From positions 2,442,547 to 2,489,475 of the forward strand of contig CP070777.1 in NCBI GenBank assembly GCA_020346225.1: a stretch of 46,929 bases of DNA. The letters run 5' to 3'. This document shows, piece by piece, positions 1-46,929 of the stretch. Both the position numbers and the translations under genes were made by a program. How positions within the stretch are numbered: the stretch's first letter is position 1; each line of letters begins with the position of its first letter. The notes below the pieces were generated by a model. That model did no database searches. It was not told the DNA's origin and saw only the letters and a program-made list of their open reading frames with translations. This DNA is from Candidatus Zixiibacteriota bacterium (GTDB taxonomy: Bacteria; Zixibacteria; MSB-5A5; GN15; FEB-12).

Positions 1-1
1 C

Positions 2-697
2 ATCGACGAAATCCACCGGCTGTCGCCCACCATCGAGGAATTCATGTACCCGGCCATGGAAGACTTCAAGGTCGATTTCGTGGTCGACAAGGGCGCCTTC
101 GCCAAGGTCATCAACGTTCCCATCAAGCCGTTTACCCTCGTGGGTGCCACCACCCGGGCCGGGATGCTCTCGGCCCCGCTGCGCGACCGTTTTGGGCTTT
201 ATTATCATATCGATTTCTACCCGGCCGGTGAACTTCGGGAAGTCGTCCTGCGGTCGGCCCGCCTTCTGGAAACAAAGATAGATACCGAGGCGGCCGATGT
301 CATCGCGCAGCGTTCACGGGGCACGCCACGCATCGCCAACCGGCTGCTTCGCCGCGTACGGGACTATGCCGATGTGAAAGGTGACGGTAATATAGACGCC
401 GATATCGCCGCCAGAGCGCTCGATGCCGAGGGAATCGACTCGCTGGGGCTGGACAATCTCGACCGGAAGCTTCTGAAGGTTATCATCGAGTACTACAAAG
501 GCGGCCCCGTCGGTATTGAGGCCCTGGCGGCGACTCTCAGCGAGGAATCGGATACCCTTGTGGACATGGTTGAACCGTATTTGCTGAAGATAGGCTTCAT
601 CCAGCGCACCCAGCGCGGCCGGCTGGCTTCGCCGGAAGCGGCCGGGCATCTGGGTGTAAAGATTCCTGAACCCGGCTCACAGGGAAACCTGTTCTGA
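2..697 (+). CDS. ruvB: Holliday junction branch migration ATPase RuvB (5' partial)
   Basis: The reading frame is open from base 2, so the gene begins upstream of the window; 231 residues remain. RuvB is the hexameric AAA+ motor that drives branch migration with RuvA during recombinational repair. Visible are the Walker B stretch IDEIHRLSP at the very start, the sensor 1 region [19 protein letters not shown], the arginine-rich sensor 2 region around [15 protein letters not shown], and the C-terminal winged-helix DNA-binding domain ([11 protein letters not shown] to the end). The Walker A motif lies outside the window. The following DUF2905 gene and queA are a common ruvB neighbourhood, which supports the call. 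The remaining part is intact. Confidence 0.97.
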
Positions 698-754
698 TAG
701 ATATATCTTCGTTGCTGGTGCATCTTTGAATATTAATGAAGGCGGGAGGACACA

Positions 755-1045
755 ATGTCCGATAACGACTACAAGGCGCTAATAAAAGCATTAGGGGGCG
801 AAATGCTGCAGAATAAACCCGACGCCAAAGCGGTTCTCAATACTTTGATCAAGGACACTATTCATTTCCGCGACAAGCTCAAAGAGGAAACCGGTCAGAC
901 GCTGACGGTCGAGGATACTCGCCGGGCGCTGGATGCTCTGGAAACCCATCTTAAAGGGGAGAGCTTTCCCAGGGACCTGACCGCGGAACAAAAGGCTTTG
1001 GCCCAGATCTTCATCGACCGCATTGTCCTGTTCAAGCTGCAGTAA
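755..1045 (+). CDS. Small conserved-looking protein of unknown function
   Basis: A 96-residue soluble, mostly helical protein that I do not recognise. It starts at an ATG preceded by a strong Shine-Dalgarno (GGGAGG, 5 nt spacer). The sequence is rich in charged residues, has no signal peptide or membrane segment, and its second half (EDTRRALDALETHLKG to FIDRIVLFKLQ) looks like paired amphipathic helices. It lies between ruvB and a DUF2905 gene in the same direction, only 12 bp before the next start, so it is probably co-transcribed with them. The good ribosome-binding site and tight spacing argue that it is real. No function can be assigned. Confidence 0.75.
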   Translation: MSDNDYKALIKALGGEMLQNKPDAKAVLNTLIKDTIHFRDKLKEETGQTLTVEDTRRALDALETHLKGESFPRDLTAEQKALAQIFIDRIVLFKLQ

Positions 1046-1057
1046 GCCGGGGGCGGT

Positions 1058-1279
1058 GTGCTTGCCCAGGCCGGAAAGCTGCTGATAATCTTCGGATTCC
1101 TCATCGTGGTTGTTGGAATCCTGCTTCTTTTCGCCGACCGCATCCCTTTTTTGGGCAAGCTGCCGGGTGACCTCTCTTTCAAGTCCGGCAACGTCCGCAT
1201 CTATATCCCCATTGTCACTTGCATAATACTGTCGATTATCCTTACGATTATTGTTAACCTGTTCGGTCGCTGGAAATGA
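1058..1279 (+). CDS. DUF2905 family small membrane protein
   Basis: A 73-residue protein with two membrane helices (about residues 6-27 and 48-69) joined by a loop containing the family pattern ADRIPFLGKLPGDLSF. This is the DUF2905 layout: helix, R-x-P-x-L-G-x-L-P-G-D loop, helix. The start is a GTG 12 bp after the previous gene. DUF2905 genes often sit next to ruvB and queA, as here, but their function is unknown. The inner membrane location is inferred from the helices. Confidence 0.88.
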   Translation: MLAQAGKLLIIFGFLIVVVGILLLFADRIPFLGKLPGDLSFKSGNVRIYIPIVTCIILSIILTIIVNLFGRWK

Positions 1280-1338
1280 CCCGGTACTCCGGTGCTTGAC
1301 CGCAGGGCCGCTTGTACCGTAATTGCAGTCTGCCACCC

Positions 1339-2388
1339 ATGGATATCAACCTGTTTGATTACCATCTGCCGCCGGAGCTGATAGCCCAGCATCCGGCGGC
1401 CGGCCGCGATGAATCCCGACTGATGGTGCTGAACCGCGCCACGGGCAGGATAGAGATACACCCGTTTGCCGATTTCGCTTCCTACCCGGGCTCCGGCGAC
1501 GTCCTGGTCATCAACAACACCCGCGTTTTCAAGGCTCGCCTGCTCGGCAATCGGGCCACCGGCGGCCGGGTGGAGGTCTTCCTTGTTCGCCGGGCTCAGG
1601 ACGACCCCCTCGTCTGGCAGGCCATGGTCAGGCCGTCCCGCCGTGTCAAAAAAGGGGAGAGAGTCTTCTTTGGCCAGACCGATGAAGCCGGGGAGGTGAG
1701 TCTCACCCTCGAAGAAGACCGCGGCGGTCAGTGGCTTGTCCGGTTCGACTCGGCCGAGAGCCGCGAAAAGATCATCGATGATTACGGTCACGTGCCACTG
1801 CCTCAGTATATCAAGAGACCGGATATTCCGGAAGATATCGAGCGCTATCAGACGATTTTCGCCCGCCCTGACAGGACCGGGGCGGTGGCCGCTCCCACCG
1901 CCGGTTTTCACTTTACGCCGAGACTATTGAAACAGCTCAGGGATAAAGGTGTCATCGACACCCAGTTGACCCTGCACGTTGGGCCGGGCACCTTCAAGCC
2001 GGTTCAGGTTGATGATATTGAAGAACACACCGTTGACCCCGAGTTTGCCGAACTGTCGCCGGAAGCGGCCGAAACTATCAACGGCGTGCGCCGTAGCGGC
2101 GGAAGAATCTTCGTGGTCGGCACCACCTCCGTCCGAACTCTGGAATCTGCTGCAATGAAGAACGGGGACATAGTCCCCTTTGCCGGTGACGTTGACCTGT
2201 ACATCCGGCCGGGCCACGAATTCCGGTTCGTGGACCACCTGCTCACCAATTTCCACCTGCCCAAATCCTCCCTTCTTATTCTGGTCTCGGCTTTTGCCGG
2301 GCGTGAGCTGATTCTCGAAGCCTACCGCCGGGCCATCGAAAACAGGTTCCGCTTCTACTCATACGGCGATGCCATGCTGATACTCTGA
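1339..2388 (+). CDS. queA: tRNA preQ1(34) S-adenosylmethionine ribosyltransferase-isomerase QueA
   Basis: QueA transfers and rearranges the ribose of S-adenosylmethionine onto preQ1 at the tRNA wobble position, giving epoxyqueuosine. The 349-residue protein matches the family along its length: N-terminal DYHLPPELIAQHPA, VLVINNTRVFKARLLG, AAPTAGFHFT, and C-terminal LLTNFHLPKSSLLILVSAF. A TTG at 1312 would add nine residues, but the ATG at 1339 gives the usual family N-terminus and is preferred. Neither has a strong Shine-Dalgarno, so translation may be coupled to the upstream gene 59 bp away. A perfect 7-bp stem-loop follows the stop codon directly. Confidence 0.96.
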   Translation: MDINLFDYHLPPELIAQHPAAGRDESRLMVLNRATGRIEIHPFADFASYPGSGDVLVINNTRVFKARLLGNRATGGRVEVFLVRRAQDDPLVWQAMVRPSRRVKKGERVFFGQTDEAGEVSLTLEEDRGGQWLVRFDSAESREKIIDDYGHVPLPQYIKRPDIPEDIERYQTIFARPDRTGAVAAPTAGFHFTPRLLKQLRDKGVIDTQLTLHVGPGTFKPVQVDDIEEHTVDPEFAELSPEAAETINGVRRSGGRIFVVGTTSVRTLESAAMKNGDIVPFAGDVDLYIRPGHEFRFVDHLLTNFHLPKSSLLILVSAFAGRELILEAYRRAIENRFRFYSYGDAMLIL

Positions 2389-2389
2389 A

Positions 2390-2407
2390 ACGCCGGCTCG
2401 CCGGCGT
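2390..2407 (+). terminator. Stem-loop right after queA, possible weak terminator
   Basis: Perfect inverted repeat ACGCCGG-CTCG-CCGGCGT beginning two bases after the queA stop codon. No T-run follows on the plus strand, so a classic intrinsic terminator is not shown. It may protect the mRNA 3' end or slow polymerase before the ispD promoter. Confidence 0.45.
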
Positions 2408-2418
2408 CATATGCCTCG

Positions 2419-2448
2419 TTGACTTGTTGTCAGGCGGTGCCTTATATT
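2419..2448 (+). promoter_or_regulatory. ispD promoter, apparently leaderless
   Basis: TTGACT (2419-2424), an 18-bp spacer and TATATT (2443-2448) match sigma-70 elements well. The ispD ATG at 2456 lies 7 nt beyond the -10 box, so transcription would begin at or within a base of the start codon. No Shine-Dalgarno precedes the ATG. Confidence 0.7.
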
Positions 2449-2455
2449 GCGTTCG

Positions 2456-3154
2456 ATGAAAACGGTCGCTCTTATCGTCGCCGGGGGCAAGTCGCTGCGG
2501 TTCGGGGGAGAGGTCCCCAAACAGTTCCGCACTGTCTGCGGACGGCCCGTTCTGTCCTGGGCCATCGACAGTTTCGAGAGGGCCGGAACCATCAATGAGG
2601 TCGTCGTGGTGGTGAGCGAAGAATATATGGCCTATACTTCGGAAAAAGTCGTCGATCCTTACCACTTTGCCAAGGTCAGGAAAATCGTGGCCGGCGGTGA
2701 AACCCGGCGGCAGTCGGTTCTTAACGGGCTTGAGGGTCTGCCCAAAGGCACCGATTTTGTGGCCATTCATGACGGCGCCCGGCCGCTGGTGACACCGGAG
2801 GATGTCGATAAAGTCGTTCAGGTGGCCCACCGGGAGAAAGCGGCTATTCTCGCCCTCAAGGCTGTTGATACGGTGAAGCGCGTCAAGAACTCGTTCATCA
2901 TAAATACGCTTGAACGCGACACGCTTTACCTGGCCCAGACACCGCAGGTGTTCCAGTATGACCTGATTGTTCAGGCCCACCGCGGGTTTGACGAAAGCGG
3001 CGGCGGGGATACCGTGACTGACGATGCCTGCCTCGTCGAACAACGTGGTTTCAAGGTTAAAGCCGTTGAACCGACCTCGCCGAATTTCAAGATAACCTCT
3101 GTTCGCGATTTGCTGTTCGCCGAAACCGTTCTGAGCGAAAGGAGCCGGACCTGA
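2456..3154 (+). CDS. ispD: 2-C-methyl-D-erythritol 4-phosphate cytidylyltransferase IspD
   Basis: IspD joins MEP to CTP to form CDP-ME in the non-mevalonate isoprenoid pathway. The 232-residue protein has the nucleotide-binding N-terminus [20 protein letters not shown] (the G-x-x-x-R-x-G...PKQ signature), [22 protein letters not shown] and AQTPQVF, all family landmarks. The ATG at 2456 starts the conserved [11 protein letters not shown] strand. A TTG at 2447 overlaps the -10 element and is unlikely to be used. ispF follows after 1 bp, so the two sequential pathway enzymes share one transcript. This start is one of the leaderless candidates in the window. Confidence 0.96.
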
Positions 3155-3155
3155 T

Positions 3156-3635
3156 ATGCGCGTAGGGCACGGATTCGATGTTCACCCTCTCGTAAAGGGC
3201 CGGGAGCTGATTTTAGGGGGCGTGAAAATTCCCAGCGAGCGGGGTCTGGGGGGCCATAGCGATGCCGATGTTCTTCTTCATGCCGTCATGGATGCGTTGC
3301 TGGGGGCCGCCGGCCTTCCCGATATCGGGCAGCAGTTCCCGCCCTCGGACGAAAAGTACAAAGACGCCGATTCGGCGGCGCTCCTTGCCGAGGTGCTCTC
3401 GATGGTTCGCGACGCCGGTTTCAATGTTATCCTGAACGTCGATGCCATCCTTATTGCCCAGGAACCCAAGCTGGCCCCGTATATTCCTCAGATGAAGTCG
3501 CGCCTCGCCGAAATACTCGGGATTGAAGAGTCCCGGGTGGGTCTCAAAGCCACCACGACGGAGAGGATGGGTTTTGTGGGACGTGGTGAAGGAATAGCCG
3601 CTTCGGCCATTTGTCTGGTTAGCGCCGATGGGTGA
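3156..3635 (+). CDS. ispF: 2-C-methyl-D-erythritol 2,4-cyclodiphosphate synthase IspF
   Basis: IspF cyclises CDP-ME 2-phosphate to MEcPP, a later step of the MEP pathway. The 159-residue protein is of normal length. It contains the zinc ligands in GHGFDVHPL (D8, H10) and the later histidine in [20 protein letters not shown], plus [18 protein letters not shown] and the C-terminal [19 protein letters not shown]. It starts 1 bp after the ispD stop and overlaps the following DedA gene by 8 bp, so translation is probably coupled along the run. Confidence 0.97.
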
Positions 3636-4257
3636 AGATCCCGCCAGAATCAATCAGCTGCTTGACCTCATTTTCAGCTATGGCCCTTTCTGGGTATACC
3701 TGGCGATTTTCGCGGCCTGTTTTATCGAGAACATCTTCCCGCCTTTCCCCGGCGACAGTTTCATTGCCGCCGCCGGCGCCCTGGTGGCGGTGGCGCGTCT
3801 CGAACTTACCCTGACCTTCATAATTATCGTATTCGCCGGGGTGGCCTCTGTGATGGTCGTCTACGCCGTGGGCAAGCGCTACGGTCGCGACTTTTTTATC
3901 AGGAAAAACTACCGTTACTTCTCCGCCGCCGACATCGCCCGCGTTGAGGAACACTTCCACCGATGGGGTGCTCTTATTCTCGTTGGCTCGCGATTCGTGG
4001 TCGGCCTGCGGTCGGTACTGGCGCTGGTGGCCGGCATCAGCCGGTACGACAACCTGCGGATGCTCGTCTTCTCTACCATATCCTACCTGCTTTTCGTCGG
4101 TCTCATCATGTACGGTGCCATGACCCTGGTGGAGAATCTCGACGTCCTCAAGGAGTACTTCCGAACTTACAACTTGATTGTCTGGCCCATCTTGATTATT
4201 GCGATTGCTTACTATATACTTCGTAAGTTCCGAAGCCTCAAAAAAGGTGGAAAATGA
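3628..4257 (+). CDS. DedA family membrane protein
   Basis: A 209-residue integral membrane protein of the DedA (SNARE-associated / VTT) family, whose members are linked to lipid carrier flipping and membrane homeostasis. Diagnostic features are the re-entrant loop [15 protein letters not shown] near residues 29-43 and the conserved arginines in [18 protein letters not shown]. Four to five hydrophobic segments are visible. It overlaps ispF by 8 bp and ddl by 4 bp (ATGA). Placement between isoprenoid synthesis and D-Ala-D-Ala ligase fits a role with undecaprenyl carriers, but that is inference from context. Confidence 0.9.
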
Positions 4258-5273
4258 AAGTACTGCTCCTGGCCGGCGGCGACTCAAGCGAACGGACCGT
4301 TTCACTGGAATCGGGCAAAGCCGTGTACGAAGCGCTGGCCCGCCTGGGTCACAAGGTGTATGCCATCGATCCGTCCCGCGGCCGCTCTCTTCTGGCCAGT
4401 GATGGTGCCTTCATCGCGATTAAACCCGAGGCGACCGGAAAACAGACTGCTATTCAAACCAGCAAAAGCTGGTCGCTGTCGAACGCCCTGGGCTCTGCCG
4501 GCTTCACGGACATCGACGTTGTCTTCGTGGCTCTGCACGGCGGCTCCGGCGAGAACGGCAAGATACAGTGTCTTCTCGACCTGGCCGGCAAGAAGTACAC
4601 CGGCTCCAACATGGCCGCCTCCGCTATAGCCATGGACAAGGCCGTGGCCAAGCGACTGTGCGCCTCCGAGGGCATCGCTACACCCGACTGGGCCCTCTAC
4701 CGTACGCGCGGCCGAAAGGTCGATGACCGTCTGGTCGATGAAATATGCCACCGTTTCGAACTTCCGGTCATAATCAAGCCCAACGACGGCGGTTCGACCA
4801 TCGGCCTGTCAAAGGTCGACGACGAGTCGCAGGTCCTGCCGGCCCTGACGGTGGCCGTCAAGGAATCCAGTGACGTGCTTGTGGAGAAGTATATCGCGGG
4901 CCGGGAAATCACGGCGGCCATCCTCGACGGCAAGCCCCTGCCGCTGGTCGAAATAAAGCCGAAGAACAAGCTGTATGACTACGAGGCAAAGTATACCAAG
5001 GGCAAGTCGGATTACATCGTCCCGGCCGAGATTGACACGGACGTCGGCGAATCCATTTCCCGGGCGGCCGTCACAATTTACAGCGGTATCGGGGCCTCGG
5101 GCCTGGCCAGGGTGGATTTTATCCTCGATGCCGAGAACGGCTTCTATTTCCTCGAACTCAATACCCTGCCGGGTATGACTGAACTGTCATTGGCGCCCAT
5201 GGCCGCCTCGTCGATAGGCATAAGCTTCGATGACCTCATCAAGAAACTCATTGACTCGGCCATTCACAGGTAA
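4254..5273 (+). CDS. ddl: D-alanine--D-alanine ligase
   Basis: An ATP-grasp ligase that makes the D-Ala-D-Ala dipeptide for peptidoglycan precursors in the cytoplasm. The 339-residue protein shows the N-terminal LLAGGDSSERTVSLESG, the ligand loop LHGGSGENGKIQ, the ATP-grasp segments PVIIKPNDGGSTIGLSKV and VEKYIAGREITAAIL, and the C-terminal metal and substrate loop FLELNTLPGMTELS. Its ATG overlaps the DedA stop codon (ATGA), which indicates translational coupling. All key motifs are present and the length is usual for the family. Confidence 0.95.
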   Translation: MKVLLLAGGDSSERTVSLESGKAVYEALARLGHKVYAIDPSRGRSLLASDGAFIAIKPEATGKQTAIQTSKSWSLSNALGSAGFTDIDVVFVALHGGSGENGKIQCLLDLAGKKYTGSNMAASAIAMDKAVAKRLCASEGIATPDWALYRTRGRKVDDRLVDEICHRFELPVIIKPNDGGSTIGLSKVDDESQVLPALTVAVKESSDVLVEKYIAGREITAAILDGKPLPLVEIKPKNKLYDYEAKYTKGKSDYIVPAEIDTDVGESISRAAVTIYSGIGASGLARVDFILDAENGFYFLELNTLPGMTELSLAPMAASSIGISFDDLIKKLIDSAIHR

Positions 5274-5282
5274 GCTGCCGGC

Positions 5283-6020
5283 GTGAACAAGCTCAAGCCC
5301 AAAGCCGTAATCTTCGACCTGGGCTCAACCCTCATCGAATACGAGGCCAAACCGTGGTCGGAGCAGGCCGTGACCTGTGCGGCGAGTGTCAGGAAGTTTC
5401 TTGACAGGCAGGGTCACCCCGTTCCCGAAGACGAGGAATTCTTCCGGATATTTGAAGACATCAAGAACGATTTTCGCAAACATGCCGCCGAGAGCCTGAC
5501 CGAATGGACTGTCCCCCAGGCGGCCGAAAGGCTGCTGGGGAAGCTCGGCATCGAAGCGGATGACGGCATGGCCGACAAGCTCTTTGATGCCTATTATCAG
5601 CCCGTCGGCAAGTTGATCTATGCCTACGATGACGTTCTCGACGTTCTGGCGAGGATAAGAAAGTCCGCCGACGCGGTCGGCCTGGTGTCAAACACGATTT
5701 TTCCCGAGCGCGCCCATATGAAGGAGCTCAGGCGGTTCAAGATCGAACCGTATCTGGATTTCTGCATCTTCAGCTCCACCTTCGGTCTGAGAAAGCCGCA
5801 CCCCGACATCTTTTATAAGGCAGCCAACTGCGCCGGATACGCTCCGGCCGAGTGTATTTATATCGGCGACCGTTACGTGGAGGATTTTCAGGGTCCCTCG
5901 CAGATGGGCATGCCGGCTGTTCTCAAAGTCCTGCCCTGGCGTGAGTATCCCACTGACATGCCCGATGACATCCCCACCATTAGTTGTCTGAGCGACCTCG
6001 ACAAATATCTGGATATTTGA
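5283..6020 (+). CDS. HAD superfamily hydrolase
   Basis: A 245-residue soluble haloacid-dehalogenase-fold protein starting with GTG nine bases after ddl. Motif I is FDLGSTLIEYE: the nucleophile Asp12 is present, but the usual second aspartate (position +2) is Gly14. Motif II lies near VSNT, motif III is the lysine of GLRKPHPDIFYKA, and motif IV is YIGDRYVEDFQG. Residues between about 25 and 100 form a helical cap. Some active phosphatases, such as YihX, also have glycine at +2, so activity is not excluded. The substrate is unknown. It is probably the last gene of the ispD-ispF-dedA-ddl run. Confidence 0.85.
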   Translation: MNKLKPKAVIFDLGSTLIEYEAKPWSEQAVTCAASVRKFLDRQGHPVPEDEEFFRIFEDIKNDFRKHAAESLTEWTVPQAAERLLGKLGIEADDGMADKLFDAYYQPVGKLIYAYDDVLDVLARIRKSADAVGLVSNTIFPERAHMKELRRFKIEPYLDFCIFSSTFGLRKPHPDIFYKAANCAGYAPAECIYIGDRYVEDFQGPSQMGMPAVLKVLPWREYPTDMPDDIPTISCLSDLDKYLDI

Positions 6021-6021
6021 G

Positions 6022-6050
6022 TGGACTAAGCCCGTCTCGTTTCATATATT
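6022..6050 (+). promoter_or_regulatory. Promoter of the M42 aminopeptidase gene
   Basis: TGGACT (6022-6027), a 17-bp spacer and TATATT (6045-6050), just past the stop of the HAD gene. This gives a leader of about 50 nt. An AGGTG ribosome-binding site lies 6 nt before the ATG at 6109. Confidence 0.5.
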
Positions 6051-6108
6051 CTTCCTTCCGACACGGCAGAAAATTATCGCGCGTTAGTTTTAGATATTAG
6101 GTGTATTT

Positions 6109-7185
6109 ATGGACAAGACAGAATTGCTGTTGAAAGAAATTACCGAAGCCAACGGCGTTTCCGGATACGAAAGCGAGATTCGCAAAATTATGGTCCGGGA
6201 AATGAAAGACAACGTCGATCGCATCGAGTACGATAAACTGGGCTCGGTCCTCGGCCACAAAAAAGGCACCGCCGACAGCCCGAGAATTATGGTAATCGGC
6301 CACATGGATGAAATCGGTTTTATGGTCAAGGAGATTACCAGGGAGGGCTATATCAAGTTCCTTCCCCTTGGCGGCTGGTGGGGTCACGTGGCGCTGGGGC
6401 AGAGGATGCGTGTTATCACTTCAAAGGGCACCCTCATCGGTGTGGTCGGCTCCAAACCACCGCATCTGTTGCCGATGGAAGAACGGAAAAAAGTGCTCGA
6501 GATAAAAGACATGTTCATCGATATCGGGGTCCAGGAGAAATACGATGTCAAAAAGAGGCTGGGCGTCAAACCCGGTGACCCCATCATCCCGGACAGCCAG
6601 TTCACGATTATGGGCAACAAGAAGATGTACCTGTCCAAGGCTTTCGATAACCGCGCTTCGTGCGCTATCGTTCTCGAGCTGCTGGAGAGACTGAGCCGCG
6701 TCAAACACCCCAATACCGTCCTCGGGGGCGGTACCGTTCAGGAAGAGGTAGGCTTGCGCGGCGCTCACACCATTGCTCACCTCGGCGATCCCGACGTGTG
6801 CTTCACGGTCGACATCGGGGTGGGGCGGGATGTCCCGCCGGACGGCTTCGCGGTGCCCGAGCGGCTCGGCAGCGGCGTCAGCATTGTCATCTACGATGCC
6901 GGCATGATTCCCAACATCAAGTTGCGCGACCTCTTCGTAAAAACCGCCGAGCGGAAGAAAATACCGTACCACCTGTCCTACATGGAACGGGGCACCGGTG
7001 ACGGCTCCCGGGTTCAGCTCAGCCGACTCGGCGTGCCATCGATATACGTGGGCCCCCCGGTCAGATACATCCATTCCCATAACGGCGTCATGAACCGGAC
7101 CGACTATGACAACACCATCAAGCTGTTTATCGAAGTCATCCAGAAACTCGACAGGAAAACGGTGAAATCACTCACCGAGGGATAA
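6109..7185 (+). CDS. M42 family metallo-aminopeptidase
   Basis: A 358-residue dinuclear zinc or cobalt aminopeptidase of family M42 (glutamyl aminopeptidase / TET type), which trims peptides in the cytoplasm, usually as a dodecamer. Metal ligands and catalytic residues are visible in order: H65 and D67 in GHMDEIGF, D180 in AFDNRASC, the catalytic pair E212/E213 in TVQEEVGLRGA, D235 in FTVDIGVG, and H322 or H324 in YIHSHNGV. The length is normal. It has its own promoter-like sequence and lies 7 bp before cysS, so the two may be co-transcribed. Confidence 0.94.
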   Translation: MDKTELLLKEITEANGVSGYESEIRKIMVREMKDNVDRIEYDKLGSVLGHKKGTADSPRIMVIGHMDEIGFMVKEITREGYIKFLPLGGWWGHVALGQRMRVITSKGTLIGVVGSKPPHLLPMEERKKVLEIKDMFIDIGVQEKYDVKKRLGVKPGDPIIPDSQFTIMGNKKMYLSKAFDNRASCAIVLELLERLSRVKHPNTVLGGGTVQEEVGLRGAHTIAHLGDPDVCFTVDIGVGRDVPPDGFAVPERLGSGVSIVIYDAGMIPNIKLRDLFVKTAERKKIPYHLSYMERGTGDGSRVQLSRLGVPSIYVGPPVRYIHSHNGVMNRTDYDNTIKLFIEVIQKLDRKTVKSLTEG

Positions 7186-7192
7186 CACGGCT

Positions 7193-8587
7193 ATGACCCT
7201 TGTCTTCAAAAACAGTCTGACCCGCCTCAAAGAGGAATTCAAACCGATCGAGCCGGGTAAAGTGCGGATGTACACCTGCGGCCCAACCGTCTACAAGCAG
7301 GCCCACGTCGGCAACTTCCGGGCTTACATGTTCGAAGACCTCCTGCGGCGCTACCTGAAATACAAAGGCTACGAGGTCACTCAGGTCATGAACCTGACCG
7401 ATGTCGACGATAAGACCATTCGTGATTCACAAAAACAGAAGATTCCGCTCAAGCAATTCACCGCCCCGATGATTAAGGAGTTCTTCGAAGACCTGGACAC
7501 GCTCGGCATCGAACGGGCCGAAGAATACCCGGCCGCCACCGACCACATCCCGGAAATGGTCGCTCTCGTCAAGAAGCTCATCGACAAAGGCTACGCTTAC
7601 GAGGTTGACGGCAACTACTATTTCAAAATCTCGGCTTTCTCCGATTACGGCAAGCTCGGGAATATCGACATGGCCAGCCTGAAACCGGGTGCCCGCGTCG
7701 CCGCCGACGAATATGAAAAGGACTCGGTATCGGATTTCGCCCTCTGGAAGGCCTGGGACGAGGCCGACGGCGACGTCTTCTGGGAGACCGATATCGGCAA
7801 GGGCCGCCCGGGCTGGCATATCGAGTGCTCGGCGATGTCGATGAAATACCTGGGCAACCACTTCGATATCCATACCGGCGGCGAGGACAACAAGTTTCCG
7901 CACCACGAGAACGAGATCGCCCAGTCCGAGGCCGCCACCGGCGAGAAGTTCGTTAATTACTGGCTCCATTGCGGCTACCTTATTGCCGAGGGCCGCAAGA
8001 TGTCCAAGTCGCTCGGTAACGAATACCGCCTTCGCGAACTCCTCGAGCAGGGTTACTCCGGCGTGGCCGTTCGCTATATGCTCATTTCAACCCATTACCG
8101 CCAGCAGCTTGACTTCACCATGGACGGGCTCGAAGCCGCCCGAAACGCCCTGGAGCGATACAACGACTTCATCAGCAACCTGGCCGAGTTTCCGGGCGGC
8201 GATTCCGATGCAACCGCCGGCGGTATCATAGAGAAGGCCCTGACCGGCTTCGAGGAATCGCTCGACGACGATCTTAACATCTCCGGCGCCATGGCGGCCG
8301 TATTTGACTTCATCCGCGATATCAACAGGCTCAAGGCCGATGGCAAGCTCTCAGCGACGGAACGCGACAAGGCTTTGGAAACGATCCGGAAGTTCGACAC
8401 GGTCTTGAATTTCGCTCACGAGGCCGAAGACATCGATGCGGAGATCGAAGCCCTCATCGCCGAAAGGACCGAGGCCAAGAAAAACAAGGACTTTGCCCGG
8501 GCCGACAAGATCCGCGACGACCTGACAGCACGGGGCATCATTCTCGAAGACACCCCCCAGGGTGTCCGCTGGAAGCGAAAAATCTGA
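7193..8587 (+). CDS. cysS: Cysteinyl-tRNA synthetase
   Basis: Class I synthetase charging tRNA-Cys. The 464-residue protein has the zinc-binding and HIGH region MYTCGPTVYKQAHVGN (HIGH appears as HVGN, the normal form here), FALWKAWDEADGD, WHIECSAMSMKYLG, the zinc histidines in HTGGEDNKFPHHENEIAQSE, and KMSKSLGN. The C-terminal helical domain ends with the typical ADKIRDDLTARGIILEDTPQG. The ATG at 7193 is 7 bp after the M42 peptidase. tRNA-Thr follows 73 bp downstream. Confidence 0.97.
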   Translation: MTLVFKNSLTRLKEEFKPIEPGKVRMYTCGPTVYKQAHVGNFRAYMFEDLLRRYLKYKGYEVTQVMNLTDVDDKTIRDSQKQKIPLKQFTAPMIKEFFEDLDTLGIERAEEYPAATDHIPEMVALVKKLIDKGYAYEVDGNYYFKISAFSDYGKLGNIDMASLKPGARVAADEYEKDSVSDFALWKAWDEADGDVFWETDIGKGRPGWHIECSAMSMKYLGNHFDIHTGGEDNKFPHHENEIAQSEAATGEKFVNYWLHCGYLIAEGRKMSKSLGNEYRLRELLEQGYSGVAVRYMLISTHYRQQLDFTMDGLEAARNALERYNDFISNLAEFPGGDSDATAGGIIEKALTGFEESLDDDLNISGAMAAVFDFIRDINRLKADGKLSATERDKALETIRKFDTVLNFAHEAEDIDAEIEALIAERTEAKKNKDFARADKIRDDLTARGIILEDTPQGVRWKRKI

Positions 8588-8660
8588 ACCCGGTGTCGAT
8601 TCGGCCGTTCAGATTAAGTTGACATTGGCCGAATAATCAATTGATTTCGGTTAGACCCAG

Positions 8661-8733
8661 GCCGGCGTAACTCAGTTGGTAGAGTAGCTGATTTGTAATC
8701 AGCCAGTCAGCGGTTCGAGTCCGCTCGCCGGCT
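8661..8733 (+). tRNA. tRNA-Thr (anticodon UGU)
   Basis: A complete 73-nt cloverleaf. Acceptor arms GCCGGCG (8661-8667) and CGCCGGC (8726-8732) pair perfectly, with U as discriminator. The D-stem is ACTC/GAGT around AGTTGGTA. The anticodon stem GCTGA/TCAGC encloses TTTGTAA, so the anticodon is UGU (Thr, ACA). The variable loop is CAGTC, and the T-stem AGCGG/CCGCT carries TTCGAGT. CCA is not encoded; GTTTTTA follows. The 3' part overlaps the end of the antisense glycosyltransferase gene by 27 bp. Confidence 0.97.
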
Positions 8734-10491
8734 GTTTTTATTGGGGTCGCCGTCTCCGCGGCCCGTTTCAATCTTCTCATATATAAACAAATTCGGCCCC
8801 GGTCTTTCTACTCCCTTGAACCCGGCGTAGGGCACGTAGAAATGGTCCTGCTCGTCGTAATGGTTATCGGCGGATGTGTCGAACGCCGGGATCTCGCTTC
8901 GCACACGATATGATACGGCCAGAAGTTTTTGTATGGCACCCGGCGTGACCCGGCAGGTTCTGAGGGGCAGTTGTTGGGCGATTATGTAGTCGGGCAGTCC
9001 GTCCTGCTCTAGACCGTTAAGTAGAAAGCGGCCGGTGGTTGAATCATATGACCAGAGGCGAAAGCATTGAATCGCCGCCAGCGAATCAACGAGCCTGGTG
9101 AGCGTGTTTGTCATGCCATCGCTTCCCTGGTCGTCAGCAACCACCTGATTACGGCGATATCTCTCCAGGAAATACTGCCCGGGGTTCAGTTGCAGCGCTC
9201 CCACAATAGCATAAGTCTGATACACCGAAGCTCCTGGCGGCATGAGGTCGGTTGCCCGGGCGGTGGCCAGCAACCTGCTGTCTGTTCGTGTGAGAAGGTC
9301 ATCTACGCGAATGGTACGATAAAGCGATGGAATCAGGATGAGAGTGGTCACGCACAATGTCACGACCCACGGAGGGATACGCCGGGAAACCCGCCCTATC
9401 GCGCGTGCAACCTGTTCGGTGGCAAGTGCGGCCGTTATACATAAGAAAGGCACTACCGGGATGATATACCTGACGAAGACGCTATATCCCATGCCGGCGA
9501 CCAGGTAGTAAACCAGCGGGAAGGTACACAGCAGAAGAGCCTTGCGGCTGTCGCGACGGAAGGCCATAATCATGCCGACCAGCGATGCCGCCAGCAGCGG
9601 CCAGCCCAGACCGTAGTAGAGGGAAAAACGGAAATGATAAACCCAGCCGCGGTCGAGCTTCACACCCAGGTGGGGGCTGTCGACTTGTCTCAGGACAATC
9701 AGGACGTTGTCCAAAAACCTGGGCAGCTCGATCAGAGCGTATGGATTAGTGACGAGGAAAGCGGCGAGCGCGCAAGCTGCGAAGGCCAGCAACCGCCTGT
9801 GACAGAATAACTCCGGAATATTTTTCCTGATGCCGCGCGAGACCTGAAAGTGCGCCACCAGGGCCGGCAGTACCAGAAAACAGGCGGGGTATTTGGTTGC
9901 TACTGCCAGACCCACGGCCAGGCCCGACCAGGCAAAATCCCGTGTTCGCCCCGATTCCCATGCGCGAATTACAAGCAGCAGCGAGAGCATTATCATAAAG
10001 GTCATGGGCACATCAGTGACGCCGAAATGGGAGTGCCTCACGTGCATGTAGGCAAAAGCCAGGTAGGCCGCAGCCACGGTCGCAAGGCGACCGTCGAACA
10101 GCCGCTTGGCAATCCGGTAGACTACAAAGACTGTCATCACGCCGGTAATGGCGGAAAGAGTTCTGTCGATCAGGAAGAAACCGGACGGGTCGGTCGCAAA
10201 CTCAAATACGAAATCGTAAACTGAGGAATACCAGCCGAACCCTCGACCGAGCAAGTAGTACAGTCCAAAGAGTGCCGCCAGCGCAAAGGGATAGAGTGCG
10301 GGGTAATTGAAGAAGAAGGGCCGAAGGCCACCTTGACCGACCGCCGCCGCCATGTAGACAACGATCGATTCATCCGGTCTGCTCCAGGGGTGGGGGAGAC
10401 CGAAATCCAACCCCCAGACACGGACTACCGCCGCGGCTATCATTATCGCGGCCAGGACAAAGTCAATGTTGCTGAAATGTGATCTTCTCAC
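8707..10491 (-). CDS. GT39-like polyprenyl-phosphate-dependent membrane glycosyltransferase
   Basis: A 594-residue GT-C protein of the PMT_2 / ArnT-like group, which transfers sugars from polyprenyl-phosphate donors on the outer face of the inner membrane. It has about ten N-terminal membrane helices, the acidic loop motif RPDE after the first helix, HSHFGVTDVPMTF in a later loop, and a soluble C-terminal part from about residue 400. The reading frame can extend to a TTG at 10503, but that codon overlaps the -10 box, so the GTG at 10491 is preferred. The last nine residues (NSRRADSNR) are read antisense through the 3' half of tRNA-Thr, and the stop codon lies inside it. The acceptor is unknown. 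Confidence 0.85.
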   Translation of the reverse strand: MRRSHFSNIDFVLAAIMIAAAVVRVWGLDFGLPHPWSRPDESIVVYMAAAVGQGGLRPFFFNYPALYPFALAALFGLYYLLGRGFGWYSSVYDFVFEFATDPSGFFLIDRTLSAITGVMTVFVVYRIAKRLFDGRLATVAAAYLAFAYMHVRHSHFGVTDVPMTFMIMLSLLLVIRAWESGRTRDFAWSGLAVGLAVATKYPACFLVLPALVAHFQVSRGIRKNIPELFCHRRLLAFAACALAAFLVTNPYALIELPRFLDNVLIVLRQVDSPHLGVKLDRGWVYHFRFSLYYGLGWPLLAASLVGMIMAFRRDSRKALLLCTFPLVYYLVAGMGYSVFVRYIIPVVPFLCITAALATEQVARAIGRVSRRIPPWVVTLCVTTLILIPSLYRTIRVDDLLTRTDSRLLATARATDLMPPGASVYQTYAIVGALQLNPGQYFLERYRRNQVVADDQGSDGMTNTLTRLVDSLAAIQCFRLWSYDSTTGRFLLNGLEQDGLPDYIIAQQLPLRTCRVTPGAIQKLLAVSYRVRSEIPAFDTSADNHYDEQDHFYVPYAGFKGVERPGPNLFIYEKIETGRGDGDPNKNSRRADSNR

Positions 10492-10501
10492 GGCCTCTGG
10501 C

Positions 10502-10529
10502 AATATACTGCGACTGCTCTGTGCCTCAA
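10502..10529 (-). promoter_or_regulatory. Promoter of the GT39-like gene
   Basis: On the minus strand: TTGAGG (10529-10524), a 16-bp spacer and TATATT (10507-10502). The GTG start at 10491 lies 10 nt past the -10 box, so the expected leader is only about 4 nt. The more distal TTG start would overlap the -10 element. No Shine-Dalgarno is visible. Confidence 0.5.
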
Positions 10530-10749
10530 CAGTACGAGTGATACCGGGGCGGAACGATTACCTGCACCACCGGGACACTGAATTCTAGGGTGTTTCTCTC
10601 CCGCCAACAAGTGATTTCTTGGCGCGTCCGGAATCTTTATGCTCCCGGCGCCGGCCGGGGGCGATTTCAGTTTTTGCGGCGTTTGGCCGATAATCTTAAG
10701 AAGGGCCACTGAATTTCAAACTTGCGTTTTCCCGACAGTGAATCTTTCT

Positions 10750-10779
10750 TTGGCTGTATTTCCAAGCCGGTCGTATACT
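10750..10779 (+). promoter_or_regulatory. Promoter of the ABC exporter operon, apparently leaderless
   Basis: TTGGCT (10750-10755), an 18-bp spacer and TATACT (10774-10779). The ATG at 10785 follows after only 5 nt, so the first transcribed base would be in the start codon. There is no Shine-Dalgarno. The rest of the 10504-10784 gap shows no gene or RNA element that I recognise. Confidence 0.65.
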
Positions 10780-10784
10780 GAATC

Positions 10785-11717
10785 ATGAACGTTGTTGTTA
10801 CAGAAGACCTGACCAAGATTTACAATGCCGGTATGAAGAAGGGCGGCATAACCGCTCTCGACGGCCTTTCGCTGGCGATTGGCCAGCCGGAAATCTTCGG
10901 CCTGCTCGGACCCAATGGCGCCGGCAAAACCACCCTGCTCAAGGTCCTGCTGGGCATCACCCGGATCTCCGCCGGCAGCGCCACCATCGTCGGTCTGCCA
11001 CCCGATAACCCCGCCTCTCGCAGGAAAGTCGGTTACCTCCCCGAGAATCACCGTTTCCCCCCGCATTTGTCGGGACTGGGCCTTTTAGAGTTTACCGGGC
11101 GCCTTTACGGTCTGCGTCGAAATGTGATTGATTCGAGGGCCGGATCTCTGCTGGACATGGTCGATATGGACAAATGGGCTAACACCAAAATCACCAAATA
11201 CTCCAAGGGCATGCAGCAGCGTATCGGTCTGGCCCAGGCTATGATGTCCGACCCGGAGATTCTCTTTCTGGACGAGCCGACCGACGGGGTCGACCCGGTC
11301 GGAAAGACCGAGATACGGAAGGTTCTGCAGAAGATTCGCGACGAGGGCAAATCCATCCTGCTCAACTCACATCTTCTGTCGGAAGTCGAGTCGGTGGCCG
11401 ACCGCGTCGGAATTCTCTCCCGCGGTAAGCTCATCAAGACGGGTTCGGTCGATGAGCTGACCAGCCGCGAAAGCCAGTTCGAGATTGAGGCCGAATTCGG
11501 CAACAAGCTGTTCGAGATTCCTGCGGAAGTCGGCAAGAAAATATCACTGTCCATGAACCGACTGATTGTCGAGCTCAAGGATGAGAAGCAGGTTAACTGG
11601 ATTATCGATCACCTGCGGCTCAAGAAGATCAACATACGTGCCGTCAAGCCCATCAAGATTTCGCTGGAGCAATCCTTCATTGAAACCGTGACCGAAAGGG
11701 AAGTGGATCAGTCATGA
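10785..11717 (+). CDS. ABC-2 type transporter ATP-binding protein
   Basis: A 310-residue cytoplasmic ATPase of an ABC-2 exporter. Walker A is GPNGAGKTT (42-50), the signature is SKGMQQR (141-147), and Walker B plus D-loop is ILFLDEPTDGVDP (160-172), followed by a switch histidine in LNSHLL. The roughly 90-residue C-terminal extension past the nucleotide-binding domain is typical of CcmA/NatA-like subunits. The stop overlaps the ATG of the permease gene (ATGA), so the two form an operon. The substrate cannot be told from sequence. It has a short-leader promoter. Confidence 0.94.
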   Translation: MNVVVTEDLTKIYNAGMKKGGITALDGLSLAIGQPEIFGLLGPNGAGKTTLLKVLLGITRISAGSATIVGLPPDNPASRRKVGYLPENHRFPPHLSGLGLLEFTGRLYGLRRNVIDSRAGSLLDMVDMDKWANTKITKYSKGMQQRIGLAQAMMSDPEILFLDEPTDGVDPVGKTEIRKVLQKIRDEGKSILLNSHLLSEVESVADRVGILSRGKLIKTGSVDELTSRESQFEIEAEFGNKLFEIPAEVGKKISLSMNRLIVELKDEKQVNWIIDHLRLKKINIRAVKPIKISLEQSFIETVTEREVDQS

Positions 11718-12511
11718 GGGGTTTTACCCGCGACAGCATCGTCCAGCTCCTCGACCGGAAAACCATTTGGTTGTTTGCTGTCGTCACGGTGATCATGGTG
11801 GCCGCTCTTATCGTCGTCGGCAACGCCCGCTTCCAGGGCGGCCCGCACGGTGAGATCGAGTTCGATGCTCGCGAAATCAACGAGATGCTGGGCAATCCGA
11901 TGTTGAGCGTTTTCAGCTCGTTCGTCTCCTTTCTGGTCATTTTGACCGTCCTGCTGACGGCGGGAACGATCCCGGTGATGCTCGTTCCCGGTCGCGCCGA
12001 GTTCTACCTGTCCAAGCCCATCTCCCGGACCGCCATCTTACTGAACAGACTCTGGGGGATAATGGTCGCCTACGGTCTGTTGATTGTCATTTGCGGCTTG
12101 ATTGGCTACGCCACCATGTACTTTGTCTTCTCCGTTTCCGTTTCCGGCATTATCTATCTTTTCCTTTTGAATCTGATCAGCCTCTTCATCTGGCTGAGTA
12201 TCACCTTCTTTGCGGGGGTGGCCCTGGGCTCGACCTCCATGGCGATCGTGACGGCCGGGCTGGTCTGGTTTGCCCAGTGGGTTCTTCAGGCGCGGGAATT
12301 GATTAAGGGGGTCGTTGACTCCAGGGCGCTGGAAATCACCCTGAACGTGATGTATTTTGTGCTTCCCAACACCGGCGACCTTTCGGATTTGACCGTAAAG
12401 CTCGCCTCGGGCGCCAGGGTCGCCGACTGGGCGCCGCTATACACGTCGCTCGGCTTTGCCATAATTCTGATGATCGTGACACTGGTGATATTCAACCGAA
12501 AAAACTACTGA
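11714..12511 (+). CDS. ABC-2 type transporter permease
   Basis: A 265-residue membrane protein with six hydrophobic segments, the first at about residues 18-36 and the last near the C-terminus (SLGFAIILMIVTLVIFN). A short periplasmic stretch with acidic residues follows the first helix. The layout is that of ABC-2 permeases that pair with the preceding ATPase, with which it overlaps by 4 bp. The motif VPGRAEFYLSKPISR after the second helix resembles the cytoplasmic coupling region of such permeases. The substrate is unknown. Confidence 0.88.
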   Translation: MRGFTRDSIVQLLDRKTIWLFAVVTVIMVAALIVVGNARFQGGPHGEIEFDAREINEMLGNPMLSVFSSFVSFLVILTVLLTAGTIPVMLVPGRAEFYLSKPISRTAILLNRLWGIMVAYGLLIVICGLIGYATMYFVFSVSVSGIIYLFLLNLISLFIWLSITFFAGVALGSTSMAIVTAGLVWFAQWVLQARELIKGVVDSRALEITLNVMYFVLPNTGDLSDLTVKLASGARVADWAPLYTSLGFAIILMIVTLVIFNRKNY

Positions 12512-12547
12512 CGGGCGAAATTGTAGGCCGGGGAACATTAAAAGACT

Positions 12548-12576
12548 TTACACACATGGCTTTCCATGTCTATATT
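12548..12576 (+). promoter_or_regulatory. Promoter of the M20 dipeptidase gene
   Basis: TTACAC (12548-12553), a 17-bp spacer and TATATT (12571-12576). The leader would be about 32 nt, and an AGGGAG ribosome-binding site precedes the ATG at 12615. Confidence 0.6.
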
Positions 12577-12614
12577 TTGCGGATGATAAAGGCAAGACCA
12601 AGGGAGACCCATCG

Positions 12615-13982
12615 ATGACACCATTTGAATACCTCAGGGGCGCCGAGAAGAAGAGGATGGGTGAGCTTTTCGAGTTTTTGAGCTTTCCATCGGTTTCGGC
12701 CAAGTCCGAGCACAAGAAAGACATGAAAGCCTGCGCCGACTGGCTGCGAAACCACCTGAGCTCAATCGGGTTCAAAACCAGAGTATATCCAACCGGCGGC
12801 CATCCGGTCGTCTTCGCCGAGCTGGCGTCAGACCCGTCCGCGCCGACTGTGCTTTATTACGGTCATTACGATGTCCAGCCGGTGGAGCCGCTGGAGTTGT
12901 GGAAGTCGGCACCCTTCAAACCGCAAGTTCGTGGCGGGTATATCTACGCTCGAGGCGTCTGCGATGACAAGGGGCAGACCTTCTGCCACATCAAGGGACT
13001 GGAATCGGTGATTAAGACCGGGGGCACCCTGCCCATAAATGTGAAGCTGTTGATTGAGGGAGAGGAGGAGGTTGCCTCGGAGAACCTGCCCGCTTTCATA
13101 AAAAAGAACCGGGCGCTGCTCAAGGCGGATGTTGCGGTCGTCTCTGATACCACGCAATTCGGTAAGAATCTGCCCGGTGTCACCTTCGGTCTTCGCGGTC
13201 TCGCCTTTGTCGAGGTTACCGTCACCGGTCCCAATCGCGACCTTCACTCCGGCGCCTTTGGCGGGGCCGTGGCCAATCCGGTCAATATCCTGGCTGCCAT
13301 GATCGCGTCGCTTCACGACAAGAACGGCCGCGTTACCATACCCGGATTCTATCAGCACGTCAAACCCATCAGCAAGTGGGAAAAGCAGCAGTTCAAAAAG
13401 CTGCCCTTCAGCGAAGCGGCCTACAAGAAAGCTGTTGGTGTGCCGGCTCTTCACGGGGAGAAGGGCTACACAACCTTTGAGAGGGTCTGGTCGCGCCCGA
13501 CCTGTGATGTTAACGGCATCAAGGGCGGCTACCAGGGCGAAGGCGGCAAGACTATCATACCTTCGTCGGCCTCCTGCAAAATCACCATGCGCTTGGTGCC
13601 GGACCAGGACCCCGTAGATATCTGCCGGAAGGCCGAGAAGTACCTGCTCAAGATTGCACCGAAATCAGTCAGGGTTAAAGTAACGAAGCACGGGGGCGCA
13701 ACGGCGGTGATGGTGCCGACCGACGGTCCCTGGCTGGAAGCCGCCGCCAGGGCGATCAAAAAGGGGTTCGGACGGGCACCGGTCTTCATGAAGGAAGGCG
13801 GATCGATCCCGATTGTGGCTGATTTCAAGAGAATACTCGGAGTAAACACCGTCTTGATAGGGTTCGGTCAGAGCGATGACAACGTTCACTCTCCGAACGA
13901 GCGCCTCCGCGTGATCGACTTCGAGCGTGGCTGTAAAACCGCCGCCACCCTGCCGGCCGAACTGGCAAAAGTGAAAATCTGA
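12615..13982 (+). CDS. M20 family dipeptidase
   Basis: A 455-residue zinc peptidase of the M20 dipeptidase group (CNDP-like), expected to hydrolyse dipeptides in the cytoplasm. Metal and catalytic residues are visible in YYGHYDVQP, RGVCDDKGQ, the Glu pair of EGEEEVASENL, and the C-terminal histidine of NVHSPNERL. The dimerisation lid domain includes DLHSGAFGGAVANP and WSRPTCDVNGIKGGYQG. A Shine-Dalgarno (AGGGAG) lies before the ATG. The stop overlaps the first base of the following SDR start (TGATG), so the two are co-translated. Confidence 0.93.
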   Translation: MTPFEYLRGAEKKRMGELFEFLSFPSVSAKSEHKKDMKACADWLRNHLSSIGFKTRVYPTGGHPVVFAELASDPSAPTVLYYGHYDVQPVEPLELWKSAPFKPQVRGGYIYARGVCDDKGQTFCHIKGLESVIKTGGTLPINVKLLIEGEEEVASENLPAFIKKNRALLKADVAVVSDTTQFGKNLPGVTFGLRGLAFVEVTVTGPNRDLHSGAFGGAVANPVNILAAMIASLHDKNGRVTIPGFYQHVKPISKWEKQQFKKLPFSEAAYKKAVGVPALHGEKGYTTFERVWSRPTCDVNGIKGGYQGEGGKTIIPSSASCKITMRLVPDQDPVDICRKAEKYLLKIAPKSVRVKVTKHGGATAVMVPTDGPWLEAAARAIKKGFGRAPVFMKEGGSIPIVADFKRILGVNTVLIGFGQSDDNVHSPNERLRVIDFERGCKTAATLPAELAKVKI

Positions 13983-14761
13983 TGGAGCTCCGTCTGAAAG
14001 GAAAAAAAGCCCTGGTCACCGGCGCCTCCGCCGGACTGGGAGCCGCGGCGGCCATGGCCCTGGCCGAAGAAGGCGTCGAACTCTTCATTAACTCCCGCGA
14101 TGAAACCAGGCTTCGCGCGGCGGCCCAGAAGATAGCCGAGAAGACCGCCATCATGCCGGTAGTCTGCGTCGGCGACGTCTCCCGGGCGGGCGATATCGAA
14201 CGGCTCGACAGTCAGATTGGTGCCGTCGATATCCTGGTTTCCAACGCCGGCGGCCCCGTGCCGGGCCAGTTCACGGACCTTCCCGGGGAGCGCTGGCAGG
14301 AGGCCGCTGATCTGGTTCTTTTTTCGGCCGTGAATCTTACCCGCATGGTGATCGACGGCATGATCGAGCGTCGGTGGGGGCGCCTGATATATCTGACGTC
14401 TATTGGCGTGCTTCAGCCGATTAACGACCTTATTCTTTCGAACACCTACCGCTCGGGTGTCACCGGTTTCTGCAAGACGATATCCAACAACTACGCCAAA
14501 TACGGTATCACTGCCAACTGCGTCTGTCCCGGGTATACCGCTACCGAGCGGCTGGCCAGCCTGGCCGCCAGCCGCGCCGCCGAGGGCGGCGTGTCGGTCG
14601 AAAGCGTGCTCAAGGGGCTCGCGGCTGACGTCCCGGCGGGGCGGATCGGCAAGCCGGAAGAACTGGCCGCCCTGATTACCTTTCTCGCTTCCGAGAAGGC
14701 CGCTTACATAACCGGAACATCCATCCCCGTCGACGGCGGCGCCGTCAGGGCCCTCATCTGA
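13982..14761 (+). CDS. Short-chain dehydrogenase/reductase with non-canonical active site
   Basis: A 259-residue Rossmann-fold SDR. The cofactor loop TGASAGLG (13-20), the stabilising NAGG (88-91) and the catalytic-strand serine S140 (YLTSIG) are present, as is the C-terminal TGTSIPVDGG. The usual YxxxK is missing: alignment to the helix that follows puts Ser153 at the Tyr position and Arg157 at the Lys position (ILSNTYRSGVTGF), with a Tyr at 156 out of register. A sub-group of FabG-like SDRs shares an LSNxxR pattern, so this is probably a family trait rather than damage. The substrate is unknown. It is coupled to the upstream M20 dipeptidase. Confidence 0.87.
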   Translation: MELRLKGKKALVTGASAGLGAAAAMALAEEGVELFINSRDETRLRAAAQKIAEKTAIMPVVCVGDVSRAGDIERLDSQIGAVDILVSNAGGPVPGQFTDLPGERWQEAADLVLFSAVNLTRMVIDGMIERRWGRLIYLTSIGVLQPINDLILSNTYRSGVTGFCKTISNNYAKYGITANCVCPGYTATERLASLAASRAAEGGVSVESVLKGLAADVPAGRIGKPEELAALITFLASEKAAYITGTSIPVDGGAVRALI

Positions 14762-14789
14762 AAGACCGCGCAACGCGCTCCGGGTCGCC

Positions 14790-15698
14790 ATGAACAACAT
14801 TTCATCAGACGGCGGCACTGAAAAATCGAAACCAGGTCTGACTGTGCTGCTGCCGGCCATTATCACCCTGCAGCTTCTGGACGCCCTCTGTTTCCCGGTG
14901 ACACGATACGGCACCCTTATCATCGAGCCTTACACTTTCGCCTTTTTCCGTTTCACCGTCTCCTCGCTGATACTTCTTGCCATTGTCCGTTCCATGAAAC
15001 ATTTGTGCCCGATAGAACGTCGCGACTGGTGGCGGATAATCGTTCTGGCCGTGCTCGTGATTCCCCTCAACCAGATGCTCTATATGGTGGGTCAAGCCCG
15101 AACGGCGGCCGGTCACGGCGCCTTTCTTTACGCCACGGCACCGGTGTGGATATTCGTCCTGGCCATCATTCACCTGAAAGAAAAGGTCTTGGCGCGTCGG
15201 GCGGCGGGCATCGTTCTGGCCTTTGCCGGCGTTATGACGATCATGCTGGGCGGTAAGACCACCTTCGGTGTCGAGTATCTCTGGGGCGATATCATCATCT
15301 TCGCGGCCGTCCTGGGCTGGTCTTACTACACCGTGCTCGGCAAACCTTTGGTCGAAAAGTACGGCGCCCTGCGCATGACCGCCTACGCCATCGCCATCGG
15401 TTCGGCCTTATACTTTCCCTTCGGTCTCTACCGCGCCCTCAAGTTCGACTACTCGGGTGTCACGGCCGGTGCCTGGGGCGCCGTTGCCTTCATGGCCCTG
15501 GGCATGTCGGTCGCCCTTTACGGCCTCTGGTACTGGGTGCTCAAGTACATGGAAGCCTCCCGGCTGGCCATATGGCACAATATGTTTCCCGTGATTTCGG
15601 CAGCGGTGGCGTACTTCACCCTGGGGGAACCTTTGACCGGAACCTTTGTTGTCGGAGGCATCATGGTCCTGGGAGGCGTAACCGTAAACGAATTATAG
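14790..15698 (+). CDS. EamA/DMT family transporter, copy 1
   Basis: A 302-residue inner-membrane protein with ten hydrophobic segments in two EamA repeats. The first repeat contains PYTFAFFRFTVSSL and the second LWGDIIIFAAVLGWSYYTVLGKPL. This is the drug/metabolite transporter superfamily, whose members mostly export amino acids or metabolites. The next gene, 1 bp after the stop, is a close relative with the same landmarks in the same places, so the pair arose by tandem duplication and may form a heterodimer. The substrate is unknown. Confidence 0.9.
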   Translation: MNNISSDGGTEKSKPGLTVLLPAIITLQLLDALCFPVTRYGTLIIEPYTFAFFRFTVSSLILLAIVRSMKHLCPIERRDWWRIIVLAVLVIPLNQMLYMVGQARTAAGHGAFLYATAPVWIFVLAIIHLKEKVLARRAAGIVLAFAGVMTIMLGGKTTFGVEYLWGDIIIFAAVLGWSYYTVLGKPLVEKYGALRMTAYAIAIGSALYFPFGLYRALKFDYSGVTAGAWGAVAFMALGMSVALYGLWYWVLKYMEASRLAIWHNMFPVISAAVAYFTLGEPLTGTFVVGGIMVLGGVTVNEL

Positions 15699-15699
15699 T

Positions 15700-16626
15700 A
15701 TGATTCCGAGCAACGATACCATCAAACCCGTCATCCCGTCTACCACCGGGGAGCGCTCCCACAGCACCACCTTCCTCATCTCGGTGCTGCTTTTCCAGCA
15801 GACTCTCGGCGGCATGACTTTCCCCGTCGCCAAGTTCGGCCTGCAGTTTATCGAACCGTTCACCTTTGCCTTCTACCGTTTTGTTCTCTCGTCGCTGGTT
15901 CTTTTCATTATGGTCAGGCTCCAGAATCATTCGCGGCCGATCGAGCGGAAAGATTTCTGGAAAATCGTCGGTCTCGGTTTTCTGATTATTCCCTTCAACC
16001 AGACCATGTATCTGGTGGGCCAGTCGCTGACCGGGGCCGGCCACGGCTCGCTGCTTTTTGCCACCGCCCCCATCTGGATATTCCTGGGGGCTTTGATACA
16101 TTTGAAAGAGCGTCCCGGCTTGAGACGCACGGCCGGCATTATCGTGGCTTTGCTCGGGGTGGTGATTGTGATGGCGACCGGCGCTCTCGAAATCAGCAGT
16201 GAATATCTGTGGGGCGACCTGATCGTCCTGATTGCCGTGCTCGCCTGGGCCTATTACACCATCCTGGGGACACAATTGGTGCGCAAGTACGGTGCCATCC
16301 GGGTCACCGCCTACGCCCTCATATCGGGTTCCATCATGTATTTCCCCTTCGGCCTGTACCGAGCCGTCAATCTGGACTACGCTTCGGTGCCCGCCGCCGC
16401 CTGGTGGTCGGTGGCCTATGTCGCCCTGGGCGTGTCGATTGCCGCTTACGTGCTCTGGTATTGGGTATTGAAGTTTATGGAAGCCTCGCGGATTGCCGTC
16501 TTTCACAACATGCAGCCGTTCCTGGCCGCCGGAGTGGCCTATTTCTGGCTCAATGAACCGCTCGGTTTGTCTTTTATCATCGGCGGAACCGTGGCCATCG
16601 CCGGTGTTCTTATCGCCGAGTTGTAG
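15700..16626 (+). CDS. EamA/DMT family transporter, copy 2
   Basis: A 308-residue paralogue of the preceding gene. Shared stretches include EPFTFAFYRFVLSSL, the IPFNQTMYLVGQ loop, EYLWGDLI, YFPFGLYRA and the YWVLKFMEASRIA segment. Ten membrane helices in two EamA repeats are visible. Its ATG lies 1 bp after the stop of copy 1. It ends 5 bp from the end of the convergent rubrerythrin-like gene, with no terminator hairpin between them. Role and substrate are unknown. Confidence 0.9.
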   Translation: MIPSNDTIKPVIPSTTGERSHSTTFLISVLLFQQTLGGMTFPVAKFGLQFIEPFTFAFYRFVLSSLVLFIMVRLQNHSRPIERKDFWKIVGLGFLIIPFNQTMYLVGQSLTGAGHGSLLFATAPIWIFLGALIHLKERPGLRRTAGIIVALLGVVIVMATGALEISSEYLWGDLIVLIAVLAWAYYTILGTQLVRKYGAIRVTAYALISGSIMYFPFGLYRAVNLDYASVPAAAWWSVAYVALGVSIAAYVLWYWVLKFMEASRIAVFHNMQPFLAAGVAYFWLNEPLGLSFIIGGTVAIAGVLIAEL

Positions 16627-16631
16627 ATAGC

Positions 16632-17141
16632 TCAGTGTCCTTCCAGGCTCTGGAAATCCTTGAACTGTGCCGAGTCGGCAAAAGTGTCCGGAAACTTCAT
16701 ATAGGTGAGGACGCTGTCGATCAGGTAGATATGGTTGCGCTCCTCGTTGGCTATCATCGTAAGAAGGTCGCGCTTGGCGCTGTCGGTTTCCTGCTCGGCC
16801 CGCTCGCGGTAAAACTCCTCTGACTTCTGCTCGATCGTCAGCGCCTTCTCCCAGATCGAATGCTCGTCTTTGGCGAACGACCTGCTCTCGGTATGATTGG
16901 ACATGTCCACGAAAATGTTCTTGACGGCGTCGAGCGTTTTCGAGTGGATGGCGGCTCCTTCTTTCAACGCGCCCGTCTTGCCCTCCCGGACTCTCTTGAA
17001 AATGGTGTAGTGTTTGTCTTCCTCCTCGGCCAGCATGGTCAGGACTTTCCGGAGTTCCTCGTCGTTTATCTCCCTGGCGCTCTTCTCATAGAAAGCCTTG
17101 CCGTCGAGCTCCATCTGCATGGCGAATTCGAAAACATCCAT
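16632..17141 (-). CDS. Rubrerythrin-like diiron protein (ferritin superfamily)
   Basis: A 169-residue four-helix protein with two diiron-binding half-sites. The first half has the glutamate of MQMELDGKAFYE and EEEDKHY; the second has EQKSEEFYRE and NEERNHIYLID, giving the two ExxH ligand pairs of rubrerythrins. The C-terminal rubredoxin domain is absent. A role in peroxide or iron handling is the family expectation. A GAGGG ribosome-binding site lies 6 nt before the ATG. It is read in the same direction as yccF and the M29 peptidase upstream of it. Confidence 0.87.
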   Translation of the reverse strand: MDVFEFAMQMELDGKAFYEKSAREINDEELRKVLTMLAEEEDKHYTIFKRVREGKTGALKEGAAIHSKTLDAVKNIFVDMSNHTESRSFAKDEHSIWEKALTIEQKSEEFYRERAEQETDSAKRDLLTMIANEERNHIYLIDSVLTYMKFPDTFADSAQFKDFQSLEGH

Positions 17142-17198
17142 GGTGAACCCTCGCTTTATCCTGTTAGCTTATTCTGTCTTGCTTTGTCCCCGCGTTTC

Positions 17199-17570
17199 CT
17201 ATACGACTGTTTTTCCGAAAGGCGTCAGCGCCAGCGACGCCAGTTTCATGTGTTGCCTGGCAAACGGAATCCCGATAATCGTGATGGCGCAGAGAACACC
17301 GAATAGGAGATGTGTCGCCGCAACCCAGATGCCGCCGAAAACGATCCAGATTATGTTCATTATTGTCGTCAGGCAGCCGGTGGCCTGCGGCGTATGCTGA
17401 ATGTCCCGGCCGAACGGCGCCAGGGCCAGAAGTGACAGCTTCAGGCACTGGATCCCGAATGGTATACCGACTATCGTCAGGCAGAGAAACAGACTGCCGA
17501 TGAGGTATTCCAGAAAGAGGATTATCCCCCCGCCCAGAAAAATCCAGAGGATATTACCGATTACGCTCAT
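17199..17570 (-). CDS. yccF: YccF family inner-membrane protein
   Basis: A 123-residue membrane protein made of two similar halves, each a pair of hydrophobic segments ending in a VGIPFG/IGIPFA turn and an ALAPFG/ALTPFG motif. This duplicated layout defines the YccF (DUF307) family, whose function is unknown. The frame extends 45 bp further upstream, but the ATG at 17570 gives the family N-terminus (MSVIGNILW) and has a G-rich sequence before it. The M29 peptidase gene ends 51 bp upstream on the same strand. Confidence 0.88.
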   Translation of the reverse strand: MSVIGNILWIFLGGGIILFLEYLIGSLFLCLTIVGIPFGIQCLKLSLLALAPFGRDIQHTPQATGCLTTIMNIIWIVFGGIWVAATHLLFGVLCAITIIGIPFARQHMKLASLALTPFGKTVV

Positions 17571-17621
17571 GCGCCCCCGCCTCGTGTCCCGGCTGCTCGG
17601 GCCACCGCCCTTCAACCGGTG

Positions 17622-18761
17622 TTAGTCCATATCCGCCGCTTTGAGATTCTCCCTGGAGAATTCCTTTTCGAGCCCGGCGTCTGTAAAGACGCCGTCCTTG
17701 CGAACGAGCTTGCCGTCGAACCGGATCTCGCCGCCGCCGTAGTCGGGTCGTTGAATCTGCACCAGGTCCCAGTGGATCGAGGAGTCATTGCCGTTGGGTG
17801 CCTCATCATAGCACTGGCCCGGCGTGAAATGAAACGACCCGGCGATTTTCTCATCGAAAAGGGTATCCTTCATCGGCTTCAGAATGAACGGGTTCACGCC
17901 GATGGCGAACTCGCCCACGTGCCGCGCGCCCTCGTCGGTGTCGAAAATCTTGTTCAGCCTGGATTCGTCGCCGTCACAGGCGGCATTTACGATCCTGCCG
18001 CTCTTGAATTCGAGGCTGATGTTGTTGTAGACCGTTCCCTGATACAGCGACGGGGTGTTATAGGTGATGGTACCGTTGACCGAGTCGCGTACGGGCGCCG
18101 TGTACACCTCGCCGTCCGGTATGTTGCGCAGGCCGTCGCATTTGACGATGGGAATGCCCTTGATGGAAAATGAAAGGTCCGTTCCCGCCGCTTTTATCTC
18201 GACTTTGTCGGTGGCCTCCATAAGGGCGACCAGCCTGTCCTGGGCTTTCGACATTTTGGCATAGTCGGCGCAGCACACGTCGTAATAGAAGTCCTCGAAA
18301 GCCTCCTGCGAGGTTTCGGCCAGCTGGGCCATGGCGTTGTTCGGGTATCTCAGCACCACCCAGCGGGTGCGCTTGACCCGCTCTTCCAGGTGGACCGGCT
18401 TATAAAAGAGGATGTTGAACCGGTCCATGACGGCGGTGTCGATGTCGGCCAGGTCAAAGGGATTATCGGACCCGCGCAACGATATATAAGCGTCGGCCTT
18501 CTTCATAATGTGCAGGTGGAGGTCCGCCTGGCCGCGAAGCTGATCATCGCCGGCGTTGCGAATCCAGTGCCTCAGCAGGGAATCATCGCTGTAATACCAG
18601 AAAACGACCACGCCCATGCGGGTGGCCAGACGAATCACGTCCTTGCCGAGTTCCAGTGTATCTTTGCCCTTAATTTCCAGGTAGAGGGTCTCACCGGATT
18701 TGACCTTGGTCGAGTATTCGAGCAACTGGCGGGCCAGTATTTCGTTGCGCTTGTCTTTCAT
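17622..18761 (-). CDS. M29 family metallo-aminopeptidase
   Basis: A 379-residue aminopeptidase of family M29 (AmpS / aminopeptidase T type), a dinuclear metal enzyme acting on free N-termini in the cytoplasm. Known metal-binding segments are visible: NIPDGEVYTAP, VGEFAIGVNP, the H and Y of GSFHFTPGQCY, and the H and D of SIHWDLVQ. The ATG has a Shine-Dalgarno (GGAAG) about 5 nt upstream. The gene stands at the head of a minus-strand group with yccF and the rubrerythrin-like gene. Confidence 0.92.
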   Translation of the reverse strand: MKDKRNEILARQLLEYSTKVKSGETLYLEIKGKDTLELGKDVIRLATRMGVVVFWYYSDDSLLRHWIRNAGDDQLRGQADLHLHIMKKADAYISLRGSDNPFDLADIDTAVMDRFNILFYKPVHLEERVKRTRWVVLRYPNNAMAQLAETSQEAFEDFYYDVCCADYAKMSKAQDRLVALMEATDKVEIKAAGTDLSFSIKGIPIVKCDGLRNIPDGEVYTAPVRDSVNGTITYNTPSLYQGTVYNNISLEFKSGRIVNAACDGDESRLNKIFDTDEGARHVGEFAIGVNPFILKPMKDTLFDEKIAGSFHFTPGQCYDEAPNGNDSSIHWDLVQIQRPDYGGGEIRFDGKLVRKDGVFTDAGLEKEFSRENLKAADMD

Positions 18762-18888
18762 CTTGCTTCCTTTCGTGAGTCATGCCTCAGAAAATAATAG
18801 CCAATCCCGGGCCATTAATCAACTGAAACGAGCCTCCCCGGCGCAGGGCGTCCGGCATCCGTGCCGAACTTCGTGGCGGTCAAACTGT

Positions 18889-18894
18889 TATACT
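18889..18894 (+). promoter_or_regulatory. -10 element of the DUF72 gene, apparently leaderless
   Basis: TATACT (18889-18894) with the ATG at 18899, only 4 nt later. The -35 region is poor (GAACTT at 17-bp spacing). No Shine-Dalgarno lies before the ATG. The distance puts the predicted start of transcription inside the start codon. Confidence 0.5.
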
Positions 18895-18898
18895 CAAT

Positions 18899-19657
18899 AT
18901 GGATCGCCGCCACCTCAGAATCGGTACCTCCGGCTTCAGCTACCGGGACTGGCTGGGAAATTTCTATCCGCAATTCTGCCCTCAGGCCGACTTTTTGAAG
19001 TTCTACTCGTCGAAGTTCACAACGGTCGAGATCGATGCCAGCTTTTATCGCATTCCCTCGGTCGAGACCGTCCGGAAGTGGGCCGGCGTCACCCCGGAAG
19101 ACTTCGTTTTCACGGCGAAATTCCCCCGCACCGTGACCCATGAGGGGACTCTGGAAAGCCGCCGGGAAGAGCTGGGGCGGTTTGTCGAAGTGATGAAACA
19201 TCTTGGCGGAAAACTGGGGCCGCTCCTTTTGCAGTTTCCGTACAGTTTCAAACCGGATCGCCTGGATGATCTTACCGCTATCGTCGAATCGCTGCCGCCG
19301 GAAGGCAGGTTTGCCGTCGAAATGCGCAATCGCAAGTGGCTCGAGATCGACAGCCTCATGACTCTTTTGAGTGCTCGGGGCATCGCCCTGTGCCTTGTGG
19401 ATCATCCCTGGATGCCGCGATTCAACATCAAGACCGCGCCATTCATCTATATCAGATTTCTCGGGGACCACCGAAAGATTGAAAACGACTTCACCTATGT
19501 CCGCAGTGACCGCGAGGACGACCTTCACTGGTGGCGCCAGCTGGTGGTGGAATACCTTCGGGACAACGTCAACTGTTACATATACTTCAACAATCACTAC
19601 TCGGGTCATGCTCCCACTACCGCCGCGCGACTGCGGGAACTGGTCAGTGAGCCGTGA
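18899..19657 (+). CDS. DUF72 (YecE-like) protein
   Basis: A 252-residue soluble protein of the DUF72/YecE family, a TIM-barrel-like fold of unknown activity. Family marks are the N-terminal IGTSGFSYRDWLGNFYP, the AEVEIDASFYR-like strand (TTVEIDASFYRIPS), FTAKFPRTVTHEG, LGPLLLQFPYSF, and the C-terminal YIYFNNHYSGHAPTTA. Length is normal. It lies alone between minus-strand genes and has no obvious operon partner. Confidence 0.92.
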   Translation: MDRRHLRIGTSGFSYRDWLGNFYPQFCPQADFLKFYSSKFTTVEIDASFYRIPSVETVRKWAGVTPEDFVFTAKFPRTVTHEGTLESRREELGRFVEVMKHLGGKLGPLLLQFPYSFKPDRLDDLTAIVESLPPEGRFAVEMRNRKWLEIDSLMTLLSARGIALCLVDHPWMPRFNIKTAPFIYIRFLGDHRKIENDFTYVRSDREDDLHWWRQLVVEYLRDNVNCYIYFNNHYSGHAPTTAARLRELVSEP

Positions 19658-19738
19658 TTTCGGGATCTGAGGCAGAGACGGGGTCGGGGCAAAACGCTGC
19701 CGGACGCCCGGGCAGGCGGGTCGCAGCCACCTGACTTT

Positions 19739-20185
19739 CTAGAGCTGCAGGCGCTCGGTGATTACCGTATCGCTGACCACCGAGTCGATTCCCGAATCCA
19801 GGATAGCGGCAACGTAGTACCAGTACTCCCAGTTGGAATTGTCGACGGTATCAACGAAAGATGTTTCGCCCGGCGGTCGGCTGCCCAGGTAATCGTAGAT
19901 CTGGTTTGGTGTTAAGCTGTAGTAGCAGAAAACGTGATAGGCTGTCAGCCTGTCATGTTCGAGGTCGCGCCAAGTCACCGTCACCGTCACAACCGGGAGA
20001 GTATCGGACGCGCTGTCTATGGCGATTTCAGCGGCCAGATCGAGCGGACGGCCTTCCCAGTAATCGGCTCGCGGGTCAAGCGGGTTCAAACGGTCCTTCG
20101 GTTCCCAGCATTGTGAGCCGAGCAGTGAAAACGCGGTCGCCACGACAGCCGAAGCCGTGACCAGTCGTGAAAGAAATTTTTTCAT
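19739..20185 (-). CDS. Exported protein of unknown function, FnIII-like
   Basis: A 148-residue protein with a signal peptide (KKFLSRLVTASAVVATAFSLLG) followed by a cysteine in LLGSQCW. The cysteine context is a poor lipobox, so lipidation is uncertain. The mature part has the strand pattern of a fibronectin type III domain: a TVTVTWRDLEHDRLTAYHVF core and a YWYYVAAI strand near the end. The ATG has a GAGGGA ribosome-binding site at 8 nt. It lies 12 bp after the TPR-like exported protein and is surely in its operon. Function is unknown. Confidence 0.72.
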   Translation of the reverse strand: MKKFLSRLVTASAVVATAFSLLGSQCWEPKDRLNPLDPRADYWEGRPLDLAAEIAIDSASDTLPVVTVTVTWRDLEHDRLTAYHVFCYYSLTPNQIYDYLGSRPPGETSFVDTVDNSNWEYWYYVAAILDSGIDSVVSDTVITERLQL

Positions 20186-20197
20186 AACGTCAGTCCC

Positions 20198-21418
20198 TCA
20201 AAATGAGACCGCCAGTTTAAGTCCCACATAGTCGCTTCCGGCGTCCAGCGCCAGGTTGGCTCGAACCTTCTTGCTTTCGAAATCCTTCAGCAATTCCGAC
20301 TGCGACCTTGGCGCCGTCAGAAACCAGAGACTCTCCAGAACCGCGAAGGACAAAGCGAAACCGCCGAAAATATTGCGCAGCGCGACTCGGTGCTCGTATT
20401 CGTCATAGGCCGCGTGAGTCTCGGCCGGCAAAGCGTCCATGTAAACGTCGAACTGGTCACCGGCCCGCTTGTTCCAGTAAAGCGAGGTCGTCCCCGCAGC
20501 CACAAACCCGACGGCCGATGCAATCTTGAGACCCCTGACCCACGACCTCACGGCCGGATTTCGCCTGAGGTCGCGTTGAAGACGCCGCCATTCGGGGTTT
20601 GCCTCGATTATCTCCAGAGCCATCACGGCCGGCTCCTCGCCGATGACCAGCCTGGTCAGCGGGACTTCAGCATAGTACTTCCGGTCAATATCGAGTCGTT
20701 GGCCATTTACTTCAAGATAACATCCTGTCGCGTCCTGGCGAGCGGCTCCGTGACTGTATACGTCCGTCTTCCGCGGCTGTGCCAGATGAATGGCGACGGC
20801 TGTATCGGCGGTCCCGGTTGCCCAGACGAGAACGAAAGCATTGACCCGACCCGGTATGAGCTTATGCGCCTGTGCATAGGGGGTGTGACGGTTCGACTCC
20901 AGCGTGATCAGCTGCCCGGCCAGAACGTCCTCGAGTCGGTAGCTCAGCCGCAACTCTTCGTTCTGTAGCATTGCTATCGCTTCCGACGTCGCTACGCTTA
21001 CCTCGACCGTGCACAGCAGTTCGCGGCGAGTGCGCTGGTACTTCTCATGAAGCTCTGCACTGAGATCCTCGTCGGCAGGAAATCTCAGTTTCGGCATCAA
21101 CCGGATGGCCTCGCGAAACTCTTCCTTTACCTCACCGGTCCGCCCCAGTCCGTCAAGGCAGACGCCCCGGTATAAATGTGCTTCCGCCAGGCACTGAACA
21201 TCACCGCCGGCCTCATCAATAATCGCCGAAAAGAGTTCAAGAGCCGGTTCCAGCTGACCTTGCCTGAGCAATTGCCGGCCCTGCCCGATCCGGGCGTCGA
21301 CCGCTAAAAGAGACGGTGCCAATATCGCTACGAAGATGAGAGCGAGAAGGCACCATAAGCGGGGTGATTTGCTTTCGATCACACTGTTGACTCCCTGATG
21401 TTTCGGTTTGCCTTTCAC
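20198..21418 (-). CDS. Exported or membrane TPR-like protein of unknown function
   Basis: A 406-residue protein starting at a GTG that has a clear AGGAG 6 nt upstream. A hydrophobic signal or anchor (about residues 22-40) is followed by two TPR-like helix pairs (GRQLLRQGQLEPALELFSAII and the AHLYRGVCLDGLGR region). A beta-rich middle part looks PEGA-like. Two hydrophobic segments lie near residues 300-370, and the tail ends in an alternating GLKLAVSF strand, as in outer-membrane-associated proteins. It heads a two-gene operon with the FnIII-like protein. I cannot name a function; an envelope assembly role is possible but unsupported. Confidence 0.72.
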   Translation of the reverse strand: MKGKPKHQGVNSVIESKSPRLWCLLALIFVAILAPSLLAVDARIGQGRQLLRQGQLEPALELFSAIIDEAGGDVQCLAEAHLYRGVCLDGLGRTGEVKEEFREAIRLMPKLRFPADEDLSAELHEKYQRTRRELLCTVEVSVATSEAIAMLQNEELRLSYRLEDVLAGQLITLESNRHTPYAQAHKLIPGRVNAFVLVWATGTADTAVAIHLAQPRKTDVYSHGAARQDATGCYLEVNGQRLDIDRKYYAEVPLTRLVIGEEPAVMALEIIEANPEWRRLQRDLRRNPAVRSWVRGLKIASAVGFVAAGTTSLYWNKRAGDQFDVYMDALPAETHAAYDEYEHRVALRNIFGGFALSFAVLESLWFLTAPRSQSELLKDFESKKVRANLALDAGSDYVGLKLAVSF

Positions 21419-21574
21419 AAAATGCTCCTGCTAAATCTTATTTTACGGAGAAAATACGGCTTGGTTGCGAAGATTGGGGACTCTTTTTATCCTGCTTGGC
21501 CGAGCATAACCATACCGCTGGAGGCTCATGGTTGGCAACCGATTGCGTCATGCCGGGGCTTTCGGCGCCTGATT

Positions 21575-22576
21575 TTAGCGGCCCTCTGTGATCATCCGCA
21601 GAAAGGCCGCCGATTCTTCAGGGGCCACCGTGTTGATATATATTCCCGAGCCGATTTCAAACCCGGCCGGAATCGAAATCTTGGGAATGATGACCATGTA
21701 CCAGTGAAGATGGCGCGTATCTTCGTCTCCGATCGGCGACGATCTTATGACATAATTGTAATCGGGATCACCCAGACCGTGGCGAAGTTTCCCCAGCACT
21801 TCCCGAAGCACCCACGCCAGTTCGGAAACCTCATCGTCACTGGTCGAAATGAAGCTGGCCATATGACGTTTCGGGTAGATACGGCTCTCGAACGGCGAAC
21901 GCGCCGCAAACGGACAGAAAGCGACAAAATTGTCCGAGTCGACAATAATTCTCTCGCCCTGGCGAATCTCTTCGCTCACCATGTCGCAGTAAACGCACGA
22001 ACCGTGTTCGTCGTAGTGCATGACCGCCTGTTCCAGTGGGTACCTGACGTGCGGCGGGATGATCGGCGTGGCGATTATCTGGGAATGCGGATGCTCCAGC
22101 GAGGTCCCGGCCCGCGGGCCGTGATTGCGGAATATGGTTATCAGGTTGATCTTGTCGTTGTCCCGTATTTTGAAATGACGCTCCCGGTAGGCCCCCAGAA
22201 CGTTCGCCACCTCGTCAACTTCCATTACGCCGATGGTCGTATCGTGCCGCGAATGTTCGATGACCACCTCGGCGATCCCGAACCCCTTGGCGGCCAGAAA
22301 CGACCCCACCCGCGTGCGCGTCGTAGACAGGTCGGCTTTCAGCGCCGCATACTTGTTGGGGACGACCCGCACCTGCCAGTTGCCTGTTTCGGGATAAGTA
22401 TATACCGCCTGCTCGGTTTCGGCCTCGTTGCCGACGCAAAACGGACAGCCTTCCTGGTAAGAGGGGAGCGGCTCCCGCTTCTTCTGTTCGCGGGAGAATT
22501 CGTCGGGCCGCCGGCCGCGGTCGGGAGCGAGTATTACCCACTCCTTGGTGGCCTGGTTCTGTCGAAATTCCGGCAT
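21575..22576 (-). CDS. galT: Galactose-1-phosphate uridylyltransferase
   Basis: A HIT-fold enzyme of the Leloir pathway that exchanges UMP between UDP-glucose and galactose-1-phosphate through a uridylyl-histidine. The 333-residue protein has the zinc cysteines CPFC (44-47), the nucleophile region EHPHSQ (nucleophile H164), and ADLSTTRTRV. The N-terminal MPEFRQNQATKEWVILAPDR fits the family, so the ATG at 22576 is preferred to an ATG 33 bp further upstream. It follows the exported pcm gene in the same direction. Related ADP-sugar or UDP-sugar nucleotidyltransferases cannot be fully excluded. Confidence 0.9.
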   Translation of the reverse strand: MPEFRQNQATKEWVILAPDRGRRPDEFSREQKKREPLPSYQEGCPFCVGNEAETEQAVYTYPETGNWQVRVVPNKYAALKADLSTTRTRVGSFLAAKGFGIAEVVIEHSRHDTTIGVMEVDEVANVLGAYRERHFKIRDNDKINLITIFRNHGPRAGTSLEHPHSQIIATPIIPPHVRYPLEQAVMHYDEHGSCVYCDMVSEEIRQGERIIVDSDNFVAFCPFAARSPFESRIYPKRHMASFISTSDDEVSELAWVLREVLGKLRHGLGDPDYNYVIRSSPIGDEDTRHLHWYMVIIPKISIPAGFEIGSGIYINTVAPEESAAFLRMITEGR

Positions 22577-22630
22577 ATGCCTCTGTTTCCGTCCAGCTAA
22601 GTGATTCATCCTGTCCGGCGCCGTGCCCGC

Positions 22631-23374
22631 TTATCGATCCTCGAGGGCTTTGCCCGTCATCGGTACGAACCGCACCGGGATAACGCTTTCCTTCACAATC
22701 CTGCCGTCTCTTTTGCGAATCAACATCAATTCCTGCCACATTGTGCCCACCGGTATCACCATGCGGCCGCCCTCGGCGAGCTGTTCCTTGAGCGGCTCAG
22801 GCACCCGGGGAGGAGCGCAGGTGACGATAATCCCGTCAAAGGGTGCGTGCTCGGGCCAGCCGGCATAACCGTCTCCACATCTGACGAAAACATTGTCATA
22901 CTCGAGCTCTTTCAGAAGCGCTTCAGCGCGCTCGGCCAGTGGAACCACGATCTCAATCGTGAAAACACTGTCGACCAGCTCGGCGAGGACAGCCGCCTGA
23001 TATCCCGAGCCGGTGCCGATTTCGAGTACCTTGTCTTCGGGCTGAAGGGCCAGCAGTTCCGTCATAAGGGCCACGATATACGGCTGCGAGATTGTCTGGT
23101 CTTCGCCGATGGGCAGGGGGTAGTCGCGATAAGCATGCGGCTTCATCTTGTCGGGAACGAAGCGGTGCCTCTCCACCTTCCTCATGGCAGCCAGTAGGTC
23201 GACGTCAAGCACGCCCCTCGCTTCGATCTGCTGTGCCACCATCGACTCCCGCTGCCGGTGGTAATCCTGCTCGACTTCCGACGAGTCCCGCTCCTGTGCC
23301 CGTGAGCAAAAAGAGAAACATAGTGTCACGGTTATCAGCACCGCTGAGCCGAACTTGCGTGACATTATTTCCAT
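22631..23374 (-). CDS. pcm: Protein-L-isoaspartate O-methyltransferase with signal peptide
   Basis: PIMT methylates isoaspartyl residues with S-adenosylmethionine so that damaged proteins can be repaired. The 247-residue protein has the PIMT marks MVAQQIEARGV, HRFVPD, DQTISQPYIVALM, the SAM loop LEIGTGSGYQAAVLAEL, and GWPEHAPFDGIIVT. The unusual part is the N-terminus: a positively charged start, a hydrophobic stretch (SAVLITVTLCFSF) and CSRAQERD, which reads as a signal peptide. Two ATGs, 23374 and 23365, are possible; AGGAG lies 2 nt or 11 nt before them. galT follows 54 bp downstream. Confidence 0.9.
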   Translation of the reverse strand: MEIMSRKFGSAVLITVTLCFSFCSRAQERDSSEVEQDYHRQRESMVAQQIEARGVLDVDLLAAMRKVERHRFVPDKMKPHAYRDYPLPIGEDQTISQPYIVALMTELLALQPEDKVLEIGTGSGYQAAVLAELVDSVFTIEIVVPLAERAEALLKELEYDNVFVRCGDGYAGWPEHAPFDGIIVTCAPPRVPEPLKEQLAEGGRMVIPVGTMWQELMLIRKRDGRIVKESVIPVRFVPMTGKALEDR

Positions 23375-23426
23375 CTCTCCTTTCCGGAAGGGAAAATTTC
23401 CCCTCGCTATAACCGTCAGTATATTA

Positions 23427-23432
23427 TATAAT
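23427..23432 (+). promoter_or_regulatory. -10 element of the GT-B-like gene
   Basis: A perfect TATAAT in an AT-rich block between the divergent pcm and GT-B-like genes. The -35 region is weak. The ATG at 23457 has GAGG as ribosome-binding site. On the other strand TATACT (23423-23418) could serve pcm, so the block may hold two overlapping divergent promoters. Confidence 0.5.
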
Positions 23433-23456
23433 AGATTTCCTTGAGGACAACCACTA

Positions 23457-24659
23457 ATGATAGAGAAGATACCCAGCCCGATTTCCCTGATTTACACCAA
23501 CATCGGCCGGGGTCATCCCTTTTATCTCGACGGCATCGCCGAGGTGCTGCGCCGCCGGGGGCAGCTCGGTCTGGTTCGGCGGCAGACCGACGTTTTCGAG
23601 TTGTCCCACGGCTTTTCGCTGCTGGCGTGGAAGGCTCTACGCACCCTGTACCGGGTCGGCACCTCGGACGGCCTTGGCCGTAAGTTCTATAACCGGATCC
23701 GCTCCGGCGTCGACTATGACCGTGGCGGGCTGGCGCAGAAGATTATGGGTCGCGGCATCCGTCGAACGCTGGGTGACACCGCTCGCGCCGTGCTCGTGGC
23801 GCATCCAATTCTGGTGGCGATTTTGAAGGACTGCTGTCGGGTGATTTACCAGCATGGTGAGTCGGCGGTTCCGCGAGAGTCGATTGTAAGCGGCGCGGAA
23901 TTCGTCCTGGTTCCAACCGAGCGAGCCGCCTCGTCTTTTATCGGCGGCGGCTATGCGCCCGGATCAGTGATCGTCACCGGGCTGTGCATCGAACCGGCCC
24001 TGGTTCGAAATGCCGAAGAGTGCTTCGAGCGGCGCTTGTCGCGCCTCAACGGGCAGCAGCCTTTGACGGGCGCCTTCTTCAGTTCCGGTGCCGAACCTGC
24101 CTCGCACGTGGAGAAGCTCGCCGCGGCGGCGTGGCAGGCGGTAGCCTCCGGCGGGCGCGCCCTGGTCTTCGCCCGCAGCGGGGGAGACCTGGCCCGCCGT
24201 GCCGCCGCGACCTTCAAACGCACTCTGACAGATTTCGTCACCGCTGACGCCTCGCAAAGAATGCCCGCCGATCTGCCCGCCGCTATCATCGTAACCTTCC
24301 GCTCCCGCCGGGAAGCGAATGCCGCGACCGCCGCCTTCTTTGCGCAATTCGACTACTTCGTCGCGCCGTCTCACGAGCGCAGCAATTGGGCCCTCGGCCT
24401 GGGCCTGCCCATGTTTATAACCGGCCCGTCCTACAGCCCTTTTTCGATTCTCAATCGAGAAATCCTCATCAAGGCCGGGGTGACCAGGGAAATCGAGTCG
24501 CCCGAAACCGCTTCCCGATTCGGTGCCCTTCTGAAGGATCTCCGGCAGCACGGCGCTCTCAGCGATATGTCCCATGCCGGCTGGAAGGTATATGACATAG
24601 ACGGTTTTGAGAAGATTGCCGATTTTTTAGCTAACCATTTTTGCCGAAATGCGTTATAA
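23457..24659 (+). CDS. GT-B fold glycosyltransferase-like protein
   Basis: A 400-residue protein with the look of a GT-B glycosyltransferase near the MurG / MGDG-synthase group. The N-terminal TNIGRGHPFYLDGIAEVLRRR resembles the glycine-rich acceptor-side loop (GxGHxxxxxAL). The C-terminal SNWALGLGLPMFITGPSYSPF followed by NREILIKAGV resembles the donor-side E-A-L-x-x-G-x-P...Q-x-x-N-A segment, though the acidic residue usually seen there is Asn. No membrane helices are visible. The similarity is remote, so the enzyme class is a proposal. The FHA-PP2C gene starts 40 bp later. Confidence 0.6.
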   Translation: MIEKIPSPISLIYTNIGRGHPFYLDGIAEVLRRRGQLGLVRRQTDVFELSHGFSLLAWKALRTLYRVGTSDGLGRKFYNRIRSGVDYDRGGLAQKIMGRGIRRTLGDTARAVLVAHPILVAILKDCCRVIYQHGESAVPRESIVSGAEFVLVPTERAASSFIGGGYAPGSVIVTGLCIEPALVRNAEECFERRLSRLNGQQPLTGAFFSSGAEPASHVEKLAAAAWQAVASGGRALVFARSGGDLARRAAATFKRTLTDFVTADASQRMPADLPAAIIVTFRSRREANAATAAFFAQFDYFVAPSHERSNWALGLGLPMFITGPSYSPFSILNREILIKAGVTREIESPETASRFGALLKDLRQHGALSDMSHAGWKVYDIDGFEKIADFLANHFCRNAL

Positions 24660-24699
24660 TAACACCACGCTATGATATCATAGACTACGCAGGTCTTGT

Positions 24700-26346
24700 A
24701 TGCTCAAACTCGTTGGAACAGATGGAAGTCGTTACTACTCGTGGATGCTCGAGCCCGGCAGGCACACTATCGGACGCGCCCCAACCTGCAGCTTTCCCTT
24801 ATCCGATAGAACTGTTTCGAAAATCCATGCCGAAATCGAGGTTGACCGCGTCGGTCATCGTTGCTCCATCACCGACATGGGCAGTCGCAACGGCACCGTG
24901 GTGAACGGTGAGGCGGTAAAGACGAAAGTTGATATCAATGAGGGGGACGAGATCGTGCTGGGGCAGGTTGCTTTCAAGGTAGCCCTGTGTACGGACACTG
25001 ATCCCAAGGTCACCCGTACCAGGACAACCAGCCGGCTCGCCGAAGTGGACCCGGAGAAATCCGTTTTCCTCTCCATTAACGAAGCTCTCAGGCCCCTGCC
25101 TTCCAAGGTGACCGAACGACCGGAGGTTCTGCCGACACTTTTTGAAATGGCCAAGATTCCGGTGTTGCCGGAACCGCAGGAACAGATGCTGCAGCGGGCC
25201 TTGAAGCTGACCGCGAAGGCCATCCCCGCCGAAAGGCTGGCCGTCCTGTCCGCATCGCCCGGCGGACATGACATCGAAACCATGGCCTCGCTGCTTCCGC
25301 AGGAAAAAGATCTCGGTTCTTTCAGCCTTTCGCGCACGGTCGTGGACGAAATTCTGGCCGAAAAGACATCGATTCTTATTGACCCGCAGGTCGATCCCCG
25401 TTTCGCGCAGCAGCAATCCATTATAATGTCGAACATCGTGTCGGCTATGGCGGTGCCGCTGTTCGACGGCGGTCTGGTGCTCGGCATTCTCTATGTCGAC
25501 ACCACTAACCCGGCTCACCGGTACAACGACGACTACCTGCGCCTGCTGGCTACCTTTGGAAATCTCATAGCCTCGCGGCTTTTGAATTACGAGCTTATCA
25601 GGGAGCGTCAGGAAAAGCAGGTGCTTGATGCCGAGCTGAGGCGCGCCTCGATGATCCAGCGCAATCTGCTTACCCGGCAGGTTCCGCGTTTGGAGGGTTA
25701 CAGCCTCCATGCCTATCAGGAGCAATGCCGGCTGGTTGGCGGTGACCTGTATGACCTGGCCACACTCCCCGACGGCCGTCTGGCCTTCGTGATCGCCGAT
25801 GTCAGCGGCAAGGGTATGGGCGGCGCTCTGCTTATGTCCAATATTCTCGCCTCGTTCAGAATTCTCTACGGCGACCCCGGTTTCACCCTCGAACGCGTCA
25901 TAAGGCAGGTTTCCAAACAGCTCTTCCGCTACAGCGCTCCGGAGGATTTCGCCACCGTCTTCGCGGGTGTCCTCGATGCTGCCACCCACCGCCTGTCTTT
26001 TGTCAACGCCGGTCATAATCCGGCCCTGTTGGTGCGCCGGGACGGCCGGGTGCAATGCCTGGAGGCATCGGGCATAATGATCGGTGCTTTCGACGCCGCC
26101 GACTGGATGGAAGAATCGGTTCAGATGGACCCCGGCGACACGCTCCTTGTTTTCACCGATGGCGTCGTCGAGGCCGATAAGGACGACTGCCATTATGGCG
26201 ACGAGAGACTGCAGAAACTGGTATGCGAGAATCGTTGCCGGTCGCCCGAGGATCTCATCAATTGTGTGATTCAGGACGTGGTTGAATTTGTTGATAATTC
26301 GACGACATCGGACGATATTACCATGCTGGCCATAAGGAGGGAGTGA
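24700..26346 (+). CDS. FHA-GAF-PP2C (SpoIIE-type) protein phosphatase
   Basis: A 548-residue cytoplasmic signalling protein. Residues 22-92 are an FHA domain with GRAPTCSFPLSDRTVSKIHA and DMGSRNGTVVNG, which binds phosphothreonine. Residues about 140-298 resemble a GAF domain (AVPLFDGGLVLGILYVD). A short coiled region (299-325) leads to a PP2C/SpoIIE phosphatase (333-545) with metal-binding motifs VGGDLYD (346-352), DVSGKGMGG (367-375), NAGHN (436-440), TDGVVEA (486-492) and the final DDIT (538-541). The kinase gene starts 2 bp after the stop, behind a strong AGGAGG inside this gene's end. Phosphatase and kinase probably act on one another or on shared targets. Confidence 0.93.
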   Translation: MLKLVGTDGSRYYSWMLEPGRHTIGRAPTCSFPLSDRTVSKIHAEIEVDRVGHRCSITDMGSRNGTVVNGEAVKTKVDINEGDEIVLGQVAFKVALCTDTDPKVTRTRTTSRLAEVDPEKSVFLSINEALRPLPSKVTERPEVLPTLFEMAKIPVLPEPQEQMLQRALKLTAKAIPAERLAVLSASPGGHDIETMASLLPQEKDLGSFSLSRTVVDEILAEKTSILIDPQVDPRFAQQQSIIMSNIVSAMAVPLFDGGLVLGILYVDTTNPAHRYNDDYLRLLATFGNLIASRLLNYELIRERQEKQVLDAELRRASMIQRNLLTRQVPRLEGYSLHAYQEQCRLVGGDLYDLATLPDGRLAFVIADVSGKGMGGALLMSNILASFRILYGDPGFTLERVIRQVSKQLFRYSAPEDFATVFAGVLDAATHRLSFVNAGHNPALLVRRDGRVQCLEASGIMIGAFDAADWMEESVQMDPGDTLLVFTDGVVEADKDDCHYGDERLQKLVCENRCRSPEDLINCVIQDVVEFVDNSTTSDDITMLAIRRE

Positions 26347-26348
26347 CG

Positions 26349-29339
26349 ATGCTGCAGCCGGGACGGCAGTTGGCGCATTTCAAAATCATCAGAAAGCTCG
26401 GTGAAGGCGGTATGGGGGCGGTGTATCTGGCCGAGGATACCAAGCTTCACCGCCAGGTCGCTCTCAAGGTGCTGCTTCCCGAAATCTCCGACCGGGCCGA
26501 CCGCATCGAGAGATTTCAGCGCGAAGCTCGCCTGGCCGCCCAGATTTCTCATCCCCATGTGATGGGCATTTTTGACATCGGCACCGCTGTTGATCCGGAC
26601 ACGTCGAAGGAACTCAAGTATATTGTCATGGAGCACGTCGAAGGGCAGTCTCTCTCGGCCTACCTGAGCGAAACGCAGGTCGACCTCGCCGGCGTCGTCA
26701 AGCTGGCCGAGAAAATCGCCTCGGGATTGGCCGCCGCCCATAAGCTGAATATCGTACACCGTGACATCAAAGCCGACAACATCATCATAAACGCGGAAGG
26801 TGAGCCGAAGATTCTTGGTTTCGGCCTGGCCAAGCCCGCCTCCGGACTCTTCGAGGCCGGGGATCATTCCCTCACTCAAACGGTCGGAAGCGGGGAATTG
26901 ACCCGGGCCGGGAAGATTCTCGGCACGGTTTCGTACATGTCACCGGAGCAGTCGCGCGGCGAAAAGATTGACACCCGTTCGGACATTTTCTCCTTCGGGG
27001 TGCTGCTTTATCGCATGGCCACGGGCGAATTTCCCTTCGCCGGCCCCACTTCGGTTTCCACCCTGGCCAAAATTCTCGAAAGCCGCCACGAATCACCGCG
27101 AGTCAAGAATGAAAACGTGCCCCCGGAACTGGAGCGCATCATAGACAAGTGCCTTCAGAAGGATGCCGACGACCGCTACCAGGATACGCGCGACCTGGTG
27201 GTGGACCTGCGCAACCTCAGGCGGCTCTACGACAGCGGTGTGTCCGATACCGTCTCGGCTGAAGTTGAGCGCGCCGCTCGACCGGTCAGGGAAAAGGTAT
27301 TCCGGCTGGGCTGGAAACAGTATTCCCTGATTATCCTGGCCATGATTCTGATCTTTGCCACCATCTCCGAAATCCTTGAGCGGAACGGCTCGCCGCGCAC
27401 CCGCGCCGTGCTGGCTCAGGGCAACAGCCTTGCCATCCTCGGGTTCGAGAACAAGACGGGTGACGCTGCCCTCGACTGGCTGGAGACCGGGCTGCCGGAG
27501 ATCCTCCTCACTGACCTGGCTCAGTCCGAGGCTATCACTATTATCAGCCGGGAGAGAATTATTGATTGCTTTCCGGAAGACAAGAAGACCCGTCATACCT
27601 TCGACGAGTGCGTCGAGGCGGCCGGATCACTCGGCGCCGTCAATCTCCTGTCCGGCGCCTTTTACAAGCTCGGCGACAAGATTCGTATCGACGCCCGGCT
27701 TCAGGATGTGGCCACCGGCAACGTCATCGCCGGCGAGAAGGTTGTCGGCGACGACCCGTTCACGCTGGTCGACAGTCTCACCGCCAAGATTGCCGCCTCG
27801 CTCAACCTCGCCGGAAGCCTGAAAGAAGACAGAAATGTCGCCACCTATACCTCCTCGTCTCCCGAAGCCTTTCAACACTATCGGCGCGGTGTCGATAAGA
27901 TGTATCTGGAGCTTTACGACGAAGCTATCGACGCCTTCAACCAGGCCCTTGCCATCGATTCCACCTTTGCCCTGCCGTATATGCGGATCGGGATGTGCCA
28001 CATATTTCAGGGCAAGCAGCAGGAAGGTGCCGATTACATCGCCAAGGCCAGGCAGTATCAATCGAAGCTGCCCGCCAGGGATCAGAGCCTTATGGAGGTC
28101 TATGCCGATATCTGGCTCGATCAGGAATTCGACGATGCCTTCATCAAGATGGCGTCGTTTGTCAAGCGCTATCCCGACGACAAAGAGGCCCACGCCATAT
28201 ATTCCATGTTGGTGAACGTCTTTACCGGTGATACCACCAAGGCCTTCGCTCACCTCGATACCGCTCTGCTGATTGACCCCGGTTACCAGCTGGCCCTGAG
28301 CCAGTATGCGGCCCTCTGCGAAGCCAACGAGCAATATGACCGGGCCATTCGCTATGCCGAAACCGTCCAGCGTCTCCATCCGGAATCACCCGAACCTTAC
28401 CTGATGCTCGCTCGAATCTATGCCTCGCAGGACAGGTATGACGATGCCATAGACGAGCTGAATTCGTTGATGAATAGAATCGGCCCGCACCGGGATGCCC
28501 TCGCCCGAGTCAGCGACCTCGAAATCGTGAAGAGGGAATTCGACGAGGCCCGCGCCGCTCTCGAAGAATTCAGGCGCCTGATCGGTGATGATGGCCACCA
28601 GTTGTTCCGGTATTATACACGCAGAGCCAATCTGGCCGTGTGGCAGGGACGGTTCAGGGCCAGCATGGACGACCGCTTCCGTGCCTACCGGGAGGCCACC
28701 GGCACCGGGGACAGCGTGCTTACCTTCTCGGCTCTGCACGCTGTAGCCTCCTATTACCATCGCTTTGAAATGCATGACAGCGCCCTTTTCTATGTCAGGG
28801 AGGCTAACCGCTGGGCTACCGCCTTTAACCTGATCAACTACCCCCTCCGATCCGTCGACTGGGACCATTCCCGGGCCGACGAAATGGAGCCTCTCTTCAA
28901 GCAGTCGCTGGAAGAAATGAGGCGCCGTCTCCCTTCGGAACTGTGGCATGTCGTCGATAATCTGGAGGGAATGTTCTACGCCTTCGGCGACAACGACACG
29001 GCCTCTCTTATCCGCATATACGAAGACCGGGCCGAAACAGAGAAGAACGTCAATGTCTATGACGGGGGCAGGCTGCTGGGCACGCTGCTGGTTCTCACCG
29101 GTCGCTTTGACGAGGGCAAGGCCGCCATCGAGCAGAACCTGAAACGGGTCAACGACCTGACCACGGCCTACCACTATCTGTCGTCCAAATACTATATCGG
29201 TGTGGCTGAGGAGGGTCTGGGCAACACCGATGAGGCTATCCGCAATTACGAAGAGGTCCTTCGCCACTGGCGTGACGCCGACGTGCAGATCGATATCGTG
29301 AAAGACGCCCGTCGCCGGCTGGCCGATCTGACCGGCTAA
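26349..29339 (+). CDS. Transmembrane Ser/Thr protein kinase with TolB-like and TPR regions; DFG is GFG
   Basis: A 996-residue Pkn-type Hanks kinase. The ATG at 26349 is 8 nt after AGGAGG; the GTG at 26343 is too close. Domains: kinase 10-290 with glycine loop LGEGGMGAVYLAE, Lys40, Glu59 and HRDIKADN (137-144), then a SPE activation-segment end (198-200). A membrane helix lies near 324-343. A TolB/FlgO-like region follows (NSLAILGFENKTGDAALDWLETGL), then many TPR-like repeats to the C-terminus. The magnesium-binding DFG motif reads GFG (157-159, codon GGT at 26817). Every other kinase motif is intact. The TPR part would be outside the cytoplasm if the single helix spans the membrane. Confidence 0.93.
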   Translation: MLQPGRQLAHFKIIRKLGEGGMGAVYLAEDTKLHRQVALKVLLPEISDRADRIERFQREARLAAQISHPHVMGIFDIGTAVDPDTSKELKYIVMEHVEGQSLSAYLSETQVDLAGVVKLAEKIASGLAAAHKLNIVHRDIKADNIIINAEGEPKILGFGLAKPASGLFEAGDHSLTQTVGSGELTRAGKILGTVSYMSPEQSRGEKIDTRSDIFSFGVLLYRMATGEFPFAGPTSVSTLAKILESRHESPRVKNENVPPELERIIDKCLQKDADDRYQDTRDLVVDLRNLRRLYDSGVSDTVSAEVERAARPVREKVFRLGWKQYSLIILAMILIFATISEILERNGSPRTRAVLAQGNSLAILGFENKTGDAALDWLETGLPEILLTDLAQSEAITIISRERIIDCFPEDKKTRHTFDECVEAAGSLGAVNLLSGAFYKLGDKIRIDARLQDVATGNVIAGEKVVGDDPFTLVDSLTAKIAASLNLAGSLKEDRNVATYTSSSPEAFQHYRRGVDKMYLELYDEAIDAFNQALAIDSTFALPYMRIGMCHIFQGKQQEGADYIAKARQYQSKLPARDQSLMEVYADIWLDQEFDDAFIKMASFVKRYPDDKEAHAIYSMLVNVFTGDTTKAFAHLDTALLIDPGYQLALSQYAALCEANEQYDRAIRYAETVQRLHPESPEPYLMLARIYASQDRYDDAIDELNSLMNRIGPHRDALARVSDLEIVKREFDEARAALEEFRRLIGDDGHQLFRYYTRRANLAVWQGRFRASMDDRFRAYREATGTGDSVLTFSALHAVASYYHRFEMHDSALFYVREANRWATAFNLINYPLRSVDWDHSRADEMEPLFKQSLEEMRRRLPSELWHVVDNLEGMFYAFGDNDTASLIRIYEDRAETEKNVNVYDGGRLLGTLLVLTGRFDEGKAAIEQNLKRVNDLTTAYHYLSSKYYIGVAEEGLGNTDEAIRNYEEVLRHWRDADVQIDIVKDARRRLADLTG

Positions 29340-29366
29340 GGCCGCCCGTGTCGCAATGCACCACTG

Positions 29367-29390
29367 ACCCGCTTGTGCGGGTTTTCTTTT
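29367..29390 (+). terminator. Intrinsic terminator after the kinase gene
   Basis: ACCCGC-TTGT-GCGGGT hairpin (29367-29382) followed by TTTCTTTT, 27 bp after the kinase stop codon. The T-tract runs into the -35 element of the next promoter. Confidence 0.85.
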
Positions 29391-29417
29391 GTTCGCAGAC
29401 CGGAATTCGCTTATATT
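29389..29417 (+). promoter_or_regulatory. Promoter of the MFS gene, apparently leaderless
   Basis: TTGTTC (29389-29394), a 17-bp spacer and TATATT (29412-29417). The ATG at 29427 is 9 nt past the -10 box, so the leader would be 2-3 nt. No Shine-Dalgarno is seen. Confidence 0.6.
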
Positions 29418-29426
29418 CACCGAACT

Positions 29427-30647
29427 ATGCTCTCCAGAGGCCTGGCATACCTGAGGCAGTTTGAGAAGAACCTTTGGATTCTTTCCTTGGGCTGGTTTGT
29501 CAGTGCCCTGGGATTTGCCATCTCGATTCCGTTCATTGCCATCTACTTTCATGCCAGCCTGGGTATGTCGATGTCCCAGATCGGCCTGTTTTTCGGGACC
29601 CTGGCCGTGGTGCGAGCCGTCTTTCAGGCGCTGGGCGGCGAAGCCTCCGATCGCATCGAACGCAACATCCTCCTGATTTATTCCCAGTTCTTCCGCGCCG
29701 GTGCCTTTCTTTTTCTGGCTGCGGCTATTTATAGCGACTGGGGTTTCTGGGCCGTCTCGGCGGCCATGCTGGTCAACTCGATTTTCGGAGCTGTCGTGCA
29801 GCCGGTTGCCAATGCCATGGTTTCGGATATCCTGCCGGTCGAGAAACGTCTCGACGGTTACGCTATCACGCGGTCGGCCGGTAACCTCGGTTGGGCGGTG
29901 GGCCCGGCCATAGGGGGCTTCTTCGCCGGATACTCTTACGGCCTGCTCTTTCTGATTTCGTCGGGTATCACCCTGCTTTCGGCGTTTGTCTTTCTCATGT
30001 TTCTCAAGCCGCCCGCCGCCGCCCGGGCCACTGACCGGTTCAAGTTCTCCGACCTTATCGCTGTCAGGAAAGACTCCAACCTGGCCCGGCACTCCCTGCT
30101 GATTTTTGCTCTGTACCTGGTGGTAGCGCAGTTGATCGCGCCGTTCTCGGTGTACGCCGTGGAAATGGCTGACATCAGCGAACACCAGTTGGGCATTCTC
30201 TACACCATCAACGGTCTCATGGTGGTCCTCCTGCAAATTCCGGTCACCCGGTTCCTTTCGGGCTGCCGGCTGACGGTGCAACTGGCGATGGGTGCTTTTG
30301 TCTATGCCGTCGGCTACAGCCTGGTGGGAATCCTGCCCGGTTTCTGGTATTTCGTCCTGGCCATGATTGTCGTGACGAGTGGCGAGATGTTCATGTCGCC
30401 GCCTTCACTGGCGCTGACCTCGCGCCTGGCGCCGGACGGTCGCATGGGCCGCTACATGGGCATCTTCGGTTTCTTCGTGGCCGCCGGTTGGTCCTTTGGC
30501 CCCCTCTACGGGGGCGTGATACTGGACCACTTCGGCCAGAGCCCGCCCCTGGCGTGGATTATGATTTCTTCGCTCGCCGTACTGTCCGGATTGGGATATT
30601 TGATGTTTACCAGAAGGCTGCCCCAGCGTTTCAACACCAGGTCGTAG
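29427..30647 (+). CDS. Major facilitator superfamily transporter
   Basis: A 406-residue inner-membrane protein with twelve hydrophobic segments and the MFS loop pattern between helices 2 and 3 (GGEASDRIERN). A GWAVGPAIGGFFAG motif in helix 5 resembles drug:proton antiporters of the DHA type. An in-frame start at 29373 would lie inside the terminator hairpin, so the ATG at 29427 is used. The gene converges with the paralogue array, with 7 bp between stop codons and no terminator between them. The substrate is unknown. Confidence 0.9.
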   Translation: MLSRGLAYLRQFEKNLWILSLGWFVSALGFAISIPFIAIYFHASLGMSMSQIGLFFGTLAVVRAVFQALGGEASDRIERNILLIYSQFFRAGAFLFLAAAIYSDWGFWAVSAAMLVNSIFGAVVQPVANAMVSDILPVEKRLDGYAITRSAGNLGWAVGPAIGGFFAGYSYGLLFLISSGITLLSAFVFLMFLKPPAAARATDRFKFSDLIAVRKDSNLARHSLLIFALYLVVAQLIAPFSVYAVEMADISEHQLGILYTINGLMVVLLQIPVTRFLSGCRLTVQLAMGAFVYAVGYSLVGILPGFWYFVLAMIVVTSGEMFMSPPSLALTSRLAPDGRMGRYMGIFGFFVAAGWSFGPLYGGVILDHFGQSPPLAWIMISSLAVLSGLGYLMFTRRLPQRFNTRS

Positions 30648-30654
30648 TTGGCCG

Positions 30655-33249
30655 TTACTTGATGATAACGAACTTGCCTATCTGCGTTCCCCGATCCGAC
30701 TCGACCACCCAGTAATAGATGCCGCTTACCGCCGCCTGAGTGTTCCGGGTTATCAAATCCCAGGTGTCATGCATGGCCTCCGGTCCGCCGTCGGGAAAGT
30801 CATGGTCGATTTCCCGTACCAGGTCACCGTCGAGAGAATAAATGTATATCTTGCAGACGCGGGGTAGGTTGGCGAAATGGATACGCCGCATACGGTCAGC
30901 CGACAGAATGCCGTCGGGATTCTCCAGTCCGTCGGCTTCGTAATCGGCATCCGCGCGGTAAGGATTGGGATACACATAGACCTGCAGATTTTCCTGTTCC
31001 ACTCGGTCTACCGATGTCAGGGGATAGGCTACCTGCGCTCCCTGAGCTACCGGGCTTTCCAGCGCGCCCAGCCCCACTTTCGGTGAGCCGAAATCAAAGG
31101 CCGTGACATTGACATAGTAGGGTATGGTGGGAAGAAGGTCTTCGACAACGACCTCGTACTCGAAGTACTTGAGGCGCCCTTCTTCGGTGAGTTCATCCGG
31201 TTGAGCCAGCAGCGGGTCAAGGTCCGACGGATAAGGCTGCTCCGGATACACTTTGGTTATCGGCGTGTTCACCCCGAAAAGGCACTGATTGTAATCCTGA
31301 GCCGTGAAGTAAAATATCGAGTCCGGGAAGCCGGGAAGGACATAGGGATCGCTTACCGTCCATTCGAGCGGTTGAAAGTCGTCGTCACCGATGGCCGTGC
31401 CGTAGAGTTCCTGGAGCTGCTCCGGCGAGAAGGGTTCATCCAGAAGCCGGTAGGTTTGCCGGATTACATCATAAACGTACTTGTTGTAGTTCTCTCTGTC
31501 AAAAGAGGCCACCAGACTGAAACTGATTGCCCTCTCGTCGTGGCCCAGATACACCCGGTATCCCTCGAAATCAAGTAATCCGGAGAAGCGATCACCGGTT
31601 GTTTCGGAGCGTTGCCCGTTGAAGCGGATAGTCAGGTTACCGACCCCCGGTGTGATCCAGAAGTCCGGCGGCGGCGGGGGAGAAGCCCCGCGCAGATCGG
31701 CCACGCCGTCTCCCTCGTACCAGGTCGTATCGCAGCCGGCCAGGACAATCCCGGTGTCGGTTACCAGCGTATCATAACAACACACCCGGAACTTGCCGCA
31801 ATAACCATCGCCGTCGCTGTCAACCCCGGGATTGTCGTAAATCCACGAGGCCCACCGGGCGTTGGTGGCAAAGCTTGTGAAATCGAGCCTGCTGTGGAAT
31901 TCGTGGGGATTGTACGGGTCCCAGGAGCTTTCGAAATCGTCCGGCCGGACATGGATATTATCGCCGCCGACCCAGGCGAAAGTTATCGGTAATTTCTCGC
32001 CCGGGTCAATATCGAATGGCCCGAAAGACAGAAGATTTCGAACGTCGAAGCCGTCGGCGAAGTTGACGGCGTCCTCCGGCGGCGGCAACCAGCCGTCTGC
32101 CGTGTGGTCCAGAGCGGTGTATATCAGGTCGTAGTCGAACTCGTCATGCCTCATGATATAATATCTGTTCCGGTCGCCGACCGGTGTTCCCATGCGGGGG
32201 CCGAAGTCCCGCCACGGGTCGTCCGGCGTCTCCAGGCGTCTGGGTCCGAAATCCTTGCTCGGATTGCCGTAATTGATGATCCACCAGTTGTAAGAATATT
32301 TGAGCGAATCGGACGGTGTCCGAACCACGCGCGCACCGACCGCCGCGAGGGGAGACTCATCATTCCAGGCGCCGTCGATAGGATCGCCGTCGTTGTCGGT
32401 GTGGTACGCGATGTTGACCGTGTCAATGTATCCGCAGCCCTCCCGGGCCGGGTGGGTCGGGTAAAATCCCACCAGATCATCGGTCCAGTGGTCGGAGTCA
32501 CGGTTGTTCAGGTGCCACACGTCACCGTCGATCCATATGCCCATGTACACGTTCTCCAGACGCTCATGTCCGATATTCTCAATGCGGTAATCGAACATGA
32601 TGAAATCATCGGCATAGTCGTAACTCCACGCCATTGAACGCTGCGTCGCCTTTATGTTCAGCGGGCGATGGGTGGTTTCCTCGTTAAACTCGCAGTAGCC
32701 GGTTCGGGTCATGTTCACGTCGGTGACCGTGTCCGTGTAGTAACAGATGATATCCTGCTCGGAATGAGCCTGATCGGAATAGTACTTGCTGGATGGGTCG
32801 ATCGTCTGGTACGTAAACTCACTGGCTTCGCCCGGATCGGGCCATAATTCGTAAGTACAGTAAAAGTCATCGGTGCCCACCGAAACCAGTGTGTCGCGAC
32901 CCACCACGGCACCCACCCAGAGGGCCGCCACCCAGAGATAAACCAGGTTGGTGTTGCGCGGATACACGCAGGAGCAGATCAGCTGCCCCGTGAACGGGTC
33001 GACCTCCGACTGCCCCTCGGTACCGAAGGTGCCGTTGTTGCCGATGACCAGCTGCATATTCCCGCGCGTGTGGGCGGAATACAAAACCACCGGCACGTCT
33101 GCCGAGAGGCTGGTCAGCCCCGGTTTCTCGCCGGCGGCTATCATTGACTTGATATCGGCGGCATGGGTCGTCACCGAGGTAATTGCAAATACAAGAACCG
33201 CCAAAAATGCGACTTTTTGGCGGGTCCCCTGATAGAATAGTCTGTTCAT
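30655..33249 (-). CDS. Large exported protein, tandem paralogue 1 (FnIII-like, FlgD-Ig-like C-terminus)
   Basis: An 864-residue exported protein, the last and most divergent member of a four-gene tandem family. A signal peptide (MNRLFYQGTRQKVAFLAVLV onward, cut near HAA) is followed by the family N-terminal region with FWVGAVVGRDTLVS-like text. The centre has an acidic DxDxDG loop (GVDSDGDGYCG), a CC pair, and WYEGDGVADLRGASPPPPPD, followed by an FnIII-like part with DFEGYRVYLG. The last ~110 residues (YPNPYRADADY, IYIYSLDGDLVREI, SGIYYWVVES, KFVIIK) form an FlgD-Ig / type IX-sorting-like domain. A TTG at 33264 is possible, but the ATG at 33249, 15 bp after paralogue 2, gives a normal signal peptide. 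Function is unknown. Confidence 0.85.
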   Translation of the reverse strand: MNRLFYQGTRQKVAFLAVLVFAITSVTTHAADIKSMIAAGEKPGLTSLSADVPVVLYSAHTRGNMQLVIGNNGTFGTEGQSEVDPFTGQLICSCVYPRNTNLVYLWVAALWVGAVVGRDTLVSVGTDDFYCTYELWPDPGEASEFTYQTIDPSSKYYSDQAHSEQDIICYYTDTVTDVNMTRTGYCEFNEETTHRPLNIKATQRSMAWSYDYADDFIMFDYRIENIGHERLENVYMGIWIDGDVWHLNNRDSDHWTDDLVGFYPTHPAREGCGYIDTVNIAYHTDNDGDPIDGAWNDESPLAAVGARVVRTPSDSLKYSYNWWIINYGNPSKDFGPRRLETPDDPWRDFGPRMGTPVGDRNRYYIMRHDEFDYDLIYTALDHTADGWLPPPEDAVNFADGFDVRNLLSFGPFDIDPGEKLPITFAWVGGDNIHVRPDDFESSWDPYNPHEFHSRLDFTSFATNARWASWIYDNPGVDSDGDGYCGKFRVCCYDTLVTDTGIVLAGCDTTWYEGDGVADLRGASPPPPPDFWITPGVGNLTIRFNGQRSETTGDRFSGLLDFEGYRVYLGHDERAISFSLVASFDRENYNKYVYDVIRQTYRLLDEPFSPEQLQELYGTAIGDDDFQPLEWTVSDPYVLPGFPDSIFYFTAQDYNQCLFGVNTPITKVYPEQPYPSDLDPLLAQPDELTEEGRLKYFEYEVVVEDLLPTIPYYVNVTAFDFGSPKVGLGALESPVAQGAQVAYPLTSVDRVEQENLQVYVYPNPYRADADYEADGLENPDGILSADRMRRIHFANLPRVCKIYIYSLDGDLVREIDHDFPDGGPEAMHDTWDLITRNTQAAVSGIYYWVVESDRGTQIGKFVIIK

Positions 33250-33264
33250 AGATCGATGCAACAA

Positions 33265-35832
33265 CTACATGATGATGACGAGCTTGCCGACCTGTGTTTC
33301 GCCGTTCTCAGCCTCCACGGTCCAGTAATATATCCCGGACACAACTTTCTGGGTATTGCGGGTTATCAGGTTCCACGTATCGTGCGAGGCTTCCGGGTCG
33401 CTGATATCCCTGTTGTGCTCTAGCTCACGCACCAGGTCGCCGTCCATAGTGTAAATGCGAATGGTACACCTGGCCGGCAGATTGGCAAAGTGCACGACCC
33501 GAACCCGGTCATCGGGTCGGTCCGTGTCCATACGGCCCTCGAAACTGTCATCTCTATAGCCGGCATCGCTGCGGTAAGGATTAGGATAGACAAATACCTT
33601 CAGATCGCCGTCGGTTACCGCCTGCGGCGAGGCGAGCGGATAGGCCGCCTGGGCGCCTGTGGCGCGGTTCGACTCCAGCGAGGCCAGGCCCGATTCCGGT
33701 GAGCCAAAATCAAACGCCGTAACGTTGACGTACCATTCCACCGTCGGCAGAAGCTCATCTATGATAAGTTCATATTCGTAGTATTTCAGCAGGCCTTCTT
33801 CCGTCAGCTCGCTGGGGTCGCATGAATCCGGGTCCAGGTGGGACGGGAAAGGCTGATCCCCGTATACCTTGCTGATCGGCGTACTCTGTCCCAGAACGGA
33901 GGCATTGAAATCCTGGGCCTCAAAATAGAAAATGGAATCCATGGAGCCCGGAAGTGTGTACGGACTGCTCTGGGGCCAGGCGTTCGGGTCGAAGTCCTCG
34001 CCGTACAATGCCCTCAGCGAGTCCGCCGAGAACGGGATCTCGGTCAGTTCGAAGCCGGCTTCGGGCATGCGGTCTGGATTGTACACAAACTTGTTGTAGT
34101 CTTCCACATCATATGACGCCACCAGGCTGAAGCTTGATTCGCGTTCGTCGCGCGAGATATAAACCCGGTAACCCTCGAAATCAATCATGCGGGAGAACAC
34201 GTCGCGGCTGGTCTGGGTGGCCGTGCCGTTGAACCGTACCCGGATAGCGCCCACCGTCGGCTCCAGCCACGTATCGGGCGCCGGCGGCGGTGAAGCTCCG
34301 CGGAAATCCGGAACTCCGTCGCCCTTGTACCAGATGGTGTCACACTGGGTCCCGGCTTCATCAAAGCAGCATTCACGGACGGCCCCGGAATCACCGTCAT
34401 TGTCAGAGTCGACCCCCGGATTGTCATACACCCGCGACGCCCAGGTCGAATTCAAGGCCATGTCCTCAAAGCCCAGATTGGCGTAGAACAGGTCGGGATT
34501 GTTGGGCAGGTTGTTGACATTGGCAGGGTCCCGATGGAAGTTCTCCCCGGCAATATAAGCGAACGAGATTGGCAGCCGCTCGCCGGGGTCGATGTCGAAC
34601 GGTCCGAAGGAAAGCAGGTAACGCGTGTCGTAGCCGTTGGCCAGATCGGCGGCGTCCTCCTGCGGCGGGTAAGCCCAGAGCGGGTCGGTCGGCGGTATCA
34701 CCGCCGTGTACACTTGGTCAAAATCGAACTCCATGTTGCGCAGCATGTAGTACTTGTTGCGGTTGCCTTCAGGCGTGCCCTGGCCGCCGGTCTGGAAATC
34801 ACGAAACTCTTCCTCCCACCGGCCCACCCAGCTGCGCTCGCGAGGACCATAATCCTTGTTCGGGTCCCCGTTGGATATCCACCAGTTGAAGGAAACATCG
34901 AGCACGTCGGCCGGCGTCCTGACGATTCTCATGCCGGTTACGGCGGGACACGAATTGTCCGGATAGCTCCCGCCGGCCGGGTCGCCGTCGTTGTCGGCGA
35001 TCCACGCGAGATTGACGGTGTCGACGAAGTCGCACGTACCTTCGTAGTTGCTTATGAATGTCTCTTTGAAGCCGCAGATGTCATCGGTGTGATAGTCCTG
35101 CGTGGCCTCCCAGCCGACATCACTGTCGTTGTAGAAGCCCATATAAACGTTTTCCAGAGGCGTCTGCCCGATGTTCTTGATCTCGTAATCGAAGAGGATG
35201 AAGTCTTCGGCATAAGCATACGACCAGGCGTAGGAACGCTGGGTAACCTCGATATTAAGAGGGATATGGCCCCGGCCGTCCCAGGTACCGAAGGGATCGA
35301 GATATTCCGCCGTGTCGGAATACCTGGCTATGAAATCCTCCTCGGAAACGGCGCCTTCGTATATCTCGGGGTTCTCCGGCGAGCGAATCGACTTATATAT
35401 CATCGCTCCCCCGAATTCCTCCGGGTCGGGCGAAAACTCGTTGGCGTTCCGCGACCAACCGTCGGCACCGCTGGAAAGAAGGGTGTCCCGGCCGACCACC
35501 GCTCCCACCCAGAACGCCGCCGCAAAAAGATACTCGACGTTCGAATTTTTGGGGTATTCGCACGAGGGAACCAGCAGGCCGGTGATGCAGTCGAGGGAAC
35601 TGCCTCCCGCCGGCCAGCCCGTGCCCAGCGTGCCGTTATTGTTCACCGACAGACTGATCTTGCCGACCCGGTGGGCGACAATACAAAAAGCCGGAGCCCC
35701 CTGAGCCGAGAGACTGGAACTCGTATATTTATCGGTGTCCACATCGATCGATGCGCGGGCCTCAACGGTGCCTGACACCATAAAAACCGCTAGCAGGATT
35801 ACTGATACAATTTTGGTGGCTTTTGAAATCAT
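33265..35832 (-). CDS. Large exported protein, tandem paralogue 2
   Basis: An 855-residue protein with a classic signal peptide (MISKATKIVSVILLAVFMVS, cut near EARA). It follows the family plan: VAHRVGKISLSVNNNGTLG; WVGAVVGRDTLLSSGADGW; NIEVTQRSYAWSYAYAEDF; the FNWWISN stretch; SFGPFDIDPGERLPISFAY; the acidic loop GVDSDNDGDSG with CC and a later C; WYKGDGVPDFRGASPPPAPD; FnIII-like DFEGYRVYISRDERESSFSL with a long insert; and the C-terminal FlgD-Ig-like domain ending KLVIIM. It is closest to paralogue 3 by eye. A 335-bp gap with hairpins separates the two, whereas paralogue 1 follows after only 15 bp. Role unknown; cell-surface or secreted placement is inferred. Confidence 0.87.
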   Translation of the reverse strand: MISKATKIVSVILLAVFMVSGTVEARASIDVDTDKYTSSSLSAQGAPAFCIVAHRVGKISLSVNNNGTLGTGWPAGGSSLDCITGLLVPSCEYPKNSNVEYLFAAAFWVGAVVGRDTLLSSGADGWSRNANEFSPDPEEFGGAMIYKSIRSPENPEIYEGAVSEEDFIARYSDTAEYLDPFGTWDGRGHIPLNIEVTQRSYAWSYAYAEDFILFDYEIKNIGQTPLENVYMGFYNDSDVGWEATQDYHTDDICGFKETFISNYEGTCDFVDTVNLAWIADNDGDPAGGSYPDNSCPAVTGMRIVRTPADVLDVSFNWWISNGDPNKDYGPRERSWVGRWEEEFRDFQTGGQGTPEGNRNKYYMLRNMEFDFDQVYTAVIPPTDPLWAYPPQEDAADLANGYDTRYLLSFGPFDIDPGERLPISFAYIAGENFHRDPANVNNLPNNPDLFYANLGFEDMALNSTWASRVYDNPGVDSDNDGDSGAVRECCFDEAGTQCDTIWYKGDGVPDFRGASPPPAPDTWLEPTVGAIRVRFNGTATQTSRDVFSRMIDFEGYRVYISRDERESSFSLVASYDVEDYNKFVYNPDRMPEAGFELTEIPFSADSLRALYGEDFDPNAWPQSSPYTLPGSMDSIFYFEAQDFNASVLGQSTPISKVYGDQPFPSHLDPDSCDPSELTEEGLLKYYEYELIIDELLPTVEWYVNVTAFDFGSPESGLASLESNRATGAQAAYPLASPQAVTDGDLKVFVYPNPYRSDAGYRDDSFEGRMDTDRPDDRVRVVHFANLPARCTIRIYTMDGDLVRELEHNRDISDPEASHDTWNLITRNTQKVVSGIYYWTVEAENGETQVGKLVIIM

Positions 35833-35890
35833 GGCGATATACTCTGGTTTGATAGTTTTATAGACTGACGTTTATCCTCTTGAGTCGGTT

Positions 35891-35919
35891 CAAAAAAAAC
35901 ATGACACTTCTAGTGTCAT
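35891..35919 (-). terminator. Intrinsic terminator-like hairpin with T8 tract
   Basis: Read on the minus strand: ATGACACT-AGA-AGTGTCAT followed by GTTTTTTTTG. The 8-bp arms are perfect (35901-35908 and 35912-35919). It lies about 250 bp after the stop of paralogue 3 and before the start of paralogue 2. Confidence 0.7.
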
Positions 35920-36093
35920 ATATCTAAGCCCTAAAGCTACGAAAAACAATCTCCCGGCGCAAGTTTTTTGGGGCAAAAAATCGCGTTCCGAAGGTGCCCG
36001 GGCACCCCTTTTTGACGCAAGTAACTTTCTGAAGCCAAAACGCTTACTCCGTGTCGTTGGCCGTCTGCCCTCGAACCTCTCCTGGGATGATTA

Positions 36094-36121
36094 AACCGGC
36101 GGAGCCGGAGCCCCGCCGGTT
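36094..36121 (-). terminator. GC-rich hairpin after paralogue 3
   Basis: 9-bp perfect arms AACCGGCGG (36094-36102) and CCGCCGGTT (36113-36121) with a 10-nt loop, 46 bp after the stop of paralogue 3. On the minus strand it is followed by TTTAATC, a weak T-tract. Confidence 0.55.
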
Positions 36122-36167
36122 ACACCCCATGAGCTCGGATTATGCTGCCGCCCTGCGGCTCGTAAAT

Positions 36168-38762
36168 CTACATTATGACTACCAGTTTGCCTATCTGCGC
36201 GTCACCGTCCTCCGTTTCCACTACCCAGTAGTAGATACCGGATGCCACCATCTGGGTGTTTCTCGTGATGAGATTCCACTGGTCATGGGTCGATTCCGGA
36301 TCGAGGGGATCCCGGTCATGCTCCAGCACCCGAATCAGATCACCGTCGAGCGTGTATATGCTGATGGTGCACCGGGGCGGCAGGTTGGCAAAGTGCACAG
36401 TACGGACGCGGTCATCGGGGCGGTCGGAATCCAGGCGGCCTTCATAGCCGTCGGTTCGGTAATCGCCGTCGACTCGATAAGGGTTCGGATACACATAGAC
36501 CTTAAGACCCTCGCCGGCCACCTGCGCCGCCGAGGCCAGGGGATAAACCGCCTGGGCCGCAGTCGACGGATTCGATTCGAGTGACTGCAGCCCGGATTCC
36601 GGAGAGCCGAAGTCGAACGCCGTTACACTTATCTGCCACTCAACGGTCGGCAGAAGATCACCGACTATCAACTCATACTCGAAGTATTTCAGGTAACCCT
36701 CTGGCGTGAGCTCGCTTGCGTCAACGGAATCTACGTCAAAAGACGACGGGAACGGCTGGTCCGGGTAGACCTTTTGAATATCGGTTGTGACCCCGAACTC
36801 ACTGGCGTTGAAATCCTGGGGCTCGAAATAGAAGATCGAGTCTGGGAATCCAGGGAGCGTATATGGTGAGCTGTACGGGTGGTCAAGAGGATGGAAGGTC
36901 GTGCCGTACAACTCCTGCAGCTGTTGTAGCGTGAATGGTGTTTCCAGCAATTCGTAGCCGGCTTCAGGGAGAAGGTCGGGATTGTAGACGTACTTGTTGA
37001 AGTCCTCGATGTCGTACGAAGCCACCAGGCTGAAACTCGACTCCCGGTCGTCCCGCCCAATGTAGATGCGGTAACCCTCGAAATCCCTCATCCGGGAGAA
37101 GACATCCTGCGAAGTCTCCGTCCTGGTGCCGTTAAATCGAACCCGAACCGCTCCCACCTCCGGTTCCAGCCAGACGTACGGAGCCGGCGGAGGAGAAGCG
37201 CCCTTGAAATCCGGTACCCCGTCACCTTTGTACCAGATCGAATCGCATTGGGTTTCGGCCTCGTCAAAGCAGCATTCTCTAGCCTCGCCGAAATCACCGT
37301 CGTCATCCGTGTCAACCCCGGGATTGTCATATACGCGGGAGGCCCAGGTTGAATTGAGAGCAAGATCCGAGAAATCCAGGCCCGCATAATACTGATCCGG
37401 GCTGGCGGGCAGATTACCGGCATTCTGGGGATCGCGATGAAAGTCTTCGCCGGCTATGTAGGCGAATGAGATCGGCAGCCGGTCTCCCGGCTCGATGTCA
37501 AAGGGACCGAAAGAAAGCAGGTATCTGGTGTCGAAGCCGTCGGCCAGATTATTCTTGACGTCCTCCGACTGACTGGGGTACATCCACAGTTCGTCCGTCG
37601 GCTGGATAGCGGCAGTATATATCTGGTCGTAGTCAAACTCCATGTTTCGGAGCATGTAGTACTTGTTGCGGTCACCCTCCGGCGTGCCCAGACCGCCGGT
37701 ACCGAAATCGCGAAAGTCCTCGGCCCAGCGTCCCGTGCCCTCGCGCTCGCGCGGTCCGAAATCGGCATCGGAGGTCATGTTCGATATCCACCAGTTGAAA
37801 GATACATCCAGCTTGTCGCCCGGCGTGCGTACTATCCTCATCGCCGTAACGTCAGGACAGGACTGGTCGGTGTAGGTGCCTCCAACCGGGTCGCCGTCGT
37901 TATCGGCGATCCAGGCCAGATTGACCGTGTCGAGAAAATCGCAGGTGTTCTGATAATTGCTCACGAATGTTTCCCTGAAACCGCAGATGTCATCGGTGTG
38001 ATAGTCCGGCGTGGCTTCCCAGCCCACATCGCTGTCGTTGTAGAACCCCATGTACACGTTCTCGAGGGTTGTCTGGCCGATGTTCTTTATCTCGAAGTCA
38101 AAAAGAATGAAATCTTCGGCGTACGCATACGACCAGGCGAACGACCGCTGGGTAACCTCTATGTTGAGTGGCCGGTGCAGTTCACCCTGCCAGGAATTCT
38201 GGTCCACGTACGGCATGGTATCGGCGTACGTGGCGATAAAATCCTCCTCGGATACCGCTCCCTGATACAGAGAGGGGTTCTCGGGAAACCGCAGCGACCG
38301 ATACACCATGTCGCCCCACGGCGGCTCGTCCGGCGAGAATTCTTCCCCGTCGCTGCTCCACCCGTCGGCTCCCGTCGACACCAGAGTGTCGCGCCCGACT
38401 ACGGCTCCAATCCAGAAGCACACGGCATAGGCATAGTAGACTCGTGAGTTCTTGGGATACTCCAGCGGCGGGTTGAACAATCCGGAAATACAGTCAACGG
38501 GGTCGGCCCAGGCCTGAATCGTTGCCGCCAGAACGCCGGTGTTGCTCACCGCCAGGACTATCTTGCCGACCCGGTGAGCCACGGTGCAGTACGACGGTGC
38601 CGCCGAAAGCTGCCCCGCCGTCGTTTGATCTTTCCCGTCTTTGGTGAAGGCCGTACGGGCCGTGCTCGCGGCCGCGAGCATAAGGCAGAACAATACCGCC
38701 AGAACGATAACTCTTAATGCTGAAACCCTCCTATCCCTTCCAATCCACGTTTGAGAATTCAC
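36168..38762 (-). CDS. Large exported protein, tandem paralogue 3
   Basis: An 864-residue protein from a GTG start; no in-frame ATG precedes the signal peptide (residues 1-36, hydrophobic core VIVLAVLFCLMLAAAS). Landmarks: AHRVGKIVLAVSNTG (62-76), WIGAVVGRDTLVSTGADGW (117-135), NIEVTQRSFAWSYAYAEDF (200-218), the FNWWISN stretch (322-328), SFGPFDIEPGDRLPISFAY (417-435), acidic loop GVDTDDDGDFG (482-492), CC at 497-498 and C506, GASPPPAP (521-528), FnIII-like core from 534 to about 740 interrupted by roughly 110 residues, and a C-terminal FlgD-Ig/type IX-like domain (755-864) ending KLVVIM. The signal peptide and aromatic, acidic composition suit an exported surface protein. Function is unknown. 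Confidence 0.86.
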   Translation of the reverse strand: MNSQTWIGRDRRVSALRVIVLAVLFCLMLAAASTARTAFTKDGKDQTTAGQLSAAPSYCTVAHRVGKIVLAVSNTGVLAATIQAWADPVDCISGLFNPPLEYPKNSRVYYAYAVCFWIGAVVGRDTLVSTGADGWSSDGEEFSPDEPPWGDMVYRSLRFPENPSLYQGAVSEEDFIATYADTMPYVDQNSWQGELHRPLNIEVTQRSFAWSYAYAEDFILFDFEIKNIGQTTLENVYMGFYNDSDVGWEATPDYHTDDICGFRETFVSNYQNTCDFLDTVNLAWIADNDGDPVGGTYTDQSCPDVTAMRIVRTPGDKLDVSFNWWISNMTSDADFGPREREGTGRWAEDFRDFGTGGLGTPEGDRNKYYMLRNMEFDYDQIYTAAIQPTDELWMYPSQSEDVKNNLADGFDTRYLLSFGPFDIEPGDRLPISFAYIAGEDFHRDPQNAGNLPASPDQYYAGLDFSDLALNSTWASRVYDNPGVDTDDDGDFGEARECCFDEAETQCDSIWYKGDGVPDFKGASPPPAPYVWLEPEVGAVRVRFNGTRTETSQDVFSRMRDFEGYRIYIGRDDRESSFSLVASYDIEDFNKYVYNPDLLPEAGYELLETPFTLQQLQELYGTTFHPLDHPYSSPYTLPGFPDSIFYFEPQDFNASEFGVTTDIQKVYPDQPFPSSFDVDSVDASELTPEGYLKYFEYELIVGDLLPTVEWQISVTAFDFGSPESGLQSLESNPSTAAQAVYPLASAAQVAGEGLKVYVYPNPYRVDGDYRTDGYEGRLDSDRPDDRVRTVHFANLPPRCTISIYTLDGDLIRVLEHDRDPLDPESTHDQWNLITRNTQMVASGIYYWVVETEDGDAQIGKLVVIM

Positions 38763-38906
38763 TCCATTGACGGTTCAACACCCAGAATGGTTGAAGGCCA
38801 TATCTGGATATTTTTTGCGACCGGAGGATTTTGACCGACTGACAGCCCCCATCGGGCAAAGAGGAAAAGAGGATAAAATAACCCTTGCTTGCCGCGCCGA
38901 CAGCGG

Positions 38907-41498
38907 TTACATGATGATAACCAGCTTGCCGATCTGGGTTTCGAGGCCGTCGGCATCAACCACCCAGTAATAGAGTCCGGAGGCCACGGCCTGAGTGTTG
39001 CGCGTGATCAGATTCCACTCATCGTGCGACGCCATCGGGTCGGCGGGATCCACATCGTGCTCGATCTCCCGAATCAGGTCGCCGTCGAGAGAGTAAATGC
39101 TTATGGTGCACCGGGGCGGAAGGTTGGCAAAATGAACGGCCCGCACCCGGTTGTCCGGGCGATCCATTTCGGAGCGGCCTTCCAGTCCCTCGTCGCGGTA
39201 ATCGGCGTCAATGCGATACGGGTTGGGATAGACGTACACTTTCAGATCGCCGCTCGATACCGCCTCGGCCGAGTTATTGGGATAGGCCGCTTTGGCTCCA
39301 ACCGATACCGAGCTTTCCAGCGCCTCCAGACCGGCCTTGGGTGAGCCGAAATCGAAAGCGGTCACGTTGATCCAGTACGGTACCGTCGGAAGCAGGTCTT
39401 CCACCACGAACTCGTATTCGAAATACTTCAGCCGCCCGTCTTCGGTCAGCTCGTCGGCCGCCACCGAGTCGGGATTGAGAGATGAAGGATACGGCTGGTC
39501 GGGATAGGTGCGGCGGATGGGAGTCACCGTGCCGTATTCGGCGGCGTTGAAGTCCTGCGGCGCGAAATAGAAAATCGAGTCCGCGAATCCCGGCAGGAAA
39601 AACGGCTGGCTCTGCGGGTAATCAAGCGGGTGAAACGCCATGTCGCCACAGGAATCACCGTACAGGCAGCGCAGCGAGTCGAGGGTGTAGGGAACATCGA
39701 GCAGCTCGAAACCTTCCTCGACCCAGACATACTTGTTGTAATCCTCCTTGTCGTAGGAGGCCATCAGACTGAAGCTGGTCTCCCGGTCGTCCCGACCGCA
39801 GTAGATGCGATATCCTTCAAAGTCACTGATGCCCGAGAAGATGTCCTTGGTCGTTTCGGAGCGAATGCCGTTTATTCGAACGCGGATGCCGCCCACATGA
39901 GGTTCGAGCCAGAAATCGGGCGGCGGCGGGGGCGAGGCACCCCGGAAATCGGGGATACCGTCTCCCTCGTACCAGATCATTTCGCACAGGTTCGGGTCAT
40001 AGTCCTCTATCAAGACCGTGTCCAAAAGGTCTTCCAGGCTGTAGCCGATCGAGTCACAGCAACACAACCGCACTTTTCCGGCATAACCGTCCCCGTCGGT
40101 ATCGATTCCCGGATTGTCATATACTCGCCCGGCCCAGGCGGCGTTAAGAGCCATATCCGAGAAATCGATGTTGGCGTAGAAGGCATGGGGGTTGTGGGGG
40201 AGATTGCCGATGTTACCCGGGTCCCTGTGGAAATTCTCTCCGGCGACGTAGGCGAAGGAAATCGGCAATTTCTCGCCCGGGTCGATGTTGAACGGTCCGA
40301 ACGACAGCAGATAGCGGGTGTCGAATCCGTCGGCGAAGTCACCGGCCAGCTCCTGGAGCGGATAAAGCCAGAGGGTATCGGCCGGCCCGATCGAGGCCGT
40401 GTAAATCTGGTCGTAGTCGAATTCCATATTGCGCAGGAGATAGTACTGGTTGACATCCCCTTCCGGTGTGCCCAGACCGCCCGTCCTGAAATCCCGGAAA
40501 TCTTCCTGCAGGCGGCCTGCGCCGGCCCGCTCCCGGGGGCCGAAATCCAGCACCGATGAGGTATTGCTGATCCACCAGTTGAAGGAAACATCCAGCGAAT
40601 CCGCCGGCGTTCGCACGATTCGAGAACCGGTCACATGACGGACCGACATGTCGGTGAAGGCCCCGCCGTCCGGGTCGCCGTCGTTGTCCGCGATCCAGGC
40701 GATGTTGACGGTATCATAAAACTCGCAACCCTCGTACTCGTGCGGAAAAGCCTCCACGAACCCGCAAATATCGTCGGCGTAGCCGCGAGTACTGTTGTCC
40801 TGGCCAAAGTAGACATCGGCATCAACATAAATGCCCATATATACTTTCTCGAGCCGATTGCTGCCTATATTCTTCACCCTGTAATCAAACAGCACGAAAT
40901 CCTCGGCGTAGGAGTAAGACCAGGCATAAGAGTTCTGGGTAACTTCTATGTTGAGGGGTATATGAGGACGCCCGAAATAGTCCTGTTCGACACCCTCGGT
41001 GATGGTGTCGGTATATACGACAATGTAATCCTCTTCCGAAATCGCCCCCCGCGACAGGTCGTTATCGATGGAGCTGATCGACCTTTTGACGATCTCACCG
41101 AACGGCGCCTCATCAGGATTGAACTCGCGTATCCACGACCAGCCCGTGGCCGCGGTCGAAACCAGCGTGTCGCGACCGACCACGGCTCCAACCCAGAAAG
41201 CCCCGGCAAAGAGATACTTGGTGTTTGAGCCTCTCGGATACTCGCACGAGAGCACCAGTTCGTTGGTAAAGAAGTCGACATTGCTGTTGGCAAAGCCGTT
41301 ACCGAACGTCCCGTTATTGGTCACCGCCAGCACCATCCGCCCGACACGGTGCGCCACCGTCCCGTCGGCGGAGCTTATGGCCGATAAACTTTCATAGGGA
41401 ATCTTTCCATCATCCCGGTTGGCAGCATCTCTGGAAAACACTGAAGCGCACACCAGCAACGATATCGCCGCCGCGGCCAGTTTCGCAGATTTGGTCAT
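38907..41498 (-). CDS. Large exported protein, tandem paralogue 4 (first in the array)
   Basis: An 863-residue member with signal peptide (MTKSAKLAAAAISLLVCASV). It shares the family landmarks: VAHRVGRMVLAVTNNGTFG, WVGAVVGRDTLVSTAATGW, NIEVTQNSYAWSYSYAEDF, the acidic loop GIDTDGDGYAG, and GASPPPPPDFW. The cysteine segment is the longest of the four: CCC, then about 20 extra residues before the partner cysteine (NLCEMIWYEGDG). The C-terminal FlgD-Ig-like domain ends KLVIIM. A GAGAG sequence lies 7 nt before the ATG. It is transcribed first in the array, 215 bp after the subtilase gene and its terminator. Function is unknown. Confidence 0.87.
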   Translation of the reverse strand: MTKSAKLAAAAISLLVCASVFSRDAANRDDGKIPYESLSAISSADGTVAHRVGRMVLAVTNNGTFGNGFANSNVDFFTNELVLSCEYPRGSNTKYLFAGAFWVGAVVGRDTLVSTAATGWSWIREFNPDEAPFGEIVKRSISSIDNDLSRGAISEEDYIVVYTDTITEGVEQDYFGRPHIPLNIEVTQNSYAWSYSYAEDFVLFDYRVKNIGSNRLEKVYMGIYVDADVYFGQDNSTRGYADDICGFVEAFPHEYEGCEFYDTVNIAWIADNDGDPDGGAFTDMSVRHVTGSRIVRTPADSLDVSFNWWISNTSSVLDFGPRERAGAGRLQEDFRDFRTGGLGTPEGDVNQYYLLRNMEFDYDQIYTASIGPADTLWLYPLQELAGDFADGFDTRYLLSFGPFNIDPGEKLPISFAYVAGENFHRDPGNIGNLPHNPHAFYANIDFSDMALNAAWAGRVYDNPGIDTDGDGYAGKVRLCCCDSIGYSLEDLLDTVLIEDYDPNLCEMIWYEGDGIPDFRGASPPPPPDFWLEPHVGGIRVRINGIRSETTKDIFSGISDFEGYRIYCGRDDRETSFSLMASYDKEDYNKYVWVEEGFELLDVPYTLDSLRCLYGDSCGDMAFHPLDYPQSQPFFLPGFADSIFYFAPQDFNAAEYGTVTPIRRTYPDQPYPSSLNPDSVAADELTEDGRLKYFEYEFVVEDLLPTVPYWINVTAFDFGSPKAGLEALESSVSVGAKAAYPNNSAEAVSSGDLKVYVYPNPYRIDADYRDEGLEGRSEMDRPDNRVRAVHFANLPPRCTISIYSLDGDLIREIEHDVDPADPMASHDEWNLITRNTQAVASGLYYWVVDADGLETQIGKLVIIM

Positions 41499-41654
41499 GT
41501 TGAGTCTCTCTTGAGCCTAAAGATACTTTCCGGCTTTAAGACGCCGGATCGCGCGTTGCCGTTTACTGTTTTTATAGCCTTTTGGCACTATCAAAACACT
41601 CAATATATCACCTCGGGCCGCTCTCAGCAAGCCTTTTCATATTAGGGACTTCCA

Positions 41655-41690
41655 ACAAAAAGAAGGCCGGGTGGGATGTTCCACCCGGCC
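41655..41690 (-). terminator. Intrinsic terminator after the subtilase gene
   Basis: Read on the minus strand: GGCCGGGTGG-AACATC-CCACCCGGCC followed by TTCTTTTTG. The 10-bp arms (41665-41674, 41681-41690) are perfect, 23 bp after the stop codon. Confidence 0.88.
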
Positions 41691-41713
41691 CGAATATATT
41701 CACTATCGGAACG

Positions 41714-44059
41714 CTACGGGCAGGCCGGCGGGGGCGGGCCCTCCACCCAGAAGTAATCGACCATGTAAATCAAATCCAGCGTATTAACAGGCTCTTCACC
41801 GTTGATTTCGGCCTCCTCCTCGCACGGCGGGGCCGGACCGCTGGCCCAGAAATAGTCGACCAGATAGGTCAGGTCGAGCAGATCGATCTGACCGCTGTGA
41901 TCAACATCGCCGCGCGCCAGGCAGCAGGACGTGGTGAGACCGATAGAGCCGGCGACCGTGGCGACTTCGTAGTCGAAATACCTCGTCTGATACTCCGGCA
42001 CGTAATCAAGGTAAGGTTCAATCAACAGACCGGCGCTCTGCCCTTCAGTGGCCCACGAGTTGATGGTGAAGTAGATCTTGACTATATCCCCCTGGCCGGG
42101 CGGCAGGTCGTAGGCGTTGGTGGTGGTCGAAGCTATCAACCGGACCGTAAGGCGCCGGTTCCACGGATCGACGTGCAGACAGTCCTGAACGTCGAAATCT
42201 TCCGTGCGGCAACCCAGCGTGGAGATGCTGTCATATGTCATGGGCAGGTCACCCGGATACAACACCGGCAGCTTGATGTAATTCACCGGGAGGGTGTTGT
42301 TGCCGGTTATGACAACCTCAACCTGTTCACCGGGCGCTCCCTGACACTGCGGCGCTTTCACCGTATCGGCCAGCGCTATGATATACTCTTCCCTTGTCAG
42401 TTGACGAATCTCACCGCCGGCGTTCACTTCGAGACTGACATCGAATATACCCGGCTCGTCATAGGTGTGAAAGGGCGACTGAACGTAGGCAAAATCGCCG
42501 TCGCCAAAATCCCAGGTCCAGATATCGACTGCCAGCCCGGATGACCCGGTGAAGTTGACATCGAGCGGAACCCAGCCGCTGGTGGGATCAGCGGTGAAGG
42601 ACACACCATACACCTGTTCGCATGACCCCCCCAGATCAGGCATGGGACCTATTTCTTTGTAGTGAGAAGCCTGCGGCGTGGAATAAGCCGTCAGAAGGTC
42701 CCGCAAATCGGCGTGATCGAAGGTGGTGCCGTAGGTGGCTTTCTGAATCCCCTGAAGAATGGCGCAGGCGCCGACTATGATCGGCGAGGCGCTGGAGGTT
42801 CCGGAGAAGGTGGACGTGTAAAAGTCGTCGGGACCGGAGCCCCACAAGTCGCCGTACCCCAGGGTATAAACATCCCAGGCGCCGAAAGCGTGCACATCAA
42901 CACGCCGGCCGTAATTGGTGAACGAGGCCGGGACATGGTCGGCGGTTGACGCCCCCACCATGATAGCTCCCGAAAACCGGTATTCCGGGTAAAACAGACT
43001 GTCATATATGTAGATGTTGTCGTAATCCTCGTTCCCGTTGGCGGCCGCCTCGACGACTATCTGACCCAGGGCCGAAGCCGTCAGGATGGCCGCAAAAGAG
43101 GCCTCCTCATACTCAACGGCAACGTAGTTGCCGCCGTTCGGGCCGTAAATCTGGAGTTCGATCAGTATTATGTCACCCACGGCCGCGTTGGCCGAAGCCG
43201 TGGCGATGGCGTTTTCGATCGACATGGATCCGACTGAAACCGTGCCCAGGTCGACATTGAAGGCGATTCCCGTCATACCGAAATCGTTGGAGTCGGCGGC
43301 AATCTCACCCAGCACGGCCGTGCCGTGGTTCCACCAGGTTGGGTCATCTATCCTGGCTCCGGCAATATGGAAATCATCGGTGCCGCCGTGCAGGTCCTCG
43401 TGAGTCTGAATCCAGTTTCCTTCGATGTCAATGACCTTGATATTCTCGCCCTTGCCGCCCGGGAAGTCCCAGCCGTAATAGGCATTTATGCCGGTCGGGG
43501 CCGGCTGAAGGTAGTACTGCTGTGATTCCCAGGCCGGAGTGGCTTCGGTCTCCGATACCGACGCTAACACAGGTTTGGAGGATAGATAGGCGATCTCCAC
43601 CAGCTCGTGGCGATTGAGCCGGTCGACCAGTCTCGCCTTATCCGGCGACGACATATCGGCCCTCAGCGCAACCCTGTAAAAGAGGGTCAGTGAGGGAAGC
43701 CGGCTGCCCGAGCGTCTCTGTCCGACCTCACGCATATTTATCAGAACGTCAGGATCCAGGCTGAAGCAGGGCCCGATACCGGTGACTCCATCGATTGAAA
43801 ACAGGGCATCATTGAGACGCGACCAGACAGCATCAGTACTGCCGAATCGACTGTTTTCAAGCGTCGGGGCTTGCGTCCCTTCGTTTAGCTTGAACACGAT
43901 GGCTTCCATGTGCGAGTAGTCGTCGGACGGCGAGTATTCGTTTTTCTGCGGCGGGCTCCACTTGAGTGGATGCCGGTTGCCGCTGTCGGCGGACACAACG
44001 TTGCCTATCAAAAGAAGGGTGAGGATAATTGCAGCAGATACTAACTGGATTTTTGACAT
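41714..44059 (-). CDS. Exported S8 subtilisin-like protease with PKD, cohesin-like and dockerin-like modules
   Basis: A 781-residue exported serine protease. Signal peptide 1-24; a pro-region to about 185; the S8 domain with Asp211 (VIDIEG), His245 (WNHGTAVLG), a putative oxyanion Asn in AANGNED, and Ser422 in FSGTSSASP. A PKD-like domain follows (about 486-563, TWDFGDGDFAYVQSPFHTYD). Residues about 564-706 look like a cohesin-type beta sandwich (APGEQVEVVI opening, GDIVKIYFTI later). The end (711-776) is a doubled dockerin-like repeat: CCLARGDVDHSGQIDLLDL and EINGEEPVNTLDL, each followed by a YxVDYFW helix. Promoter, GAGGGA ribosome-binding site and terminator are all visible, so it is its own transcript. 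Confidence 0.92.
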   Translation of the reverse strand: MSKIQLVSAAIILTLLLIGNVVSADSGNRHPLKWSPPQKNEYSPSDDYSHMEAIVFKLNEGTQAPTLENSRFGSTDAVWSRLNDALFSIDGVTGIGPCFSLDPDVLINMREVGQRRSGSRLPSLTLFYRVALRADMSSPDKARLVDRLNRHELVEIAYLSSKPVLASVSETEATPAWESQQYYLQPAPTGINAYYGWDFPGGKGENIKVIDIEGNWIQTHEDLHGGTDDFHIAGARIDDPTWWNHGTAVLGEIAADSNDFGMTGIAFNVDLGTVSVGSMSIENAIATASANAAVGDIILIELQIYGPNGGNYVAVEYEEASFAAILTASALGQIVVEAAANGNEDYDNIYIYDSLFYPEYRFSGAIMVGASTADHVPASFTNYGRRVDVHAFGAWDVYTLGYGDLWGSGPDDFYTSTFSGTSSASPIIVGACAILQGIQKATYGTTFDHADLRDLLTAYSTPQASHYKEIGPMPDLGGSCEQVYGVSFTADPTSGWVPLDVNFTGSSGLAVDIWTWDFGDGDFAYVQSPFHTYDEPGIFDVSLEVNAGGEIRQLTREEYIIALADTVKAPQCQGAPGEQVEVVITGNNTLPVNYIKLPVLYPGDLPMTYDSISTLGCRTEDFDVQDCLHVDPWNRRLTVRLIASTTTNAYDLPPGQGDIVKIYFTINSWATEGQSAGLLIEPYLDYVPEYQTRYFDYEVATVAGSIGLTTSCCLARGDVDHSGQIDLLDLTYLVDYFWASGPAPPCEEEAEINGEEPVNTLDLIYMVDYFWVEGPPPPACP

Positions 44060-44115
44060 AACAAGTCCCTCAATTATGGAAAGGTAGTTTCCTTCGCAAA
44101 CACATGATCTCTAAT

Positions 44116-44143
44116 AAAATACGCTAAAGTCCAGTTTTAGCAA
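44116..44143 (-). promoter_or_regulatory. Promoter of the subtilase gene
   Basis: On the minus strand: TTGCTA (44143-44138), a 16-bp spacer and TATTTT (44121-44116). The spacer region contains the inverted repeat GCTAAA-N7-TTTAGC, which overlaps both elements and could be an operator. The leader would be about 50 nt and includes GAGGGA 6 nt before the ATG. Confidence 0.5.
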
Positions 44144-44265
44144 GACTGAAAAGTGAACACTTCGGCCGCCTATCTAAGTTATTGCTATACGCCACAATAG
44201 CCTCAAGGGCTGTCCGCTCATACTGGACAGGACGCGTCAACAATGCTGGTTTACGCCGGCCTGGT

Positions 44266-44295
44266 AAAAAAAGAGCCGGCCAAGTGGGCCGGCTC
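44266..44295 (-). terminator. Intrinsic terminator after the M16 pair
   Basis: Read on the minus strand: GAGCCGGCC-CACTT-GGCCGGCTC followed by TTTTTTT. The 9-bp arms (44273-44281, 44287-44295) are perfect, 20 bp after the stop codon. Confidence 0.93.
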
Positions 44296-44315
44296 CTTTT
44301 GAATCCGAGGATAAC

Positions 44316-46457
44316 TTATTCGATGGGTTTATCGAATGTGTCCGGCGCCAGTTCCGGGTTGATTACAAATTCCGTAATGGTGGTCTTTCCCATATCCTCC
44401 CCGTTTAAAGTCCGGTTGATAACGACAGGTACCTTGACGCCTTCAAACTCCGAGAATTCCTCAAAAGTCTCCTCGATTGTGCCGGCTCCGAAAGGCGTCA
44501 ATTCCCAGAAAGTCCTGCTGACCAGCCGGCCGTCGGCGCCGATACCCAGACTGCAGATGGTCTTACCGTCGCTGCCGGTCAGCGCCACGAAGTCGATGGG
44601 AGCGCCGTTTACATTCACTTTCCCTTCATAAACCACGCCGAACGGCGGGTCATCGGAGCAACGCATTATGTAGACAAAGCTGCGCATCAGGTCCTTGTCG
44701 TTCTCGGCGATGTCCTCGTCGGTCATCGGCACGATCGAGCCGTCGCTGCCCGTCTTCCAACCGCCGTCGCCGTTGCGGATATCGTAATAGGGCTGACCCA
44801 TCATGTAGATTATGTTGCGGCGCTTATCCGGATACTGGTCGGTCGACTCGAGCTGCAGCTCATAGTCGCCCTGCGGCGAGGAAAGGACCAGCTTCGACTT
44901 CACGAAAAGGCAGTTTATCTTCTTGAAGTTCTCCAAACCTCCCGCCACTTCAACCGCTTTGGCCAGCAACGCCATACCTTTGTCAACCGTCTCTTCCGTG
45001 GCCACTACCTCTTTCTCTTCTTCACCGCTCGGAATCGTGATGTCGATGGTCTCCACCGGCCCCAGACCGAGGTTTTCCAGAGGTTCGTCGAATTCGGCGG
45101 CATTGCCCAGAACCAGCACAATCAAATCGTCCGGGTGAAGATTGTTCTTGGCGGCCTCGACCACCGCATCCGGGGTCACTTTTTCGACACCCTGCTTCAC
45201 CTGCTGCAGGTAGTCCTGTGGAATGCCATAAAAGTCGTAGGTCATCATGCGGCTGAGCACCTCCTGCTTGGTGTCGAACTCAAAGACGAACGAATTCAGA
45301 TAGCCGTCCTTCCCCAGGGCCATCTCGTCCGGCGTGGGCGGGTCGGTCGACATCGACCTGATCTGATCGATAATAGCCCGCGCCGCCAGAAGCGTGCTCT
45401 GGGGCTTGGTGGAGGCGTAGGCATAAAAGATTCCCGGAAACGAGAAGTTGGTCGAGAACCGGCCGCGGGTCGAGTACGCCAGACCCATCTTCGTGCGCAC
45501 CGTGGCGGTGATGCGGCTGGAGAAACTCTCTCCCAGAATACTGCTCATCACCAGACGGGCGGCGTGGTCCGGGTCGGTGGTCAGTCCGCCTATGTGCCCG
45601 ATGCGAACATAGGACTGCTCCACATCGGTCTTTTCGATGTAATACACTTTGCTGCGAAAGTCGTAGGTGACTTCCGGCGGCGCGGGCACCGTGACATTGC
45701 CTTGCGGCCAGTCGCCGAAGTAACCCTTGACCTTCTCGACAACCTCCTCGGCGTTGAAATCACCCCAGACGGCCATCTGAATATTCTCGGGATGGAAATA
45801 GGCTTTGTGAAACGCCACGACATCATCCCGGGTGATGGCGTTCAGGGTGGCATACTCGGCGTGACGGGCATATGGTGATTCCGCACCATAAATCAGTTTG
45901 GCGAATTCCCGCCGGACGATTTGCGGCGGCTGGTCGTTGCGGCGGGCAATCCCGCTGCGAAGCTGCATCTTCGTCATATCGATTTTATCTTGATCGAAAA
46001 TCGGACGACGCAGAACTTCGGCCAGCACTTCCAGGCCCGTGTCGGTGTACTCGCTCAGCACATTGACCGACGCCCCCGCGGAGGTCGTGCCGATGAAAGT
46101 CTCCACCGAACCGCCGATGCCCTCCAGAAGCTCGTCGATCTCGTCGCCGCTCCACTTTTCGGTACCGCCGGTGCGCATAACGCTGCCGCAGATGCCCGCC
46201 ATTCCGATTTTCTCGGCCGGTTCCAGGAAATCCCCGCAGTTGACGCGAACCGTCACGTGAAACAGCGGCAGCGACCTGTCTTCCAGCACATATAGGCGCA
46301 TCCCGTTGTCGAGGGTCACCTTCTCGATGTCCGGAATCTTTAATTCACTTAGCTGAGGAAATTTCAGCTTGTCTATATCCTGCGCCAGGGCCGCGGAAGC
46401 GAGCAACGAGAGAGTCAAGGCGCCGACAACGATAACTGTAAAAAGCTTCTTAGTCAT
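44316..46457 (-). CDS. Exported M16-family subunit lacking the zinc site, with LolA-like C-terminus
   Basis: A 713-residue exported protein. Signal peptide 1-25 (cut at ALAQD), then two M16 half-domains to about residue 480. The place of the HxxEH zinc motif reads GMAGICGSVMRTGGT (85-99), so all three ligands or catalytic residues are replaced (G88, G91, S92). The segment SYVRIGHIGGLT and later KMGLAYSTRGRF match the R/Y-type region that non-catalytic M16B partners contribute. The C-terminal ~215 residues resemble LolA-like lipoprotein-sorting proteins (a YPDKRRNIIYMMGQ strand and later ELTPFGAGTIEETF). The active partner should be the upstream gene, 15 bp away. Well-placed GGAG and a strong terminator frame it. 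Confidence 0.88.
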   Translation of the reverse strand: MTKKLFTVIVVGALTLSLLASAALAQDIDKLKFPQLSELKIPDIEKVTLDNGMRLYVLEDRSLPLFHVTVRVNCGDFLEPAEKIGMAGICGSVMRTGGTEKWSGDEIDELLEGIGGSVETFIGTTSAGASVNVLSEYTDTGLEVLAEVLRRPIFDQDKIDMTKMQLRSGIARRNDQPPQIVRREFAKLIYGAESPYARHAEYATLNAITRDDVVAFHKAYFHPENIQMAVWGDFNAEEVVEKVKGYFGDWPQGNVTVPAPPEVTYDFRSKVYYIEKTDVEQSYVRIGHIGGLTTDPDHAARLVMSSILGESFSSRITATVRTKMGLAYSTRGRFSTNFSFPGIFYAYASTKPQSTLLAARAIIDQIRSMSTDPPTPDEMALGKDGYLNSFVFEFDTKQEVLSRMMTYDFYGIPQDYLQQVKQGVEKVTPDAVVEAAKNNLHPDDLIVLVLGNAAEFDEPLENLGLGPVETIDITIPSGEEEKEVVATEETVDKGMALLAKAVEVAGGLENFKKINCLFVKSKLVLSSPQGDYELQLESTDQYPDKRRNIIYMMGQPYYDIRNGDGGWKTGSDGSIVPMTDEDIAENDKDLMRSFVYIMRCSDDPPFGVVYEGKVNVNGAPIDFVALTGSDGKTICSLGIGADGRLVSRTFWELTPFGAGTIEETFEEFSEFEGVKVPVVINRTLNGEDMGKTTITEFVINPELAPDTFDKPIE

Positions 46458-46472
46458 TTTCTCCGCTCCTGG

Positions 46473-46929
46473 CTAACCTTCGATAGTGTTCAGTTTGGCT
46501 ACCGTTCTATTCTGTTTCGTTAGGTACTGCTGAGCCGCGCGCTGCAGGTCTTCTGATGTCAGGGCGTTGATGCGGTCCAGCTGTAAGAAGAGCTGCCGCC
46601 AGTCGCCCCATTGGTTCTCATAACCGGCCAGCGCTATCGCCAGACCGAGGTTGCTGCTCAGACTGTTGATAAGATTCGCCTTGGCCCGTGCTTTGATCTT
46701 CTCAACCTCCTCCGCCGGTATCAACTCGGTCTTCAGCTTCTCAACTTCCGCGAAAATCTGCTCTTCGCATTCTTCGTTCGTGTGGCCCGGTGCCGAAATG
46801 GCGTAAACGATCATCAAACACGGATACTTGTTGCCCGGCCAGCCGGCAAACGAACCGCTCTGCGCCGCTATCTTCTTCTCCTTGACGAGATTCTTGTAAA
46901 GCAGCGAAGTGCGCCCCTGGCCGAGGTAA
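46473..46929 (-). CDS. M16 family peptidase, C-terminal part (5' end outside the window)
   Basis: The open frame continues to the window edge, so only the last ~151 residues are seen. They begin YLGQGRTSLLYKNLVKEKKI, a hallmark of the second M16 half-domain, and include the helix ending NLGLAIALAGYENQWGD. The zinc motif would lie upstream and cannot be checked here. The next gene, 15 bp downstream, is an M16 subunit without HxxEH, which makes this one the likely catalytic partner of a two-gene M16B peptidase. Confidence 0.9.
   Translation of the reverse strand, partial: YLGQGRTSLLYKNLVKEKKIAAQSGSFAGWPGNKYPCLMIVYAISAPGHTNEECEEQIFAEVEKLKTELIPAEEVEKIKARAKANLINSLSSNLGLAIALAGYENQWGDWRQLFLQLDRINALTSEDLQRAAQQYLTKQNRTVAKLNTIEG

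Follow-up and report, generated by a model that had tools for sequence, protein, structure and literature searches.

A tandemly duplicated family of exported supersandwich proteins in Candidatus Zixiibacteriota, with a branch of probable selenoproteins

The DNA studied here, called the window below, is a stretch of 46,929 nt from the 3.18-Mb, one-contig genome of a Candidatus Zixiibacteriota bacterium (G000), and at 30655-41498 it contains four consecutive, intact open reading frames on the minus strand that encode paralogous proteins of 855–869 amino acids, named P1 to P4 (Table 1). An earlier note on this DNA, made from the letters alone, had described such a tandem with landmarks recurring in a fixed order, from a signal peptide through a VAHRVGK-like strand, the FNWWISN stretch and an acidic DxDxDG loop to an FnIII-like core and a FlgD-Ig / type IX-like C-terminus, and all of the landmarks were found in that order in each of the four copies, P1 carrying the variants SAHTRGN, NIKATQRSMAWSY and YNWWIIN. 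Signal peptides were evident by eye in all four protein sequences. No copy has an internal stop, which means that there is no in-frame TGA in the window copies. The stop of P2 and the ATG of P1 are separated by 15 bases on a common strand, which suggests that these two genes may be co-transcribed at least in part. As for the surroundings, Pfam recovered the exported subtilase and the first of the two M16 peptidases that had been named as neighbours, whereas the second M16-like frame was recognized by sequence reading only. The subtilase lacks a type IX tail and closes with a repeat resembling a dockerin (Pfam Dockerin_1 E 0.05, below cut-off), and at 24700-29339 of the window a FHA-GAF-SpoIIE phosphatase is directly followed by a TPR-containing Ser/Thr kinase, likely as a signalling pair.

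Table 1. Features of the four-gene locus, of the modelled copy P4 and of the flanking genes (positions in the window), with the family loci of the genome in the last line
Feature	Position	Strand	Basis and remarks
P1	30655..33264	-	ORF, alignment; start at TTG (869 aa) or at ATG 33249 (864 aa); the copy that diverges most; no Pfam match
P2	33265..35832	-	ORF; 855 aa; Por_Secre_tail E 0.004 (below cut-off), PorZ-tail E 7.6e-6
P3	36168..38762	-	ORF, alignment; 864 aa; 70% identical to P2
P4	38907..41498	-	ORF; 863 aa; copy modelled with AlphaFold2 (mean pLDDT 90.3, pTM 0.81)
P4 signal-peptide region, residues 1-22	41433..41498	-	Sequence, and helix H3-26 (single N-terminal helix) in the model
P4 supersandwich domain, ~residues 42-470	40089..41375	-	VIA-align, Foldseek; like GH15/GH65/GH94/GH116 N-terminal domains
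P4 loop, residues 227-242, between two long strands	40773..40820	-	Model, alignment
P4 DTDGDG acidic loop, residues 466-471, calcium-loop-like	40086..40103	-	Sequence, alignment
P4 FnIII-like domain, ~residues 519-741	39276..39944	-	C-terminal model, structure comparison
P4 type IX CTD-like tail, ~residues 744-863	38907..39269	-	Structure comparison
Subtilase, exported, PKD and weak dockerin match	41714..44059	-	Pfam; context, joint action with the family only conjectural
M16 peptidase, exported	44316..46457	-	Pfam
Second M16-like frame, runs off the window end	46473-46928	-	Read from sequence only
Family loci in this genome	~0.20, 0.34, 0.95-0.965, 1.84, 2.24, 2.47-2.48 Mb		Family search of the genome

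In pairwise comparisons the P1–P4 proteins were 50–70% identical and the genes about 64–70% identical over the matched stretches of nucleotides, with one stop each, so that we regard them as paralogues that separated long ago and not as a repeat made in assembly. The family was found in 132 of 132 Zixiibacteriota genomes searched, and an assembly artefact, for which the earlier note had predicted absence from related genomes, or a recent repeat was excluded by this spread together with the nucleotide divergence between the copies. The present genome holds about 13 long copies, distributed over several arrays, and two proteins that resemble the family in the N-terminal domain only; other single-contig genomes have from 2 (G010) up to about a dozen copies, and nine lie in one array in G026. 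In the phylogenetic tree P4, P3/P2 and P1 each clustered with copies from related genomes, whereby their split is older than these species and was followed by lineage-specific duplications. A scan of genome contigs gave 74 loci, labelled mostly as Zixiibacteriota or unclassified; a contig labelled Ignavibacterium sp. (L056) carries three copies positioned within the Zixiibacteriota sequences of the tree, and either a wrong label or transferred genes may account for this.

The first half of the proteins, which according to the earlier note matched no domain, remained without any match for residues 40–530 in Pfam, NCBIfam and PDB sequence searches, but it did not remain so at the level of fold. 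In an AlphaFold2 model of P4 built on an alignment of 101 homologues, residues ~43–470 matched the N-terminal supersandwich domains of GH15, GH65, GH94 and GH116 enzymes (VIA-align Z 15–20, rmsd 2.9–4.5 Å, ~220–280 residues; Foldseek E 1e-7 to glycosidase/phosphorylase N-terminal supersandwich domains). The likeness to these enzymes (PDB 5bvu, 9ju0, 1ug9) is one of fold, at ~10% identity. Their (alpha/alpha)6 barrel catalytic domain was absent from the P4 model, which covers all 863 residues and beyond residue 470 contains nothing but beta domains and short helices, the supersandwich being joined instead to the DxDxDG loop, the FnIII domain and the T9SS-like tail. Structure prediction covering residues 40–530, proposed earlier as a check, gave a match to the N-terminal domains of known enzymes with no catalytic barrel behind it, and on the evidence of the model the first half is a known fold in an unrecorded domain combination. 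Across the 101 homologues D466 of the DTDGDG loop was invariant and D468 and G471 nearly so, and cysteine columns co-occurred in the pairs 46–76, 258–479, 480–505 and 611–617, a pattern that would be expected of disulfides in an oxidising compartment. The two proteins that have only the N-terminal supersandwich region in common with the family (L108 and L109, G000:C1:341574-346136) are each >1000 aa long and have a different C-terminal half.

A separate model of residues 507–863 (pLDDT 90.7) gave an FnIII domain and the tail. The former aligned to FnIII chains with Z ~8–9 and rmsd 2.3–3.0, with Pfam fn3 matches in 3 of the 101 members. Closest to the tail among solved structures was the CTD of PorZ (Z 10.5, rmsd 2.6, 89 residues, 26% identity), and the PorU CTD gave Z 9.7. 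In profile searches the P2 tail stayed under the curated cut-offs (Por_Secre_tail 17.8 bits vs 27, TIGR04183 16.0 vs 23), scores were lower or absent in P1, P3 and P4, and PF18962 matched 15/101 members at E<=0.01; structure comparison and these sub-threshold matches agreed in supporting the FnIII-like core and FlgD-Ig / type IX-like C-terminus first read from the letters. Since the genome encodes both SprA, which was over cut-off in 59/60 genomes including this one (455 bits here), and PorU (628.5 bits against a cut-off of 420), export of the family through type IX secretion appears likely. With the CTDs of T9SS type A substrates and of PorZ and PorU the tail shares its fold and C-terminal position, in a genome that has T9SS genes, whereas the remainder of the family protein is unrelated to PorZ and PorU and the tail scores below the TIGR04183 and PF18962 cut-offs. 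The tail might instead be a generic FlgD-Ig-like domain in proteins exported or anchored by a non-T9SS route, as could be argued from the Por_Secre_tail and CHU_C matches lying below curated cut-offs and from ~30 other places in the genome that match the PorU tail profile better; with PorZ and PorU CTDs as the closest solved structures and with SprA and PorU both present, we nevertheless regard that alternative as distinctly unlikely. The earlier view of an exported family with a type IX-like tail that diversified through tandem duplication was supported, and the proteins likely form part of a surface or secreted system. One family member (L163, G000:C1:196165-198399) has, in place of the usual tail, a type IX sorting tail of canonical appearance (NHPNPFN...), a hint that tails may have been swapped.

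What is most striking in this family is a branch with putative selenocysteine (Sec), which lies outside the window and was invisible to the earlier note. Four family copies elsewhere in this genome have exactly one internal TGA each, and a genome of the same genus (G025) has two further such copies; the CP070756 (bin295) loci, of a close relative recorded as Candidatus Zixiibacteriota, contain genes identical to those of the latter genome. In all six genes, from two species and two assemblies, the TGA occupies a single alignment column with coding sequence on both sides. The six are monophyletic in the tree (support 90/78), no TGA copies from others of the 132 genomes were found among the matches listed, and the branch is known from two species of one genus. 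Downstream of the TGA, dN was 0.2–0.33 and dS >1.1 in all fifteen pairs; a dN/dS this far below 1 argues that translation continues past the TGA, under purifying selection. A conserved start codon after the TGA was found in none of the six genes. One could suppose that the six genes have decayed into pseudogenes or that the TGA arose from sequencing errors, the family then being without selenoproteins, considering that the sequences derive from MAGs and that TGA also serves as ordinary stop in this genome (8/22 window genes); but the placement of the TGA in one shared column of six genes that have diverged and come from two assemblies, the strong selection downstream, the conserved hairpin with compensatory change and the complete Sec machinery, both presented below, make this extremely unlikely. 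Close to the two TGA genes of the congener, OsmC-like and DUF302-like genes were noted upon sequence reading (L165:6325-7209, G025:C1 near 881-882 kb).

Beginning 15 nt past the TGA, an 18-nt hairpin is present in 6/6 of the TGA genes, with 6 of 6 stem pairs formed in every one. Its sequence, TATGCTCGTGGCAGCATA, is unchanged in four genes and reads TATGTTCGTGGCAGCATA in one and AATGCCCGTGCCGGCATT in one, the last gene having two base pairs replaced on both sides together with a change of the encoded protein from YARGSI to NARAGI. The loop is CGUGGC or CGUGCC, with a G at the second loop position followed by U, 21 nt from the UGA. The published bSECIS model has a G within the first two positions of the loop, a loop of 3–9 nt and a distance of 16–37 nt from the UGA (PMC13188914), and the hairpin of the six genes agrees with it. 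When synonymous codons were drawn at random with the protein fixed, all six pairs formed in 0.3–3.5% of the trials per gene (P 0.003–0.035); among other codons of the family, 0.13% had such a hairpin including the G; and in TGA-less paralogues a 6-bp hairpin was found somewhere in a wider interval in 2/39. A covariance model of the hairpin, run over the 132 genomes, returned the six genes at E <2e-8 and one weak chance match, a seventh hit (G058) that was discarded as lying outside any ORF, and Rfam gave no match to the element at the gathering threshold. Minimum-free-energy z-scores over the 60 nt after the UGA were unremarkable in 5/6 genes and uninformative as a SECIS test, so that the case for the hairpin rests on conservation and covariation, the covariation coming from one of the six sequences.

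The genes for Sec decoding were all found in this genome (SelA 503 bits, SelB 296, tRNA-Sec 68), with tRNA-Sec, sprA, selA and selB as neighbours within ~14 kb (L170, G000:C1:2845796-2859768). Proximity of tRNA-Sec to sprA, ~4–8 kb apart on one contig, was also observed in many other Zixiibacteriota, such as G026, G027, G032, G036, G049 and G063. SelD of this genome (L183, G000:C1:724970-725890) is itself of the selenoprotein form, its gene having an in-frame TGA where the active-site residue is encoded (CAGUAAK), and this canonical placement indicates that the genome reads TGA as Sec elsewhere. Genome-wide reassignment of TGA was excluded by its use as terminator in the window genes counted above. 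Stem-loops that promote readthrough exist in other systems, and one may thus propose that the TGA is suppressed or read by a near-cognate tRNA with the hairpin as a readthrough element, or that the gene is split into two proteins. The presence of the Sec machinery, the position, spacing and loop of the hairpin, which fit a bacterial SECIS, the want of a conserved start past the TGA, and the fact that a separate C-terminal part would be without signal peptide all speak against these possibilities, which we judge to be very unlikely. Insertion of Sec at the branch TGA, by comparison of genes and genomes, is to our minds very likely.

The position of the TGA corresponds to the loop formed by residues 227–242 of P4. 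In 20/101 homologues, all at other loci (e.g. L015:977-3619, L012:815-3517 and L022:9989-12616), the same loop has a CxxC motif (DADVCFDC and similar), which makes it plausible that the loop may have a redox role or bind metal. Cys occurred at the exact Sec column in 0 of 39 compared homologues, the CxxC preceding that column by a few residues in a loop that aligns with gaps. Bonding of Sec to the conserved Cys 258 was considered, but the order of the strands in the model makes it look unlikely. As to the function of the proteins, the supersandwich is by itself no proof of carbohydrate binding; going by the model, we find a glycan-binding or structural role at the cell surface most likely. The fold is known also from active mutarotases and lyases, and this, together with the large number of Asp, Trp and Tyr positions that are invariant and with CxxC and Sec in one loop suggesting chemistry there, could be taken to mean that the family members are enzymes, either glycan-modifying or redox-active through the loop, and not binders or coat proteins. 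Yet the best structural matches are glycosidase/phosphorylase N-terminal domains, of enzymes whose catalysis sits in the barrel that is absent here, and the window copies P1–P4 have no CxxC in the 227–242 loop; an enzyme family is hence unlikely, albeit far from negligible.

With known bacterial selenoproteins of the bSECIS type (FdhA, SelD and those of the catalogue in PMC13188914) the branch outside the window shares the in-frame UGA, the hairpin distance, the GU in the loop and the Sec machinery, but it is without an exact Cys counterpart and without an evident redox fold. That catalogue also lists envelope selenoproteins, namely the TonB-dependent receptor FCYXU type and the GSU2204 MtrB/PioB-like proteins; these, however, are beta-barrels, unrelated to a supersandwich with a type IX tail. 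It is in our view highly probable that the branch, belonging to a type IX-exported tandem supersandwich family, consists of selenoproteins having Sec in an extracellular loop where related genera have CxxC. This would make it a selenoprotein family without previous record and, judging from the literature searched, the first case of Sec in a type IX substrate; in that literature nothing relevant connects type IX secretion with either Zixibacteria or selenoproteins, no family of such architecture was found in the passages searched of the 2026 prokaryotic selenoprotein catalogue (PMC13188914), and no NCBIfam model covers the six TGA proteins except for weak tail matches. Our confidence in the novelty is somewhat lower than that in Sec insertion, considering that it leans on one library of papers and one catalogue. 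Present selenoprotein searches depend on Cys homologues (PMC12013277), which is why the branch would have been missed.

The combined explanation that we propose, and hold to be fairly probable as a whole, is as follows. Proteins built from a signal peptide, supersandwich, DxDxDG loop with disulfides, FnIII domain and type IX CTD-like tail would cross the inner membrane probably via the general secretory route and the outer membrane via the T9SS of the genome, thereafter staying on the cell surface or leaving it. At the surface, the supersandwich would most likely bind glycan or build a surface coat. Tandem duplication would have given rise to paralogues that differ in the 227–242 loop, including a branch at other loci of the genome with Sec in that loop, its UGA being decoded by SelB and tRNA-Sec through the SECIS hairpin 15 nt downstream.

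For an uncultured phylum, one of its most conserved exported families, with ~13 large genes in a single genome, has now been given a name for its fold and for its likely export route. The Sec branch adds a candidate selenoprotein family of unusual fold and unusual location, to which no Cys protein corresponds exactly. Selenoproteins that lack Cys homologues fall into a blind spot of the search methods now in use, and the branch offers a specific example on which these could be improved. With it, the effect of a strongly reactive selenol on a bacterial cell surface also becomes open to test.
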